DNA from: Agarivorans albus
GTDB lineage: Bacteria > Pseudomonadota > Gammaproteobacteria > Enterobacterales > Celerinatantimonadaceae
Reading direction: 5' to 3'
Length of the DNA stretch: 64,000 nucleotides
Assembly (NCBI RefSeq): GCF_019670105.1
Contig: NZ_AP023032.1
Span: 995,501-1,059,500, forward strand
The position numbers and the translations under genes are program-made. The notes under the pieces are model-generated. The model was not told the origin of the DNA. It saw only the letters and a list, made by a program, of their open reading frames with translations, and did not search any database. Of this stretch, positions 1 through 64,000 are shown in pieces (the stretch's first letter is position 1; each line of letters starts with the position of its first letter).

Positions 1-6
1 CCAATA

Positions 7-34
7 AAAAAGCAAGCCCTAAGGCTTGCTTTTT
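7..34 (-). terminator. Rho-independent terminator after the RND operon
   Basis: A 12-bp perfect stem (7-18 with 23-34) closes on the 4-base loop CTAA. Read on the minus strand it ends in a T run just beyond the stop codon of the RND permease. The A/T flanks are symmetric, so it could also stop a plus-strand transcript entering from outside the window. Confidence 0.85.
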
Positions 35-55
35 AGTGAGGTAAATAGCGAAGGC

Positions 56-3000
56 TTAAACCTCTTCTATTTCTTCTAATTTTGTAGAGCCACCATGGTG
101 TGTTTCGCGGCGACGCTGAATCATCGCGTAAAAACCAGGTATTAAGAAGGTGCCTACTAGTAATACACACAGCAATCCACCTACTAGCGATATTCCCAAA
201 GAGTTTTGGCTAATATGGCCTGCGCCATTCGCTAATACCAGTGGGATCATGCCAAAGATAAACGACCAAGAGGTCATGTTTACCGCTCTAAAGCGCAAGG
301 TGCCGCCGGTTACCGCCGCTTGATTGATGGGCATGTCCTTGTCTTCACGTTGCATACGAGCAAACTCAACAATTAAAATGGCATTTTTGGCGGCCAGGGC
401 AATCAGCAGTACTAAGCCTATTTGCGCATACAAGTTCATTGGCAAACCAGCAATGGCTAACGCAACAAAAGAACCTAAAGTGGCTACCGGCACTACTAGG
501 ATAATGGCAAGCGGAATCGTCCAGCTTTCGTATTGTGCCACCATAAACAGGTAGATGAATAACAGTGCTAAGGCAAAGGCGTATATGGCCATGTTACCCG
601 CTTGGATCTCTTGATAGGCCATGCCTGTCCATTCATATTGGTAACCATTTGGCAGCTCTTCAGCAGCTATTCGCTCCATTGCTGCAATGGCGTCACCAGA
701 TGAGTAACCCGGCGCTGGTTGGCCTTGCAGTACTGCGCTGCGGTAGAGGTTGTAACGCCAGGCAACGTCGGGCGCAAACTGCTGTTCAATGGTGACTAAG
801 GTACTCAGTGGCACCATATCGCCGCTGATGCTACGAACATGAAACTGACCAAGGTTATCTAGGCGGCTACGGTATTCATCCTCTGCCTGCATGGTGACTC
901 GGAAGTTTTTACCATAGAGGGTAAAATCGTTCACATATAACGAGCCAAGGTTAGCTTGTAAAGTTGTAAACAAATCTCCAAGTGGCACTCCTAGCTGTTT
1001 GGCTTTGCTGCGGTCGATGTCTACATAAAAATGCGGAACATCGGCTCGGAAAGTACTAAAAGCACTGCCAATTTCTGGTGCTGCGTTGGCCTTAATGGTG
1101 ATGTCTTGCATCACCTGGGCAAGGTCGCTGCGCGAGCGGCCTAAGCCATCTTGCAGCACAAATTCAAAGCCTGAAGCGGTGCCCATGCCAGGAACAGCTG
1201 GAGGGCCAAAGGCGAAGATCATTGCATCTTGAATTCGCCCATAGGCTTGTTCATTAATACGTTGGCTAATCGCAAAAGAGCTGTGGTCGCCCGCTAGGTC
1301 GTTGCGCTCGTCCCAGTGTTTTAGTTTTACAAACATGGTGGCAGCATTTGACTGGATAGCCCCAGCCAACAAGCCGTAGCCGTTAGCCAAACTCACTGCT
1401 TCTACGCCAGGCTCTTCAAGGATAATGTCATTGAGACGCTGAGAGACCTCCGCTGTCCGGCTAAGTGAGGCTGAGTCGGGCAGCTGCACGTTAACCAGCA
1501 ATACGCCTTTATCTTCTTGCGGAACAAACGCTTTAGACGTGTTGTAATTCATCCACGCTACAGCAGCAATAGCCAAGCAGAAGAATACCACTAGCGCTGC
1601 ACTGCGCCTTACTAACATGCCGGCAGCTTGTCCGTAGCGGGTGGTAATTGCCACTAAACCGCGGTTAAACAGCGCAAACCAACGCGCTTGTTTTTGCTTA
1701 CCGCGCTTTAATACTAACGAACAAATCGCCGGTGAAAGGGTTAAGGCATTGATTGAGGAAATAACCACCGAGATACAAATGGTAATCGCAAATTGACGAT
1801 ACATTACCCCGGTAATTCCTGGCAGCATAGCAACCGGTAAGAACACCGCTAGCAATACCAAGGTGGAGGAAATAATCGGCCCAGTTACTTCGCGCATCGC
1901 TTTTAAGGTGGCTTGGCGTGGACTGAGTTCTGGGTGGGCCGATAGTTTACTGTCGACGTTTTCAATCACCAGAATCGCGTCATCCACTACAATACCGATG
2001 GCCAAAATTAAGCCAAACAAGGTAATGGTGTTAATGGTAAAGCCGGTTGCCAACATAATGGCAAAGGTGCCGATCAGTGATACCGGAATAGCCACTACCG
2101 GTATTAGCGTAGAACGCCAACTTCCTAAGAATAGGTAGGTAACTAAAATTACCAGCAAAATAGCTTCAATTAGGGTTTTAATTACACCTTTGACTGACTC
2201 TTCCACAAATAAGGTGGTGTCGTAGGCAATTTCGTAATCCATTTTCTCTGGCATATTGGCTTTAAGCTGGCCCATTAAAGCCATTACTGCTTCGCCACTT
2301 TCTAAAGCGTTAGCGCCAGTTTGCAAGGATAAAATCACAGATACCGAAGGCTGGTCCCTAAACTCGCCAAAAGCGGCATAACCACGTTTGCCTAACTCTA
2401 CCCGGGCTACGTCTTTCAAATATATTTTTGAGCCATCGGCATTGGCGACTAATAGAATGTTTTCAAAATCTTCTACGGTATCTAAGCGGCCTTTGGTGAG
2501 CAGGCTAAACTGCACGTCGTTGTTAGCTTGGTAGGGCGGCGCACCAATAGAACCCACAGCCACTTGCACGTTTTGCTCGGCTAAACTGGCGCGAATATCA
2601 CTGGTAGTTAAGTTAAGGTTGGCAAGCTTTAATGGATCTAACCAAACTCGCATCGAGTATTCAGCTGAGCTAATTACTCGCACGTCACTAATGCCTTTTA
2701 CGCGAGCGAGTTGGTCTTCAATGTTTAGCGTGACGTAGTTGTTTAAGAAGGTATCGTCGTAGTGCCCGTCTGGAGAATAAAAGTTAAGCACCATTAATAA
2801 GTCTGGTGAACGTTTACGTACGGTTACACCCACTTGGCGCACTTCTGGCGGCAACTTAGATTCAATTTGAGTAACCCGGTTTTGCACATTAATTTGTGCC
2901 ATGTCGGGGTCGGTACCAATATCAAAGGTTACCGTTAGTGAATAAGAGCCGTCGTTAGCGCTTTTGGAGTTCATGTATAACATGTCTTCCACGCCATTCA

Positions 3001-3208
3001 CCGAGCTCTCAATCACTTCGGCGACGGCTTCTTCTACTGTTTCGGCGCTGGCACCAGTGTAGTAAGCGGAAACGCTTACCGAAGGCGGGCTAATTTGAGG
3101 ATATTCGGCCACTGGCAAAACCATTAGGGCAATAGCCCCAGCCAACGACAATAAGATAGAAATTACCAAAGCAAACTTTGGCCTTTGAATAAAAAAGCGA
3201 CTAAGCAT
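56..3208 (-). CDS. RND multidrug efflux permease (HAE1, AcrB/MexB-like)
   Basis: Inner-membrane proton/drug antiporter of a tripartite efflux pump; 1050 residues, the normal HAE1 length. It starts with the typical [14 protein letters not shown] first helix. Two blocks of transmembrane helices (about residues 340-560 and 870-1040) alternate with two large periplasmic porter/docking loops. The [14 protein letters not shown] segment in TM4 carries the paired aspartates of proton relay. It lies 14 bp downstream of its adaptor gene and is co-transcribed with it. No outer-membrane TolC-type gene is adjacent, so the pump probably uses a shared TolC. Substrate cannot be read from sequence. Confidence 0.95.
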
Positions 3209-3222
3209 AGTGACTAATTACC

Positions 3223-4350
3223 TTATCCTTGCTGCTTTTCAACAACTTGTACTGAGTGACCATGGCGTACACGTTGTAAGCCAGCAGTGATAACCTGCTC
3301 GTTACCTTGCAAACCTTTATGTATCACAACGCCTTGCTCTAGCACTGGGCCAATGGTGACATTACGACGCTCTGCCTTGTTGTCTTCGCCCACTAACATG
3401 ACAAATTCGCCCTCTAAGTCACTTTGTACCGCGCGACGAGGAATCACTGTTGCTTCAACTAATGCGGTGCTGGTAAGGCCTATTTCTACATACTGGCCGG
3501 GCAAAAGCTGCTGTTGCGGGTTGTCGAACTGAGCACTGATATTGATAGTACCGGTTTGTAAATCGATTCGGTTGTCGATGAAATCTAAACGGCCTTTATT
3601 GGGGTAACTACGGTTATCGCTAATCACCAAATCAACGATGGTATCGTCGGTTTGTGCGCTTGAGTGTGCGTCTACATGATCAAGCCCCATTGCTAGGCGC
3701 TCGCGCTCCGATACACGAAAACTGGCACGAATTGGATTTAAGCTCACAAGGTTAGTTAACGCGCCGCTAGTCATAGTGATTAAGTCACCTTTACTTACTT
3801 CACTTTGGCCAATTCGCCCATCAAAAGGGGCAACAATGCTGGTGTGTTTTAAATCAACTAAGCTTGCGTTAAGTTCTGCTTCTGCAGCTTCTAACTGAGC
3901 GTCGGCAGAGAGCTTTTCTGCGGTTAAGCGGTCAAACTCTGAGCGGCTAATATTATTCTTTGGCAATAAACGTTCACCACGTTGCCAGTTTATCTCGGCA
4001 TTGGTTAGCGCAGCCTTAGCTTTTGCGAGTGAGGCTTTGGCTTGAGCAACTGCGGCTTGGTAGCGAGTTGGGTCAATTTCATAAAGCAGTTGTCCGCGTT
4101 TTACCATCTGGCCATCTTCAAAGTGACGTTTTACCAAGTAGCCACTTACTTGTGCGCGAATATCTACATCTTGATAAGCCTCAATGCGACCAACAAATTG
4201 CTGGGAAGGTGCGTATTGAAGGTTTTGTGCCAATTCAGTGTTAACTAAGCTGGCGGGTATCTGGGCGGCAGACTCGGTAGAAGAGTTGCACGCACTGAGC
4301 AAAACTAATGCTGCGGCAGTCACAAGCATACGAAGACGGGTGGAAAACAT
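3223..4350 (-). CDS. RND efflux periplasmic adaptor (membrane fusion protein), lipoprotein
   Basis: AcrA/MexA-type adaptor linking the RND permease to an outer-membrane channel; 375 residues. The N-terminus is a lipoprotein signal with lipobox LLSAC, so the mature protein is lipid-anchored at Cys20. Then come a half lipoyl domain (VDIRAQVSGYLVKRHFEDGQ), a coiled-coil hairpin (about residues 95-170), the second lipoyl half (IVAPFDGRIGQSEV) and beta-barrel/membrane-proximal domains. The start has GAGGA seven bases upstream. It is the first gene of a two-gene operon. The upstream region holds a 22-bp perfect palindrome but no adjacent regulator gene. Confidence 0.94.
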   Translation of the reverse strand: MFSTRLRMLVTAAALVLLSACNSSTESAAQIPASLVNTELAQNLQYAPSQQFVGRIEAYQDVDIRAQVSGYLVKRHFEDGQMVKRGQLLYEIDPTRYQAAVAQAKASLAKAKAALTNAEINWQRGERLLPKNNISRSEFDRLTAEKLSADAQLEAAEAELNASLVDLKHTSIVAPFDGRIGQSEVSKGDLITMTSGALTNLVSLNPIRASFRVSERERLAMGLDHVDAHSSAQTDDTIVDLVISDNRSYPNKGRLDFIDNRIDLQTGTINISAQFDNPQQQLLPGQYVEIGLTSTALVEATVIPRRAVQSDLEGEFVMLVGEDNKAERRNVTIGPVLEQGVVIHKGLQGNEQVITAGLQRVRHGHSVQVVEKQQG

Positions 4351-4478
4351 GAAACTATCCTCAAACTATACAATGGTGCGGAACAAGTTGCCGAAAGAGC
4401 CGAGAGCTCCCTGCATTGGTATAGTTGGCGGATGCTAACTAGAACGCGATCCTTGCGAAACGCCTTTCTGACGCCTTT

Positions 4479-4500
4479 ATTTTTAGTAATTACTAAAAAT
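4479..4500. promoter_or_regulatory. 22-bp perfect palindrome upstream of the RND operon
   Basis: Positions 4479-4500 form an uninterrupted perfect palindrome centred on GTAATTAC with A/T-rich arms. It lies about 130 bp upstream of the adaptor gene and 240 bp upstream of the small plus-strand gene. A related half (TTTACTAAA) recurs near 4527-4535. Size and symmetry suit a dimeric repressor of the TetR or MarR type. The regulator is not encoded nearby, so this is inference. The rest of the gap 4351-4739 shows no gene. Confidence 0.5.
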
Positions 4501-4742
4501 AAGTAGAGGCTAAATATACACCCATATTTACTAAAGGTAGCCTCAGTAATACCGAGTTTAAGCTTCGGGATTTATCCGCAAGTTTGATGTTTGCTTGATG
4601 CTTCATCGAGTGAGTGAAGACTAAAGCAGCTTGTTAGTGGTTGATTTCTCTATAAAAGCTATTTATGAAATGGATAAAGCACAGCATTGGGCTTGGCTTT
4701 ACGTTATTATCTAGCCAAATTTTAGAGTGCGTAGAGGGCATG

Positions 4743-5000
4743 ATGGCACGCCAAGTGACATACAAATATAAACGTCAAACCAAGGTCATAAATTTTTCTT
4801 TTGATAAATATCATGACGTACATGAAGCAGTAGCGGCAGCTGAAGGTGTTGATATTTCTTCATTTTTAGCTATGGAGAAACAGTTGGCTATGTCTACAAG
4901 AGACAAGGCAACCTTGAAAGAATACCGAGCAAAAGAGTTCCAGCGTTTGGGCTTTAGTGATATTCGCTTCTTAAAAGACGAAGAGAAAGAAGCCAAATAG
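4743..5000 (+). CDS. Small uncharacterised protein
   Basis: I do not recognise a family. The frame is open from 4665, but GAGG at 4734-4737 sits five bases before ATG 4743 (a second ATG is at 4740), giving an 85-86-residue basic/acidic protein; the upstream 25 codons are probably untranslated. The N-terminal half has a beta-rich look (RQVTYKYKRQTK, VINFSFDKYHDV). The C-terminal half is highly charged and likely helical (KATLKEYRAKEFQRLG). No signal peptide, membrane helix or cysteine pair is present. It stands alone between the RND operon and a nucleotidyltransferase gene. Confidence 0.6.
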   Translation: MARQVTYKYKRQTKVINFSFDKYHDVHEAVAAAEGVDISSFLAMEKQLAMSTRDKATLKEYRAKEFQRLGFSDIRFLKDEEKEAK

Positions 5001-5096
5001 TGATTTAGTGCTTGAAAGCGCTTTTCTATAAAGTGCCCCTATATTTAACAGGGTTTTTTATTAAGCTAGCTTGATAAACAACAGGGAATGTTAAAT

Positions 5097-5921
5097 ATGT
5101 CTGAATCTATCCACTTCTTAGCGCTAGTTGATGAGCTATCAGCGCTTGCACAAGTTGATGCAGTTTTACTGGCGGGCTCAAGAGCTAGCGGCCTTTCTGA
5201 TAGCTATTCTGACTACGATGTATATGTTTATTTAAACGCCCCCTTGGCGGCTGAAGCACGTCAAAAGATAGTGGCAAAGCATTGTCAGTATCTTGAGTTG
5301 AATAATCAGTTTTGGGAAACTGAAGACGACGGTGTATTGCTCGACGGAATAGAGATTGAACTCATCTATCGAGACTTTTCCTTCTTGGAAAATGAGCTGC
5401 ATTACTTAGTGGAGCGCCATCAAGCCAAGGTGGGTTATAGTTCCTGCTTTTGGGCAAACTTGCTCGATTCAAAAATCCTTTACGATGCTAACGGTCAAGC
5501 CAAGCGTTTACAGCAACGTTTTAATGTGGCTTATCCCAGCGCACTGCAACAAGCAATCGTAAATAAAAATGCGCCTTTACTTATGCAGCAAATGCCCGCT
5601 TACTACTTTCAATTAGCCAAGGCCTTAAAGCGCCAAGACCGAGTTAGCTTAAATCACCGTTGTGCGGAGTTTTTAGCTAGCTATTTCGACATTCTGTTTG
5701 CTATTAATGGGCTGCCGCACCCTGGAGAGAAGCGCATGCTTGAGTTCGCTGAACTGCACTGCAATATTTGTCCTGACCAGCTAGCTGAAAACGTAGAACG
5801 TTTGCTGGCTGAGGTGGGGCAAGCAGCAGGCAGTTTATTAGATACAGTGAGTTTGCTGAGCGAAACCTTGCAGCAGGTGGTAACGACTCAAACATCCTTA
5901 AGCTGGCCTACTAAGTCCTAG
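5097..5921 (+). CDS. Nucleotidyltransferase-domain protein
   Basis: Residues near 20-45 carry the nucleotidyltransferase fold signature: a GSRASG motif followed by the SDYDVYVY aspartate pair that binds metal. A later IELIYRDF strand could supply the third acidic residue. This places it with the small NTase/aminoglycoside-adenylyl-type fold, but the rest (mostly helical, about 150-270) matches no specific resistance enzyme I recognise. AGGGA at 5083-5087 abuts an upstream ATG (5088) but is nine bases from ATG 5097, so 5097 (protein MSESIHFL...) is preferred. Substrate unknown. Confidence 0.8.
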   Translation: MSESIHFLALVDELSALAQVDAVLLAGSRASGLSDSYSDYDVYVYLNAPLAAEARQKIVAKHCQYLELNNQFWETEDDGVLLDGIEIELIYRDFSFLENELHYLVERHQAKVGYSSCFWANLLDSKILYDANGQAKRLQQRFNVAYPSALQQAIVNKNAPLLMQQMPAYYFQLAKALKRQDRVSLNHRCAEFLASYFDILFAINGLPHPGEKRMLEFAELHCNICPDQLAENVERLLAEVGQAAGSLLDTVSLLSETLQQVVTTQTSLSWPTKS

Positions 5922-6020
5922 CAGATAAAAGATAAGCTACATTGATCTATCTCTATTGATTTAAATAATATTTAATGTGAAGGTAGCGCTAATCATAGTA
6001 GTAAAAACAAGGATGTATTG

Positions 6021-6983
6021 ATGCTAATAAGCCGTAAAGCCGCAGGTGGTTTACTCGCGCTAACTCTATTCTCAGGCGCTTCTTTTGCAAGCTCCGATCT
6101 AGCCGTTCCCTATGTTGTAGGGGGGGAAGATGCCCCTAAAGGTGCTTATCCGTGGATGGCTCAACTTAAAGCGGGTAGCAGCCACTGTGGTGCTGTGTTA
6201 ATTAACGAGCAATGGCTGTTAAGTGCCGCGCATTGTACTTTCGATCAATATGAAGAAGGGCAGCATACTCAAGCTGAAGATATCATCGCTTTTATTGGCG
6301 AAGATGAATTCAATTATTCTTATGATGACGGTTTGCCGATGGCGGAGGTATGCCAACATCCAGATTACGTTGATTTTGATAACACTGAGGAAGGCAAGGT
6401 TAGTGGAGACTATGACCTAGTGTTGATACGTTTAGCTGACGCTACTTCAATTACGCCAATAACGATTAATCAAAGTGCCATTTTTGACCAATACTCTCCT
6501 GGTTTTGGCCTGCGAGTAATTGGTTACGGCCGAGTAAACAATGATGCTGATAACCCAGAGTATCTTGATGAGCTTCAACAAGCCGATCTCTCTTTAACAT
6601 CGGCCTCAGAATGTAGCCAGTTTTATGGCGCGGAATGGTTAAGCGACCAAATGTTTTGTGCGGATAGTAATATAGCCGATTCATGTTCTGGCGACAGTGG
6701 TGGTCCATTGTTTATTGATGAGGGGACCCAATACAAGCTGGCCGGCATTGTTAGCTGGGGAACACGCAGTTGTGCTAATGCGCCTGGGGTTTACGCAGAT
6801 GTTGGCAAATTGTCAGGCTGGATTAACCAAGTAATCCAAGCCAGCGAAGCAGAGCGAGCAGACCCAAGTTTGTGCTCTCAACTAGCTGCGGTTCCTCGGC
6901 CTAGCTCTGGTGGTGGGGCTGCTGGCGGTCTAGGTTTAATTGCTTTGCTGGTGTTACGCCGCTTTAGAAAAACTAAAAATTAG
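6021..6983 (+). CDS. Secreted trypsin-like serine protease with GlyGly-CTERM anchor
   Basis: S1A-family endopeptidase. A Sec signal peptide (cleavage near SFAS-SDL) precedes the activation-like sequence YVVGGEDAP. The catalytic triad is visible: His71 (SAAHC), Asp132 (DYDLVLIRL) and Ser226 (GDSGGP); Asp220 in the SCSGDSGG context suggests trypsin-like specificity. Six or more cysteines fit disulfides. The last ~25 residues are a Gly-rich linker, a short hydrophobic helix and an RRFRK tail, which is the GlyGly-CTERM sorting signal processed by rhombosortase for type II secretion. AAGGA at 6009-6013 is seven bases before ATG 6021, so this start is preferred to the TTG just upstream. Confidence 0.93.
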   Translation: MLISRKAAGGLLALTLFSGASFASSDLAVPYVVGGEDAPKGAYPWMAQLKAGSSHCGAVLINEQWLLSAAHCTFDQYEEGQHTQAEDIIAFIGEDEFNYSYDDGLPMAEVCQHPDYVDFDNTEEGKVSGDYDLVLIRLADATSITPITINQSAIFDQYSPGFGLRVIGYGRVNNDADNPEYLDELQQADLSLTSASECSQFYGAEWLSDQMFCADSNIADSCSGDSGGPLFIDEGTQYKLAGIVSWGTRSCANAPGVYADVGKLSGWINQVIQASEAERADPSLCSQLAAVPRPSSGGGAAGGLGLIALLVLRRFRKTKN

Positions 6984-7050
6984 ATTTTTCAATTAGTTAA
7001 TTAACGGAACAATTCTTCCGTAAAATTGTTTAAAAAATCCTCATGCATCG

Positions 7051-7085
7051 GCGGGCGTTTTCTGGTAGATTACGCCCGCATTTTT
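7051..7085 (+). terminator. Probable terminator after the protease gene
   Basis: An 8-bp G+C-rich stem (GCGGGCGT 7051-7058 with ACGCCCGC 7072-7079) has a 13-base loop and is followed by ATTTTT. The loop is longer than usual, so efficiency is uncertain. Confidence 0.55.
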
Positions 7086-7104
7086 ATATGCCACTAACAA
7101 GCTG

Positions 7105-7169
7105 TCTCATGGAGTGCTGTTAAACAGTTGAGAACGTCCACCCCAAGGATTGGGCCAGCAATTTGGACG
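7105..7169 (+). promoter_or_regulatory. Structured leader: two nested hairpins before the small membrane protein gene
   Basis: Hairpin 1: TCTCA 7105-7109 pairs with TGAGA 7129-7133, with CTGT/ACAG (7117-7120/7124-7127) inside. Hairpin 2: CGTCCA 7135-7140 pairs with TGGACG 7164-7169, with CCCAA-GGA-TTGGG (7142-7154) inside. They are separated by one base and end 28 bp before ATG 7198. No known riboswitch class is recognised. It could be an RNA control element or chance folding. Confidence 0.4.
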
Positions 7170-7197
7170 AACATTTTTGCTTGTTAATGAGAATTTT

Positions 7198-7461
7198 ATG
7201 CAAAGTATTTTTGCCGATATCGTTGGACTACTTGGTACTGCCTTAGTGGTAGGTTCGTTTTTTCTTTTACAGTTAGAGCGTTTAAACCCCAAGCAACTTG
7301 CCTACAACCTAATGAACTTAAGCGGTGCTATTTTACTGCTCATTAGTTTGTGCATTAATTTTAACCTAGCTAGCTTTGTTATTGAGCTATTCTGGATTGG
7401 TGCATCAGTGGTAGGTATAGTTAAGTACTTCAAACGAGAGCCTGCTGTCGCTCAAGCATAA
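7198..7461 (+). CDS. CBU_0592-type small integral membrane protein
   Basis: An 87-residue protein with three predicted membrane helices (FADIVGLLGTALVVGSFFLL, NLSGAILLLISLCINF, FVIELFWIGASVVGIV) and a short basic/Ala tail. The pattern matches the CBU_0592 family of unknown function; the assignment is from memory of the family. The frame is open from 7150, but ATG 7198 with GAGAA upstream marks the hydrophobic N-terminus and is the likely start. It is a single gene, preceded by a leader that can form two hairpins. Confidence 0.8.
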   Translation: MQSIFADIVGLLGTALVVGSFFLLQLERLNPKQLAYNLMNLSGAILLLISLCINFNLASFVIELFWIGASVVGIVKYFKREPAVAQA

Positions 7462-7590
7462 TTTAAAATGACTTCGCGATAATTTAAGAGCTATCGCCTT
7501 TATTCAATGGTGATAGTTCTTAATAAACGATTGAAACTTTGTTTTTCCCTCCTGTCACTTACTCTGATACTCCCAGTTCAATTCGGCTAA

Positions 7591-8391
7591 CTAAGCGCTG
7601 GCATATAAGCAACGAAAAGTGGCCTCTATGTGATAGCTGCCATCGAGGTTCTCAAATGGCGACAAGGCCTTACGATGCGCTTTGTCTAATGCATGATGGC
7701 TAGTATTTTCAATGGCTTTTGCTGCAACTCCAGATGAGGCTAAGCCGCGCAAGGCTGTTTCTAAATCAGCGTATTGCCAGGGGGACTCAACGTCGAAGAT
7801 GTCGATAGGTTTTAGTCCAGACTTAAGGGCGAATTCACGCAATAAGGTTTTGTTGGATAGGGCAAAAGGCCCCGGAGCGCCTTTGGGAGGTGCTGGTAAC
7901 AACGGCTTTAAGGCTGCCACTAAGGAGGCCGCTTGCATTCCTTCTGGTTCACCCCAAGTCATAATTATTACCTTGGCGCCAGGCTTGGCAACGCGTTTGG
8001 CTTCGCTCAAGGCTGCAACAGGATCCCCCGCATATTGAAATGAGTTAAAGCCGGTAATACAAGAAAAACTGTCATCTCTAAATGGGAGAGTTTCTATATC
8101 AGACACATGAAACGACACGTTTGGAGATCGCTGCTCGGCGATTTCTATTAAGGCTTGTGAAGCATCAACTCCATGCACAGTAGCACCTTGCTCACAGGCC
8201 AAAGCGGCGGCCATGCCAGAGCCACATCCAACGTCCAAGTAGTAGCTGGTCTCGTTGATGGCCAGTTTATCAAATGCTGCTAGATATACCGGGCGACAGG
8301 TTTGCTCTTGAATATTGGCCCAGTCTTGAGATGACAATCCCCATAAGCGCCCATTAGTTTTGCCAGTTGTTGCGTGTTGGTGAGTATTCAT
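7591..8391 (-). CDS. Class I SAM-dependent methyltransferase
   Basis: Methyltransf_11/UbiE-like fold. SAM-binding motif I is YLDVGCGSGMAAAL (about residues 52-65), followed by the acidic motif II (VHGVDAS), motif post-II (VSDIETLPFRDDSF) and the helix ALSEAKRVAKPGAKVIIMTWGE. The C-terminal third should determine the substrate, which cannot be named. The chosen ATG (8391) has GGAG six bases upstream; an ATG five codons earlier (8406) has a weaker AGG. The divergent gap to the MoxR gene contains a near-palindrome at 8417-8430. Confidence 0.88.
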   Translation of the reverse strand: MNTHQHATTGKTNGRLWGLSSQDWANIQEQTCRPVYLAAFDKLAINETSYYLDVGCGSGMAAALACEQGATVHGVDASQALIEIAEQRSPNVSFHVSDIETLPFRDDSFSCITGFNSFQYAGDPVAALSEAKRVAKPGAKVIIMTWGEPEGMQAASLVAALKPLLPAPPKGAPGPFALSNKTLLREFALKSGLKPIDIFDVESPWQYADLETALRGLASSGVAAKAIENTSHHALDKAHRKALSPFENLDGSYHIEATFRCLYASA

Positions 8392-8682
8392 CTCAAACTC
8401 CGCCATTTAACCTGCTTAGACTTTAGTCTAGTACGCTAGTCTTACAGTTAAACAAGGCAATAACGACAGTAGCTTGTGCAGCATTATCTTTACAGTTAAG
8501 GCTTTAGGTGGTTTGGCTGATTATGCCTTAGAGGGAAGTGAATACTGGGCTGTCGGGCATCAATGTTAGGAGAACTCCTCAAAACAAATTTTCGACAAGA
8601 GCGATAAGTTTGACGACTTTGGCTGCACAAATGAGCAAAAGCTTTGTATGCTAGAGCGACTAAAAATAGGGCCTTTACTTAT

Positions 8683-9594
8683 ATGAATCAAATACATCCT
8701 CAATTAGCGCCAATTTGTGATTACCTTGAGCAACAATTGCTTGGCAAACCCAAAGCAGTGCGTTTGGCTTTGAGTTGTTTATTGGCCTCTGGCCATTTGC
8801 TGATTGAAGATCTGCCGGGTGCTGGGAAAACCAGTTTGGCTAAATGGCTTGCTGCTGGTTTTGGTTTAAGTTTTCAGCGAATTCAATTTACTAGCGATTT
8901 ATTGCCTGCTGATATTATCGGTGTGTCGGTATTTGAACCGCCTACTCAGCAGTTTAAGTTTCATCCTGGGCCTATTTTTCACCATCTAGTTTTGGCTGAT
9001 GAGCTTAACCGCGCCAGCCCTCGCACCCAAAGTGCTTTGCTCGAAGCCATGGAAGAGCAACAAGTGAGTACCGACGGTGAGAGTTATCCCTTAAAAGCGC
9101 CGTTCTTTGTTATTGCCACCCAAAACCCGCGCGAGCAGCTTGGCACCTTTGACTTACCCGAGTCTCAGTTAGATCGCTTTGCCATGCGTTTAAGCATTGG
9201 CTTTCCGGATTTAGATTCAGAAATGGCAATGCTTAAACGAGGCAATCAGACCAGCCAATCTTTAGCGGCTCTTTCTGTAGAGCAACTGTTGGAGTTGCAA
9301 CAGCAAGTGAATGCGCTGCATTGCAGTGATGCTTTGTTAGATTATTTATTGCGTTTGGTGCACTGCAGCCGAGTGCTGGAAGGGGCTAGTCCTTTGTCGC
9401 CGCGTTGCAGCTTAACCTTACTTGCTTGCGCTAAGGCGTGGGCATTTGTTCATCATAAGCAGCACGTTTCCCCAGAGGATGTGCAAGCGGTGTTTAGTGC
9501 GGTGAGTGCCCACCGTTTAGGGCGAGGAGATAGCGGTGAAGCCTATGCCAAACAAATATTGGCCGAAGTAGACCCCTATAGTGATTTAACTTAG
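8683..9594 (+). CDS. MoxR-family AAA+ ATPase
   Basis: Chaperone-like AAA+ ATPase thought to act on metallo- or VWA-containing partners. Walker A is GAGKTS (residues 46-51), Walker B LVLADELNRASP, sensor 1 VIATQNP, and arginine finger/sensor 2 lie in SPRCSLTLLACAKAWA. Residues 210-300 form the lid. The frame is open from a TTG at 8644; ATG 8683 gives the usual short N-terminus, although no strong Shine-Dalgarno is seen for either. It is the first gene of a MoxR-DUF58-transglutaminase operon, with two bases to the next ATG. Confidence 0.93.
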   Translation: MNQIHPQLAPICDYLEQQLLGKPKAVRLALSCLLASGHLLIEDLPGAGKTSLAKWLAAGFGLSFQRIQFTSDLLPADIIGVSVFEPPTQQFKFHPGPIFHHLVLADELNRASPRTQSALLEAMEEQQVSTDGESYPLKAPFFVIATQNPREQLGTFDLPESQLDRFAMRLSIGFPDLDSEMAMLKRGNQTSQSLAALSVEQLLELQQQVNALHCSDALLDYLLRLVHCSRVLEGASPLSPRCSLTLLACAKAWAFVHHKQHVSPEDVQAVFSAVSAHRLGRGDSGEAYAKQILAEVDPYSDLT

Positions 9595-9596
9595 GC

Positions 9597-10574
9597 ATGA
9601 AACTCAAATTGCTAAAAGCGTTTAAACAATGGAAGGGCGTGCGCAGCGAGGCCTGGTTAGCTAAACGCGTTCCTAACAGTAGTAGTTTACGTTTAACTCG
9701 AAAAAATCTGTTTATTCTGCCCACTCGCTTTGGTTGGGGTTTTTTAATCGCCTTAGTGGTGATGTTGATGATGGGCAGCAATTATCAAAATAACTTAATT
9801 ATTGCCTTGGGCCTATGGTTGTTGGCGCTTTGGTTAGTGTGCTTGGTGTTATGCCATCAAAACATGTCGGGAAATACCGTAAGTTTATTGCAGCGGCCCG
9901 AAGGGCAATGTGACAAGCCGCTGCGTTTATTACTTAACATAGTTAACAACAAACAGCCCCAAGCCTTAGCTGCAGAAATAAAGAACTGGCCCTGTAAGCA
10001 AGCCTATCAGCAACTCGATGGTCAGTTGGCGTTAGATTTGGAAGTACAGCAACGTGGGCGTCAACTACTGCCTCGGATAAGTCTCTCTAGTATCTTTCCT
10101 CTGGGTTTATTTAGATGTTGGACGGTGGCTGATTTTAATTGTGAGTTGCTGGCTTATCCTGCACCGCTGGCCGGCTTTGCTTGCCCTTCTCAAGAATGGG
10201 TAGAAGCTCATGATGTTGAGCGTGCGGCTAGTGATAGCCAGTTGCAAAGTGAATTTTCGGGCCTTAAAGCTTACCGTAGCGGCGAGCGAAAAAGCTTATT
10301 GGCTTGGAAGCAGTTTGCTGCGGGGCGAGGCTTACAGACTAAGGCATTTACTGGCAACCCTAGTATTGATTTACACCTTAGTGATCGCAGGCACAGCGGT
10401 TTGAATTATGAACAAACTCTCTCGGTATTGGCTTTTTGGTTGCGCCAGTTGGCGCAGCAACAACAGAGTTTTAGCTTACAAGTTGGTGCAAAGCAACTGG
10501 CCAGTGGCAGTGGTCAACAGCAACTAAAAGCGGGTTTAAGATTACTTGCAGAGGCGCCGAGCAGTGATGAATAG
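9597..10574 (+). CDS. DUF58 domain membrane protein
   Basis: Two hydrophobic helices (about residues 42-85) are followed by a soluble domain. The characteristic DUF58 block is present near residues 205-245: DSQLQSEFSGLKAYRSGE, then KSLLAWKQFAAGRGLQTKAF. DUF58 proteins are the usual partner of MoxR ATPases; their biochemical role is unknown. It starts two bases after the MoxR stop and overlaps the next gene by 8 bp, indicating translational coupling. Confidence 0.92.
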   Translation: MKLKLLKAFKQWKGVRSEAWLAKRVPNSSSLRLTRKNLFILPTRFGWGFLIALVVMLMMGSNYQNNLIIALGLWLLALWLVCLVLCHQNMSGNTVSLLQRPEGQCDKPLRLLLNIVNNKQPQALAAEIKNWPCKQAYQQLDGQLALDLEVQQRGRQLLPRISLSSIFPLGLFRCWTVADFNCELLAYPAPLAGFACPSQEWVEAHDVERAASDSQLQSEFSGLKAYRSGERKSLLAWKQFAAGRGLQTKAFTGNPSIDLHLSDRRHSGLNYEQTLSVLAFWLRQLAQQQQSFSLQVGAKQLASGSGQQQLKAGLRLLAEAPSSDE

Positions 10575-12456
10575 TCTCAACAGTTCGCATATTCGCATGT
10601 CGTTGTTGTGTTATTCGGCAACAGCCTTGTTATTGCTACAACAAGTGCCATGGCTGCTAGTGCTTGTAGGCTTGGCTGCGGGGTGGTGGCGCTTGCGGGT
10701 GATGCAAGGTTTAGCCACTTTACCTAAACCGCGCTGGGTAAAGCTAAGCTTAGTGCTACTTATTGCACTGGTGCTGTGGTTAGCGCGCTCCTTTGAGCTG
10801 TTTGATAAGCTGGTGAGCCTGGTAATGCTTGGCTATAGCTTAAAGTATATTGAGCTGCATAAGCGGCGTGATGTGGAAATGTTTAGCCTTACGGGCTTAT
10901 TTTTGGTGGCATTTTCACTGGTTTTTTCTAGCCAACCTTTAGCTGCATTATTGGCAGCGCTAGTGGCATTTTTACACTTATTACTGTTGCTTAGCTTAGA
11001 TGTGAAAATAAGCTTTAACTGGGCTAAGCGGTTGGGTTTATGGTTATTGGCTATTGCTCCCCTAGCTATCGCGCTATTTATTGTTGCTCCACGCTTAGCG
11101 CCTTTGTGGAAAATGCCGACACCGAGCAGCGCGCAAACTGGCTTGTCTGATGTGGTTCGCCCTGGTGATATCAGCCAATTGATTCGCTCAGATAAGTTAG
11201 TTTTTCGGGCGGAGTTTAGTCGCGCGCCAGAACCCGATGAGCTGTATTGGCGAGCCATGGTTTTAGACGAATTTGATGGTGAGCAATGGACCCGCAGCCA
11301 GATAGCCCAACAGAAACAAGCTCCCGATAGCTCAAGTGCTATTAATCAGTATCAACTCTTGTTAGAACCGGCCAGTCAAGCGTGGTTAGCCACCTTAAAC
11401 CCTAGCCAAGTTCGTGGTGGTGGCGCCAACTACGTGGCCGATGGTAGCTGGCAACGTGAAGGCGAGAGCTTTCCACGACAAATTCTAAATTTTAGTCAAT
11501 TAGAGCCGCCTACCAGCAGCGCAGTTCCACCTGCTTATTTGCACTTTCTCACCCGTTTACCGCAAAACATTACACCCAAAGTTAGCGAGCTTAGTGAGCA
11601 CTTGGGGTCCGGCTTAAGCCCTCGTGCTCCTGATTACCCAAAGCAAGTGATGGCACGCGTGCAGCAGTGGTTCTTAAGTCAGCAGTTTAGTTATACCCTC
11701 AGTCCGCCAGCTTACCCAGGGCTGTTAGGCGTCGAGCGTTTTTTATTAGATCAGCAAAGCGGTTTTTGTGTTCATTATGCGCAAAGTGTGGTGATACTGG
11801 CGCGTTTACAGGGGATCCCTGCTCGCATGGTTACCGGCTTTTTAGGTGGAGAGTGGGAACAACAAGACAGCTTACTAGCTGTGCGTAACTACGATGCTCA
11901 TGCTTGGATGGAGTATTGGGATGGCCAAGGCTGGGTGCGGCTTGATCCCACTGCCTGGATCGCCCCTGACCGGGTGGAAAACAATCTACAGCAAAGCCAA
12001 GCGACCGCTCAGCAGTGGCAAAGCATTAGCGGTTGGGGCCAAAAGATTTGGTACACCCAAGGCTTTAACCAACTGCGCTTATGGCTTGCCCAGGCCGATT
12101 ATTGGTGGGCTAAGTGGGTACTTAACTTTGACCACAAACGTCAGTTAAGTCTGTTTTCTCAATTGCTGGCTTGGCTGCCGGGCAGCTCCTTATTAATGTT
12201 AACCGCCGGGATGATTTTGCTGGGTTTACTTGCCACTGTTTTACTTATGGCTAAACCTTGGCAATGGCGTCTGCCTAATAAACAAGTTGTCTCGCTAAAA
12301 TGGCAGTGTTGGCTATTGGCAAGGCGGGGAGTTGTTCGGGCTAAAGGGGAAAGCTTTAGTCACTTCTTAAAGCGTGTAGAGCAGCAAGCTCCGCAGCGAG
12401 CATTCGCGTTAGAACACGCTATTAATAACTATAACCAAAAGCGCTATCAGGCTTAG
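10567..12456 (+). CDS. Membrane-anchored transglutaminase-like protein (TgpA/DUF3488 type)
   Basis: About 630 residues: five or six N-terminal membrane helices (DUF3488, residues ~10-175), a periplasmic transglutaminase-like core and a C-terminal helix (about 545-565) with a cytoplasmic DUF4129-like tail. The Cys-His-Asp triad is readable: Cys401 (GFCVHYAQS), His445 (YDAHAWMEYW) and Asp460 (RLDPTAW). A close relative in Pseudomonas (TgpA) is a periplasmic transglutaminase important for viability. ATG 10567 overlaps the DUF58 stop. Substrate proteins are unknown. Confidence 0.92.
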   Translation: MNSLNSSHIRMSLLCYSATALLLLQQVPWLLVLVGLAAGWWRLRVMQGLATLPKPRWVKLSLVLLIALVLWLARSFELFDKLVSLVMLGYSLKYIELHKRRDVEMFSLTGLFLVAFSLVFSSQPLAALLAALVAFLHLLLLLSLDVKISFNWAKRLGLWLLAIAPLAIALFIVAPRLAPLWKMPTPSSAQTGLSDVVRPGDISQLIRSDKLVFRAEFSRAPEPDELYWRAMVLDEFDGEQWTRSQIAQQKQAPDSSSAINQYQLLLEPASQAWLATLNPSQVRGGGANYVADGSWQREGESFPRQILNFSQLEPPTSSAVPPAYLHFLTRLPQNITPKVSELSEHLGSGLSPRAPDYPKQVMARVQQWFLSQQFSYTLSPPAYPGLLGVERFLLDQQSGFCVHYAQSVVILARLQGIPARMVTGFLGGEWEQQDSLLAVRNYDAHAWMEYWDGQGWVRLDPTAWIAPDRVENNLQQSQATAQQWQSISGWGQKIWYTQGFNQLRLWLAQADYWWAKWVLNFDHKRQLSLFSQLLAWLPGSSLLMLTAGMILLGLLATVLLMAKPWQWRLPNKQVVSLKWQCWLLARRGVVRAKGESFSHFLKRVEQQAPQRAFALEHAINNYNQKRYQA

Positions 12457-12543
12457 GCTCCAGAGCTATTAGTCGTGGTGGCTCGCATGAGGTTTTGATT
12501 CCTTTCTATCACTCAGTTTTTCGCTAATCATTTGTGTTTATTC

Positions 12544-12813
12544 ACTAGGGTATGTTGATCTTTGCTGATGGTTTTTGCAGCAATTTATTCGCCATTTAGG
12601 CAAGGCAGTGAGTGTGAAGTTAAGTGGGCTTAATAATCACTCGCTAACGCTGAATAAATGGCTAATAAATGCTGCCCGAAGGGTTCAGGTAAGCGAACTT
12701 TACTCTTTGTTGAGCACTTCTCGCTTAGCCCACTAGGCTTCAAAGTGCTCGCCGCGATTAAGGTCCGCTTATCTCGAACAAAATTTCAACACCAAAGATC
12801 AGCAGACCCTAGT
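12544..12813. repeat. MITE-like interspersed repeat, copy A
   Basis: A 270-bp element bounded by ACTAGGG (12544-12550) and CCCTAGT (12807-12813), inside which the imperfect terminal inverted repeat AGGGTCTGTTGATCTTT is recognisable at both ends. It is over 90% identical by eye to copy C at 53201-53468. The interior includes a conserved GCCCGAAGGGTTC block. No open frame or transposase is present. It occupies most of the 490-bp gap between the transglutaminase and the YgjV-like gene; nothing else is seen there. Confidence 0.85.
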
Positions 12814-12946
12814 TCTTTTCAACAAATACAGTGAGTTTCCTTAATTAAGGCTAATTTATTTGTCAATTTGTGTGAGCTAACCAGATTATTAGTATCGCTG
12901 CTCGTAAAGTGAGCGACACTAAAAGCTCAGGCAAAAGGAGATGATA

Positions 12947-13564
12947 ATGGATTGGATTGAGTGGTTTGGTTACTTGGCGTCGGTGGTAGTGGCCATTTCG
13001 TTAACCATGAGTTCGATAGTAAAGCTGCGCTGGTTAAACATGGTGGGGGCAGCGTTGTTTTCTACTTACGGGTTTATTATTGGTGCTATGCCGGTGGCTT
13101 TGTTAAACCTTTTTATTGTATTTGCTAACGTTTATTACTTGCAGGGTATTTACCGCAGCAAGGACCAATTTAAACTAGTGGCAGTGGAAGCTAGCAGCCC
13201 ATTGCTTGGTTTTTGGATTGAGCATTATCAATCTGATATCGAGAAGTATTTTCCGCAATTTTCGACTGATAGTTTACTTGGGCAGGGCTGTTACATACTC
13301 ATGCGCAATAGTGAGCCTGCAGGCATATTGGTGGGCAAACAGCAATTGCATGAGTTTGAAATAAAGCTAGACTACGTTTTCCCCGCTTATCGCGACTTTA
13401 AAACCGGAGATTACCTTTACCATAGCTCTGGTTTTTTTGAGGCCTTAGGTGTTAAGCAGCTAGTTAGCTATACGGCGGTAGCGAGTCACCAGCAGTATTT
13501 AGTTAAAATGGGCTTCAAAGCTTCAGCGGATAACGCTGCTCTATATCAATATAAACTTAGTTAG
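12947..13564 (+). CDS. YgjV-like membrane domain fused to a GNAT-like domain
   Basis: Residues 1-70 form three membrane helices resembling the YgjV/Imp-YgjV family (GYLASVVVAISLTMSS, LNMVGAALFSTYGFIIG, VALLNLFIVFANVYYL). Residues 75-205 are soluble and resemble a GNAT acetyltransferase: a GILVG strand and a C-terminal FEALGVKQLVSYTAVASHQ plus YLVKMGFKA segment. No function is established. AAGGAG at 12935-12940 abuts ATG 12941 but is six bases from ATG 12947, so the latter is chosen. The TAG stop lies within the first bases of repeat copy B. Confidence 0.72.
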   Translation: MDWIEWFGYLASVVVAISLTMSSIVKLRWLNMVGAALFSTYGFIIGAMPVALLNLFIVFANVYYLQGIYRSKDQFKLVAVEASSPLLGFWIEHYQSDIEKYFPQFSTDSLLGQGCYILMRNSEPAGILVGKQQLHEFEIKLDYVFPAYRDFKTGDYLYHSSGFFEALGVKQLVSYTAVASHQQYLVKMGFKASADNAALYQYKLS

Positions 13565-13828
13565 AGCTTGTTTATCTTTCGAGCTGATTTTTGCAGTTCT
13601 TTGTGGCTTATTTATAAAAAGCAGAAGCTTTAATGTGTAGTTAGCCTAAATGAGAAGCTGATAACGCAGTAGAAATAAGCCACAAACACTGCCCGAAGGG
13701 TTCGGCTAACATCGTTTTATGCTTTGTTAAGGCGTATTTACCTAGATTGCTAGGCTACAAACTGCTTGCCACTCCTAGAACGATTTTATCGCAAACAAAA
13801 TTTAACCGCGAAAGATAAACAGCCTCTA
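13562..13828. repeat. MITE-like interspersed repeat, copy B (diverged)
   Basis: Terminal inverted repeats of 20 bp with two mismatches: 13562-13581 (ending GTTTATCTTTCG) and 13809-13828 (starting CGAAAGATAAAC). The interior is diverged from copies A and C but keeps CTGCCCGAAGGGTTCGGCTAA-like sequence near 13690-13708 and the AACAAAATTT block near the 3' end. Its first three bases are the stop codon of the preceding gene. It fills most of the gap 13565-13911; nothing else is seen there. Confidence 0.8.
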
Positions 13829-13911
13829 GCACTACGGCAGCAGAACAGCGCAACATGCTGTTAATTTTATGCTAGGGTGAGTTTTTTGATTTGTCTTTAG
13901 GTATCCGTAAT

Positions 13912-14475
13912 ATGCGTTTGAAATTGCTGCCATTTTTATTTCTGCCTTTGTTGTTTGCTTGTGTATCTGCTGAGCAAACTCGTGCTCCTGAAACGCGTTC
14001 AACCACGGTGGTAACTGGGGACACCGAGTATTTGGAAAGCTCGAGTGGTCGATATGCTTGGCACCCAAGTTTAGGCCAAGCCCATCTCAATAAAGCTGAA
14101 AACGAAGACTTACTAATATCTGAACTACGTAAAAGCATTAGCAAAGTGATGGCTGAGAAAGGTTATACGCAAGTCTCTATGCAGCAGCAACCTGACTTTT
14201 TAATAGGCGTGGGCGCAGCGCTTGAATCTCAAATGAGTGACCAGCAAATATTAGAACGCGCTGGTATGATGGCGGGGATGTCTAGTGATTCACTAGATCC
14301 TGAGCTCTACCAAAAAGGCTCAATTATGGTGGCGCTATTTCAAGCAGAAGATACCGGCCCATTTTGGCGGGTATTAGGCCAAGGCATGGCACCTACCGAT
14401 ATTCCCCTTAGCGAACGAAAGCTGCGTATCGAATCAGCCATTGAGCGTTTGCTGCAATATCTACCTCAGCGATGA
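13912..14475 (+). CDS. DUF4136 domain lipoprotein
   Basis: A 187-residue protein with a lipoprotein signal (lipobox LLFAC), so it is probably lipid-anchored in the envelope. The body fits DUF4136: a short strand region followed by SELRKSISKVMAEKGYTQV, PDFLIGVGAALE and the late FWRVLGQGMAPTD, then a helical IESAIERLLQYLP tail. Function unknown. The frame is open from a TTG at 13891; ATG 13912 gives a correct signal peptide. It precedes the MerR gene by about 50 bp. Confidence 0.82.
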   Translation: MRLKLLPFLFLPLLFACVSAEQTRAPETRSTTVVTGDTEYLESSSGRYAWHPSLGQAHLNKAENEDLLISELRKSISKVMAEKGYTQVSMQQQPDFLIGVGAALESQMSDQQILERAGMMAGMSSDSLDPELYQKGSIMVALFQAEDTGPFWRVLGQGMAPTDIPLSERKLRIESAIERLLQYLPQR

Positions 14476-14524
14476 GTCGCTTTGGCATTTAGTTGACTAG
14501 ATTAGTGACTTAAGGACGAAAGCT

Positions 14525-14926
14525 ATGACCGAGAATACACCTAGTAGTTTTAGCGTAAAGCAAGCAGCAGAATTAGCAGGCATAAGCAGCGACACTTTGC
14601 GGTTTTACGAGAAAAAAGGGCTGCTGTTTACGGTTAATCGCTCACCTAGTGGCCATCGTCGTTTTAGTTCGCAAAACATAGAATGGCTGCGTTTTATTGT
14701 TTGTTTGAAGTCTACCGGTATGTCGCTTGATGCGATTAAGCAATATCGCGATATGCTGGATGAAGGCCCTAGCACCGAGCAACAGCGTTTGCAGTTGTTG
14801 CTCGATCATAAACAACAAACCGAACAACAAATAGCCTGCCTAAATCGAAATTTAGAACACGTACAGCGGAAAATAGAGCATTACCAAACCGGTAGCGAAT
14901 TAAGCATTAAACTTAAGTCGCTTTAA
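14525..14926 (+). CDS. MerR-family transcriptional regulator
   Basis: N-terminal winged helix (VKQAAELAGISSDTLRFYEK, then SGHRRFSSQNIEWLRFI) and a C-terminal dimerisation coiled coil (about 78-125). It lacks cysteines positioned for metal binding and so resembles the aldehyde/redox-type MerR proteins (AdhR/NmlR-like) often found beside aldo/keto reductases. It converges tail-to-tail with the reductase gene, their stop codons overlapping. A MerR-type promoter is visible upstream of that reductase, its probable target. Confidence 0.9.
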   Translation: MTENTPSSFSVKQAAELAGISSDTLRFYEKKGLLFTVNRSPSGHRRFSSQNIEWLRFIVCLKSTGMSLDAIKQYRDMLDEGPSTEQQRLQLLLDHKQQTEQQIACLNRNLEHVQRKIEHYQTGSELSIKLKSL

Positions 14927-15861
14927 ACCGATTCAATCAATGCGATGTCTTGTTTATCGAGGTTAAGGCTGGCACCTTTTATTACCCCATCAGCTTGCTC
15001 AGGGCTACGCATGCCAACAATGGCGCCGGTAATTGCCGGGTGTTTTAAGGTCCATGCAATCGCAACTTCTGCTGCCGATACTTGATGTTTTTCTGCAACT
15101 TGCTGTAGGGCAGCAACTATTTTTAAGTTATGACTTAACTTCGGTTCGTTGAAGTCATCGGCTTTTTTTCGCCAATCATCATCACCCATTGCAGCGATCC
15201 GTTGGGCGGTCATTTTTCCAGTAAGTAAGCCAGACCCCATTGGTGAGTAACAAATCACCCCGGCATTGTGTTGCTGACAATAGGGCAGTAACTCAGTTTC
15301 ACATTCTCGGCTTATTAGGCTATATGGTGGCTGCATACTGTTAATAGGGGCTATTTTTTGTAGGCTTTGCATCTGTTCGATGGAGTGATTAGAAACGCCT
15401 AAATATCGAATCTTCCCCTGCTGTTTTAACTCAAGCATGGCTTGCCAAGCTTCTTCAATGTCTTCGGCTGGGTTAGGCCAGTGAATTTGGTATAAATCGA
15501 TGGTTTCTACTTGCAGACGTTTTAGGCTGTTTTCTATTTCCTGTTTAACACTGGCTGCTTTAAGACACGGCTCAATATTATTTTGTGCACTCCAGTTAAA
15601 ACCACATTTGCTAAAGATAAGTGGTTTTTCACTCAAGCTTTTAATGGCTTTACCTACTACTTCTTCGCTGTGCCCAAGCCCATAAACGGGCGCTGTATCG
15701 ATCCAATTAATGCCTAATGACAAGGCGTGATGAATGGTAGCGATGGAGTCGTCATCTTGCTGCGCTCCCCAGCCCCACTGCCACTTTCCACCCATTGCCC
15801 AAGCGCCTAAACCAATACGAGAGATATCTAAATCGCTGTTGCCTAAACGTGCCAATTCCAT
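14923..15861 (-). CDS. Aldo/keto reductase
   Basis: NADPH-dependent oxidoreductase of the AKR TIM-barrel family, 312 residues. Visible features: the DTAPVYGLGHSEEVVG segment with catalytic Asp/Tyr, the KCGFNW strand with catalytic Lys, IDLYQIHWPNP with catalytic His, and the NADP-binding IVGMRSPEQ near the C-terminus. GGAG stands five bases before ATG. Its promoter has the 19-bp spacer and palindrome typical of MerR activation. The substrate is probably a reactive aldehyde or ketone; this is inference. Confidence 0.93.
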   Translation of the reverse strand: MELARLGNSDLDISRIGLGAWAMGGKWQWGWGAQQDDDSIATIHHALSLGINWIDTAPVYGLGHSEEVVGKAIKSLSEKPLIFSKCGFNWSAQNNIEPCLKAASVKQEIENSLKRLQVETIDLYQIHWPNPAEDIEEAWQAMLELKQQGKIRYLGVSNHSIEQMQSLQKIAPINSMQPPYSLISRECETELLPYCQQHNAGVICYSPMGSGLLTGKMTAQRIAAMGDDDWRKKADDFNEPKLSHNLKIVAALQQVAEKHQVSAAEVAIAWTLKHPAITGAIVGMRSPEQADGVIKGASLNLDKQDIALIESV

Positions 15862-15915
15862 GTTGACTCCTCAAAAGCCTTGTTGATTACTATGTAAACA
15901 AATAACTTAGGCGTG

Positions 15916-15946
15916 AGTGTAAATCTTGGAGTTAACTCCAAGTCAA
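15916..15946 (-). promoter_or_regulatory. MerR-type promoter of the aldo/keto reductase gene
   Basis: On the minus strand -35 TTGACT (15941-15946) and -10 TACACT (15916-15921) are separated by 19 bp. The perfect 18-bp palindrome CTTGGAGTTAACTCCAAG (15925-15942) lies within this spacer. An over-long 19-bp spacer with a central dyad is the hallmark of MerR-activated promoters. The -10 ends about 55 bp before the reductase ATG. Confidence 0.88.
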
Positions 15947-16134
15947 GTGCTAATACTGAGTCGGTGAAATATCGCATTGACTAGTGATATTTCAACACAT
16001 TCGGCTAGGATTAAATTAAGCCCTAAACTTATTGAAAAAGAAGGCCTTATTTCGGTTAATCTAATTTGGCTTGCGGCCTTGTGCTGACTACACTGAGGCG
16101 ATAAATAAGTTACAAAAAAGATGCAGGAATCTTC

Positions 16135-17133
16135 ATGTTAAAACAATACCCAGTTACCGATTTACACCGCCACTTAGATGGTACCATTCGCGCAGAAACC
16201 ATTTTGGAATTGGGTCGAAAGTTTAACGTAAGTTTGCCTGCTAACTCGCTACAGGAATTAATCCCCCATGTGCAAATTACCAAGCAAGAGCCTAACTTGG
16301 TGGCCTTCCTTTCTAAGTTAGATTGGGGGGTAAATGTATTAGGTGATTACGATGCTTGTGCGCGGGTGGCTGAAGAGAACGTTGAAGATTTAGTTAAAGC
16401 GCAGATCGATTATGCCGAATTACGTTTTAGCCCAGGCTATATGGCGATGAGCCATAAACTGAACCCAGAAGGGGTGGTTGAAGCGGTTATCGAAGGCGTG
16501 CGCCGTGGCATGCAAAAGCATGATGTACAAGTAAACTTAATTGGCATTATGAGCCGCACTTTTGGTCAGCAAAGTTGTAGCGATGAATTAGCCGCTTGTA
16601 TGGCGTTTCGCGATCAAATCGTGGCGGTAGATTTGGCGGGTGACGAGTTAGGTCATCCAGGTAATTTATTTGTGGAGCAGTTTTCACGTGCTCGAGATGC
16701 AGGTTTTTCTATTACGGTGCACGCTGGCGAAGCCGCGGGTTCAGAGAGTGTGTGGCAAGCGATTCGCGAACTAGGTGCAACCCGTATTGGTCATGGCGTT
16801 AAGATTGCCGACGATCCAAAACTAATGGACTATGTAGCAAAACATAAGATTGGTGTTGAGTCTTGTTTATCATCTAATTTCCAAACCAATACCACGCCAG
16901 ACTTAAGCCAGCATCCACTCAAACGCTTTTTAGAACATGGTATTCGAGCTAGCTTAAATACCGATGATCCTGGCGTATCGGCGATTGATTTACCCGACGA
17001 ATACCGCATTGCACGCGAGCAGTTGGGTTTTGGAGATGAACAGATCGCCAAACTGCAAAGCAATGGTTTAAAAATGGCCTTTATTAGTGAAAGTGCGCGT
17101 CAGGCCTTGCGGGAAAAAGCCTTAAAACGCTAA
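16135..17133 (+). CDS. add: Adenosine deaminase
   Basis: Hydrolytic deamination of adenosine to inosine in purine salvage; 332 residues, the bacterial Add size. The zinc-site HRHLDG motif is at residues 11-16, the [11 protein letters not shown] block holds the second metal His and catalytic Glu, GATRIGHG the third His region, and [10 protein letters not shown] the metal-binding Asp. AGGA is six bases upstream of ATG. It is monocistronic, ending in a strong shared terminator. Confidence 0.94.
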
Positions 17134-17144
17134 AGGAGCTAAGT

Positions 17145-17172
17145 AAAAGCCCGTGCATTAGCACGGGCTTTT
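17145..17172. terminator. Bidirectional terminator between add and the M48 protease gene
   Basis: Twelve-base arms (17145-17156 and 17161-17172) with core GCCCGTGC/GCACGGGC pair around the loop ATTA; T runs follow on the plus strand and, less strongly, on the minus strand. It ends directly at the stop codon of the convergent protease gene. Confidence 0.9.
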
Positions 17173-19140
17173 TTATGGGCGCCGCACACCTAAGCTTATC
17201 TGTGGACCTGGGCAATCCATTACTGCTGCAATGCAGCGGATCATTTCGTTTTCTAACACAGTAAGTTGTTTATCTAAACAAACGCACGCTACCAAGGCGC
17301 GCAAAATACGCTGTTTAATTTGCGGGTAGGCGTTGGCGAGCTTTTTCACTGCTGGGCCAAAATGCTCAACTTGACATTGCTCTAGAGGCAACAAGGTAAT
17401 GGTATATAAACCAATGCTGTTGGCGCCAATCCCAAAGGCGCGCTGAGTCTCGGTATCATTATCATGGCCAAAGTAAGCGAGGCTCGATAATACGACTGAA
17501 AATGGCTCAGATAACGCTGGAATACTGCTATAGACCGGTTTGCTGTGTGTGACTTTTTCAAATTGATGAGATAAGTAGTGTTTTACTAAGTGGTATAAAC
17601 ACCATTCATACATATCCACTTGTTGGTCTGCCTTAATTAGGCTGCGCAGGTTATCCATAAAACGCTGATATTGCTTAGCCGACATACACTTAAGCGCAGG
17701 AAAAGATAGTTCAAGCAAGGGTAAGCGGTAGCTTTTGTCCACCGAATTTATCCAATTCCATGCTTGAAGGGTTTCTTCAATTCTTGAAGATTTACTCAGG
17801 TTGTCTTTAATATCGTCTAACTGTTTAGCGCGTTGTGCTTCATAGTTACTAAGCAGCAAGGCATAAACCACACTGATAACGCCACAAGGATCATGAGCTA
17901 AACTGAGCAATCCATCGGGTAAGTGGGCTAATTCGCCACTTACCGTTACGGTATTTTCTGACAGGGTAAACTCAGCTTTATCAGATTTGTTATCTAGAGC
18001 GTTTATGGCCGCTTCTGCTGCCGCTGCTACAAACACGGTTTTTTTGAGTTGCTCCTGGCGTTGCTTTTTGGCTTGCTGTTGGCTGGTTTTACTGTAAATA
18101 GGTTTGGCTACTTTTTTAATATCGCGCTTGATCAATGCGCCATCCCAACGAGGAAGAATCCGTTTTATCCGTGATTTAATGGCTGGATGAGTAGCAAAAA
18201 AACTGCCTAAACGGCGAGCATCACCTATAAACATATGGCTGGTTTCTTGGCTGAGTGGGGTACGTAAACCCGAACCAGCATCATAACCGCCGATAATTTT
18301 TAGCGCATCGGCGATGCCATTGGGGTTGCGAGTAAACTGCACAGCCGATGCATCTGCCAAATACTCGCGCTGGCGACTGATGGCCGCTTTGATCATATTT
18401 GCAAAGAATAAACCTATCCAGCCTAGAGCCAGTAAGCCAAATCCTGCAGCAGCCACCCGAGCGTCATTATTGTTAGAACGGCTCGATGAACGGTGGCTAT
18501 AACGCTGAGTATGCAAAATAAATTCACCAAGGTTAGCGATAAAAACTATCCCGCTAAGCAAGGCAATTAAGCGCACGTTTAGGCGCATATCACCATTAAG
18601 AATATGACTAAACTCGTGGGCGACTACACCTTGCAGCTGCTCTCTATTAAGCTGTTCAAGTGCGCCTTGAGTAATGCCAATCACTGCGTCGGCTGGGGTG
18701 TGCCCTGCTGCAAAAGCATTAATGCCAATTTCATCTTTAAGCAAATATACCGAAGGCACCGGCATGCCAGAGGCTAGTGCCATTTCTTCAACAACATTGA
18801 GTATTTGTTGCTGCTCTGGGTGTTGGCTATTTGGAGGAATACGCTGACCACCTAAAGATTCAGCTATTCTTCTGCCGCCATCTTTTAACTGAAACCACTT
18901 AAAAGCAATCGCGCAGATAATGACGCTAGTCATTACCAAGCTAACAAATACCAGAATATCAGCTGAGAAGAAGCTGCGATTGTCTGGCAAGTTTAACTCA
19001 CTGGTAGAGTCAAACATCCACAAACACGCGGCGATCAAAATATTACTTAGGCCAATTAAAATGATCACCGCGATAACAAATAATAAGATCAACCACTTGC
19101 TGTTACGACGAGCATGATCTTGTTCGGCAAAAAAGTTCAT
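17173..19140 (-). CDS. M48-family membrane metalloprotease with C-terminal extension
   Basis: Two N-terminal membrane helices (about residues 17-42 and 60-82), then the zinc protease domain with HEFSH at 175-179, two further hydrophobic segments (about 190-210 and 235-255) and the EYLADASAVQFTRNP third-ligand region near 270. The first ~340 residues resemble HtpX; the remaining ~300 residues are extra and mostly helical, with a TerB-like look in the last 130. GGGGAG precedes ATG. It lies 15 bp downstream of lemA, a common LemA-M48 pairing, suggesting envelope protein quality control. Confidence 0.9.
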   Translation of the reverse strand: MNFFAEQDHARRNSKWLILLFVIAVIILIGLSNILIAACLWMFDSTSELNLPDNRSFFSADILVFVSLVMTSVIICAIAFKWFQLKDGGRRIAESLGGQRIPPNSQHPEQQQILNVVEEMALASGMPVPSVYLLKDEIGINAFAAGHTPADAVIGITQGALEQLNREQLQGVVAHEFSHILNGDMRLNVRLIALLSGIVFIANLGEFILHTQRYSHRSSSRSNNNDARVAAAGFGLLALGWIGLFFANMIKAAISRQREYLADASAVQFTRNPNGIADALKIIGGYDAGSGLRTPLSQETSHMFIGDARRLGSFFATHPAIKSRIKRILPRWDGALIKRDIKKVAKPIYSKTSQQQAKKQRQEQLKKTVFVAAAAEAAINALDNKSDKAEFTLSENTVTVSGELAHLPDGLLSLAHDPCGVISVVYALLLSNYEAQRAKQLDDIKDNLSKSSRIEETLQAWNWINSVDKSYRLPLLELSFPALKCMSAKQYQRFMDNLRSLIKADQQVDMYEWCLYHLVKHYLSHQFEKVTHSKPVYSSIPALSEPFSVVLSSLAYFGHDNDTETQRAFGIGANSIGLYTITLLPLEQCQVEHFGPAVKKLANAYPQIKQRILRALVACVCLDKQLTVLENEMIRCIAAVMDCPGPQISLGVRRP

Positions 19141-19155
19141 GGTGCTCCCCGGTGC

Positions 19156-19749
19156 TTAAAAAGACACTTTAGGGGCGTTTTGTATCTCAGCACTGTCGGC
19201 AAACTCGAGTAAGTTTGCATCTTTTTTATGGCCAAATTGGGCAGCAAAAAACACCGGTGGGAAAGATTGACGGTATTCGTTGTATTCGGTTACCGAGTCA
19301 TTAAAGGCTTGGCGTGAAAACGCGACACGGTTTTCTGTAGTAGTAAGCTCTTCACTCACTTGCATCATGTTATCGCTGGCTTTTAGGTCGGGGTAGTTCT
19401 CCATCACAATGTTCATTTTGCTCATGGCTCCTTGTAACACCCCTTCAGCGCTGGCTAATTTGCTAAGCGTTGCTCCAGTGGGATCACTTGCTGCAGCACG
19501 CAATAATGCCGAAGCATCGTTACGGGCGCTAATCACGGCCTCTAAGGTGTCTTTCTCATGTGCCATATAAGCTTTGGCTGTTTCAACTAAATTAGGGATA
19601 AGGTCATAACGACGTTTTAGCTGAACTTCTATTTGAGCAAAGGCGTTTTGGTAGCGATTACGCAAGCTAACTAAACGGTTGTAGATACCAACAACATAAA
19701 AAATTAGTGCCGCAATAATTACCAAAATTACGATTAGTGATACATCCAT
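19156..19749 (-). CDS. lemA: LemA family protein
   Basis: A 197-residue membrane-anchored helical protein. The N-terminal helix VSLIVILVIIAALIFYVVGIYN is followed by the LemA core: LVSLRNRYQNAFAQIEVQLK, RYDLIPNLVETAKAYM and LTTTENRVAFSRQAFNDSV. The N-terminus is thought to face outward. It is encoded immediately upstream of the M48 protease in the same operon, and LemA may assist that protease; the function is otherwise unestablished. Confidence 0.93.
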   Translation of the reverse strand: MDVSLIVILVIIAALIFYVVGIYNRLVSLRNRYQNAFAQIEVQLKRRYDLIPNLVETAKAYMAHEKDTLEAVISARNDASALLRAAASDPTGATLSKLASAEGVLQGAMSKMNIVMENYPDLKASDNMMQVSEELTTTENRVAFSRQAFNDSVTEYNEYRQSFPPVFFAAQFGHKKDANLLEFADSAEIQNAPKVSF

Positions 19750-20080
19750 TTGCCTAAGTTCCTTTATTTATTAAACACTTAATATCTGCATGATACGGAT
19801 TTAGTATAACAATGCCATGGCTTAACTAGCAGTTTACGCTTAAATGATTAAGTTAATTTTTGCCAAGGTGTAAGTAAATGCTGCCAATACTGATTTGGTG
19901 AAAGCTGTGGAGCTGGGCTTGTTGTTTAAGCGTTCGCTAGCCCGGGAAGTTGGCCACGTAAAGGGAGCCGTTAAAGCTAGCTGCAAACCCACAGCATTGG
20001 CAAAAAAGCATTTTAGTTTAGCTACTAAAGCTGCGATGCTAGGTGAACACAAGGATGAAAATAATAGGGTAGATATCACC
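19750..20080. other. Intergenic region without recognised gene
   Basis: This 331-bp stretch separates divergent lemA and marC. The marC frame is open upstream to 19895, but its predicted peptide resembles nothing known and has no good ribosome binding site, so I treat it as non-coding. Promoters for both genes should be here, but none is clear enough to place. Confidence 0.5.
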
Positions 20081-20716
20081 ATGCATGAATTGGCGACACT
20101 CGCTATAACCGTATTTATGGGCTTTTTTGCGATGATGAACCCTATCGCAAATACTGCTGTGTTTGTTGGCTTAACTGGCGGCCAAGGTACTGCTGAGCGC
20201 AAGCGAACTGCGTTTCGCTCACTCGCAACGGCCTTTTGCATCGTGGCAGCTTTTTGTTTACTGGGAAAAGGCATATTTGAATTATTTGGTATTACTTTGC
20301 CAGCGCTGCGTTTAGCTGGCGGTATATTGGTTTTTCTGGTGGGCTACCATATGTTGCAAGGTGCGAGCTCTAAACTGCATTCTCATACTCCCAGCAATGA
20401 TAGTGACGATGAGGAAAAAGACATTGCTGTATCTCCATTAGCGTTGCCTATCCTAGCCGGGCCAGGAACCATTGCTACAGCGATGAATTACTCAGCTTCT
20501 GGAGGAGTTATAAACATCATCGTTACTGTTATCGCATTTGCCTTACTGTGTTTAATTACTTTTATCTGCTTTTTATATGGTCCAAAACTGGTAGATAAAG
20601 TAGGCAAGGATGGGATAAACATTACCACCCGATTAATGGGGCTAATTCTTACCGTTATTGGCATGCAAATGCTAATTCAAGGCGTGCACGATGCCTATAT
20701 GTTGTTCTCTAAATGA
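20081..20716 (+). CDS. MarC family integral membrane protein (UPF0056)
   Basis: A 211-residue protein with six membrane helices: ITVFMGFFAMMNPIANTAVF first, with the family Asn-Pro, and AVSPLALPILAGPGTIATAM as the repeat counterpart with Pro-Leu-Ala-Pro/Gly-Pro-Gly-Thr. A charged loop SNDSDDEEKD separates the halves. MarC was once linked to antibiotic resistance but its function is unproven. ATG 20081 is preferred because it starts the conserved region; 62 upstream in-frame codons are unlike the family. Confidence 0.9.
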   Translation: MHELATLAITVFMGFFAMMNPIANTAVFVGLTGGQGTAERKRTAFRSLATAFCIVAAFCLLGKGIFELFGITLPALRLAGGILVFLVGYHMLQGASSKLHSHTPSNDSDDEEKDIAVSPLALPILAGPGTIATAMNYSASGGVINIIVTVIAFALLCLITFICFLYGPKLVDKVGKDGINITTRLMGLILTVIGMQMLIQGVHDAYMLFSK

Positions 20717-20735
20717 TTTGCATAGAGTAAAAGCA

Positions 20736-20762
20736 AAAAACCAAGGCCTTGCCTTGGTTTTT
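20736..20762. terminator. Bidirectional terminator after marC
   Basis: CCAAGG (20741-20746) pairs with CCTTGG (20752-20757) around a 5-base loop, extended by A/T pairs on both sides. It serves marC on the plus strand and the convergent TIGR02647 gene on the minus strand. Confidence 0.85.
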
Positions 20763-20776
20763 CTCATTAGATGTTT

Positions 20777-21031
20777 TTAAGCGGGAATGTGTTCTGGTTT
20801 GGTAGAAAGTACAGCTAATAAACGTTGAGCGTGCTCAGCAACTTCAATGCCTAAGTCGGTGAGGTAACCACCGTCGGGTAGGGTGCTTAAACCTTTATCA
20901 AACAGGCTTTGTGCTGCAGCAATTACTTCGGGAGCTGCATCATGGTGAACCTTAATCCCGGTTTGCAAACTGCTCATATCAAATTGCAGCAGTAAGTTGA
21001 GTTCGGCGATAGTATTGGGAGTAAATTTCAT
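20777..21031 (-). CDS. TIGR02647 family protein
   Basis: An 84-residue conserved gammaproteobacterial protein of unknown function. The family signature is clear: an N-terminal helix (ELNLLLQFDMSSLQTG), IKVHHDAAPEVIAAAQSLFD, then GLSTLPDGGYLTDLGIEVAE. No membrane or export signal. Single-gene unit sharing a terminator with marC. Confidence 0.85.
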   Translation of the reverse strand: MKFTPNTIAELNLLLQFDMSSLQTGIKVHHDAAPEVIAAAQSLFDKGLSTLPDGGYLTDLGIEVAEHAQRLLAVLSTKPEHIPA

Positions 21032-21237
21032 CGTGCCATCCTTTATGTTTTTGTTATCTCCACATTAGAAAGCCCACTCTTATTGCGCAAGCGGTCAGGA
21101 TAAGAACTGATACCTTACGCACTGTTTTGTTTGCTTACGTGATGCCGCAAAAATCTCTCAATGACCTAGCGCAATTTTGTTCAATAAAGTTTATCGATGA
21201 ATGCATATAGTTTGGTTCTGTTAGAAATACGGAGATC

Positions 21238-21834
21238 ATGGTGAGTATATTTTTATCGATGTTGGTGTTTGCATTTATTGGTGCTGTATCTCCGGGGCCA
21301 GTTAATATTATTGCTACAGGTGCTGGCGCTAATTTTGGTTTTCGACAAGCCTTGCCACATGTAGTTGGGGCGAGTGTTAGTTATAGTTTAGTGGTGCTTA
21401 CAACGGGTTTAGCGCTAAATGCGCTGTTGTATTGGCTTCCTAGTTTAACGGAAGCTTTAAAATACTTAGGGGGCGCTTTTTTATTGTATATCGCGGTGAA
21501 AATTGCTTGTTCACCAGTGGCTACTCAGGCGGAGCGAGCTTTGGCTAAGCCCCCTAGTTTATTACAAGGAGCGCTGGCACAAGGTTTAAATCCTAAGGCT
21601 TGGTTGGTTGCAATGTCTGGAGTAAGTTTATTTGTATCGGCACAGCAGCCAGCATGGTTATATTTGTTGGTTTTTTGCAGCATCTCTCTTATTGTTTGTT
21701 TGGCGGGAGTGGGAACATGGGCCGCGATAGGTTCGCTTATTGCTCGCTATTTGCAATCTCCAATGCGCATGCGAGTATTTAATGTGCTAATGGCGCTGCT
21801 ATTGGCTGTTTCGGTATTGTCGCTTTTTGTGTAG
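21238..21834 (+). CDS. LysE/RhtB family amino-acid exporter
   Basis: A 198-residue protein with about six membrane helices. The N-terminal GAVSPGPVNIIATGAGANFG and the middle GALAQGLNPKAWLVAMS segment (Asn-Pro-Lys-Ala) are LysE-superfamily hallmarks. The substrate is not predictable. GGAG lies three bases before ATG and six before the next codon, GTG, which may be the true start. It is followed 18 bp later by an AraC-type regulator, a frequent LysE partner. Confidence 0.9.
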   Translation: MVSIFLSMLVFAFIGAVSPGPVNIIATGAGANFGFRQALPHVVGASVSYSLVVLTTGLALNALLYWLPSLTEALKYLGGAFLLYIAVKIACSPVATQAERALAKPPSLLQGALAQGLNPKAWLVAMSGVSLFVSAQQPAWLYLLVFCSISLIVCLAGVGTWAAIGSLIARYLQSPMRMRVFNVLMALLLAVSVLSLFV

Positions 21835-21852
21835 CTCTATGAGTGAGGCTTT

Positions 21853-22671
21853 ATGACAACTATTGCAAAGCATTTATTAAAGCGAAGTGCCCAGCTGCCG
21901 TTTGTTGAGCTGCGCCAAGCTGAGCATTCTGAGGCTTGTTACCATAGCCATTCTCACGATGAGTTTTCCTTTGGCATTATTGATACTGGCGAAGCCATTT
22001 ATAAAAACATGCAACGCCAGCATCATATTAGCCAAGGACATAGCGTAACCATTAACCCCGGAGATGTGCATTCTTGTAATCCAAAACAAGGTGCTTGGTC
22101 TTATCGAATGTTGTTTGTGGAAACGGCTTGGGTAGCGCAACTGCAACAAGAGATGTTTGCGCGTTCTGCCAGTGACTATTTTGCATTCGAGAAACATTGC
22201 TTAAGTCATAAACAAAACTACCGTTTATTAGAGAGCTTGTTTAATAGCATTAAATTAGAGCGAAACTCACTAGAGCAAGAAAGCTTGTTGATAGCTTTTT
22301 TCGAGCAACAGTTTGCAGCAAAACACCCATTGCGAGCGGACTTACGTTGTTTAGCTAAACCGCAATTAAAAAGGGTGAAAGAGTGTATTTCTGATCAGCT
22401 AGATAGCCAGCTAAGCTTGGGTGAACTTGCTCAAGTGGCCGGGCTTAGTCGTTTTCATTTAGTGCGCAGTTTCAAGCAAGTTTACGGATTGTCTCCGCAT
22501 GCCTTTCAACTTAATCAGCGAATTAATCGAGCCAAAGCTCTATTGCGCGAAGGAAGCAGTATTGCTGACACTGCCTTAGATTTAGGCTTTGCTGATCAAA
22601 GTCACTTTCAACGAAATTTCAAAAAGCGCTTGGCACTTACACCTAAGCAGTACCAAGGCTTTTTTGTGTAG
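21853..22671 (+). CDS. AraC family transcriptional regulator
   Basis: N-terminal cupin-like ligand-binding domain (HSHSHDEFSFGIIDTG, then HHISQGHSVTINPGDVHSC) and a C-terminal double helix-turn-helix (LSLGELAQVAGLSRFHLVRS; ADTALDLGFADQSHFQRNF), about residues 170-270. It is encoded directly downstream of the LysE exporter and probably controls it in response to a small ligand. Not assignable to a named member. Confidence 0.92.
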   Translation: MTTIAKHLLKRSAQLPFVELRQAEHSEACYHSHSHDEFSFGIIDTGEAIYKNMQRQHHISQGHSVTINPGDVHSCNPKQGAWSYRMLFVETAWVAQLQQEMFARSASDYFAFEKHCLSHKQNYRLLESLFNSIKLERNSLEQESLLIAFFEQQFAAKHPLRADLRCLAKPQLKRVKECISDQLDSQLSLGELAQVAGLSRFHLVRSFKQVYGLSPHAFQLNQRINRAKALLREGSSIADTALDLGFADQSHFQRNFKKRLALTPKQYQGFFV

Positions 22672-22701
22672 CATGCTCACCCTTAAGGGAGCACTACAGA
22701 G

Positions 22702-23352
22702 TTAGTTCTTTAATGATTCTAACACTGGTAATAAATCACTCGGCTCTTGGCGCTTGGTGTAGTCTGGGTCGACAAAGGCACTCGCGATAGAACCATCTTG
22801 GGCAATGACATAAGTTACCGCTAGCGGTAAGTTAAATTGTCCTGCGCCGTTATGTTGTTCTACTTCAATACCAAATGATGAGTAAATAGGGCGTAGCTCT
22901 TCGGGTAGGGCAAAAACGATACCTAAGCTTTTGGCGTATTCTGCATTTTCGTCACTTAACACCTGAAACTCCAACTCATTTTTCTCGGTGGTGCTTAACG
23001 ATGCATCTGGAAGCTCAGGGGTGATCGCCACTAGGTTTGCTCCTAAGGCTTTAATTTGCGGTAGAATTTGCTGGTAGGCGCGTAGCTCTAGGTTGCAGTA
23101 GGGACACCAGCCACCACGGTAAAAAGTCACAATAGCCGGACCTTGCTTGAGTAATTCAGCCAAACTAACCGAGTCACCATTTTGATTAGGTAAGGTAAAC
23201 GCTGGTAGTTGTTGCCCTTGTTGAGGCGCATTGGCTGCAATGCCACTCTCGGCTAAGTTTTTGGTGGCTTGTTTCATTAGTTGCTGCACCTCTAGTGGTG
23301 CTTTCGCTACAAAAGAAGCAATGTAATCGGCGATCTCTGTTTGTAAACTCAT
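22702..23352 (-). CDS. Peroxiredoxin-like (AhpC/TSA) protein
   Basis: Thioredoxin-fold protein, 216 residues. The core motif FYRGGWCPYCNLELRAYQ (about residues 85-102) has a CxxC arrangement; the usual peroxiredoxin PxxxTxxC context is altered, as in the 'peroxiredoxin-like' subfamily. A helical N-terminal extension of ~45 residues precedes it. ATG 23352 has AAGGA six bases upstream. It is divergent from a TetR-type regulator, and the gap holds three evenly spaced operator-like sites, so it is probably repressed by that neighbour. Confidence 0.88.
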   Translation of the reverse strand: MSLQTEIADYIASFVAKAPLEVQQLMKQATKNLAESGIAANAPQQGQQLPAFTLPNQNGDSVSLAELLKQGPAIVTFYRGGWCPYCNLELRAYQQILPQIKALGANLVAITPELPDASLSTTEKNELEFQVLSDENAEYAKSLGIVFALPEELRPIYSSFGIEVEQHNGAGQFNLPLAVTYVIAQDGSIASAFVDPDYTKRQEPSDLLPVLESLKN

Positions 23353-23381
23353 GGTCAATCCTTAGAGGTGTTAGCTTGTTT

Positions 23382-23443
23382 TTGAATGTTCATTCAAGCA
23401 GTGTTTGAATGAACATTCAAGTTAATTTTGAATAAACGTTCAA
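23382..23443. promoter_or_regulatory. Three TetR-type operators at 23-bp spacing
   Basis: Three 16-bp near-palindromes in the divergent gap: TTGAATGTTCATTCAA (23382-23397), TTGAATGAACATTCAA (23405-23420) and TTGAATAAACGTTCAA (23428-23443). Each starts exactly 23 bp after the previous one, and the first two are reverse complements of each other. The regulator gene adjoining them is the likely binder. Confidence 0.85.
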
Positions 23444-23510
23444 AAAAATGTTTAATTGTTTACCTCAAGGTATACTTACACCGAGTTACCTAAGTAGAGT
23501 GGATAGATAA

Positions 23511-24083
23511 ATGGCTAAGATGCAGTTTCAGCGTGACCAGGTATTGGAGCAGTCGGCTAACTTGTTTTGGCGAGTGGGTTATAACGCCACTTCTATGCAA
23601 CAGGTGTTCAAACATACTGGCTTAAAACCGGGTAGTGTTTACTTAGCCTTTGGTAACAAAGAGGCACTATTTAAAGAGTCTTTAAGCCATTACGCTGAAG
23701 TCTCTAAAGCGGGAATTACCAAAAGTTTAGACGCAGCAGAGTCGGTTGAGTTGGGCATCTGTGAAATACTTGATGGCATGGTGTCTCAATCTGCTGCATC
23801 GGACTACTGCAGCTGCTTTTTGGTGAAAAGTCAGCTTGAGCTAAGTGATGAGCCAAACTTACAAAGTTTTGTGAGTGAGCAACTACAGCAAATAGAGCAG
23901 CTTTATGCTGGCTATTTACAAGCAAAGTATGGTGAACAAGACGCTAAAGCCAAAGCGTGTTGTATCATGCTTCACATCTTTGGCATTCGAGTTTATAGCT
24001 ACCACCAAGGTAGTGAGTTAGCAATGCGCCAAGCCTTGCGTACCGGGCTTGCTTGGTTGCCGTGGCATGGCTTGAGCCACTAA
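23511..24083 (+). CDS. TetR/AcrR family transcriptional regulator
   Basis: 190 residues. N-terminal helix-turn-helix (QSANLFWRVGYNATSMQQVF, then KPGSVYLAFGNKEALFKESL, about 10-55). The C-terminal ligand/dimer domain carries a CSCF motif near residue 103 (SDYCSCFLVKS), giving closely spaced cysteines that could sense oxidants. It is divergent from the peroxiredoxin-like gene, its probable target along with itself. Confidence 0.92.
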   Translation: MAKMQFQRDQVLEQSANLFWRVGYNATSMQQVFKHTGLKPGSVYLAFGNKEALFKESLSHYAEVSKAGITKSLDAAESVELGICEILDGMVSQSAASDYCSCFLVKSQLELSDEPNLQSFVSEQLQQIEQLYAGYLQAKYGEQDAKAKACCIMLHIFGIRVYSYHQGSELAMRQALRTGLAWLPWHGLSH

Positions 24084-24107
24084 ACTTAGCTGTTAGCCAG
24101 TTAGTTA

Positions 24108-24815
24108 TTACCAACTTAGCTCTTGGTCATCCCAAGACCAAAACTTGCCGCTTTGCTCTGGACTTAGTTGATATATTCTCTTCAGCAGCAATGTTGCACT
24201 GCGTTCGCTGGTTAACAGCTTGTGTTTGGCAACATTGGCTTGAAATGGCTTCGATAAGGCTGTGTCGGTGGTACCGGGATGCCAAGCCGCGACACAAACC
24301 TTAGGGTGAGTGCGTTGCCATTCTATGGCGATGTTTTTTAAGGCCATATTAAGCGCAGCTTTAGCACAACGATAACTATGCCAACCACCAATGCGATTGT
24401 CGCTAATTGATGCCAGCTTGGCCGAGATACTTAAAAATACGCCGGATTGACTATGTTTAAGCGCCTTAGCGGCATGTTTTGCCAGTAGCAAACTGGGCAA
24501 GGCATTTAGCTGCATGCTCAGCATAAAGCTAGCCGTTTGGCATTGGCTTAAGCTTTTTTCAGGCTTTAACTGAGGCGAGTGTAATACACCGGCGCAATTT
24601 ATCAGCCAATCCAGTTGGTGAATACTTACCATTAGCGCCGCTATCTCTGTTTCATCGCTAAGGTCTAGTTGCTGCCAATTAAGCTTAGGATGCTGCAAGG
24701 AAGGCATATTCGAATGCCAAGTGGCAGTGACATTTGTAATCGTTGCTTGTTCGAGCAGTTGTTTAACTAAAGCGAGGCCTATGCCACCGCTGCCGCCAGT
24801 TATCAATACTTTCAT
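24108..24815 (-). CDS. Short-chain dehydrogenase/reductase (C-factor-like)
   Basis: NAD(P)-dependent SDR, 235 residues. Cofactor motif TGGSGGIG at 7-14, structural NCAG near 73-76, Ser in SISAK and the catalytic YRCAK (YxxxK). Sequence style resembles the CsgA/C-factor group of SDRs; the substrate is unknown. It converges with the TetR gene, with only ~24 bp between them and no visible terminator. Confidence 0.9.
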   Translation of the reverse strand: MKVLITGGSGGIGLALVKQLLEQATITNVTATWHSNMPSLQHPKLNWQQLDLSDETEIAALMVSIHQLDWLINCAGVLHSPQLKPEKSLSQCQTASFMLSMQLNALPSLLLAKHAAKALKHSQSGVFLSISAKLASISDNRIGGWHSYRCAKAALNMALKNIAIEWQRTHPKVCVAAWHPGTTDTALSKPFQANVAKHKLLTSERSATLLLKRIYQLSPEQSGKFWSWDDQELSW

Positions 24816-24957
24816 GGGTAGAATTTTGTGGTTGGTTTTAGTTGGTTACGTGGCGAAGTGTTAACTAGTTTATTAAAGCAGGAATTAAGTGGGTGCTAGC
24901 GGAGCAAGTTTGAGAGAAATTCAGTGGCAAGCAGGCGCTTGCCACTGTTAGTCATGT

Positions 24958-26211
24958 TTAGAACAAGTGGCTGTATTGCATAGAGTAGTAAATGGCGTCT
25001 GAACGAGTATGGCCAACTACAGTGTTTGGTAAGCTCGCTCCTGCTAATACGGCGCTATCTTCTAATACTTCCACATCTTTACCACGTACGAATGCTAGGC
25101 CAAAGTCGATGCTTGAGTTTTTGTTTATGTGATAGCTGGCACCAGCGGTGTACCAGTTACGATCTGAATCAGGAATAGATAACGAGCTAATCTCATCCAC
25201 TACACCTTTGTCATGCATGTAACCGGCACGGGCGGTCCAATTTTGATTGATAGTGTAAGTACCACCTACACTAAACAACCAAGAGTTCTTCCATTGGTAG
25301 CTTTTTACTGTGGTATCTGGGTAATTACCAGTAACCGTAATATGTTCAAAATCACCCCAACTAGTATGCTGTGCGGTGTAGTGCACCGCCCAACTAGGGC
25401 TTAACTCGTGGTAACCAGCGATTTGGAAAATGTTGGGCAGAGGAATATGGATTTCTTCAAATTTAGCTCCTCCCACTTCCACATTGCCGTCAGCTTTAAA
25501 TGTTGGGCTAAAGCGATAGCTCATACCTAAGCGGTTTTTATCGTTGATCTCGTAGGTAGCACCTAGAATACCACCCAAGGCCCAACCGTCGGCTTCTACG
25601 TCAACCAGAGTAGATTGTACGCCTGAACCACCTTGAATCTCGCCTTGACGTTTTAACTTACCTTCACCGTAGATAAAGTCTACACCAGCACCAATGCTAA
25701 ATTGTTGGTTAATCCGGTAAGACACGCTGGCATTGAAGTTAGAAGTAATAATCTCTGTTTCGCCAAGTAAATCAACAGGGGTAATTGGCGCACCGCTGTT
25801 ATTTAAAGAACTAATATCGGTGCCTGTACCAAAATTAGAAAAGGCACCTACGCCAACAGCAAAGGCATCGTTAATTGGGTGGATGTAGTAGATGTTAGGA
25901 ATAACTTTGTTGTCCGCTGCGTCTGGTTCGCTACCGTATTGAATGGTGCCGCCCAAAGCGCTTACATCTTTAATGGTTACATCTACGTCTGCGTAGGTTA
26001 AACCTAATGACAAGGCTTTGCGGTCAAACATCGCCATGGCTGCAGGGTTACGTGATAATACCGATGCATTATCAGCAATAACTGCGTCACCAGAAAACGC
26101 ACGACCAATACCGGTGGCCGATTGGCTATTTAATTGAAAACCTGCCGCTAAACTTTGGCCAGTAAGTAATGAGGCGCTAATTGCAACTAGACTTAATTTA
26201 CGTTTATCCAT
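24958..26211 (-). CDS. fadL: FadL-type outer-membrane long-chain fatty acid transporter
   Basis: Outer-membrane beta-barrel of the OmpP1/FadL family, 417 residues. Sec signal (SLLTGQSLAAG), then the N-terminal hatch GFQLNSQSATGIGRAFSG with the conserved NPAAMA segment, repeated amphipathic strands and a terminal aromatic (YSHLF). It imports long-chain fatty acids or other hydrophobic compounds. Two FadR-like sites lie 100-160 bp upstream, supporting regulation by fatty acids. Confidence 0.92.
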   Translation of the reverse strand: MDKRKLSLVAISASLLTGQSLAAGFQLNSQSATGIGRAFSGDAVIADNASVLSRNPAAMAMFDRKALSLGLTYADVDVTIKDVSALGGTIQYGSEPDAADNKVIPNIYYIHPINDAFAVGVGAFSNFGTGTDISSLNNSGAPITPVDLLGETEIITSNFNASVSYRINQQFSIGAGVDFIYGEGKLKRQGEIQGGSGVQSTLVDVEADGWALGGILGATYEINDKNRLGMSYRFSPTFKADGNVEVGGAKFEEIHIPLPNIFQIAGYHELSPSWAVHYTAQHTSWGDFEHITVTGNYPDTTVKSYQWKNSWLFSVGGTYTINQNWTARAGYMHDKGVVDEISSLSIPDSDRNWYTAGASYHINKNSSIDFGLAFVRGKDVEVLEDSAVLAGASLPNTVVGHTRSDAIYYSMQYSHLF

Positions 26212-26312
26212 AACTTCTAATCTCTCGAATAAGTGTCTCAGTTCGCATGGCGTAACTGAATTGTTTTATTTTTGTAATATTTTCCGCATCTTAGGCAAGT
26301 GATCGGTCCTCT

Positions 26313-26326
26313 ACAACTCCGACCAG
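26313..26326 (-). promoter_or_regulatory. Putative FadR site 1 upstream of fadL
   Basis: On the minus strand the sequence reads CTGGTCGGAGTTGT, close to the FadR consensus CTGGTCNGACNTGTT with one core mismatch. It lies about 100 bp upstream of the fadL start, in the 303-bp gap 26212-26514, which contains no gene. Confidence 0.5.
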
Positions 26327-26361
26327 AGCGAATATTCTAATGTTGAAATTGTTAAAAGCGG

Positions 26362-26372
26362 TGGTCTGACCT
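26362..26372. promoter_or_regulatory. Putative FadR site 2 upstream of fadL
   Basis: TGGTCTGACCT matches the FadR core TGGTCNGACNT exactly. It lies about 150 bp upstream of fadL and also about 145 bp upstream of the divergent Dabb gene. Enterobacterial fadL likewise has two FadR sites. Confidence 0.6.
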
Positions 26373-26514
26373 GAATATTGCAAGCTAAGCGTCTGGTTTA
26401 TAGTGCATAATTTTGTTAATTGATGGTGAAACTTAAATTACTGTTAGATTACTTGAGATAGGAAGGAGTAAAACTAATGTTTAAAAATGAGAGCTTTATT
26501 CGCGGGAGCAAGCC

Positions 26515-26811
26515 ATGATAAGACATATTCTTTTGATTAAGTTTAAGGCTGAAGTGAGTGATGTAAACATTCAGCAAGCTCGGCAAAAATTTTTAGATAT
26601 TCCAAATAAAATCGAGGGAGTACTAGAGGTTGAATGGGGGCGAAACGATAGCCCTGAAGCCTTAAACAAAAACTATCAATACAGTGTAATAATGACCTTT
26701 GCTGATGAAACAGCGCGGCAACGCTATTTACCCCATCCAGAACATGAGCGTCTAAAACACCATTTTGTCCCTTTGCTCGAAGACATTATTGTTTTTGATT
26801 TCACTCTATAA
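26515..26811 (+). CDS. Dabb (stress-responsive A/B barrel) family protein
   Basis: A 98-residue ferredoxin-like dimeric alpha-beta barrel protein. Recognisable features are the MIRHILLIKFKAEVS first strand, the VLEVEWGRNDSPE strand and the HPEHERLKHHFVPLLEDIIVFDF end typical of Dabb domains. GGGAG is about six bases before ATG. Function is unknown. It is divergent from fadL and monocistronic. Confidence 0.9.
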   Translation: MIRHILLIKFKAEVSDVNIQQARQKFLDIPNKIEGVLEVEWGRNDSPEALNKNYQYSVIMTFADETARQRYLPHPEHERLKHHFVPLLEDIIVFDFTL

Positions 26812-26976
26812 AGCATTTTAACGGCTCTAGTTTTTTGTGAGCAAACCTTAGCGACTAATGTGTAATAACCTTTGTTTTAGGTCTAACCAGCTTAGATTAA
26901 CTTGTTGCTGTGTTTTTAATCAATTATGCTTGGTTTATTAAACAACATCTTTGGTGTTGCTAATTTGTGCGAGTAA

Positions 26977-27234
26977 ATGCGTTGTTGTATGAGGCTTAGT
27001 TTGCAAATGAAAGTTGTAGTTGTTGGTCTGCTGGTCACTTGGTTAGTAGCCTGCGGTTCAGAGCAGGAAGATTCTGCCTCTGTAAGTATGGCTAATCCCG
27101 CATCAGTTTATTGTGTAGAACAAGGCGGAGACCCACAGATTAAGAAAACCGCTGAAGGGGAGGTGGGCTATTGCCACTTTACTGACGGGCGGGTTGTTGA
27201 GCAATGGGACTTTTATCGCGCCAGCTTGGAATGA
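26977..27234 (+). CDS. DUF333 small lipoprotein
   Basis: An 85-residue protein with a lipoprotein signal (LLVTWLVAC) and a DUF333 domain (ANPASVYCVEQGGDPQI, GEVGYCHFTDGRVVEQWDFYRAS), including the family Cys pair. Such proteins are sometimes labelled 'putative hemolysin', without evidence. In-frame ATGs at 26977, 26989 and 27007 are all possible. The last gives the shortest normal signal peptide, and none has a clear Shine-Dalgarno. Confidence 0.8.
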   Translation: MRCCMRLSLQMKVVVVGLLVTWLVACGSEQEDSASVSMANPASVYCVEQGGDPQIKKTAEGEVGYCHFTDGRVVEQWDFYRASLE

Positions 27235-27366
27235 CAATAGCTTGGTCTAGCACTTTAGATGTTTAACCAGTTAATTTAGGTTTTTTATTTCGATTTTTAC
27301 TGAGTTACAAGATATCTTACAACAATCGATGCGTGGCTGAACAAGCCTGTTTTATGTAGGTTGGAA

Positions 27367-27729
27367 ATGATAAAGCTAAGTGCAACGGCAATGCTTATTG
27401 GCAGTGTGTTAAGCCTTACTGCTTGTGGAGAAAAGCCCAAGGTATATAGCGGGCGTTTTATTTTTGGTCATGAGGTGAGAGAGTTTATACCTTGCGGTCG
27501 CTCGGCATTATGGTGGCAAGCCGATCAAGACCGAGTAGCCGATCTCATAGAATTCTACCAACTCAATACCACTGAACCTTACCAAGCCATTTACGTTCAA
27601 GCCGAAGCTAAGCTGCTTCCAGCCGCGACCGATGGATATGCACAAGACTACCCCGCAGTGTTACGTTTGGATAAAATACTCGACTGGCAACAGGCTGTGC
27701 CCGACAGTTGTAATGCTCCCTCTTCGTAA
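27367..27729 (+). CDS. Uncharacterised lipoprotein
   Basis: A 120-residue protein with signal and lipobox SLTAC at residues 14-18. The mature part begins YSGRFIFGHEVREFIPCGRS, a Gly-His-Glu-Val-Arg-x-Phe-x-Pro-Cys-Gly pattern seen in several small envelope lipoproteins, but no family is assigned. One further Cys near the C-terminus (SCNAP) could form a disulfide. AGG at 27358-27360 is six bases before ATG 27367, so the TTG two codons upstream is rejected. It precedes a membrane protein gene by 15 bp. Confidence 0.7.
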   Translation: MIKLSATAMLIGSVLSLTACGEKPKVYSGRFIFGHEVREFIPCGRSALWWQADQDRVADLIEFYQLNTTEPYQAIYVQAEAKLLPAATDGYAQDYPAVLRLDKILDWQQAVPDSCNAPSS

Positions 27730-27744
27730 TAAAGGATCGGTGTT

Positions 27745-28092
27745 TTGCTAGCGCGTTTAATCTTTTCTATTTGTACTGCGGTAACCAGTTTAAGCAGTTT
27801 GGTTATTTTTGGTTTGAGCTGGTGGCCGTTGATGTTTTTGGCTCTAGCTTCTTTTGTCATCTTATCTTTGTACTTTAAAGGCTTAGATTACATAGCGATA
27901 TTATTAGCAAGAATTTGCGGCGCACTAGCGCTGTTAGGTTTAGCCTTGTTTATGTTAGCGGCTACCGTAGGCGGCAGTTTTCATTTATCGCCTAGTAATT
28001 GGTTAATGGCGGGCTTAATGCTTACGATGAGTCTTTCGGGTCTTAGTGCGTTCTTTTGGCAACAGGCTGAGCCACCCATTACCGAGGAATAA
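27745..28092 (+). CDS. Uncharacterised membrane protein with TTG start
   Basis: A 115-residue protein with about four hydrophobic helices (LIFSICTAVTSLSSLVIF, WPLMFLALASFVILSL, IAILLARICGALALLGLALF, LMAGLMLTMSLSGLSAFFW) and an acidic tail. No family recognised. There is no ATG before codon 29, while TTG 27745 has AAGGA eight bases upstream. It sits between a lipoprotein gene and the YaeR-like gene in one tight plus-strand cluster. Confidence 0.65.
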   Translation: MLARLIFSICTAVTSLSSLVIFGLSWWPLMFLALASFVILSLYFKGLDYIAILLARICGALALLGLALFMLAATVGGSFHLSPSNWLMAGLMLTMSLSGLSAFFWQQAEPPITEE

Positions 28093-28094
28093 CC

Positions 28095-28478
28095 ATGTTT
28101 AGGGCTTTTCATCATGTGGCGATAATCTGCTCCAACTATACCCGTTCAAAACACTTTTATTGTGAGTTATTGGGCCTTGAAGTCGTTGCTGAGCACTACC
28201 GAGAACAGCGAGATTCTTATAAATTGGATTTAGCCTTGCCCAGCGGCGAGCAAATAGAGTTGTTTTCTTTTGCTAATGCACCTGCAAGGCCAAGTTACCC
28301 AGAGGCGCAAGGTTTGCGCCACTTAGCGTTTGCTGTGGAAGATATAGAGCAAACGGCTGCTTTGTTAATAGTTAAAGGGATAGAGGTAGAACCGGTAAGA
28401 GTCGACCCTTATACCGGCAAAAAATTCACCTTCTTTAGTGACCCAGACGGCCTGCCTTTAGAGCTGTATCAACAATAG
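28095..28478 (+). CDS. VOC-family dioxygenase/glyoxalase-like protein, YaeR-type
   Basis: A 127-residue vicinal-oxygen-chelate protein. It closely resembles E. coli YaeR (GloA2) throughout: HHVAIICSNY, SKHFYCELLGLEV, QGLRHLAFAVEDI, VDPYTGKKFTFFSDPDGLPLELY. Metal ligands His, Glu/Asp, His and Glu are in these blocks. The biochemical role of YaeR is not firmly established. It starts two bases after the preceding stop with GAGGAA overlapping that gene's end, so it is translationally linked to it. Confidence 0.9.
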   Translation: MFRAFHHVAIICSNYTRSKHFYCELLGLEVVAEHYREQRDSYKLDLALPSGEQIELFSFANAPARPSYPEAQGLRHLAFAVEDIEQTAALLIVKGIEVEPVRVDPYTGKKFTFFSDPDGLPLELYQQ

Positions 28479-28532
28479 CTGTAACTTAGTCACAGCCTCA
28501 GCCACAGCCATTGTCGAATGCTCAGCAGCAGT

Positions 28533-29297
28533 TTAGTTTCTGCCGGCCATTACTCCGCCGTCTACATCCCAAATTGCTCCGGTTACCCAATCTGCTTTAT
28601 CACTGAGTAAAAAGCTTACGGTGTTAGCTACATCGTCTACTTGGCCAATCCGACCAATTGGATGAAAACCATCAAAAGACGCTAGGCTCTCATTTAAGGC
28701 TTCCGGCTCAATAAAAGCGTGGTAAATGGGGGTTTTAACTACCGCTGGCGCAACAGCGTTAACTCGAATCTTGTGTTCGGCTAATTCCATAGCTAGGTGT
28801 TGAGTAAGTGCATGTAATCCTGCTTTGGCCATTGAATAAGCCGAAGATGGGGTAGCTTTAATCGCTTGCTGGGCCCACATAGAGCCGATGTTTACAATAC
28901 TACCGCCTTGATGCTTTATCATGTTTTTCGCTACGGCTTGAGTGATGAAAAACAAGGCTTGGTTAAGTTGCATATATTGTTGGTAGTCGCTTTCGCTGTG
29001 TTGCAAAAAGGCAGTGGGTTTAAAGTAGCCGGCAGCATTCACTAATTGTTTGATGGCACCAAAATTACTGATTTTTTGTTGTAGTTCGGCGACCTGTTCT
29101 GGCTGGTATAAATCAAACTGCCAAGTGATAACCTCACCTAATGATGATAGCTCTTGCTTTGCTTTAGTCAGCTTTTGTAGCGAACGCCCAACAAGAATAA
29201 CTGCTTTATCTTGTGCTAAAAGCTGCTTGGCTGTGGCGTACCCAATTCCACTAGAACCACCGATAATTAAGCTATAAGACAGAGTAGGTTGTGTCAT
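28533..29297 (-). CDS. SDR family oxidoreductase
   Basis: Classical short-chain dehydrogenase, 254 residues. GGSSGIGYA cofactor loop, NAAGYF, the SIVNIGS serine, YSMAKAG catalytic Tyr/Lys, and the C-terminal [11 protein letters not shown] characteristic of FabG-like SDRs. ATG 29297 with AAGGA six bases upstream is the true start; the frame is open much further upstream without coding character. Divergent from an HxlR regulator, which probably controls it. Confidence 0.92.
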
Positions 29298-29374
29298 GAT
29301 AAATCCTTTACAAGTGTTTGAGTTCAGGCTCATCTTATGGAACATTGAGTTATCAAGAAAAGTAGGCACAAACC

Positions 29375-29398
29375 AGTACCCTAGGTACTTTTGAGTAC
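29375..29398. promoter_or_regulatory. Putative HxlR operator
   Basis: AGTACC (29375-29380) and GGTACT (29384-29389) form a perfect dyad around CTA, followed by a further AGTAC at 29394-29398. It lies in the divergent gap just before the HxlR start. GTAC/AGTA-type dyads are typical of HxlR-family operators. Confidence 0.55.
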
Positions 29399-29404
29399 AT
29401 CTTA

Positions 29405-29740
29405 ATGAAAAATAAAGAATTATTATTTTCCCGAAAATCGGCACCTGAACGCAGTGCTCGTATGGTTGAAACGATTTATGGCTGTAAATGGTCGCTAACG
29501 GTGTATCAATTATTGGCAAATGGAATTAATCGTCCCGGAGAAATGGTGCGCAATGTGGAGGGTTTATCAACAAAAGTACTTAATGAATGCCTGCGAAAGA
29601 ATCTCGAGTTTGGCATCTTACAGCGAATTGAATATGCAGAAGTGCCACCGCGAGTGGAGTATCAAGTGACGGCATTTGGCGATAAGTTCTTACGCATATT
29701 AGAGCAACTTGAAGAGCTGCAGCAAGAGTTAGCTAAGTAG
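29405..29740 (+). CDS. HxlR-family transcriptional regulator
   Basis: A 111-residue winged-helix protein. The conserved HxlR block is clear: [36 protein letters not shown], then [17 protein letters not shown]. Many members sense electrophiles through a cysteine; here the only candidates are Cys in YGCKW and in ECLRK. No clear Shine-Dalgarno precedes ATG. It is divergent from the SDR gene, with a dyad operator between them. Confidence 0.92.
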
Positions 29741-29810
29741 CATAATTAATTGATCCCTTTAGCTTTTAGTTACGTTATAAGCAAGTTGACGAGATTACTA
29801 TAGGTAGCCA

Positions 29811-31256
29811 ATGAGCACGCAATTACTGTGGTTTAGAAACGATTTACGCAGCAAAGATAACCAAGCACTAAGCGCTGCTGTGGCTAGCGGAAAAGCGGTG
29901 TTAGCGGTGTATACGTTATGCAGTAAACAATGGCAGCAGCATGATTTAGCACCGATTCAAGCTGATCTTATTCTGCGTCGTTTAACTCAATTACGGGAAG
30001 ACTTAGCCGCGCTTAATATTCCTTTGTTGGTGCTTGAGTTAGAGGGTTACCAGCAGGTCCATGAATGTTTGTTATCGCTATGTCAGCAATATCAAATCAC
30101 AGAAGTTTATTGCCATTATCAATACGAGCTAAACGAACAGCGCCGAGATCAAGCTGTTGAACAGGCCTTAAGCCAGCAAGCTATTGGCTTTCATCGTTAC
30201 CACGGAGAATGCATAGTTCGGCCTGGGCAGGTGCTTACAAAAAGTGGCGAGAACTTTAAAGTATTTACTCCCTTCCGTAAGGCCTGGTTAGCAAGTTTAA
30301 GTGAGCAATCTTATAGCCCCTTAGGCAGCCCTAAAGCGATAGACAAATCGTTACTTAATGAGCAGTTGTTGAGCTTACTTAATCACCCGCAAACGATTAA
30401 CTGTAATTACCCACGAGTAGATAGCAGTGCTTGGAATTGCCAAGACCAACAAATCATTCAGCAGCTGCGTGACTTTAGCGCCAGCAAGGCCAATGATTAT
30501 CACGATTTGCGTGACATGCCAGCGCTAAATGCAACCAGTAAACTATCGGCCTATTTAGCCTTGGGTATGCTGTCTGCGCGGCAATGTTTAGCCAGAATCT
30601 ATCTCGACCATGCCGAGGCAATTGCCAGCCAGCAGGGCGGGGCGTTTACTTGGTTAAGTGAGATTATTTGGCGGGAGTTTTATCGCCATTTAATGGCCGT
30701 TAACCCTCAGCTGTGTAAAGGTAGCGCCTACTTAACATGGACCGAATCGGTCTCTTGGCAAGATGATGAGCACTTACTTAAGGCTTGGCAGCAAGGCAAA
30801 ACCGGTTACCCAATTGTTGATGCCGCCATGTTGCAACTTAAACAAACTGGCTGGATGCACAATCGTCTGCGTATGGTGGTTGCCAGCTTTTTAACGAAAG
30901 ATTTATTACTTAGCTGGCGTGACGGTGAGCGTTGGTTTATGCAGCATTTAATCGATGGTGATTTTGCTTCTAATAATGGTGGCTGGCAATGGGCAGCGTC
31001 TACTGGCACTGATGCTCAGCCTTATTTCCGTATCTTTAATCCGACAACCCAGGCTCAGCGATTTGACCCGGATGGAGAGTTCGTTCGTGCTTGGTTGCCA
31101 GAACTGGCTAATATTCCAGGCAAACATGTGCATACACCGCATACTTGGGCCAATAAACATGGGGTGTCTTTAAACTATCCCTTACCAGTGGTAGATCATG
31201 CGGTGCAGCGCAAGCAAGCTTTGCTTTTATTCGAACAAGCTAAAAACAAGGCTTGA
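29811..31256 (+). CDS. phrB: Deoxyribodipyrimidine photolyase
   Basis: Light-driven repair of cyclobutane pyrimidine dimers, using FAD and an antenna cofactor. 481 residues. N-terminal alpha/beta domain (LLWFRNDLRSKDNQALSAA). The FAD domain has TSKLSAYLALGMLSARQ, WLSEIIWREFYRHLM, HNRLRMVVASFLTKDLL and NNGGWQWAASTGTDAQPYFRIFNP, the CPD-photolyase hallmarks. It is followed directly by the copper-responsive promoter of copA, whose -35 overlaps its stop codon. Confidence 0.95.
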   Translation: MSTQLLWFRNDLRSKDNQALSAAVASGKAVLAVYTLCSKQWQQHDLAPIQADLILRRLTQLREDLAALNIPLLVLELEGYQQVHECLLSLCQQYQITEVYCHYQYELNEQRRDQAVEQALSQQAIGFHRYHGECIVRPGQVLTKSGENFKVFTPFRKAWLASLSEQSYSPLGSPKAIDKSLLNEQLLSLLNHPQTINCNYPRVDSSAWNCQDQQIIQQLRDFSASKANDYHDLRDMPALNATSKLSAYLALGMLSARQCLARIYLDHAEAIASQQGGAFTWLSEIIWREFYRHLMAVNPQLCKGSAYLTWTESVSWQDDEHLLKAWQQGKTGYPIVDAAMLQLKQTGWMHNRLRMVVASFLTKDLLLSWRDGERWFMQHLIDGDFASNNGGWQWAASTGTDAQPYFRIFNPTTQAQRFDPDGEFVRAWLPELANIPGKHVHTPHTWANKHGVSLNYPLPVVDHAVQRKQALLLFEQAKNKA

Positions 31257-31283
31257 CCTTCCACTTACGGGAGGGTTGACACT
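31253..31283 (+). promoter_or_regulatory. CueR-type promoter of copA
   Basis: -35 TTGACC (31253-31258) is followed by a dyad CCTTCC (31257-31262) - 7 bases - GGAGGG (31270-31275), the same spacing as in the E. coli copA operator. A 19-bp spacer leads to a weak -10 at 31278-31283 (GACACT). The long spacer with central dyad is the MerR-family activation design. Confidence 0.85.
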
Positions 31284-31316
31284 ATACTCCAAGTGCTAAT
31301 GCTGTTGGAGTAGAAA

Positions 31317-33707
31317 ATGACTGACTCGCTAGTCTTTCCCTTACAAGGTTTACGTTGTGCTGGCTGTGTTCGAAAGGTTGAAAAAATCATTTCGGAACAT
31401 CCCGATGTAAGCGACGCATCGGTTAACTTGGCCTTAAATCAAGTTCGACTTGATACCTCCAGCCCTGAAGCATTGCCGCAACTACGTAAACGGCTAAGTG
31501 AGCAAGGTTTTGATATTCCTTTTGTTCGTCACTGTTGGCAAATAGAAGGGCTAAACTGTGCAAGCTGTGTGAGTAAGTTAGAATCCGCTTTAGCCAAGCA
31601 ACAAGGCATCGATAAAGTAAGTGTTAACTTAGCTTTAAATCAGCTCAGCTTTGAGCTCTTGCCAGATACACAAACTTTAGCTCAAGTTAAAAAAACGCTG
31701 GCTAGCAATGGCTTTAGCATTAAACAAAGCACCGCAAGCTCCCAGCCTAGTGCCAAACACGTCATACCTTGGCGTTTGTTATTCAGCATAGCCTTGTCTA
31801 TTCCATTGGTCATGCCAATGATATTTAGCAGTTTATCGCTTCCCGCATTGTGGCAGCTTCTGCTGGCAACGCCAGTGCAATTTTATGCGGGTTTGGCCTT
31901 TTATAAAGGCGCTTGGCAGGCCTTAAAGAAAGGCTCTAGCACCATGGATACCTTGGTGGTTATGGGCACCAGTACCGCGTACTTCTACAGTATTTACCTG
32001 TGGATGAATGGCCAAACCGGGCATTTATATTTTGAGGCAGCAGCGGTCATCATCAGCTTAATTTTGCTGGGCAAATATTTAGAAACACGCGCCAAACAAC
32101 AAGCGGCTAAAAGCATTGCCGATTTAGTGAAGCTAAGCCCGCAACGTGCTTTAAAGCTGGATGCTAAAGGCATTGGTGAAGAAGTTGATGTAAGCGAGCT
32201 GTTGGTGGGCGATGTTATTTTGGTTAAACCAGGCGAGCAATTAGCAGCCGACGGCCAAGTAAGCTGGGGTAGCAGTGAAGTATCGGAAGCGGTGATTACC
32301 GGAGAAAGCCTGCCTTTACAAAAGGAAGTGGGGGACTCGGTGCTTGCGGGCAGCTTAAACGGTTCGGGTTTGCTGCAAGTTACTGTAAGCGCTGAGAATC
32401 GCAACAGCACACTAAGTAAAATCATTCAGTTGGTGAGCGAAGCCCAATCGGGTAAAGCGCCAATTCAAGGTTTAGTCGACAAAATTAGCCACTATTTTGT
32501 GCCAGTGGTTCTGCTAATTGCTTTGGCGAGTCTGCTAGTTTGGACAATATATGGCGATGTTAATCAGGGTCTTATTGCTGCTGTATCGGTGTTGGTAATT
32601 GCCTGCCCTTGTGCCTTGGGTTTGGCTACGCCAACGGCTTTGGTTGCTGGCACCGGCAGAGGCGCCAAGCTTGGGATTTTGTATCGTAATATTCAAGCCT
32701 TAGAGCTTAGTCATAAAGTAAGCGATGTAGTATTTGATAAAACCGGTACCTTAACTCAGGGTAAACCGAGCTTGGTGAAAAGCTTTAGCAGCAAACTAAA
32801 CCAGCAAGAGCTGATAAACCTAGCCGCGAGCGCTCAGCAAGGCAGTCAACACCCGTTAGCGAGTGCTTTGCTTAAAGCGGCCGAAGGCACGCCTTTACAG
32901 CCTTTACACTACTTTAATAGTTACCCAGGATTAGGCATAGAAGCTCAGTTAAGTATTGATAACAGCTCTGAGCAGCGAGTATTTTTAGGAAATCAGCGCT
33001 TTGTGGCTCAGCAGCTAGCCAGCAAGCTTATTGAGCCTTTCTCTGCAAAACTACAAACGCAAGCTGAACAATGGCTGCAGCAGGGGTTTACCGTTGTATA
33101 TGTCGCAACACCTAACGAGTTGCTTGGTCTATTGGCGTTTAAAGATGTAATTCGCCCAAACGCAAAACAAGCGGTGAGTGCGCTGCAAAAACTAAATCTA
33201 AGGACTCATTTATTAAGTGGTGACGCTAAGCCTGTTACTAAAGCCTTTGCTAAACAAGTTAACATTAAACACTGGCAAGCAGAGTTACTACCAGCGCAAA
33301 AGCTCAAGCAGATAGGCAAACTGCAAGCGCAACATTCCACCGTTATGATGGTGGGGGATGGGGTTAACGACGCGCCAGCCTTAGCGCAAGCTGAGATAGG
33401 CATTGCCATGGGCGGAGGCAGTGATATTGCCCTTAATAGCGCCGATGTTGTGTTGATGCGAGATGATCCTTTATTGATTGCGCAAGCCGTTGCGCTCGCC
33501 AAGCAAACTTGGCGAACCCTCCAGCAAAATTTATTTTGGGCTTTTATCTACAATGTAATTGGTATTCCTATCGCAGCGATGGGCTTGCTTAACCCCGCTT
33601 TTGCTGGGGCGGCCATGGCCTTAAGTTCGGTGTGTGTGGTAAGTAATGCAGTGCGACTTAATTATTGGCAAAGCCCAATTAAAGCACTAAAGCAGGAGCA
33701 GCAGTAA
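31317..33707 (+). CDS. copA: Copper-exporting P1B-type ATPase
   Basis: Cu(I) efflux pump of the inner membrane, 796 residues. Two N-terminal heavy-metal domains have metal-binding CxxC motifs (GLRCAGC near 12-18 and GLNCASC near 79-85). Eight predicted helices follow, with TGES actuator motif, the intramembrane CPC (Cys430-Pro-Cys432), phosphorylation Asp474 in DKTGTLTQG, the nucleotide-site HP (QHPLASAL) and GDGVNDAPAL. Its stop overlaps the ATG of cueR (TAATG), so the pump and its regulator are translationally coupled under a CueR-type promoter. Confidence 0.96.
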   Translation: MTDSLVFPLQGLRCAGCVRKVEKIISEHPDVSDASVNLALNQVRLDTSSPEALPQLRKRLSEQGFDIPFVRHCWQIEGLNCASCVSKLESALAKQQGIDKVSVNLALNQLSFELLPDTQTLAQVKKTLASNGFSIKQSTASSQPSAKHVIPWRLLFSIALSIPLVMPMIFSSLSLPALWQLLLATPVQFYAGLAFYKGAWQALKKGSSTMDTLVVMGTSTAYFYSIYLWMNGQTGHLYFEAAAVIISLILLGKYLETRAKQQAAKSIADLVKLSPQRALKLDAKGIGEEVDVSELLVGDVILVKPGEQLAADGQVSWGSSEVSEAVITGESLPLQKEVGDSVLAGSLNGSGLLQVTVSAENRNSTLSKIIQLVSEAQSGKAPIQGLVDKISHYFVPVVLLIALASLLVWTIYGDVNQGLIAAVSVLVIACPCALGLATPTALVAGTGRGAKLGILYRNIQALELSHKVSDVVFDKTGTLTQGKPSLVKSFSSKLNQQELINLAASAQQGSQHPLASALLKAAEGTPLQPLHYFNSYPGLGIEAQLSIDNSSEQRVFLGNQRFVAQQLASKLIEPFSAKLQTQAEQWLQQGFTVVYVATPNELLGLLAFKDVIRPNAKQAVSALQKLNLRTHLLSGDAKPVTKAFAKQVNIKHWQAELLPAQKLKQIGKLQAQHSTVMMVGDGVNDAPALAQAEIGIAMGGGSDIALNSADVVLMRDDPLLIAQAVALAKQTWRTLQQNLFWAFIYNVIGIPIAAMGLLNPAFAGAAMALSSVCVVSNAVRLNYWQSPIKALKQEQQ

Positions 33708-34096
33708 TGTTTAAAATTGGAGAAGTGGCCAAGCTAAGCGGTCTGTCGGTTAAAACGGTTCGCTACTACCACGATGTTGGTTTGGTTAAAGCCATAAAAG
33801 CCGACAATGGTTACCGGTATTATCGCCAAGAGCAAGTCACTCATTTACGCTTTTTAGGCAATTGCCGAGAGCTCGGTTTTAGCTTATTACAAAGCCAGCA
33901 GCTGTTGTCGTTGTATGTAGATAAGCAGCGCTGCGCCAGCGAAGTAAAGGCCATAGCCACTGAACACCTCTCCGAGATTGAGCAACGCATCGAGCAGCTG
34001 CAGCAACTACAGCAAAGCTTAACCAGCATGGTGAATTGCTGTCGCGGTGATGCTCGTCCGGATTGTCCGATAATCGATGGCTTAGCGGCTAGTTAA
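33707..34096 (+). CDS. cueR: CueR copper-responsive MerR regulator
   Basis: 129 residues. N-terminal MerR winged helix (IGEVAKLSGLSVKTVRYYHD, NGYRYYRQEQV) and a dimerisation helix. The Cu(I)-binding loop has Cys112 and Cys120 (CRGDARPDC, seven residues between), the exact positions of E. coli CueR; Cys111 is additional. It activates copA in response to cytoplasmic Cu(I). Being encoded in the copA operon it would be autoinduced, unlike the separate cueR of E. coli. Confidence 0.93.
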   Translation: MFKIGEVAKLSGLSVKTVRYYHDVGLVKAIKADNGYRYYRQEQVTHLRFLGNCRELGFSLLQSQQLLSLYVDKQRCASEVKAIATEHLSEIEQRIEQLQQLQQSLTSMVNCCRGDARPDCPIIDGLAAS

Positions 34097-34189
34097 GCAA
34101 TTAGCACCAATAGCGCTGTTTAATCTACTCGCTGAGGCTAAGTGGGAGGAATGCTAGTAGCTTTATAGACTCCGCTGTTAGCGTTTAAT

Positions 34190-35080
34190 CTAACATGTGT
34201 TTTTAAACCAATTGCCAACCACGTCGATAATGTCTTGTTGCCACGGTTTTTTAAGGGCACTTGAGGGGTAGAGTAAAACGTAACCAAGCCTTCCAGATTG
34301 CAATGCAAAATCAAGATCTAAAGGAACTAGTTCTGCGTGACGTTTTTCAACCATATTGGTGGGGAGTAGGGCAAATCCCTCTAACTCAAGAAGCTTAACT
34401 AGGGTCATCGCTTCACTCACCGAACTTGTTTGTGATGAAATAAGGGTTTGTTGGCCAAACATGCTTTGTTCAAGATCTTCCAACACAAATTGTCGATGAA
34501 GCTGTAGCTCTGGTAACGATACCTGCTGCTTGTTAGCAAGCGGAGAGCGTTTATGAGCGTAATAGTTAAACTCTGGATAACCCAGGTTGATGAAGCTTAC
34601 TCCTGTATCTGGATGCAGAGCCCCTTGGTTTAGCGTGATGCAAAAATCAGCTTGTCCTTCTACCAATAGCGCCAATGCCATTTTTCGGGATCGTGACAGC
34701 CAATTGATTACCGTCATCGGGTGTTGAGAGCGAATTGCATGGTCCATTTGCTGTATTGCCGTGCTCGAAATGGAGGAGTCATGACAAATGGATATTTGTG
34801 TTTTATCGCCTAAATGTAGGCTATCGGTGGCAGATTCGAGGGCATTCATTTGATAAATGATCAGCCTAGCGGCGCGCACTAAGCTGTCCCCTTGCTCTGT
34901 CAACTTGGGGGCTTTTCCTTCTCTCTCAAAGAGAGCTATTCCCCAATCTATTTCAAGATCTGCTACTTGTCGATGAAGGGTAGAGCGGTCCTTATTTAGT
35001 TTTCTTGCTGCTTTACTAAATGACCCTTCTTCAGCAACCGCAACAAATGCACTTAGTTGATCAAATGATGCTCTCGGCAC
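34190..35080 (-). CDS. LysR-family transcriptional regulator
   Basis: 296 residues. N-terminal winged helix-turn-helix (QLSAFVAVAEEGSFSKAARKLNKDRSTLHRQ split over residues 8-38) and a C-terminal periplasmic-binding-like effector domain. The start is GTG 35080 with GGAG six bases upstream. It is divergent from the acylase-like gene, with a T-N11-A dyad between them, so it probably regulates that gene and itself. The effector is unknown. Confidence 0.92.
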   Translation of the reverse strand: MPRASFDQLSAFVAVAEEGSFSKAARKLNKDRSTLHRQVADLEIDWGIALFEREGKAPKLTEQGDSLVRAARLIIYQMNALESATDSLHLGDKTQISICHDSSISSTAIQQMDHAIRSQHPMTVINWLSRSRKMALALLVEGQADFCITLNQGALHPDTGVSFINLGYPEFNYYAHKRSPLANKQQVSLPELQLHRQFVLEDLEQSMFGQQTLISSQTSSVSEAMTLVKLLELEGFALLPTNMVEKRHAELVPLDLDFALQSGRLGYVLLYPSSALKKPWQQDIIDVVGNWFKNTC

Positions 35081-35110
35081 ACTTAGCTCCTCATCGATAT
35101 TTTACTTATG

Positions 35111-35125
35111 TTGCATATTATACAA
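35111..35125. promoter_or_regulatory. Putative LysR-type operator
   Basis: TTGCATATTATACAA is a T-N11-A element with imperfect dyad symmetry (flanked by G and C to GTTG...CAAC). It is in the divergent gap between the LysR gene and the acylase gene. Confidence 0.5.
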
Positions 35126-35198
35126 CGTAGGTGATTTTATTTGTTGTGAGTGAGTGGTTAAAGTCTTTGCAATATCGGAATGATTAAAAGGCGACAAA

Positions 35199-36260
35199 AT
35201 GATAAGTAGCAAAAGCAAATTAATGGTAGCCCTGTTGGCTGCGTCGGCAGTTACTGCAATAGCAACTACGGCCGAGGCTTGTTCTCGAATTATTTGGGAG
35301 ACCGAAAACCACGGGGTATTTGTGAGCCGTACGATGGATTGGATGGAAGAGAATCAACCGACCATAGAAATTCGTCATTCAGGGCAGACTTACAAGGGGC
35401 ATAGCAGTGAGCTAGGTAAAACTTGGACGTCTAAGTACGCTTCAATTGGCATGACACTATATGGTATCGGAATTGTTGATGGGTTTAATGAAGTTGGCTT
35501 CTCTGCTAATGGCTTGTTCTTAGACGAAGAATCGGCAGGCGATTTAGAGGGCGAATTAGCGCAGGTTTCAAATGCGGTGTTTGTGGCTTATTTACTGGAT
35601 AACTTTGCGACTGTTGAAGAAGCTTTAGAAAATATTAATGAGATTGAGATTCAACAATTCTCGCACAATGGTCATTCGATGCGTGGTCATTATTCTATTC
35701 AGGATAAAAATGGTGATTCTGCAATTCTTGAATTTGTTGATGAGGGCTGGAAAATTTATCACGGCAAGCAGTATGACGTAATGACTAATAGCCCTACATT
35801 CCAGCAGCATCTTACCAACTGGAGTGAAGCACAACCAGCCTCTGAAGATGTGATAGATGGCGAATACCCAATACCAGGCAATATTAACTCTGCGCAGCGT
35901 TTTGTTTGGAACAAGTATATGAAATCTCAGCTAAAAGAGCCTACGAGTTACACAAACGGCTTGGCCAAGCTAGATAGCGTTACTTATAAAATTCCATTAG
36001 ATGCTGCTAATCGCCCAGACGCTGCAGGTGTAATGCGTGGGTATGCAACTATCTACTCTGTGGGCTACAACCTTGATCAAAAAGTGATGCAAATTCGCTA
36101 TCAGTTTGGTGACGCTTACACCCATTTCTTTGTTGATTTTGACAAACTGAATGACGGTAAAAATTACCACCTTGCCGCAGATAGCCCAGATTTATTTGGC
36201 GATGTGACGGGACAGTTTATCCAAAATAACGGTGTTATGGCGCACTACGCTACTCATTAA
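35199..36260 (+). CDS. Linear amide C-N hydrolase (penicillin V acylase/choloylglycine hydrolase family)
   Basis: Ntn-hydrolase. A Sec signal ends at AEA, exposing Cys28 as the N-terminal nucleophile (CSRIIWE). Other family features are SRTMDW (Arg/Asp), NEVGFSANGLFL, the NSPTFQQHL oxyanion Asn region and YATIYSVGYNLDQK. Periplasmic location follows from the signal. Gram-negative relatives cleave penicillin V and acyl-homoserine lactones, so quorum-signal degradation is one possible role; bile-salt hydrolysis is less likely in a marine organism. Preceded by AAGG. Divergent from LysR. Confidence 0.92.
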   Translation: MISSKSKLMVALLAASAVTAIATTAEACSRIIWETENHGVFVSRTMDWMEENQPTIEIRHSGQTYKGHSSELGKTWTSKYASIGMTLYGIGIVDGFNEVGFSANGLFLDEESAGDLEGELAQVSNAVFVAYLLDNFATVEEALENINEIEIQQFSHNGHSMRGHYSIQDKNGDSAILEFVDEGWKIYHGKQYDVMTNSPTFQQHLTNWSEAQPASEDVIDGEYPIPGNINSAQRFVWNKYMKSQLKEPTSYTNGLAKLDSVTYKIPLDAANRPDAAGVMRGYATIYSVGYNLDQKVMQIRYQFGDAYTHFFVDFDKLNDGKNYHLAADSPDLFGDVTGQFIQNNGVMAHYATH

Positions 36261-36356
36261 TCCAGTCCCCTATTTGATTAGATACTGAGAAAAAGTTTAA
36301 CGACTTGTTTCGGGGTTTCTATGACAGCAATTCTCTAGAAGTTCGCAAACCTATAC

Positions 36357-36376
36357 AGGAGGCGTTTTCGCCTCCT
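36357..36376 (+). terminator. Hairpin after the acylase gene (weak terminator)
   Basis: AGGAGGCG (36357-36364) and CGCCTCCT (36369-36376) form a perfect 8-bp stem with a TTTT loop. The following bases (TCCTTGG) are not a proper T run, so termination would be partial. It lies 16 bases before the barrel-protein ATG. Confidence 0.45.
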
Positions 36377-36391
36377 TCCTTGGATAGTAAA

Positions 36392-37168
36392 ATGACGTCA
36401 AAATACTTGGTACTGTTTGTATCACTCTCACTTTTTTCTTTAATTTCTTTCTCTGAAACCATCGATAAAGAGATTGATCCTTCAGACCTCACAAGGGTTT
36501 ACACTCAAGCCGCACTCATGGTGAGTGGTAATAGTAATGTTATGCCTGTCGGCATGATTTCCGGTGGATACAATAATGGTCATCAATTCGCCCTGCTTGC
36601 CGAAGCAAAGTTTGGCAAGAGCGGAGAGAATGCTGACAATGAGTTTGGCTTAGAGTACGGAACTTCTCGTTTTCAGTATTTTCAGGTTGCTGATACCGGC
36701 TCAAGCTTTATGCCAAGAGCGGGTCTCTCTGCTGACTATATCAATGTGCGCTCTTCCAGTATCAAGTCTGACTTACTTGCATTGGGTGGGGTTGCAGCAA
36801 TAAATCAGCAGTTTACACCTGGGTTTATGTTATTCCCGATGGCAGGTTATGTGTTTGGGAACATGGAAATTAACGGCATTAAAGAAGATGTGGATGGCGT
36901 TAACCTATCTATCGCGGCATCGATTCCAATTGGTGGTAATGGAGCATTTATGATGATTTGGCCTGAATACAGAAAGATGAGCGGGAACAGCATTAAAACT
37001 GAGAATGTATCAACAAAATTGATCCTTAACTCACCTCTAACCGATGACCGAAAATGGTGGATAAATACCCGTATTGAATTAGACAATTCACAGTTGAAGC
37101 TTGGCGAAGATAGCTTAGTAAAGCAGCGAAATTCTGATGTATATATGGGGATTAGATATTTTTTCTAG
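36392..37168 (+). CDS. Predicted outer-membrane beta-barrel protein
   Basis: A 258-residue protein: Sec signal (LVLFVSLSLFSLISFSE), then alternating amphipathic strands and a terminal YMGIRYFF ending in Phe, as needed for BAM insertion. It resembles porin-like barrels of unknown function; no specific family is recognised. ATG 36392 starts the signal peptide; the 29 upstream in-frame codons cross a hairpin and are not coding. It lies downstream of the acylase gene and may be co-regulated with it. Confidence 0.75.
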   Translation: MTSKYLVLFVSLSLFSLISFSETIDKEIDPSDLTRVYTQAALMVSGNSNVMPVGMISGGYNNGHQFALLAEAKFGKSGENADNEFGLEYGTSRFQYFQVADTGSSFMPRAGLSADYINVRSSSIKSDLLALGGVAAINQQFTPGFMLFPMAGYVFGNMEINGIKEDVDGVNLSIAASIPIGGNGAFMMIWPEYRKMSGNSIKTENVSTKLILNSPLTDDRKWWINTRIELDNSQLKLGEDSLVKQRNSDVYMGIRYFF

Positions 37169-37195
37169 TTTAGCCAAATGAAATAGGTTAAAGGT

Positions 37196-37474
37196 TTAGC
37201 TGCGTCGCAGTCTAACCACCTTCATTATCTCAAACTCAAAGCCGGCGCGCAGTTGGTGGCTGGGGTAGTAGCTAAGATTAACCCGTGCACCTTTTAAGTC
37301 TTGGTAGCGTTGCTTACGTTTGTAAACAAAGGGGACGTCGTAGCCTGCAATCATTAATGTATGTAAGATCCAGTCGCCTTCTTCGCGTTGCACGTGGGAG
37401 GCAACTTTCACATCTTCAGAATGGATTAGCGCTGGGCGCTTTTTGAGTAAGGTTTCTGGATCTTTTTTAAGCAT
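37196..37474 (-). CDS. Uncharacterised small basic protein, ppnP operon
   Basis: A 92-residue protein rich in Lys/Arg. The middle (GDWILHTLMIAGYDVPFVYKR) and end (FEFEIMKVVRLRR) are beta-like. No signal peptide and no recognised family. It starts six bases after the ppnP stop, so the two are one operon and perhaps functionally linked. Confidence 0.75.
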   Translation of the reverse strand: MLKKDPETLLKKRPALIHSEDVKVASHVQREEGDWILHTLMIAGYDVPFVYKRKQRYQDLKGARVNLSYYPSHQLRAGFEFEIMKVVRLRRS

Positions 37475-37480
37475 TGTTAA

Positions 37481-37762
37481 CTAGCCGTAAACACAAAGGT
37501 AAGCTGTTTCGGTTGGTACTTTTAGCTGAAACTTAGCATTGCCGGGTACGTTGAATTGTTGGCCGTCTTTAAAGCTTACCCATTCAGTTTCACCAGGAAG
37601 TTTAACAATCAATTCGCCAGCAACAACAACCATTAACTCAGGCTCAGCTGTACCAAATTCGTATTCACCTACAGCCATAACACCTACCGATGATGGCTTA
37701 TCCTTGCCTGAAAACCCGATTGATTTTACTTGGCCGTCAAAGTACTCGTTGCTCTTTAACAT
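37481..37762 (-). CDS. ppnP: Pyrimidine/purine nucleoside phosphorylase
   Basis: A 93-residue cupin-fold enzyme phosphorolysing a wide range of nucleosides to base and ribose-1-phosphate. It is nearly colinear with E. coli PpnP (YaiE): [58 protein letters not shown] 37762 with AAGGAA five bases upstream is preferred to an ATG ten codons earlier. It shares an operon with the small basic protein gene downstream. Confidence 0.93.
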
Positions 37763-37849
37763 CACATTTCCTTGTTTGAATCGATTGTGCAAAAACGCAG
37801 GCTAGCATAATGTTAGGCTATTTGGATCGACTAATGAGTTATTTGCACA

Positions 37850-38107
37850 ATGAATGAACAGTTTCTATCGGCAAATGAGCCCTTTGATAAAACATTATTG
37901 CTGAAGGTTGCTCGCCACAAAATGCCCTTTGGAAAATACGCTGGTCGAGAAATTATTCGCCTTCCCGAAGAGTACCTACTTTGGTTTGCCAACAACGATG
38001 GTTTTCCTAATGGAGAATTAGGTCAATTAATGGCATTAGCCCTTGAAATTCAAATAGCTGGCTTAGAAAAGATCATCTGGCCACTTATCGATACAAAACA
38101 TCAATAA
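37850..38107 (+). CDS. DUF3820 family protein
   Basis: An 85-residue protein with the conserved DUF3820 block: MPFGKYAGREIIRLPEEYLLWFAN, split over residues 25-48, followed by FPNGELGQLMALALEIQIAGL. Structures of this family resemble exonuclease-associated small folds and one is termed a quorum-sensing-regulated virulence factor; the role is unclear. Single gene, divergent from ppnP. Confidence 0.85.
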   Translation: MNEQFLSANEPFDKTLLLKVARHKMPFGKYAGREIIRLPEEYLLWFANNDGFPNGELGQLMALALEIQIAGLEKIIWPLIDTKHQ

Positions 38108-38382
38108 CTTTCCTTGTTAACTGGTTGTTTTTCGTTCATCTCTTTGCTAGCGTGTTATTTCTAAATGCTTTTGTTCAGAACTTTAATCAAAATTTAACAG
38201 TTTATTGACGGTTTAGGGCTGATCTTATTGAGTATTTAGTAGAGAATGTAAAACGCTTTAGCAATGCTTGTTGATAGTCCAAAGTTTTTCCTGGTTCTAA
38301 ATTTTTTAGGTGTGGTTAAATTTTTGTCGCTGGCTTGCCTAGCAAATACGTTAAATTGCACTTGGAATATGAGAGGACGATA

Positions 38383-38595
38383 ATGTCAGGTCAGGGATTA
38401 TCAGGAACCGTTAAATGGTTCAACGATGAAAAAGGTTTTGGTTTTATTGCACAAGAGAAAGGTCCGGACGTTTTTGTTCACTTTCGCGCTATCAACGGTA
38501 ACGGTCGCCGTACCTTAACTGAAGGTCAAGCGGTAACGTTTGATGTTGTTCAAGGCCAAAAAGGCCCGCAAGCTGAAAACGTAACTGCCCTATAA
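38383..38595 (+). CDS. Cold-shock protein (CspA family)
   Basis: A 70-residue single cold-shock domain that binds single-stranded nucleic acid. RNP1 is KGFGFI and RNP2 is DVFVHF, where the usual VFVHFSAI has FRAI. GAGAGGA is six bases before ATG 38383. The 275-bp upstream gap (38108-38382) has no gene and is consistent with the long 5' UTR common in csp mRNAs. A strong terminator follows. Confidence 0.94.
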
Positions 38596-38620
38596 ACAAC
38601 GCAGTTGTCTGTTTCAGTTA

Positions 38621-38651
38621 AAACGCTATCACTTAGATAGCGTTTTTTTTT
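38621..38651 (+). terminator. Rho-independent terminator of the cold-shock gene
   Basis: AACGCTATC (38622-38630) pairs with GATAGCGTT (38636-38644) around ACTTA, followed by a run of nine T. Confidence 0.93.
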
Positions 38652-38722
38652 GTTTACAGATACGACTAAGGTTGAATACTTATTGTATTGTCAGCTAGTT
38701 AGCTGCTTTGTTAATCTGATCC

Positions 38723-38774
38723 AGGGTCTGTTGGCCTTTCAAACAAAGTTAATCGCGAAAGATCAACAGACCCT
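38723..38774. repeat. Minimal remnant of the MITE-like repeat, copy D
   Basis: A 52-bp unit made almost only of the two terminal inverted repeats: AGGGTCTGTTGGCCTTTC (38723-38740) and its partner ending AGATCAACAGACCCT (to 38774), with two mismatches. The ~230-bp interior seen in copies A-C is missing. It lies between the cold-shock terminator and the TIGR02444 gene. Confidence 0.75.
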
Positions 38775-38863
38775 CATAACAAATTGAAAGATTTTATAGC
38801 TGTTCAGGTCTGTGTAGGGCGATCAATTTCGACCTTATTCATTTTAAAAGGATAGGTTAGACC

Positions 38864-39346
38864 GTGATTTCAAAATCTTGTTTGGTGCCAGAGATGCAAA
38901 CTATTGCCGATAGTTTTTGGCATTATTCGGAGCAGGTTTATTCAAGACCTGAAGTGAAGAAACTGTGTTTATGGTTACAAGAGCAACACACCCGTAATGT
39001 AAACCTACTGCTTTGGTTGAGCTTTTGCCAACAGCAACGCTGGACAGTTAATTTAGAGCTATTGCTCAGCCAAATTAATAATAGCGAACAGAAAATTACT
39101 GAGTTCCGCCGTTACCGGAAAAAAATGAAGCCCTACCTGAGTGAAACTCAATACCATTTATTACTAAAACATGAACTAAAGCTTGAACGTCGCCAGCAGC
39201 AATTGTTAGTACTCAGCCAGCAGCGCCACCCTGGTCGACAAACTGCTGACGTAGCCCTGACTAACTATCTTAATCAGGCTGATGCTTCCGCTCAGTACTT
39301 AGCAACGATGAACTTAGCCATACTGGACGGCAAGTTGCATAGTTAA
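38864..39346 (+). CDS. TIGR02444 (DUF2390) family protein
   Basis: A 160-residue helical protein. The N-terminal FWHYSEQVYSRPEVKKLCL block followed by LQEQHTRNVNLLLWLSFCQQ is the family signature; function unknown. The start is GTG 38864 with TAGG seven bases upstream; ATG 38897 is an alternative. The last 17 codons (QYLATMNLAILDGKLHS) are repeated four more times in tandem immediately downstream. Confidence 0.82.
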   Translation: MISKSCLVPEMQTIADSFWHYSEQVYSRPEVKKLCLWLQEQHTRNVNLLLWLSFCQQQRWTVNLELLLSQINNSEQKITEFRRYRKKMKPYLSETQYHLLLKHELKLERRQQQLLVLSQQRHPGRQTADVALTNYLNQADASAQYLATMNLAILDGKLHS

Positions 39347-39799
39347 ACTAACTAGCGTGCGTAGATTGAAGCTGCAGCCCAGTACTTAGCTGCTATATAT
39401 TTAGTCGCGATGAACTTAGCCATTCTGGATGGCAAGCTGCATAGTTAAACTAACTAGGGTGCTTAGATTGAAGCTGCAACTCAGTACTTAGCTGCTATAT
39501 ATTTAGTCGCAATGAACTTAGCCATACTGGACGGCAAGCTGCATAGCTAAGACTAATTAGCGTAACTAGATTGAAGCTTCCGCCCAGTACTTAGCTGCCA
39601 TATATTTAGTCGCAATGAACTTAGCCATTCTGGACGGAAAGCTGCATAGCTAATATTCACTAGTGGACTTAGATTTAGGCTTCAGCCCAGTACTTAGCTG
39701 CTATATATTTAGTCGCAATGAACTTAGCCATTCTGGATGGCAAGCTGCATAGTTAAGACTAATTGGCGTAACTATGCAGCTTCAGCCCAGTACTTAGCT
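39293..39799 (+). repeat. Tandem array of the TIGR02444 gene 3' end
   Basis: Units start at CAGTACTTAGC: 39293 (within the gene), 39380, 39482, 39585, 39688 and a truncated one at 39788. Unit lengths are 87, 102, 103, 103 and 100 bp. Units 2-5 carry 15 extra in-frame bases compared with the gene and encode QYLAAIYLVA then MNLAILDGKLHS and a stop. Differences among these four in that segment are all synonymous (GCG/GCA, GCT/GCC, ATT/ATA, GAT/GAC, GGC/GGA, AGT/AGC); against the gene a CTG/TTG Leu change is also synonymous, and the other difference is at the 15-base indel. The ~35-bp linkers vary more. This accounts for the whole gap 39347-39793. Confidence 0.92.
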
Positions 39800-41587
39800 C
39801 TGATGTTGGTACAAGGTTTTGTATAAGCCAGTTTGTTCAATTAGCTGCTGATGTTCACCTACTTGGCTAATGGCGCCATCATCTAATACATAAATTAGAT
39901 CGGCTTGTTTAATTGCACTTAAACGATGAGCAATAATTAGTGTGGTTCGCTGGTCTAAAAAGCCTTGCAGGTTACGATGCAGTTTGGCTTCGGTATCTGT
40001 ATCTAAGGCCGAGGTGGCTTCATCTAATACCACTACTTGCGGTTTAGCCAAGATCATTCGGGCTATCGCTAGACGCTGTTTTTGCCCTCCCGAAAGTCTT
40101 ACGCCACTTCTGCCCACTAATGTGTCTAGGGTGTCGGGTAGCTTTTCAACAGTTGTTTGTAGCTCGGCAATAGCCAAGGCTTGCCACAGCTCATCATCAC
40201 TGTGTTGGCGACCCATGTTGAGGTTTTCTCTAACCGTAGTATTAAACAGTATCGGTTGTTGTAATACTGTGGAGATATTACTACGAATGGTGGAATAACC
40301 GACTTTTTCAATTGGGGCTTTATCTAACAAGATTTGGCCACTGTCTTTTTGGTAAAGCCCTAGCAGCAGGTTCACCAAGGTAGACTTACCGCCGCCACTT
40401 ACCGACACCACCGCAACTTTTTTACCTGCTGGCAAGGTTAGGCTAATGTCTTTTAGTACTGGGGATTCTGCTGAGTAACTAAAGTTGACGTTCTTGAATT
40501 CGATATCAAAGTTCTGTTGTTTGGCAAAGGGGTCTACTTCGCAAGGGTAGTGGGGCTCTTGTTTTAGCTCAAATAGTTGATTTAAGCGCGCTAACGCAGC
40601 GTTAGCGCTAAAGTAGCTGTATTGAATGCTCAATATTTCTTGCACTGGTCCCATCATAAACCACAAGTAGCCAAATACTGCGAAGATTTGCCCTACGGTT
40701 AAATCAGAAAAGACCACCATTAACATGGCTATTGCGCGAAACACCTCAAAGCCAACAAGGAAGATGGTGAAGCTAAGGCGGTTTACAGCATCGGTCTTCC
40801 AATGCGAGGCAATGGCGTGGTCTTTTAACTCGCCAGCGGCGCTAATTACTCGCGAAAAGTAATGGCCTTCTCGTTGTGTTGCGCGTAGTTGCTGAATGCT
40901 GTCTAAGGTTTCAATTAAGGCAAGCTGAAAGGCTTCAAAGGCTGCGTTTTCTTTTTTCTTTAGCTCTTTTACATGGCTGCCGAAAGAGCGGGAGAAATAG
41001 ATAACAGCTGGGTTGAGCAGCAAAATAATTAAGCCTAGTTGCCAGTCAATCCACAGCAAAATAACTGCCGTACCAACAATGGTGAGCAAGGCTACTAGAA
41101 ACTTGGACAGGCTTTCGCTAATAAATTTATCTAGGGTTTCTACATCGGTGATGCAACGGGCGCTTATGCCGCCAGAGCCTTGAGTTTCATATTCACGTAG
41201 TTCAACCTTGGGCAAGTGTTCGACTAGGCGCTGACGGATCAAAAAGCTAATTTGCTTACCAATAAAGGTGAATTGCCTAGCCTGCAAAACACCAATCACT
41301 AGTGATGATAAACGTAAACAAACCACCACCAATAAAATAGTAAGAATATAACCAGTGGCGGTATGCCAGCCTTCGGGAAGTACTTGTTGAAGTACAGATA
41401 TGGCTTTGCCTGGTTTTTCTAACAATACCTCGTCAACCAACAAAGGCATCATAAGTGGGATGGGTACACTCACTAAGGTAGCCAAAATGGCAATAAGGTG
41501 AGCGTAAACCAAGGGCTTTTTATAGTGGAAAATTTGTTGGCGAATGGTTGCCCAAGTAAAGGCAGCCGAGGAGACGTTTGAATGCAT
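39794..41587 (-). CDS. ABC transporter, fused permease/ATPase (exporter type)
   Basis: A 597-residue half-transporter with six N-terminal membrane helices (residues ~20-320) and a C-terminal ATPase. Motifs: Walker A VSVSGGGKST, signature VRLSGGQKQRLAIAR, Walker B VVVLDEATSALD, H-loop IIAHRLSAI. The first Walker A glycine (GxxGxGKST) is replaced by Ser here. It belongs to the MsbA-like multidrug/lipid exporter group; the substrate is unknown. It converges with the TIGR02444 gene, and its TAA stop lies inside the last truncated unit of the tandem array. Confidence 0.92.
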   Translation of the reverse strand: MHSNVSSAAFTWATIRQQIFHYKKPLVYAHLIAILATLVSVPIPLMMPLLVDEVLLEKPGKAISVLQQVLPEGWHTATGYILTILLVVVCLRLSSLVIGVLQARQFTFIGKQISFLIRQRLVEHLPKVELREYETQGSGGISARCITDVETLDKFISESLSKFLVALLTIVGTAVILLWIDWQLGLIILLLNPAVIYFSRSFGSHVKELKKKENAAFEAFQLALIETLDSIQQLRATQREGHYFSRVISAAGELKDHAIASHWKTDAVNRLSFTIFLVGFEVFRAIAMLMVVFSDLTVGQIFAVFGYLWFMMGPVQEILSIQYSYFSANAALARLNQLFELKQEPHYPCEVDPFAKQQNFDIEFKNVNFSYSAESPVLKDISLTLPAGKKVAVVSVSGGGKSTLVNLLLGLYQKDSGQILLDKAPIEKVGYSTIRSNISTVLQQPILFNTTVRENLNMGRQHSDDELWQALAIAELQTTVEKLPDTLDTLVGRSGVRLSGGQKQRLAIARMILAKPQVVVLDEATSALDTDTEAKLHRNLQGFLDQRTTLIIAHRLSAIKQADLIYVLDDGAISQVGEHQQLIEQTGLYKTLYQHQS

Positions 41588-41649
41588 AATCTAAATAAGA
41601 ATCTTTTTCATCTGTAATTTGGCAAGTCTACGGAGACTGAGATAAAAAA

Positions 41650-41680
41650 GCTAGAGGCTGCAAGCATTCTGGCTTGCAGC
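41650..41680 (-). terminator. Possible terminator of the DEAD-box helicase gene
   Basis: A perfect 9-bp stem GCTGCAAGC (41657-41665) with GCTTGCAGC (41672-41680) and a 6-base loop. On the minus strand a run of six T follows, but seven bases after the stem, so it is not a canonical terminator. Confidence 0.45.
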
Positions 41681-41712
41681 TAATTTGGCGAGTTGCAGTA
41701 AGACGCTAAGCC

Positions 41713-43056
41713 TTATTCTTCGCTAGTATCAATATCGCTGGCTTTTTGCGCCTTTTTCTGGCGAATAATAGGTGCGTCGCCCATTTCGGTGCCGGCAGCA
41801 AAAGTTTTGTTGGTTTTCACCTTAGGTTTGCTGGTCTTGGCTTTTTTCTGGGTCTTCGCTTTTTGGGTATTTTTACTAAAGCTAGGCTTGGCATATTTAG
41901 GGCGTAAACCTTTAAATTTAGCGGCTAGACCCTCTAGGCTAATAAACTCTACTTTTTGCTCCAATAGTGCTTCTAGGGTTTTGAAGCTATACCAGTCTTT
42001 TGGTCCAACCAAGGAATAGGCTTGTCCAAGATTGCCTGCTCGGCCAGTTCGGCCAATGCGGTGCACATATTCTTCTACATGTTTAGGCATATCGAAGTTA
42101 ATCACATGAGAGACTTGCACAATATCCAGGCCGCGTGAGGCAAGGTCGGTCGTAAATAAAACCTTTTGGTGACCACGGCTAAATTCATCCATGATCTTGT
42201 TGCGTGCGCCTTGGCTTAAATCGGCATTTAAGGCCGAACAGCTGATACCTTGCTCGGTGAAAGCGTCGGCGAGGCGCTGAGTGTCGGCTCGTGTCGCAGT
42301 AAACACAATGGCTTGATTTACAGTGTCTTGTTTTAGTATCTCTGCAAGTTGCGCTTGTTTATGGTCGAGGTGATCACTTAACAAAAACTGCTGATTAATG
42401 TCTTGATGCTGGGTAAAGCTAAAACCTACCGCTATGCGCTCTGGCTCATTGAGCAATTCAAGGGCGAACGAGTTAATGGCTGCATCATCTAAGGTGGCCG
42501 AAAACATTAAGGTTTGACGCTTACGGTGGTTCGCTGCTTTGTTCACATAGTTGAGTTGCTCGGCAAAACCTAAATCTAACATTCGGTCGGCTTCGTCGAG
42601 GATTAGCAGCTCCAGTCCGTCTAAAAACAAATGGCGCTTACTAAGGTGGTCGGCTAGGCGACCTGGCGTTGCTACTACAACCTGTGGATCTTTTCGTAGC
42701 AACTTACTTTGATCGTTAAAGTTTTCTCCGCCGGTGATAAGGCAGGCACGTGTTTGTGTATTGGCAATAAGTAAACGCAGCTGCGCAAATACTTGCTTAG
42801 CCAGTTCACGTGTGGGGGTTAAAATTAGCGTGCGTGCATCGCGCTTAGAGAGAGCTCGCGTTTTTAGCATACGCTGCATGGCTGGCAGCAAGTACGCTAG
42901 GGTTTTACCTGAACCTGTTTTAGATGATGCTAGTAGATCTTTGCCTACCATTGCCGCGGGAATTGCCCGAGCTTGGATCTCGGTGGTTTCACTAAAGCCA
43001 AGGTGCTCAATGGTTTTATTTAGGCGGGGATCTAAGCCCAGTTCAGTAAACTGCAA
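41713..43056 (-). CDS. DEAD-box ATP-dependent RNA helicase
   Basis: 447 residues with a complete motif set: Q motif (FSETTEIQARAIP), motif I ASSKTGSGKT, Ia PTRELAKQ, Ib TPGRL, II LDEADRMLD, III SATLDD, V TTDLASRGLDI, VI HRIGRTGR. The last ~60 residues are a Lys-rich low-complexity tail (KNTQKAKTQKKAKTSK) likely to bind RNA. Closest in style to the RhlE/SrmB group involved in ribosome assembly or RNA decay; not assignable to one. It is a single-gene unit upstream of the ABC gene on the same strand. Confidence 0.93.
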   Translation of the reverse strand: MQFTELGLDPRLNKTIEHLGFSETTEIQARAIPAAMVGKDLLASSKTGSGKTLAYLLPAMQRMLKTRALSKRDARTLILTPTRELAKQVFAQLRLLIANTQTRACLITGGENFNDQSKLLRKDPQVVVATPGRLADHLSKRHLFLDGLELLILDEADRMLDLGFAEQLNYVNKAANHRKRQTLMFSATLDDAAINSFALELLNEPERIAVGFSFTQHQDINQQFLLSDHLDHKQAQLAEILKQDTVNQAIVFTATRADTQRLADAFTEQGISCSALNADLSQGARNKIMDEFSRGHQKVLFTTDLASRGLDIVQVSHVINFDMPKHVEEYVHRIGRTGRAGNLGQAYSLVGPKDWYSFKTLEALLEQKVEFISLEGLAAKFKGLRPKYAKPSFSKNTQKAKTQKKAKTSKPKVKTNKTFAAGTEMGDAPIIRQKKAQKASDIDTSEE

Positions 43057-43335
43057 GTTGTAACTCTCTTCAAATGTATGTGATTGAGATTATAACCGTA
43101 AATGCTCTGGCTCACATTAAGGATTAGAGCTTTATTGAATTACTTAACCAACAATTCAGTTTTTTTGCGAAAAAAATGTAAGCAGTGATGAAAATGTTTA
43201 CTTCATTAGCTAATTTATCCTTAGTTATTGATTTGTAGCATAACAGTTTAAAAAACAGGCACTTTTACTTGCTTAAGCGGGGTTGCCTTGCCATAGTTGA
43301 AAGCTGCAAGGATTAGCTTTAGCAAAGGATTGATA

Positions 43336-46257
43336 ATGGCTGGTATTTCCGAAAAAGCGGCAAGTACGAAGCGGCGATTTTCGTTTCATATTCATCTCGT
43401 CAGTGTGATGATTTTAATGCTGATTACCAGTGGTTTGGTGATTGGCACTCTTAACTATTTTCATACCAGTGATATTGTTGCCGAGAATCAGGCTAGGGCC
43501 CTAGAGCAAGTAGGTCGCGCCACTGTCTCTGAGCTGGAAGGCGTAATGTTTCCAGCACAAAATTTTGTACATAGCTTGGCCGCTATGAACCTTACAATGG
43601 CTCAGCTTAACAATAGCCAACGTAGCTGGTTGCCAATGCTGTATTCAAGTTTAAGCCAGCAGCGCGGATTATCAGCTGTTTATATGGGCTATGCCAACGG
43701 CGATTTCTACTTAGTTCGCCCCTTAGATACCTTAGAAAAACGTCAGCAAGTTAGTGCCCCAATCGGCTCGGTTGTATTAGTTACAAAAATCGTTAACGGA
43801 CATTCTAGTAACGTATTTTACGATAATGAATTGAGACCGCTTCGTGACCAAATAGATCGCAATTATCAGTTAGATCCACGTGAGCGCCCTTGGTATAAAT
43901 TGGCCATTAATAGCCCCTCAATTGTTGCCACCGATCCCTATGTTTTTTACACCACCAAGGAAGTGGGGGTGACCTTTGCTCATGCCAATAAGCAGCGCAA
44001 CATGGTAGTGGGTGCAGATCTTACCTTAGCCAGTGTGTCTAAAAGCTTAGGTAAGAATAAGCTCAGCGAATCCTCGTTACTAGTGATGTTTAACAGTGAC
44101 TATTCAGTACTGGCACACCAGCAAGCCTCGTGGATAGCAGATAACCTACAAGTCACCGAAGAAGAAGTTATTTTACCGCGTTTAGATAAACAAAACTTAG
44201 GGGTTCTTTCTCAGTTCTCTGATCATTCTGGAGCTGTTGATGGCGGCAGTTTTATTATTAACGGTGAGCATGAAGATTGGATTGGTCAAATTATTGAGCT
44301 TACCTTAGAGGTCAATGCAGACCGTGAAAACGTAAAAATAGATAAGCTGTTTTTAGGGCTAGCTTCACCTGAAGACGAAATATTGATGGATGCTCGAGCG
44401 GCCCGCGATCAATCGGTTGTTTTTAGTATATTCATTGTGCTGGTTTCAATACCTATTGCTTGGTATGTGTCGCGCTTAGTGGCCAAACCTTTACGTGAGT
44501 TAATGAACCAGAATGAAGCTATTATGGCCTTTGATTTTGATGCAACTAAGCAAGTTAACTCGGTGGTTTTAGAGGTTCATCAACTAAGCCGAATTACGGA
44601 ACAGCTGAAGAAAACCATTAAACAGTTTTCTGATGTATCCACCATGCTCGGTGAAGAAGATAACTTTGGTCGCTTGCTCGATAAAAGTGTGCAAGAAATG
44701 CAAACCATATTAGATATGGAACAAGGCGCTATTTGGCTGAAGAACGATCAATTGTTCGAGCTGCAAACCAAAGCTCTTGAGGGCATGCAGCTGCCACAGA
44801 CCTTTACTTATGCTGATACTTTAACTCAGCCTTTGGTTAAGTATTTGCTCGACACCACCACCAGCTCAACCACCAAGTTTACCAGCCTAGATTACCAAGG
44901 TAAGCCGCTCAACTTGGTTGTATCTCCGTTGATCAATCGAGAAAACAAACTAGTGGGCATGATTGCAACATTTAGCCATCATCAAGCTAATGTCTCGCCA
45001 CGTGTGCTGTCGTTTATTGATGCCTTAAGTAGTGTGGTGACTATCGCCATTGAAAATCGTCACTTAATTGAATCACAAAAGAACTTATTGGAATCTTTCA
45101 TCAAGCTTACCGCAGGAGCGATTGATGCTAAATCGCCCTATACCGGTGGTCATTGCCAACGAGTTCCAGAGCTTACTAAAATGTTAGCCAATGCAGCGGT
45201 AGAGCAGCAGCACGGAGTATTTGCCGACTTCTCGATGAATGAAGCGCAATGGGAAGAATTGTACATCGCCAGTTGGTTACATGACTGCGGTAAAGTCACC
45301 ACCCCCGAATACGTAGTGGATAAAGCTACCAAGTTAGAAACCATTTACGATCGAATTCATGAAGTTCGTATGCGCTTCGAAGTGCTTAAACGAGATGCTC
45401 AGCTGAGCTATTGGCAGCAGGTAGCTGGTGGGCTGCCGGAGCAAGAGCAAGAAACTTTGCAAGCACAATTAGAACAGCAGTTAGCCACCTTGGATGAAGA
45501 GTTTGCCTTTGTGGCAAAATCTAATATTGGTGGTGAGTTTATGGGGGCTGAAGATATTGAGCGTTTGCATCAAATTGGCCTACGAACTTGGCAACGCACC
45601 ATTGATGACAGCCTTGGTTTATCCCATATGGAGCTCGACCGTCGCGCTTCGCAAAGTACTCATTTACCGGCTACTGAAAAGCTCTTGGATGATAAACCAG
45701 AGCACATTATTTATCGTCGCGAAGATGAGAAGATTGATGCCGACAACCCTTGGGGCTTCAAACTTAAGGTACCCGAGTATAAATACAACCGTGGTGAACT
45801 TTATAACTTAAGCATTGCGCGTGGCACGCTTAGCGAAGAAGAACGCTACAAAATTAACGACCATATAGTACAAACCATTATTATGTTGGAGAAGCTGCCG
45901 TTCCCTCATCACTTGAGAAGAGTACCAGAAATTGCCGGAGGACATCATGAGAAAATGGATGGTACTGGCTACCCGAAACAGCTCACCAAAGAGCAAATGC
46001 CTACCACTGCTCGAATGATGGCGGTGGCAGATATTTTTGAAGCCTTAACGGCAGTGGATAGGCCTTACAAAAAAGGTAAGAGCTTGAGTCAGTCGCTGAA
46101 AATTATGCGCTTTATGTGTGATGACAAACATATTGATGCCGACATATTCAGGCTATTTTTGCACTCTGGAATTTACCTAGACTACGCTAAAGCGTTCCTA
46201 AAACCGGAACAGATAGACGAGATAGACATAAACGACTATTTGCCCGATCAAGCTTAG
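43336..46257 (+). CDS. Cache-GAF-HD-GYP signalling protein (predicted c-di-GMP phosphodiesterase)
   Basis: 973 residues. TM1 (about 20-42), an extracytoplasmic Cache-type sensor (~45-345), TM2 (about 360-380), HAMP-like linker, GAF (~440-590) and HD-GYP. The HD pair is in WLHDCGK near residue 648 and the HHEKMDGTGYP motif near 869. About 220 residues separate them, far more than the ~60 of RpfG-like domains, so a large insertion is present. It would hydrolyse c-di-GMP in response to an external ligand. ATG 43336 has AAAGGA six bases upstream. Convergent with a GGDEF gene. Confidence 0.93.
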   Translation: MAGISEKAASTKRRFSFHIHLVSVMILMLITSGLVIGTLNYFHTSDIVAENQARALEQVGRATVSELEGVMFPAQNFVHSLAAMNLTMAQLNNSQRSWLPMLYSSLSQQRGLSAVYMGYANGDFYLVRPLDTLEKRQQVSAPIGSVVLVTKIVNGHSSNVFYDNELRPLRDQIDRNYQLDPRERPWYKLAINSPSIVATDPYVFYTTKEVGVTFAHANKQRNMVVGADLTLASVSKSLGKNKLSESSLLVMFNSDYSVLAHQQASWIADNLQVTEEEVILPRLDKQNLGVLSQFSDHSGAVDGGSFIINGEHEDWIGQIIELTLEVNADRENVKIDKLFLGLASPEDEILMDARAARDQSVVFSIFIVLVSIPIAWYVSRLVAKPLRELMNQNEAIMAFDFDATKQVNSVVLEVHQLSRITEQLKKTIKQFSDVSTMLGEEDNFGRLLDKSVQEMQTILDMEQGAIWLKNDQLFELQTKALEGMQLPQTFTYADTLTQPLVKYLLDTTTSSTTKFTSLDYQGKPLNLVVSPLINRENKLVGMIATFSHHQANVSPRVLSFIDALSSVVTIAIENRHLIESQKNLLESFIKLTAGAIDAKSPYTGGHCQRVPELTKMLANAAVEQQHGVFADFSMNEAQWEELYIASWLHDCGKVTTPEYVVDKATKLETIYDRIHEVRMRFEVLKRDAQLSYWQQVAGGLPEQEQETLQAQLEQQLATLDEEFAFVAKSNIGGEFMGAEDIERLHQIGLRTWQRTIDDSLGLSHMELDRRASQSTHLPATEKLLDDKPEHIIYRREDEKIDADNPWGFKLKVPEYKYNRGELYNLSIARGTLSEEERYKINDHIVQTIIMLEKLPFPHHLRRVPEIAGGHHEKMDGTGYPKQLTKEQMPTTARMMAVADIFEALTAVDRPYKKGKSLSQSLKIMRFMCDDKHIDADIFRLFLHSGIYLDYAKAFLKPEQIDEIDINDYLPDQA

Positions 46258-46285
46258 GTTTACCCACCATCTGAGGTGAGTTAGT

Positions 46286-46325
46286 AAAAAGGGTGCTTAG
46301 CTTATTTAGCCTGCACCTTTTTTGT
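46286..46325. terminator. Bidirectional terminator between HD-GYP and GGDEF genes
   Basis: AAAAAGGGTGC (46286-46296 region) and GCACCTTTTTT (46313-46323) pair with one mismatch around a 16-base loop. The A and T runs allow termination from both convergent genes. Confidence 0.7.
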
Positions 46326-46376
46326 TCTTCATATGCACTAACAGCGACAACATTCAGCAGCTAGCTAATATTGGTA

Positions 46377-47621
46377 CTAATCTCCAACTACAATATTGCG
46401 CCCGGCATCTTTGGCGTTATAAAGCAGCTCGTCTGCTCGGTTGAGCTGCGCATCTAAATGTTCTTCAAGGTTATTGGTCACACCGATGCTAACGCTTATC
46501 GACAGTGGGGTATCGTTGTAAATAAACTCTGTGGTTGCCACTTGCTCACGAAATGCATCTAACAGTTGGTAGGCTTGTTCATTGTTTAGGCCCGCCATCG
46601 CCACACTAAATTCTTCGCCACCGGTACGGGCAAACAAGAAGTTAGACAGGCCTGATTTCATTAAGCTAGAGAAATGAATGAGTACTGCGTCACCTGCTTC
46701 ATGGCCGTATTGGTCGTTAAACTTTTTGAAATGGTCAATATCGAGTACTGCTACCGCCAATTGAGAGTTTTTATCCTCGGCTTTTTGGTGCAGTTTGCGC
46801 CCATGTTTAATGAAGAATCGGCGATTAGGAATCGCGGTTAAATAGTCTTGGTAAGCGGCTTTTTCAAGCTTTTCTACCAAAGCTAAAGTATGCAAGCTGT
46901 GATTGACTCGACATTGAAACTCCTCAATAGAGAAGGGTTTGTGTAAGTAGTCGTTAGCCCCATTTTTAATGAACTTACTCGATACCGTCGCATTATCCGC
47001 AGAGGATAAACCTAGAATGCTGATCCGTCGTTGCCCCATTTCGTGACGCACTTTTTGAACCAGTTGGAAGCCATCCATATTTGGCATTTGATAGTCGCTA
47101 ATTAGCAATTTAATATCCGGATCATCTTGTAAATGCTTAAAAGCTTCCTGTCCGTCGTTAGCTTCAATTACTTGAAATAGGTGACGTTTTAGTAAACCAC
47201 AGATATGTTTTCTCGCTAGCTCCGAGTCTTCGGCAACCAGTACTTTGGTATTTTGGTTTAGGTAGAGTTGATTTAAGGTATCGAAGGCCAGCTCGTAGGA
47301 GTAACGTCCTTCTTTTAGCACGTAGTCAACTACACCTTTTATAATTAACAGGGACTGGGTTTGTTCATCAAACGAGCCTGAAAGCACCACTGTTGGAATT
47401 TTGTTTTCCAATAGATAATCAACCAGTTCACCGTTTGGCGCATCGGGTAAGTTAAAATCCGCCAGCGCGGCAAAAAAGCTACTTGGGTCGGCGCTGTAAA
47501 TCTGCTTCGCTTGTTCTAAGCTAGAGGCAAAAATTGGCTCAAGATGGTTTAAACGTGAAGACAAATGGCGGAGAATTTTTAGTACTGTTGGGCTGTCTTC
47601 TACTATAAGAATTTTCTGCAT
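46377..47621 (-). CDS. Response regulator with two REC domains and GGDEF (diguanylate cyclase)
   Basis: 414 residues. REC1 (1-~118) with phospho-acceptor Asp in LADFNLPD; REC2 (~122-240) with Asp in ISDYQMPNMDG and Lys in LHKPF; GGDEF (~255-412) with active-site ARTGGEEF. REC1 lacks the usual Asp-Met-x-Met-Pro context but keeps EDS and the Asp. It makes c-di-GMP when phosphorylated. No kinase gene is adjacent. It is convergent with the HD-GYP gene, giving opposing c-di-GMP enzymes at one locus. Confidence 0.93.
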   Translation of the reverse strand: MQKILIVEDSPTVLKILRHLSSRLNHLEPIFASSLEQAKQIYSADPSSFFAALADFNLPDAPNGELVDYLLENKIPTVVLSGSFDEQTQSLLIIKGVVDYVLKEGRYSYELAFDTLNQLYLNQNTKVLVAEDSELARKHICGLLKRHLFQVIEANDGQEAFKHLQDDPDIKLLISDYQMPNMDGFQLVQKVRHEMGQRRISILGLSSADNATVSSKFIKNGANDYLHKPFSIEEFQCRVNHSLHTLALVEKLEKAAYQDYLTAIPNRRFFIKHGRKLHQKAEDKNSQLAVAVLDIDHFKKFNDQYGHEAGDAVLIHFSSLMKSGLSNFLFARTGGEEFSVAMAGLNNEQAYQLLDAFREQVATTEFIYNDTPLSISVSIGVTNNLEEHLDAQLNRADELLYNAKDAGRNIVVGD

Positions 47622-47869
47622 AGCTTGCTTTCCTAAAAACTCACTTGATTATTGTGCTTTGGGTCAAATAAAACTGAATTTTGAAAAACTAATATAACAA
47701 AATAACTGTTTGATGCAGCGCAGTTTTTTTAATAAGTAATAACAAAAACTTACTAAGCTATATTGTTTTATACCTACTAAATACAATTGTAGATGGATTT
47801 ATGGCTGCTGGTTTTGTTTAATCAATCAGACGTGAATATTGTCACTGATCGTTTCTTTAAGGAGATAGC

Positions 47870-48496
47870 GTGTACTGGGCTGAATTTTTAACCGTGGTTG
47901 TGGTGCATTTGTTAGCCGTGGCTTCGCCGGGGCCAGACCTAGCAGTAGTGCTAAAAAATAGTATTTCCCTTGGTCGTAGAGCCGCTATTTTTACCTCCCT
48001 TGGCGTAGGTTGTGGGATTATGGTTCATGTGATTTATTCGGTGCTGGGAATCGGCTTAATCATCTCTCAGTCGATTTGGTTGTTTAACGTGATTAAATGG
48101 TTAGGCGCTGCTTATTTGATTTGGATTGGTATTCAAGGCTTGCGAGCAAAGCGTCGTGATGCCGCAGATATTGAAGCCGATACGGGCCTTAGGCTTAGCG
48201 ATAAAAGTGCCTTTTTAAGTGGTTTTATGACTAATGGCTTAAACCCTAAAGCGACCTTGTTTTTCTTGTCTTTATTTACTGTAGTTATTAGCCCAACTAC
48301 GCCAATGCTGGTGCAGTTAGGCTATGGTTTATATATGGTTTTTGCTACAGCCTTATGGTTTGCCATGATCTCCTGGTTGTTTAGTACTGCCCGAGTTCGC
48401 CGTAAGTTTTTGCAGGTAGGACACTGGTTTGATCGCAGTATGGGTTTTGTTTTAGTAAGTTTGGGAATTCGTTTGCTTTTTAGTAGTCGAAACTAA
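47870..48496 (+). CDS. LysE/RhtB family exporter
   Basis: A 208-residue six-helix exporter. N-terminal AVASPGPDLAVVLKNSISLG and SGFMTNGLNPKATLFFLSLFT are RhtB/LysE signatures, so amino acids or homoserine lactone-like solutes are likely substrates. GTG 47870 is the start, with AGGAG five bases upstream. It precedes the DUF748 gene by 28 bp, possibly one transcript. Confidence 0.92.
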   Translation: MYWAEFLTVVVVHLLAVASPGPDLAVVLKNSISLGRRAAIFTSLGVGCGIMVHVIYSVLGIGLIISQSIWLFNVIKWLGAAYLIWIGIQGLRAKRRDAADIEADTGLRLSDKSAFLSGFMTNGLNPKATLFFLSLFTVVISPTTPMLVQLGYGLYMVFATALWFAMISWLFSTARVRRKFLQVGHWFDRSMGFVLVSLGIRLLFSSRN

Positions 48497-48524
48497 TAAG
48501 CATCATCAAAGACGCGGGAGATTT

Positions 48525-51500
48525 ATGAAGGCAGCCACAAGGATAGGGCAAATAAAAATGCGCTGGCAGCAGGCTACGGCTTGGCAAAAAGCTGGGGTGT
48601 ATTTTGTAATAGTCTTTATGCTTTATGTTTTGCTGTCACTAAGCTTGTTACCTTGGGTGATCAAGCAGCAAGTAGAAAAGCAATTAACCGTTCTCACCGG
48701 TCACACTGTGACTCTGCAACAAGCAGACTTTCATCCGCTTAAGCTTTCATTAACGCTGCGCCACTTTGCCATTAAAGAGCTTGATGAGCAGCAAGCCCAG
48801 CCTTTGGCGAGCTTCGAGCGCCTCTATGTAGATTTCACCTTAAGCTCTTTATTCTACTGGAGTTGGAATTTTGAAGCCTTAGAGTTAGACGGTTTGTTCT
48901 TCCACCTTAGCCGACTAAAAAATGGTGCACTAAATGTAGACAGTTTGTTTCCTAATACTGGCGAACCACAAGAGGCTGAACCTGAAAATAGCGAACAAGC
49001 TAGCGTTCCTCGCTTACGGGTTAAACAATTTATGTTGCGCAACGCTCAATTAAAGCTGAGTGACTACCTGCCAGAGCAAGCTGTAGATTTCTCCATTTCT
49101 GATTTTGATTTATTGCTTAACGATTTTTATACCCAAAGAACCGGTGATGCGGCTAATGCTTATCGTATTGAAGCGCAAGTAGGCGAGCAGGGCCGTTTGG
49201 CGTGGAGTGGTGAAGTGGATTTGCCAGCTTCTCAAGTATCGGGTCAATTTTCTTTAGAAGAGTTTCAGCTGCCGCGGGTTTTTGCTTTTTTACGCCCTTA
49301 TACCGATTTGCGAATCAATCAAGGCGCGGTAACACTTAGCACTGATTATTTAATTGATTACCAACAACAGTTTCAGTTTATTACCAAACAAGGCCAGCTG
49401 AGCATTGAACAATTTGAGCTGAGCGCTTTTGAGGAAACTCGCGCTAAGTTCGAACAGCTCTCGCTCACTAATGTTACTTTTGATTTGAACCAGCAACACC
49501 TGAGCTTAGGGGATATAGGCCTCAATCAAGGTTTACTTGCTGCCAACTTTGACCAGCACTCTCAGCTAGATTGGCTCTCGTGGTTTCATTTTGAAAAGCT
49601 GGTGGCTGAAACTCAAACGCCTGAAGCTCAAACTCCTGAAGCTGGCGAGAAAAGTGATGCTACACCGGCGGTTGAACAGGAAGAACCGGCTACTAGTGAG
49701 TCACCTTGGGTGCTTAGTAACAACAGCATTAAGGTGAATGATTTTGAACTAAGGCTAGGTGAAGCTTGGTTAGGTAGTACTAAACAGCATCAATTATTGT
49801 TACAAGCGCTTAGCCTTAGCGGGTTCTCTAGTGATATGCAGCAAACCACGGAATTAACGCTTGATGCTAGTTTGTACCAGCAGAGTCCACTCAATGCAAA
49901 GTTAGCCTTTAGTGGCCCAGAGCAGCGTTTAACTGGTCAAGTAAGCCTTAGCCAATTGGCGCTAACGCAACTTGAAAAATGGTATTCCCCCTTTGTTCGC
50001 TTAGATATAGACAGTGGCCAACTGGCCTTAAGTAGCGAGTTAGATATGCAGCTGGCAGACAGCTTTGCTCTTACTAGCTCTAACGGGCGTTTGGCCTTAT
50101 CGCAAGTGAATCTGGCGGTGCCACAACATCCAGAAAACTTGCATTGGCTGGCGGCCAATGATGTTGTTGCCGACGGTATAGGTGTCAATCTAACTAAGCA
50201 AACCGTTGATATTGCGAGTCTTAGCAGTGAAGCCTTAGAGTTTATTGCCAGCCTCGATGAGCAAGGCAACTTGGACATTATTGAATACCTAGGTTTTGCA
50301 GCAAGTAAAAACAGCGAAAACAGCCCAACCGACATCGAACCTGAGCCGCAAAGCGATCAAATCTCAGGGTCTGAGTTAACGGGTCTCGATGAAGCCAGTG
50401 ACGTTTCTTCAGATGCGCAAACTAAGCCAGAACTTGCACAAAATGCAGTGGCAGCAGAAGAAACTGACGCTACTGCACGTGAAGAGCAAGCAGAGTGGTT
50501 GGTTAGCATTGCCCAGTTAAGCGCGGCTGATTCACGTTTTAGTTTGAGCGAGATGTATTCTGGGCAAGAGCTTAAGCACCAACTAAACGCCCCTTTAATT
50601 GAGCTTTCAAATATAAGCTCAGATATGAGTTCTTCGATGACGCTAGCCGCCAAGCTACAAGCCGAGCAGGGTGGGGAGCTTACTATTGATGGGGAAATTG
50701 CACTTGCCAATAAACAAGCTGATTTAACGCTTAAAGCTACACAGTTTGGTTTGGCTTTTTATCAAGCCTACTTAGCGCAATACACTGAGTTAAAACTAGA
50801 GTCGGCCAAGTTTAATACCGACATGCAAGTGCAATTAGATTGGCAAGAGCAATTTGGATTGGCTTTAAAAGGCTCGCTCAGCATTGATGAACTGCATTTA
50901 AAAGACGCAAGGGCGCAGTCCGATTTACTCAAATGGTCTGAATTCAATCTTAGCCAATTGGATCTAGATACTCGTCAACGCAGCCTTGCTTTGGGTGAGC
51001 TCAACTTTATTCAACCCTACTTCTTAATTGAGGTATCAGAAGACTTTTCCACTAATTTGGCGGGAATTGTAAAGTCACCCGAAGAGGGTGAAAGCTCGGT
51101 TGAGCAGCAAACCGAACAGCTTGAGGAACAAGCCAGTGAGCCAGTAGCTGCAAATGATTCAGCAAGCTGGCAAATTAGCATTGCGCAAACGCAGTTTAGC
51201 CAAGGTTTGGTCGACTTTGCTGATTACTCCTTAGACCCAAACTTTGCCGCCAAGATTGAAAAGGTAGAGGGTAAAATTGGCAGCTTAACTCAAGACGCTA
51301 GCCAGCCTGCTGAAGTAAGTCTAAGCGGTGAAGTGGACGGTTATGCTCCGGTAAGTTTTGCTGGTGAAATTGCCCCTCTTGCTGCAGCCCCTGCTTTTGA
51401 TGCTGCACTAGATTTTAAACATTTAGAACTTACTCGCTTAAACGCCTATTCGGGCACCTATGCAGGCTACGTGATTGAGCGTGGGCAAATGTCTTTAGCC

Positions 51501-52388
51501 CTGGCTTATAAACTTAAGCAAAGCCAGCTACAGGGAAGCAATCAAGTTTACATAGAGCAACTGCAATTAGGGAAACGCACCAATAGTGAGAAGGCTACTT
51601 CGCTACCGGTGGAGCTTGCGATTGCGCTACTAGAAGATGACCAAGGCGTGATAGACCTAGGTTTAGAAGTTAGCGGCGATGTAAATGATCCAGACTTTAA
51701 TGTCGGTGGACTAGTGTTTAAGGCCTTAGGTGGCGCGCTGAAAAAAATCGTTACCTCACCCTTTGCCTTGATTGGTTCGCTAATTGGTAGTGACGAAACC
51801 TTAAATGAAGTGAGTTTTGTTGCTGGCAGTAGCGAGATTGAGCAGCAACAGCTTACTCAACTTGGCCAATTGGCCGAAGGCTTAAAAAAACGCCCGCAGC
51901 TAAAAATTGCTTTAGTTGGCTCCATCGATCCAGCTCAAGATATTCCAGCCCTCAAAAGACAAGCGCTCGCTGAACAGCTTAATCAACAGGCTAATTTGGA
52001 TATAGCGCCGCAAGATATCAGTTTAAGTGCAGTACTCGAGAACCGCAGTTTACGAACTGCTCTTGTTAACTTGGCACAAGTTAACATAGAAGAAGCAAGT
52101 CGTAATGAAGATCGCCAGCAGTTAACCCAAAGCTTGCAAGAGCAAGAGCAGCTTAGTCCCGAGCGTTTAAATCAAGAGTTACACAGCTTGTGGTATCAAC
52201 GATTGGTTGACCAACAAACCCTTAATGATGGCGATTTAGAAAGCTTCGCAGAGCAACGAGCGATTGCGGTGAAAGATGTTCTAACCGAACAAAACGAATT
52301 AGCCATTGACCGCGCTTTTGTACAGCGCCAAGCGCTCGACAAGCAAAGCGGCAAGATGCTGGTAACCTTAAGCATTATTGCTGATTAA
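48525..52388 (+). CDS. Large DUF748 (AsmA-like) envelope protein
   Basis: 1287 residues. One N-terminal membrane helix (about 25-47) then a very long periplasmic body of repeated beta segments, of the AsmA/DUF748 type: LTVLTGHTVTLQQADFHPLK, LSLTLRHFAIKEL, FYWSWNFEALELDGL. Near the end comes an OmpA-like segment (VSFVAGSSEIEQQQLTQLGQ then KIALVGSIDP). Several Glu/Ser/Ala-rich linkers (about residues 145-160, 365-390, 590-650, 855-885) join the blocks. AsmA-like proteins are proposed bridges for lipid transport across the periplasm; a direct role here is inference. Confidence 0.85.
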   Translation: MKAATRIGQIKMRWQQATAWQKAGVYFVIVFMLYVLLSLSLLPWVIKQQVEKQLTVLTGHTVTLQQADFHPLKLSLTLRHFAIKELDEQQAQPLASFERLYVDFTLSSLFYWSWNFEALELDGLFFHLSRLKNGALNVDSLFPNTGEPQEAEPENSEQASVPRLRVKQFMLRNAQLKLSDYLPEQAVDFSISDFDLLLNDFYTQRTGDAANAYRIEAQVGEQGRLAWSGEVDLPASQVSGQFSLEEFQLPRVFAFLRPYTDLRINQGAVTLSTDYLIDYQQQFQFITKQGQLSIEQFELSAFEETRAKFEQLSLTNVTFDLNQQHLSLGDIGLNQGLLAANFDQHSQLDWLSWFHFEKLVAETQTPEAQTPEAGEKSDATPAVEQEEPATSESPWVLSNNSIKVNDFELRLGEAWLGSTKQHQLLLQALSLSGFSSDMQQTTELTLDASLYQQSPLNAKLAFSGPEQRLTGQVSLSQLALTQLEKWYSPFVRLDIDSGQLALSSELDMQLADSFALTSSNGRLALSQVNLAVPQHPENLHWLAANDVVADGIGVNLTKQTVDIASLSSEALEFIASLDEQGNLDIIEYLGFAASKNSENSPTDIEPEPQSDQISGSELTGLDEASDVSSDAQTKPELAQNAVAAEETDATAREEQAEWLVSIAQLSAADSRFSLSEMYSGQELKHQLNAPLIELSNISSDMSSSMTLAAKLQAEQGGELTIDGEIALANKQADLTLKATQFGLAFYQAYLAQYTELKLESAKFNTDMQVQLDWQEQFGLALKGSLSIDELHLKDARAQSDLLKWSEFNLSQLDLDTRQRSLALGELNFIQPYFLIEVSEDFSTNLAGIVKSPEEGESSVEQQTEQLEEQASEPVAANDSASWQISIAQTQFSQGLVDFADYSLDPNFAAKIEKVEGKIGSLTQDASQPAEVSLSGEVDGYAPVSFAGEIAPLAAAPAFDAALDFKHLELTRLNAYSGTYAGYVIERGQMSLALAYKLKQSQLQGSNQVYIEQLQLGKRTNSEKATSLPVELAIALLEDDQGVIDLGLEVSGDVNDPDFNVGGLVFKALGGALKKIVTSPFALIGSLIGSDETLNEVSFVAGSSEIEQQQLTQLGQLAEGLKKRPQLKIALVGSIDPAQDIPALKRQALAEQLNQQANLDIAPQDISLSAVLENRSLRTALVNLAQVNIEEASRNEDRQQLTQSLQEQEQLSPERLNQELHSLWYQRLVDQQTLNDGDLESFAEQRAIAVKDVLTEQNELAIDRAFVQRQALDKQSGKMLVTLSIIAD

Positions 52389-52453
52389 TCGCGAAAGCTT
52401 GTTTTAAACCCTGTTCGGGCGATAATGTCACTGATTTTGTAAGGAAAAGCAGT

Positions 52454-53140
52454 ATGCAAAAGCTCCTACTCGTGGCCGAACACAGCGATTTTATAGTGGT
52501 GAATAAACCCAGCGGTATTAACTTTCATACCGAGTCTGGCGAGTTGGGGCTGGTTGAGTTGGCGCGCCAACAATTTGCCTTAGACTTATGGCCAGTACAT
52601 CGCTTAGATAAGCTAACTTCTGGCTTGTTACTGCTAGCCAAAAATAAGTCGGCAGCTGCGCGTTTTCAAGAGCTGTTTAGCCAAGGCTTAGTCAATAAAT
52701 TCTACTTAGCTTTAGCCTCTAACAAACCTAAAAAGAAACAGGGCTTGATTAAAGGCGATATGCTGAAAGCGCGCAACGGAAGTTGGAAGCTTGGGCATAC
52801 TAACGATAACCCGGCGATTACCCAGTTTTTTAGTTTTGCGCTGTTACCCAAACGCCGTTTGTTTTTGTTAAAGCCTCATACTGGGCGTACTCATCAGTTG
52901 CGGGTTGCCCTTAAAAGTTTAGGTGCGCCAATACTGGGTGATACGCGTTATGGTGGCGAAGCGGCAGAGCGAGGTTATTTGCATGCTTTTGGCCTGCAGT
53001 TTAATTGGGGTGAACAGTCTCTTCATTATGCTGCTTTAGATAATCTTGATGGGGATTTTGAGCGTTTTGAAATAGCCGAAAAAATTGGCAGTTTAGCTAA
53101 GCCTTGGGAAGTGGCCTTCCCGCAACTTAAGCGCAGTTAA
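52454..53140 (+). CDS. RluA-type pseudouridine synthase (TIGR01621-like)
   Basis: A 228-residue RNA pseudouridine synthase. Catalytic Asp is in VHRLDKLTSGLLLLAK (about residue 54). Other motifs are the N-terminal VVNKPSGINFHTESG, LKPHTGRTHQLRVALKSLG and PILGDTRYGG. No S4 domain is present, so it belongs with the short RluA-like proteins; the target uridine is not predictable. GGA precedes ATG. Downstream no plus-strand terminator is seen. Confidence 0.92.
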   Translation: MQKLLLVAEHSDFIVVNKPSGINFHTESGELGLVELARQQFALDLWPVHRLDKLTSGLLLLAKNKSAAARFQELFSQGLVNKFYLALASNKPKKKQGLIKGDMLKARNGSWKLGHTNDNPAITQFFSFALLPKRRLFLLKPHTGRTHQLRVALKSLGAPILGDTRYGGEAAERGYLHAFGLQFNWGEQSLHYAALDNLDGDFERFEIAEKIGSLAKPWEVAFPQLKRS

Positions 53141-53170
53141 CCTAACAGCTCTTGTCGTTTCTTAAGCCCA

Positions 53171-53195
53171 AAAAAAGAGCCGCATAAAGCGGCTC
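53171..53195 (-). terminator. Terminator of the CstA-type carrier gene
   Basis: GAGCCGC (53177-53183) pairs with GCGGCTC (53189-53195), loop ATAAA. On the minus strand the stem is followed by seven T, so it serves the carrier gene ending at 53477. Repeat copy C lies between that stop codon and this hairpin. Confidence 0.85.
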
Positions 53196-53200
53196 AAAGC

Positions 53201-53468
53201 TTAGGGGCTGTTGATCTTTGCTGATGGCTTTTGCAGCAATTTATTAGCCATTTAGGTAAGGCAGTGAGTGTGCAGTTAAGTGAGCTTAATAATCACTCGC
53301 TAACGCTGAATAAATGGCTAAGAAATGCTGCCCGAAGGGTTCGTATAAGCGAACTTTACTCTCTGTTAAGCACTTCTTGCTTAGCCCACTAGGCTTCTAA
53401 GTGCTCGCCGCGATTAAAGCCCGCTTATCTCGCACAAAATTTCAACACCAAAGATCAACAGACCCTAA
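53201..53468. repeat. MITE-like interspersed repeat, copy C
   Basis: 268 bp with 20-bp terminal inverted repeats differing at one position: TTAGGGGCTGTTGATCTTTG (53201-53220) and CAAAGATCAACAGACCCTAA (53449-53468). It is over 90% identical by eye to copy A over its whole length. No open frame. It occupies the 3' untranslated region of the carrier gene and, with the terminator, accounts for the gap 53141-53476. Confidence 0.9.
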
Positions 53469-53476
53469 GGATGATA

Positions 53477-54970
53477 TTAGGCTTCTTTGGCCGAATTTAG
53501 TTTAGTAATTTCGTCTAACTCTTCATCCAAATCGTCTTCACCAATGCCTTTTAGTTTGGCTATTAGCAAACCGGTAATCACTAAGGTAGTCACTACCCCT
53601 GCCACCGTCGAAATAGTCATTGGTAGCCCAAAGCCCAAGGTGCTTGAGTTTAGGATGAAGGTCACCACTACTGTTGTCATAAACATGGCGGGAACAGTGG
53701 TTATCCAGTGGAATTTGTCATTACGCAATAAGTAAGCGGTTGCCGTCCATAACATCATTACAGCGGTTGTTTGGTTAGCAAAGCCGAAGTAGCGCCAAAT
53801 TACTCCAAAATCTACTTGAGTAAGAATGCCACCAATAATGAAAATTGGCAGGGCAATCATTAAGCGGTTTTTAACGGGTTTTTGAGACAGGTTAAAGTAC
53901 TCTGCCAAAATTAAGCGGCTTGAACGAAACGCTGTATCGCCAGAAGTAATAGGCAAAATAACCACACCTAAGAAAGCTAAGATACCGCCAAATACACCCA
54001 GTAAACCAAATGATGCGTCGTAAACAACTTTACCTGGCCCACCGCTGGCAACAGCTGCTTGTAAACCTTCCATCGAATTGAAGAAAGACAGCGCAATAGC
54101 ACACCAAATCAAGGCAATGACACCTTCGCCAATCATTGCGCCGTAAAATACAAAGCGGCCATTTTTCTCATTCTCTACACAACGAGCCATTAACGGTGAT
54201 TGCGTAGCATGAAAGCCTGAAATTGCGCCACAAGCAATGGTAATGAATAAGGCTGGCCATAGCGGTAAGTCATTTGGATTCATGTTGGTGAACATTTGGC
54301 TGACTTCAAAGCTGCCCATAACTTGGTGCTCACTCGAGAAGGCTACTGCGGTAATTAGGCCTACCGACATAAAGATAAGTAATGCACCAAACAGTGGGTA
54401 GAAGCGGCCAATAATTTTGTCGATGGGAACGATAGTGGCAATGATGTAGTAAACAAAAATGATACTAACCATAGTTCCTAAACCAAGGCTGATGCCAGCT
54501 TGGTCGTTAATAAGGTTAGTTAGCATGCCTGCTGGAGCGGATACAAATACTACGCCTACCAGTAACAGCAGCACAATGGCAAAAATATTCATGAAGTGGC
54601 GAGCGCTTTTACCTAGGTAACGCCCAGATAATGCCGGTACCGATGCACCGCCATTGCGAACCGACAGCATGCCTGAGAAGTAGTCGTGAGTTGCGCCAGC
54701 AAAAATACAGCCTACCACAATCCATAACATCGCCGCTGGGCCGTATAAGGCACCCATTATAGGACCAAAAATAGGTCCTACACCGGCAATGTTAAGCAGC
54801 TGGATTAAATAAACTTTTTTCTTCGACATTGGCACAAAGTCCACACCATCTTGCTTCGCGTAAGCGGGTGTTTGTCGCTGTTCTTTAATGCCAAAAACCT
54901 TCTCTACAAAGGCGCCGTAAATGAAGTAGCCGCCGAGCAACGCTGCGACGCAAAATAGAAACCAAAGCAT
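53477..54970 (-). CDS. CstA-family carbon-starvation/pyruvate carrier
   Basis: An integral membrane carrier, 497 residues with about 13 helices. CstA hallmarks: VEKVFGIKE, NIAGVGPIFGPIMGALYGPAAML, GATHDYFSGMLSVRNGG, CGAISGFHATQSPLMARC, ITSGDTAFRSSRLIL. It is ~200 residues shorter than E. coli CstA or BtsT. AGAGGA precedes ATG. It lies directly downstream of btsR with BtsR-like boxes in its promoter region, so pyruvate:proton uptake controlled by BtsSR is the best inference; peptide uptake is the alternative. Confidence 0.9.
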   Translation of the reverse strand: MLWFLFCVAALLGGYFIYGAFVEKVFGIKEQRQTPAYAKQDGVDFVPMSKKKVYLIQLLNIAGVGPIFGPIMGALYGPAAMLWIVVGCIFAGATHDYFSGMLSVRNGGASVPALSGRYLGKSARHFMNIFAIVLLLLVGVVFVSAPAGMLTNLINDQAGISLGLGTMVSIIFVYYIIATIVPIDKIIGRFYPLFGALLIFMSVGLITAVAFSSEHQVMGSFEVSQMFTNMNPNDLPLWPALFITIACGAISGFHATQSPLMARCVENEKNGRFVFYGAMIGEGVIALIWCAIALSFFNSMEGLQAAVASGGPGKVVYDASFGLLGVFGGILAFLGVVILPITSGDTAFRSSRLILAEYFNLSQKPVKNRLMIALPIFIIGGILTQVDFGVIWRYFGFANQTTAVMMLWTATAYLLRNDKFHWITTVPAMFMTTVVVTFILNSSTLGFGLPMTISTVAGVVTTLVITGLLIAKLKGIGEDDLDEELDEITKLNSAKEA

Positions 54971-55045
54971 GTCATCCTCTCAGTACTTAGTTGTAATCAA
55001 GGCCAGTGTATTTATTCGCAAGTAGCTATTCAGTAGTCGCTTTGG

Positions 55046-55093
55046 TGAGTGGTGCTATTTCTTGGTAAGTGGTCGAAATAGCACTTAAGTGGT
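55046..55093 (-). promoter_or_regulatory. BtsR-like boxes upstream of the carrier gene, set 1
   Basis: Three direct repeats read on the minus strand as ACCACT(T/C)A: 55046-55053 (ACCACTCA), 55066-55073 and 55086-55093 (ACCACTTA). They start exactly 20 bp apart. This matches the E. coli BtsR (YehT) half-site ACC(G/A)CT(C/T)A as I recall it, which occurs as a pair with a ~13-bp gap; here the gap is 12. They lie 76-123 bp before the carrier ATG. A 10-bp inverted repeat (GTGCTATTTC/GAAATAGCAC) overlaps them. Confidence 0.7.
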
Positions 55094-55204
55094 GTTGATT
55101 AATTTAACAATGTTATAAGCCAAAATGCTCTTTAATCGCTTTGAAGTAGCGACGACTTACCGGCTAATTGCTAACCGTGCGCCACTTATAGTAAACAGCA
55201 CCGC
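55061..55204 (-). pseudogene. Duplicated 3' end of btsR (fragment)
   Basis: The segment 55061-55204 repeats 55207-55343, with a period of 146 bp. On the minus strand it still encodes PVSRRYFKAIKEHFGL and a stop, like the true btsR end, but an 8-bp insertion (CTAATTGC on the plus strand, near 55172-55179) breaks the frame just upstream. It has no start and is a non-functional partial duplicate. With the boxes it fills most of the 288-bp gap before the carrier. Confidence 0.88.
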
Positions 55205-55211
55205 TTCTTGG

Positions 55212-55239
55212 TAAGTGGTCGAAATAGCACTTAAGTGGT
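55212..55239 (-). promoter_or_regulatory. BtsR-like boxes upstream of the carrier gene, set 2 (duplicated)
   Basis: Two ACCACTTA repeats (minus-strand reading) at 55212-55219 and 55232-55239, again 20 bp apart. They are the counterpart of set 1, copied with the btsR 3' end. They start about 20 bp after the btsR stop codon and lie about 240-270 bp from the carrier ATG. Confidence 0.6.
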
Positions 55240-55258
55240 GTTGGCTAATTTAACAACG

Positions 55259-56002
55259 TTATAAGCCAAAATGCTCTTTGATTGCTTTGAAGTAGCGACG
55301 ACTTACCGGTAACTGCGCACCACTTTTAGTGAACAACACCGCACCGCCATTATCTTCTAAAGAGATTTCGGAAATGGCTTCCACGTTAACCAAGTGTTGG
55401 CGATGGCAACGTAACAAAGGGGATTTGTCTTCAAGTACTTTTAGCGTTAGCTGGGTATGGTAGGTGCCATTTTCGGTGGCAACATGCACACCGCTTATAT
55501 CGCTTGAAGCATGCTCGATATCTTCTAAGCGGATCAGTTTTACTCGTTGTTGGTAATAACAGGGTATTAATCTAAGTTGTTGCTCTTTGAGCATGGTTTG
55601 GTATGAGTGATTAACTGCCGCATCGGCTTCGGTTTGCTTGATGGAGGGCAAGCGCTCTTTTAGGCGTTTAATCGACTTACACAAACGTTCCGAGTCAATC
55701 GGTTTGAGCAAGTAATCCACGGCATTTTGTTCGAAGGCATCCAGAGCAAATTGATCGTAAGCGGTCACAAATACAATCGCTGGCGCATTGTCACTGTCAA
55801 TCATATTCGCCAGTTCTAAACCGCTAATTTGTGGCATTTCTATGTCTAAAAACAATACCTCGGCTTGCAGTTGCTTAAGGTGCTTTAAACACTCTATGGC
55901 GTTGCCAAATTGCGCGACGACTTCAATTTCAGGGTAGCTTTGCAGCATCTCCTGAAGCTCTTCTCTGGCTAAGGGTTCATCGTCGACAATGATTGCTCTC
56001 AT
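55259..56002 (-). CDS. btsR: LytTR-type response regulator BtsR (YehT-like)
   Basis: 247 residues. REC domain (1-~120) with phospho-acceptor Asp in VLFLDIEMPQISGLEL and Lys in YLLKPID; LytTR DNA-binding domain (~145-247) with SPLLRCHRQHLVNVEAISEI and PVSRRYFKAI. It aligns along its whole length with E. coli BtsR. Its ATG overlaps the btsS stop by 4 bp. It should activate the downstream carrier gene through ACCACTTA-type repeats. Confidence 0.88.
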   Translation of the reverse strand: MRAIIVDDEPLAREELQEMLQSYPEIEVVAQFGNAIECLKHLKQLQAEVLFLDIEMPQISGLELANMIDSDNAPAIVFVTAYDQFALDAFEQNAVDYLLKPIDSERLCKSIKRLKERLPSIKQTEADAAVNHSYQTMLKEQQLRLIPCYYQQRVKLIRLEDIEHASSDISGVHVATENGTYHTQLTLKVLEDKSPLLRCHRQHLVNVEAISEISLEDNGGAVLFTKSGAQLPVSRRYFKAIKEHFGL

Positions 56003-57699
56003 TGGTTAGGCTCCTTGGGCAGTGAAATAATCACCCGAGTATATTGGTTTAGCTGGCATTCAACTTGTAACGCGAATGATGCACCAAAGGCATTACGTAA
56101 GCGAGTATCCACAATATGCATGCCTAATCCTTCGCTGGTGGCTTGCTCTGGTTTTTGATAGAGGCCGGCGTTGTCTTCAACTACCAATTGTTTAACTCCA
56201 TTGTTTAGCCGGCTATAAATGGTGATTTTGCCGGTTTCAAGTAAATGGGCTGTGCCGTGTTTAATAGCGTTTTCCACTAAAGGTTGCAGGGTAAAAGTGG
56301 GTAGTTCAAGTTGCATAAATGCTTCGTCGATGTCTTGTTTTATCACCAAACGATCAGCAAAGCGTACTTGCTCAATATGCAGATAAGCATTTACATGTTC
56401 TAGCTCGGCACTCACCAAGCTGGTTTGCTGATTGCGTTTTAAGTTAATCCGCAAGAACAAGGCTAAATCAGCAATGAGCTGACGGGCAGAGCTGGCGTCG
56501 CGTTTTACCACCGCGCTGATAGTATTTAAGGCGTTAAACAAAAAGTGTGGGTTAATTTGGGCGCGCGCCAGTTTTAGCTCAGCTTCGGTGAGTAGTTGTT
56601 GCTGTTGCTGAACATGGCTATCACGTAATTGTTCGGCAATCACCTTGGCAATACCTTCGCCTAAGGCGCGGTTAATGTGTAAAAACAAGCGGCGTTTCGA
56701 CTCATAGAGTTTCACTGTGCCAATCACATCGTTCTCGCTGCCGCGAATCGGCACCACTAATGATGAGCCTAGTGGGCACTTATCGCTGGAGCTGCATTGA
56801 TATGGCTCTTCAACACCGTCGGCAAATACTACTCGGTTTTCGTTAATTGCTTGGTGAGTTTGTTTGGATGCAATAGGGCGACCCGCGTGGTGGTGATCAC
56901 TTCCTAAGCCTTTAAAAGCTAAAACCTGTTGGGTATCGGTAATAGCGACCGCAGAAACCCCGGTTTCTTCATGAATGATATTGGCGATACGTACCGCATC
57001 TTGTTGTTTGAAGCCTTGGTGAAAGATACCCACCATGCGTTGCGCAAGGTTAAGCGCTTTAGCTGAAGAATGACTACTAAATTTGTCATAAAGCCGGCGG
57101 CGGTCGCGAATCATCATCATGAATAAAGCGGCGCCAACAGAGTTGGCTAAAACCATAGGAAGGGCGATAACTTCTACTAAGGCTAGTGCCTGCTCAAAGG
57201 GTTTAGCAATCAGCAAAATTAGTAACATTTGCAGGGTTTCGGCGATTAAGGTTGCAACAAAGGCAATAGTGGGCGAAAACAAATGTTCGTTGTGCAAGCT
57301 GCGCCTGCGGATCCATAAATGAAATAAGCCGCCAACTAAACCTTCAAGGGTGGTTGAAACCGCGCAGGCCACGTCGGTAAACCCGCCCATAAAGTAGCGA
57401 TGCATGCCTCCGGTAAAACCTACCAGCAAACCCAGCACTGGGCCGCCAAATAAACCACCAAGCACGGCGCCAACTGCGCGAGTATTGGCAATGGCGTCGT
57501 CAATCGCCAAACCAAAATAGGAGCCTAGAATACAGAAGCCTGAAAACAAGCAATAAATGGTGAGCGTATTAGGTAAACGTGGCGATAGATTAGTAAGCGG
57601 GAGAAAGGCTGGCGTTTTACTCAGCAAGTAGGCAATGACCAGAAAAACGCTCATTTGTTGGGCTAAAGACAATAGCAGGGAAAAATCACTCAATATCAT
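55999..57699 (-). CDS. btsS: LytS-type sensor histidine kinase BtsS (YehU-like)
   Basis: 566 residues, like E. coli BtsS (561). N-terminal 5TM-LYT region (about 1-200: SVFLVIAYLLSKTPAFLPL, GLFGGPVLGLLVGFTGGMHR), a GAF domain (~225-355) including the Cys-containing YQCSSSDKCPLGSSLVVP, the His-kinase block with NPHFLFNALNTI (phospho-accepting His near 380) and an ATPase with VENAIKHG and GLGMHIVDTRL. E. coli BtsS senses extracellular pyruvate. First gene of the btsS-btsR unit. Confidence 0.9.
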   Translation of the reverse strand: MILSDFSLLLSLAQQMSVFLVIAYLLSKTPAFLPLTNLSPRLPNTLTIYCLFSGFCILGSYFGLAIDDAIANTRAVGAVLGGLFGGPVLGLLVGFTGGMHRYFMGGFTDVACAVSTTLEGLVGGLFHLWIRRRSLHNEHLFSPTIAFVATLIAETLQMLLILLIAKPFEQALALVEVIALPMVLANSVGAALFMMMIRDRRRLYDKFSSHSSAKALNLAQRMVGIFHQGFKQQDAVRIANIIHEETGVSAVAITDTQQVLAFKGLGSDHHHAGRPIASKQTHQAINENRVVFADGVEEPYQCSSSDKCPLGSSLVVPIRGSENDVIGTVKLYESKRRLFLHINRALGEGIAKVIAEQLRDSHVQQQQQLLTEAELKLARAQINPHFLFNALNTISAVVKRDASSARQLIADLALFLRINLKRNQQTSLVSAELEHVNAYLHIEQVRFADRLVIKQDIDEAFMQLELPTFTLQPLVENAIKHGTAHLLETGKITIYSRLNNGVKQLVVEDNAGLYQKPEQATSEGLGMHIVDTRLRNAFGASFALQVECQLNQYTRVIISLPKEPNQ

Positions 57700-57841
57700 C
57701 AGCTATTAAAGCCTCGCTAGTTGGCGAAAGGATATCTGGCATTCACAGTAGATAGCAGCATATTAGCATACTGTTTACAGCAACTAATAGGACTTACCAA
57801 AATCGCTGGTAAAGCTCTTAACAAGCTGGTAACGCTTGACC

Positions 57842-57860
57842 GCTTGCAAATGGTGCAAGC
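57842..57860. promoter_or_regulatory. Short dyad upstream of the DAHP synthase gene
   Basis: GCTTGCA (57842-57848) and TGCAAGC (57854-57860) are a perfect dyad around AATGG. A TATAAT-like -10 follows at 57882-57887. It could be an operator or a chance hairpin; it does not match the TyrR box. Confidence 0.3.
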
Positions 57861-57916
57861 ACTGGTATTGTGATGGGTTTCTATAATAATTAATCCCAAA
57901 ATGGGAAAGGAAATGT

Positions 57917-59023
57917 GTGGCTAAATCCGCCACCGGAGTAAAAGAGCAAATGCAAAAAGATCCAATTAACGATATTCATATCTCGTCAGAACAAGTCCTT
58001 ATCACACCAGAGCAGTTACGCGAGAAGCTTCCAGCTTCTGATGAAGCATTACAATTTGTACTGCAGTCGCGCAAAACTATCGCCGATATTTGCCACAAAC
58101 GTGACTCACGTTTATTGGTTATTACTGGCCCTTGTTCTATTCACGATTTAGAACAGGCGAAAGAATATGCTTCGCGCCTGAAGAAACTTCACGATCAATA
58201 TAGCGATCGCCTATTTATCGTTATGCGGGTGTATTTTGAAAAGCCTCGTACTACCGTAGGTTGGAAAGGTTTCATCAACGATCCGCACATGGATAACTCT
58301 TTTGATGTGGAAACTGGTCTTCATAACGCCCGTGAACTGCTAACTTGGACCGCCGAGTTAGGTTTACCTGTGGCCACCGAAGCGCTAGACCCAATTAGCC
58401 CGCAGTACCTATCAGAATTGTTCTCTTGGGCTGCTATTGGTGCACGAACTACTGAGTCACAAACTCACCGTGAAATGGCCAGTGGTTTGTCTATGCCTGT
58501 TGGCTTTAAAAATGGTACCGATGGCAACTTAGGTACAGCAATTAATGCAATGCAATCGGCTGCTCACTCGCACCGTTTCATGGGCATTAACCAACAAGGT
58601 CAAGTGTCTTTGTTGCAGACTCAAGGTAACCCAGATGGTCACGTTATTTTACGTGGTGGTAAACAGCCTAACTATGATTCAGTAAACGTGGCACTGGCTG
58701 AGCAAGCAATGGAAAAAGCTGGTTTAGCACCTACCCTAGTAGTGGATTGCAGCCACGCTAACTCTAGCAAGAACCACGAACTTCAGCCTTTGGTTGCGGC
58801 TAACGTGATTAATCAAATTGAAGAAGGCAATAAATCAATTATTGGCTTAATGTTAGAAAGTAACTTGGAAGCGGGTAACCAGCCAAGTGAAGCACCTAAA
58901 TCAGCACTTAAATACGGTGTATCAGTAACCGATGCGTGTATTGATTGGGATGCAACTGCAACGTTGATCGACAAAATGTTCAACGAACTTGGCGACAGCC
59001 TAGCTAAACGCCTAGAAAAATAA
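57917..59023 (+). CDS. aroF: DAHP synthase (3-deoxy-7-phosphoheptulonate synthase), AroF/G/H type
   Basis: The first step of the shikimate pathway: phosphoenolpyruvate plus erythrose-4-phosphate. 368 residues, class I. Features: [77 protein letters not shown] and DCSHANSSK. The start is GTG 57917 with AAGGA five bases upstream. It lies 13 bp upstream of tyrA, which makes the tyrosine-sensitive isozyme (aroF) the likely identity; feedback type is inferred from context. Confidence 0.9.
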
Positions 59024-59036
59024 TAACGGAAACAAC

Positions 59037-60161
59037 ATGGTTCAAGCTCTAAATCTTTTACGTGACCAAATCGATGAAGTGGATCAACAGCTTCTAGATT
59101 TGCTACAGCAACGTATTCAGCTGGTTCATAAAGTAGGTGAAGTTAAAACCCAGCACGGTTTACCTATTTATGCACCGGACCGCGAAGCAGCCATGTTGGC
59201 TAAGCGTCGCGCCGAGGCTGAAAGCAAAGGTGTGCCGCCAGCGTTAATCGAAGACGTATTGCGTCGAGTGATGCGTGAGTCGTATACCAGTGAAAAAGAC
59301 AGTGGTTTTAAAACGATAAATCCTGAGCTTGGCAATATTGTTGTGATTGGTGGTCGTGGGCAACTAGGCCGTTTGTTTGTGCAAATGTTTACTTTGTCTG
59401 GCTACCAAGTTGATGTCATTGGCAAAGAAGATTGGGATAAAGCCCCCGAACTATTTGCTACCGCCGGTTTAGTGTTGGTTTCTGTGCCTATCAACCTTAC
59501 AGAGACGGTGATTGCCCAGTTAGGTAATCTGCCTGAAAACTGTATCTTGGCCGACATCACTAGTATTAAGTCTGCGCCGCTAAACAAAATGTTGGCTGTG
59601 CACAAAGGTCCAGTAGTGGGCTTGCATCCAATGTTTGGCCCAGATGTACCTAGTCTTGCTAAGCAGGTTATCGTTTACGCCGATGGTCGTGGCGGTGAGC
59701 AGTACCAGTGGCTATTGCAGCAAATGGGCATTTGGGGCGCACGTTTACATGCCGTAGAAGCAGAAAGCCATGATAAAGCGATGACTTTGATTCAGTCTTT
59801 GCGTCACTTTACGTCTTTTGCTTATGGCATGCATTTGGCGCAGGAAGATGCAGACTTAAAACTGTTACTAGACTTAAGCTCTCCGATTTATCGCTTAGAG
59901 CTGGCCATGGTTGGACGTTTATTTGCCCAGTCTCCTGATTTGTATGCCGATATTATTATGGCATCAGAGCAGAGCGCTGCGATGATTAAGCGTTACCACC
60001 AACACTTTGGTGAATTGGTTGAGCTGGTAGAGAATAAAGATCGCGAAGGCTTTATTGCGTCTTTTGAACGAGTGAGTGACTGGTTTGGTGATTACTCGCA
60101 AGAGTTCTTAAAAGAAAGCCGCAGCTTATTACAGCAAGCTAACGACAGCCGACGCTCTTAG
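59037..60161 (+). CDS. tyrA: Bifunctional chorismate mutase/prephenate dehydrogenase
   Basis: 374 residues. N-terminal AroQ chorismate mutase (1-~90: [19 protein letters not shown] with catalytic Arg, [28 protein letters not shown]). Then the NAD-binding prephenate dehydrogenase (~98-374) with [31 protein letters not shown] and [14 protein letters not shown]. It converts chorismate through prephenate to 4-hydroxyphenylpyruvate for tyrosine. Second gene of aroF-tyrA. Confidence 0.95.
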
Positions 60162-60180
60162 GTTTTGTAGTTAGTGATTA

Positions 60181-60206
60181 GCCAGCCCTTAGGGCTGGCT
60201 TTTTTA
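60181..60206 (+). terminator. Rho-independent terminator of aroF-tyrA
   Basis: GCCAGCCC (60181-60188) with GGGCTGGC (60192-60199) around TTA, followed by six T. Strong canonical hairpin. Confidence 0.93.
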
Positions 60207-60227
60207 TGCGCTTTATTAGCTTATTTT

Positions 60228-60656
60228 TTATAGATGGTCTTCGAAAGCCGCTTGCTGTTCATATTCAGCAATTTTTTGTTTTAACCAGCTCAGCGCCTCA
60301 CCCTTATCAGTAAATATTTGTACCGTTTCCCCTGCTTGAATATATATTTGGCTTAAATGCCATTTAGCAAGCTCTGGTACGCTGGCATGGGTAAGGATTA
60401 AGGCGGTGGCAACTCGACCACGTTGTTTTTCAACTTTTAACCACTCAATTAATTGGTTTGCTGCATCTTCGGTGTAAAAGGTTTCTCCATGAAATGTGGC
60501 TAAAACTCCCCATGGCGAATCTAATAATTGGTCTAATATAGGAGCTGCAGCACCGCCGCTTTCTTCCATTTGTTCAAGATTCCAAGGACCTGTGCCTTCA
60601 ATCTCCATTATCTGTCCATTAAGTGAAAACTCAATAGAACCATGTGCTTCTCGCAA
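60228..60656 (-). CDS. Uncharacterised protein with TTG start
   Basis: About 142 residues, soluble, acidic, with mixed alpha/beta. Segments such as IEFSLNGQIMEIEGTGPWN, GRVATALILTHASVPEL and AGETVQIFTDKGEALSWL suggest a STAS/SpoIIAA-like fold, but I cannot assign a family. The frame opens at a TTG (60671) with no ribosome binding site, whereas TTG 60656 has GGGAG six bases upstream, so 60656 is preferred. Both are non-ATG. Convergent with tyrA. Confidence 0.65.
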   Translation of the reverse strand: MREAHGSIEFSLNGQIMEIEGTGPWNLEQMEESGGAAAPILDQLLDSPWGVLATFHGETFYTEDAANQLIEWLKVEKQRGRVATALILTHASVPELAKWHLSQIYIQAGETVQIFTDKGEALSWLKQKIAEYEQQAAFEDHL

Positions 60657-60671
60657 TGCCGTCTCCCACAA

Positions 60672-61005
60672 ACACTAAACCGACGAAATTGTATTGGCTT
60701 GTTAGTTTAAGTTAATGCTAGATCTCCAGTTCAGCAAGTTTCAGTTAACGAATTCGACTAATTTATAATCCCAACAAAATTGAGAAAAAGCTGAAGCTGT
60801 TAACCAAAAGCCGCTTGGGCATTAGCTATAAAGCTCCTTAGTTTATGGAAATGCTGGCAAATTGTGGGTTAGCTAAAGCTGCGATTCACCGAGATAACAA
60901 AAAAACTGGTTTATTTAGCCTATTCATTGCGCCTAACTATGTTTATTCCCCGCTATATTGGTTAAAATTGCGCGTTTTTGGTACTTCGACGTAGGTCATT
61001 GCAGG
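60672..61005. other. Intergenic region upstream of prfB, no gene recognised
   Basis: This 334-bp stretch holds no open frame with coding character. A/T-rich segments near 60760-60770 (TATAAT-like) could be part of a promoter for prfB-lysS or for the divergent uncharacterised gene, but no -35/-10 pair is convincing. Confidence 0.5.
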
Positions 61006-62104
61006 ATGTTTGAAATTAATTCGGTGAACAACTCACTAGCAGATATTAAAGAGCGCACAGAAGTGCTCCGGGGGTATCTTTGACTACGATGCAAAAGCAG
61101 AGCAGTTAGAAGAAGTCAGTCGCGAATTAGAACAACCAGAAATTTGGAATGACCCGGCGCGCGCGCAAGCCTTAGGCAAAGAACGCTCAGCGCTAGAGTT
61201 GGTGGTAAAAACCATCGACAACCTTACTCAAGGCATCGAAGATGTCGCTGGTTTGGTTGAGCTGGCGGTAGAAGCAGAAGATGAAGAAACCTTCGAAGAA
61301 GCTCAAGCCGAGGCCGAAGACTTAGTTAAACAGTTAGAGAAGCTTGAATTTCGCCGGATGTTTGCCGGTGAGATGGATGAGAGCGATTGCTACATCGATA
61401 TTCAATCTGGCTCTGGCGGCACCGAGGCTCAAGACTGGGCCAATATGATGCTACGTATGTATTTGCGTTGGTGTGAAGCTCACCAGTTTAAAGCTGAGTT
61501 AGTTGAAGTCTCTGATGGTGATGTTGCTGGCATTAAAGGCGCAACGATTAAAGTAAGTGGCGAATATGCTTACGGCTGGCTAAGAACAGAAACTGGCGTG
61601 CACCGTTTGGTACGTAAGTCTCCCTTTGATTCTAGTGGGCGTCGTCATACCTCGTTTGCATCGGCGTTTATCTACCCAGAAATTGATGACAGCATTGAAG
61701 TAGACATTGACCCAGGTGATTTGCGCATTGACGTATACCGAGCCTCAGGCGCGGGTGGTCAGCACGTAAACAAAACCGAATCGGCGGTGCGAATTACCCA
61801 CTTGCCTACCAATACAGTGGTGCAGTGTCAAAGTGGTCGTTCGCAGCACAAGAACAAAGACGAAGCTATGAAGCAGCTTAAAGCTAAGTTGTTTGAGTTA
61901 GAGTTGCAAAAACAGAATGCCGAGAAAAAAGCGGCGGAAGACAATAAGTCGGATATTGGCTGGGGCAGTCAAATTCGATCTTATGTTTTAGATGATTCAA
62001 GAATTAAAGATCTTCGAACCGGTATTGAGAACCGTAATACTCAAGCCGTGTTAGATGGTGATTTAGATAAATTTATAGAAGCTAGCCTTAAGTCAGGGCT
62101 GTAA
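61006..62104 (+). CDS. prfB: Peptide chain release factor 2, with programmed +1 frameshift
   Basis: Release factor for UGA/UAA. ATG 61006 opens a 25-codon frame ([20 protein letters not shown], then LRGYL) ending in TGA at 61081-61083. The site GGGGGTATCTTTGAC (61070-61084) is the classic RF2 shift: an internal Shine-Dalgarno-like G run before CTT-TGA-C. Translation continues at 61082 ([11 protein letters not shown]...), giving 365 residues, the E. coli size. The SPF recognition tripeptide and the GGQ at residues 250-252 are intact. RF2 controls its own level by this shift. Followed by lysS 16 bp later. Confidence 0.96.
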
Positions 62105-62120
62105 CGAGCAAGGTTTTCAC

Positions 62121-63644
62121 ATGTCGGAACAAACAGAACAAAGTCTGGAACAAGCAGCACAAGAAGAAAATAAACTGATCGCAGAGCGTCGCGCTAAGTT
62201 AGACAAAATTCGCGAAACTTGCTCGGCTAACGGCCACCCAAATGACTTTAAACGTGAGCACCTAGCTGACGATTTACAGCAACAGTTTGGCGAACAATCT
62301 AAAGAAGACCTCGAAGCTGCTGGTAACGTAGCCGCTATCGCTGGTCGTATTATGGCTAAGCGTGGACCATTTTTAGTGATTCAAGATGTATCGGGTCGCA
62401 TTCAAGCTTACGCGCCTAAGCCGGTGCAAAAAGAGCTAAAGGAAATTGGTGGCTTAGACATTGGCGACATCATTGGTGTTAAAGGTGCGCTGCACAAATC
62501 AGGTAAAGGTGACCTTTACGTGAACATGGACGAGTATGCTTTGCTAACTAAAGCCTTGCGTCCATTGCCAGAGAAATTCCACGGTTTAACTGACCAAGAA
62601 CAGCGTTACCGCCAGCGTTATGTTGATTTGATCGTGAACGACGATTCACGCCAAGCCTTTATGGTGCGCTCCAAGTTGGTAGCCGGCATTCGCCGCTTTA
62701 TGGAGTCTAAGAACTTCATGGAAGTGGAAACGCCAATGATGCAAGTGATCCCAGGCGGCGCCACCGCACGTCCATTTATCACGCATCACAACGCGCTAGA
62801 TCAACAGATGTTCCTGCGTATCGCACCAGAGCTTTACTTGAAGCGTTTAGTGGTAGGTGGCTTTGAGCGCGTATTCGAAATTAACCGTAACTTCCGTAAC
62901 GAAGGCCTGTCGCCGCGCCATAACCCAGAATTCACCATGATGGAATTCTACATGGCCTACGCCGACTATAACGATCTAATGGATCTAACCGAAGAAATGC
63001 TGCGCACTGTAGCAGTTGAGGTTCTAGGTTCTTCTTCTATGCCTTACGGCGACGAGACAGTAGAGTTTGCTGGTAGCTACCCACGCTTGAGCATGTTGCA
63101 AGCGATTAAGCAATACAACCCAGAGCATGCCGATATTCAAGCTTTAGATTACGACAAAGTGCAAGACCGCGAGCACATGGTTAGCATTGCTAAATCAGTT
63201 GGCGTTGAAGTAGAGAAGTTCTGGACTTGTGGCCAGCTACTTGAAGAAATCTTCGGTGAGACTGCTGAGCCTAAGCTAATTCAGCCAACCTTTATTACCG
63301 AATACCCAGCAGAAATTAGCCCGCTAGCGCGTCGTAACGACGACAACGCCTTCATCACTGACCGTTTTGAGTTCTTCATCGGTGGTCGTGAAGTGGCTAA
63401 TGGCTTCTCTGAGCTTAATGATGCAGAAGACCAAGATGCGCGCTTTAAGGCGCAAGTTGAGGCTAAAGATGCTGGCGATGATGAAGCGATGTTCTATGAC
63501 GCAGACTACATCACCGCTCTAGAGCACGGCTTACCACCAACGGCTGGCCAAGGTATTGGTATTGACCGCCTAGCGATGCTCTTCACCAACACGCACACTA
63601 TTCGCGACGTGATTTTATTCCCAGCGATGCGTCCTCAAGCTTAA
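62121..63644 (+). CDS. lysS: Lysyl-tRNA synthetase (class II)
   Basis: 507 residues. N-terminal OB-fold anticodon-binding domain (~65-175: [22 protein letters not shown]) and the class II catalytic core: motif 1 [18 protein letters not shown], motif 2 [20 protein letters not shown], motif 3 [15 protein letters not shown] is seven bases before ATG. It is co-transcribed with prfB, as in E. coli, and ends at a strong terminator. Confidence 0.97.
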
Positions 63645-63666
63645 GTTCACAAATAAGCTATTAAAG

Positions 63667-63701
63667 GCCATACACTTTTTACAGTGTGTGGCTTTTTTTT
63701 T
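63667..63701 (+). terminator. Rho-independent terminator of prfB-lysS
   Basis: GCCATACACT (63667-63676) pairs with AGTGTGTGGC (63683-63692), with one G-T pair, followed by nine T. Confidence 0.92.
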
Positions 63702-63804
63702 GTGCTTTTTCGTTATAGTAGCGATAACGAAGACTAAGCTCATTGAGAGTAAGCTTGGTTTAGTCAAAAGCAATTAGCGTAATTAAGGGAGAAAGGTAGT
63801 GAAA

Positions 63805-64000
63805 ATGCTGTTGTCAGGAATAGTAGTGATTGTACTGGTTATAGTTGGGTTTATGGTTTACAAAAACCTTAGCACTCCAAGTGACCTAGGTTTGCAATCG
63901 GGTCGATTGGCGCCATTAGCCAGTTCTCCAAATGGGGTGTCTAGTTATGCCGAAGGCGATAAAAAAGTAGCTGCCTTGCCATTTAAAGCCGATTTGAAAA
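63805..64000 (+). CDS. DUF1499 family protein, truncated by window end
   Basis: The first 65 codons of a gene running off the window. An N-terminal membrane helix (IVVIVLVIVGFMVY) is followed by LGLQSGRLAPLASSPNGVSS, the start of the DUF1499 domain (Cys/Ser-rich, Pro-Asn-Gly-Val-Ser-Ser), and the KVAALPFKAD segment. ATG 63805 has AAAGG eight bases upstream; an in-frame GTG at 63799 is too close to it. Function unknown. Confidence 0.8.
   Translation, partial: MLLSGIVVIVLVIVGFMVYKNLSTPSDLGLQSGRLAPLASSPNGVSSYAEGDKKVAALPFKADLK

Follow-up and report, generated by a model that had tools for sequence, protein, structure and literature searches.

The rtT repeat behind tyrT-tyrV of Escherichia coli K-12 is the nearest known arrangement to the one described here. 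In the 501 bases searched at rtT/tpr, two direct copies of 178 nt (96%) follow the tRNA genes, and a piece starting in the tRNA 3' end is found at three sites, including the tyrV end itself (35 nt, 66–100% to the reference). The pilS loci of Neisseria and the vls locus of Borrelia hold partial, promoterless copies beside an expressed gene, with which they exchange sequence, and the amino-acid differences among them bring about variation in a surface protein.

Two recombination routes that duplicate or join DNA have been described in bacteria. In the natural transformation of pneumococcus, a donor piece is reported to pair alternatively with repeats and to yield tandem duplications by unequal crossing-over (PMC3784515). 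In homology-facilitated illegitimate recombination, incoming DNA is reported to be joined at one end by homology and at the other illegitimately (PMC3240628).

The DNA analyzed here, the window, is a stretch of 64,000 nucleotides (G000:C1:995501–1059500) of the 4.79-Mb genome of Agarivorans albus (G000), and window coordinates are used for the focal locus. Its features are as follows.

38864..39346, plus strand: DUF2390/TIGR02444 gene, 160 aa, GTG start, with unit 1 as its final 54 bases (NCBIfam TIGR02444, 49.8 bits, cut-off 48.3; PF09523, 66 bits, cut-off 25).
39293..39346, plus strand: unit 1, the expressed 3' end, without the 15-bp insertion (sequence comparison).
39347..39379, plus strand: first "linker", a decayed copy of the gene's codons upstream of CAGTAC (alignment; the G001 counterpart is like the gene codons at 38/46 bases).
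39380..39448, plus strand: unit 2, a silent copy with the 15-bp insertion, placed at 39392–39406 (alignment).
39482..39550, plus strand: unit 3, a silent copy and a mosaic, with ATA and GAC in common with the gene tail and AGC in common with unit 4.
39585..39653, plus strand: unit 4, a silent copy (alignment).
39688..39756, plus strand: unit 5, a silent copy whose last 36 bases are those of unit 2, with an in-frame TAG upstream.
39742..39782, no strand assigned: inverted repeat with perfect 14-bp arms across the junction of units 5 and 6.
39788..39799, plus strand: unit 6, truncated, including the stop codon of the convergent gene.
39794..41587, minus strand: convergent ABC exporter gene (permease and ATPase; best model MsbA, 331.6 bits, under its cut-off of 602).

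The first-pass annotation had placed four copies and a truncated sixth unit behind the gene, and both TRF and the positions of CAGTAC confirm this. TRF reports a single tandem array at 39308–39799 (period 103, 4.8 copies, score 705), and CAGTAC starts at 39293 in the gene and at 39380, 39482, 39585, 39688, and 39788 (truncated) behind it. The array in G000 thus comprises four full copies and one truncated copy 3' of the gene and reaches the ABC exporter stop at 39794. The 15-bp in-frame insertion that the annotation saw in units 2–5 and not in the gene copy was found as described, and it is a degenerate tandem duplication of the adjacent bases, identical at 10/15 positions in G000 and 9/15 in the sister species, G003. 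The period of 103 is accounted for by this insertion together with roughly 88 bases from the 3' end of the gene itself, and the linker in G001 can be read as the gene codons for LTNYLNQAEA; therefore, linker and tail are both gene sequence, and it is the head of the unit (the linker) that has decayed and not the tail. The inverted repeat at 39742–39782 has perfect arms, unlike the other unit junctions, and template switching may have corrected a quasipalindrome here.

From CAG to the stop (22 codons plus the stop), all six variable sites among units 2–5 are third-position and synonymous (P = 1.2e-4 to 1.6e-3 under neutral change, kappa 1–8); four of them lie in the exchangeable tail and two where the gene has no clear counterpart. 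The annotation's claim that every difference among these units from CAGTAC to the stop is synonymous holds. The two codons directly upstream of CAG carry two non-synonymous and two synonymous changes. When the segment is widened to start at GCT, eight of ten changes are synonymous (P = 2.6e-4 to 3.9e-3), and just before GCT, TAG replaces GAA in unit 5. The border chosen at CAG flatters the synonymous pattern. Columns are variable at 11/24 positions in the 24 bases before CAG versus 6/69 in the segment (Fisher P = 1.9e-4), in line with the remark that the linkers differ more, although the linkers, taken then as non-coding, are decayed copies of the gene's coding sequence. The reading frame and the stop codon are intact in all four full units of G000.

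Seven Agarivorans genomes (G000–G006) were compared, and the family search covered 12 genomes. The DUF2390/TIGR02444 gene is present in all seven. The array occurs in G000, G003, G001, and G004 and is decayed in the last two, while in G005, G002, and G006 there is no array and the stops of the two convergent genes, read by eye, abut or overlap. The G003 array consists of five units and a remnant, 84–85 bp apart; among its units there are a one-base gap, one synonymous change, and four non-synonymous ones, of which one creates a stop. The result that the first-pass annotation had named as refuting its reading, a neutral rate of non-synonymous change, is thus seen in the sister species and not in G000.

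The 15-bp insertion is carried by the units of G000 and G003 and is recognizable by eye in the decayed units of G001 and G004, but is found in none of the seven gene copies, which indicates that gene and units split before the species did. A gene with the 22-residue C-terminus was not found in the 12 family genomes; the full 22 residues occur only in the arrays, and among the matches listed from these genomes, gene copies match 18–19 of the 22 residues at 67–79%. The annotation had also proposed a pool of replacement 3' ends kept by gene conversion. A maintained pool with the 22-residue C-terminus is not supported by these distributions or by the decay of the array in two of the four species, whereas exchange between gene and copies, the other part of the proposal, is indicated by shared alleles that are specific to a genome.

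In the last 36 bases, aligned by hand, gene and unit differ at 0–2 positions in G003 (four of the five units compared) and at 2–4 in G000, while the two genes differ from each other at seven. Since the tails resemble the gene of their own genome although the split of gene and units predates the species, concerted evolution is suggested. Between the G000 and G003 units, the insertion segment differs by three non-synonymous and two synonymous changes; as a stretch that the gene lacks, it may serve as an internal control for concerted evolution of the tail. At the ABC1-kinase locus described below, the G001 gene and copy, compared by eye, share synonymous alleles unlike those common to the G000 gene and copies.

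The focal gene also lies in a mosaic region. Identity between G000 and G003 is 91–99% at 37.2–38.6 kb and 95–96% at 39.8–42.4 kb, versus 73–83% at 38.6–39.3 kb; against G001, the identity of G000 is 96–97% at 38.6–39.1 kb, 91% at 39.0–39.3 kb, and 88–90% at 39.8–41.2 kb. One of the two sisters, G000 or G003, appears to have received its gene from another lineage; the mosaic is directly visible, and either sister may have been the recipient. The right-hand break lies between about 39.1 and 39.8 kb, within the tail or the array. Beyond 42.4 kb, G000–G003 identity drops to 78–96%, and 34.4–37.2 kb is without a match, so mosaicism is general in the region. For the stretch at about 34400–37200, whose neighboring parts are >90% identical to G003, the compared flanks of G003, G001, and G004 yield hardly any match; it holds ORFs of 353 aa (35199–36260) and 287 aa (36305–37168) and is likely a strain-specific insert.

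Copies of 3' ends are not confined to the focal gene. The last 150 bases of 2009 crude ORFs (at least 80 aa) in 2.4 Mb of G000 were compared with each ORF's own next 1000 bases, a scan that replaced a smaller, preliminary one of 1342 ORFs in 1.664 Mb. Seven ORFs gave a match of at least 34 bits, of which two were dropped and five kept, namely the focal gene and the following four.

244460–245401 of G000: LysR gene with copies (3'-end scan).
Window 55259–56002, minus strand: LytTR response regulator gene (3'-end scan).
Window 55113..55204, minus strand: silent copy of the LytTR response regulator 3' end, the second case within the window.
963608–964837 of G000: ABC1-kinase gene with two copies (3'-end scan).
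1183962–1184453 of G000: Chalcone_3 gene (3'-end scan).

Regulator, kinase-like, chalcone-isomerase-like, and DUF2390 families are represented among the five proteins. In ten null pairings, no match reached 32 bits for copies within 700 bases. The given window itself accounts for two of the five cases, so the rate should not be taken as unbiased. Four of the five loci face a convergent gene, versus 600 of 1916 ends (ORFs of at least 100 aa; P = 0.036), and the ABC1 unit, read by eye, includes the end of the convergent gene too, which implies that the junction itself was duplicated. A tblastn list of 13 ORFs comprised the five cases, the ORF at 1418352, and seven that were left out (35–52% identity, 393–1000 bases downstream).

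Among the relatives, LysR copies are found in G000, G001, and G004; LytTR copies in G000 and G001; ABC1 copies in G000, G003, G001, and G004; and Chalcone_3 copies in G000, G003, and G001. G005 and G002 have no copies at any of the five loci, nor does G006 at four loci (its ABC1 gene was not found). At the LysR locus, the identity of G000 to G001 is 99% through the copy and falls to 78% at the copy end. Clear mosaic breaks coincide with copies at two of the five loci, and the other three are without a comparably clear break.

Several further observations were made. At LysR copy 2 (L127, G001), the identity of G000 to G001 is 98.8%, compared with 93.3% over the last 150 bases of the genes, so that conservation is higher in the silent copy than in the coding end. 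Behind the LytTR gene, G003 (L194) carries unrelated sequence from about 30 bases past the stop, the reverse strand of which reads by eye like a REP-associated (Y1) transposase. Of the two dropped ORFs, 1418352–1419086 has its match in an adjacent, similar gene, and 265994–266326 (110 aa) lies in a stretch that by eye resembles an interspersed repeat. A repeated intergenic motif around the inverted repeat AAAGAAAAGT, recognized by eye at L051 5828–6380, is likely an interspersed repeat family. At L096 1264–4631, a giant ORF (61–13542) holds about 10.6 copies of a 318-bp repeat with 73% matches.

Over the five loci, gene–copy pN/pS is 0.17 in G000, 0.26 in G001, 0.34 in G003, and 0.40 in G004, figures that are rough, as overlapping pieces of the focal array were counted separately and some copies are shared between genomes by descent; the gene–gene baseline between the four species is 0.05. 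The corresponding synonymous fractions are 0.64, 0.52, 0.45, and 0.43. In simulations at arbitrary rates, silent copies arising in situ, with or without conversion, gave gene–copy fractions of 0.28–0.44, and import of diverged functional ends gave 0.38–0.57. A local neutral history (at high kappa) is compatible, or nearly so, with the fractions of G003 and G004, whereas G001 lies above it and G000 well above, so that import or exchange with other lineages is favored for G000. With one count per locus and copy, the G000 pool holds 40.5 synonymous versus 19.5 non-synonymous changes of 60 (0.675), the focal entry (7 to 0) being taken from the favorable segment of the first-pass annotation. This value exceeds the import simulation maximum of 0.57, and the size of the G000 excess is not fully explained. 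Copy states were found in another species' gene at 147 of 290 sites, which are not independent, versus 124.8 expected, a weak result only slightly above random.

Taken together, the copies are probably silent and represent what remains of functional 3' ends after recombination, some of which would have been between species and with diverged alleles; no working element is required. As the comparison shows, the array began as a silent tandem duplication of the last ~88 bases of the gene, older than the split of the four Agarivorans species, and the two stops at this convergent junction originally abutted or overlapped. One silent copy would then have gained the 15-bp internal duplication, after which the copy number changed and, as the sharing of alleles within a genome suggests, unequal crossing-over or gene conversion passed sequence between the copy tails and the expressed gene. 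In G000 or in its sister G003, recombination with a different lineage has probably replaced the gene, one of the breaks lying in the tail or the array. The copies would thus be largely remnants of ends that were functional, here or in the donor, while they diverged, which may account for the synonymous excess. Nothing in these data calls for a function of the copies as such. In G000, these findings lend support to the first option of the first-pass annotation, in which the units come from real, selected 3' ends through recombination. The uneven excess across genomes and the plainly neutral look of the G003 focal array are points against this explanation.

Part of that evidence would also fit a plain tandem duplication in situ followed by neutral decay, whether or not the gene has converted its copies; the six of six synonymous sites would then be due to luck and a favorable segment. 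The focal array offers few sites, its G003 counterpart has one synonymous against four non-synonymous changes, including the stop, along with the one-base gap, the arrays of G001 and G004 are decayed, and the all-locus fractions of G003 and G004 agree or nearly agree with the local simulations. However, the P value stays low even for the wider segment, the excess in G000 recurs at the other four loci together (33.5/53 synonymous), and simulated local copies reach an among-copy synonymous fraction of only 0.23–0.30. Such a history is therefore unlikely, although it retains some weight.

It is distinctly improbable that the array acts as an RNA or DNA element between convergent genes, such as a hairpin terminator, a transcript stabilizer, or a spacer, with the third-position freedom being coincidental. 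The excess of convergent neighbors at the five loci would suit such a role, and the fold of the minus-strand RNA from the G000 array surpasses that of shuffled sequences (z −3.42, 0/100); column-permuted tiles, a null without dinucleotide preservation, give z −4.91 for the minus and −2.57 for the plus strand (0/60 each). Against dinucleotide shuffles, however, the plus strand of G000 has z 0.43, and the G003 array has z −0.76 and 0.33 with no fold common to both sisters. There is also no terminator-like site within the array, no Rfam match at gathering score, and no further copy in the genome. A conserved RNA was not adopted as the explanation, as the minus-strand fold is good in G000 and not in G003.

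Maintenance of the copies by selection as spare 3' ends, which recombination could swap for a damaged gene end, is more doubtful still. The intact frame and stop in all four full G000 units and the apparent exchange between gene and copies would be expected of such a store, but the heads decay, the whole array decays in two of the four species, the G003 units carry a stop and missense changes, and the insertion is carried by no gene in the genomes searched. Second-order selection of this kind is, in general, weak.

A short translated peptide from each unit, for which the synonymous pattern and intact stop codon in G000 might argue, is highly implausible and was rejected, as the annotation had anticipated in ranking it lower: the only in-frame start is an internal ATG (12 aa), replaced by CTG or CTT in G003, stop codons in frame lie upstream, the sister array has one nonsense and three missense changes versus one silent, and the arrays of G001 and G004 are decayed. 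A REP/BIME or other dispersed repeat was likewise rejected, since matches outside the locus in the G000 genome span at most 27 bases (best 34.6 bits).

The reading as recombination remnants may extend beyond this gene. It is conceivable, though doubtful at present, that recombination between species of the genus repeatedly leaves displaced gene ends behind, as an incoming allele replaces the resident one and pushes the old 3' end downstream beside a convergent neighbor; the focal array, and likewise the LysR, LytTR, ABC1, and Chalcone_3 copies, would then be a serial record of earlier alleles. ComEC/Rec2 scores above the cut-off in G000, but the family does so in five of 14 control genomes too, and its presence says little about competence.

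Non-coding copies that resemble the outcome of protein-level selection can mislead gene finders and searches for small proteins, and here such mimicry has probably arisen because the copies exchange sequence with a selected gene end or descend from one. Should the displacement of 3' ends prove systematic, the displaced ends would be traces of past allele replacement in bacteria, and the question of why convergent junctions collect them would become testable. A literature search, with most subscription journals outside its reach, found no such report for Agarivorans. The multi-locus pattern deserves a genus-wide survey.

Compared with the known systems, the array is a real, somewhat unusual recombination trace of a known general kind, with a multi-locus pattern. 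It does not resemble a diversity-generating retroelement, whose defining substitutions, at adenines and amino-acid-changing, are missing; the variable sites here are third-position, synonymous, and untied to adenine. Homology-facilitated illegitimate recombination could leave displaced gene ends, and transformation-linked unequal crossing-over would be a plausible route for the array. In the pneumococcal report, however, the duplications span ~100–900 kb versus 0.1–0.2 kb for the gene ends here (PMC3784515). Like pilS and vls, the Agarivorans copies are partial, lie beside an expressed gene, and appear to exchange sequence with it. In contrast to pilS and vls, the differences among the G000 copies are mostly silent, as in the six of six synonymous sites, and gene–copy pN/pS is 0.17–0.40 in the four genomes. 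With rtT, the locus shares direct tandem repeats behind a gene that hold the 3' end of that gene. There, however, the gene is a tRNA gene and the repeats come with the annotated ncRNA rttR and the small gene tpr, whereas in Agarivorans the gene is protein-coding, the repeats look silent, and several unrelated genes are affected.
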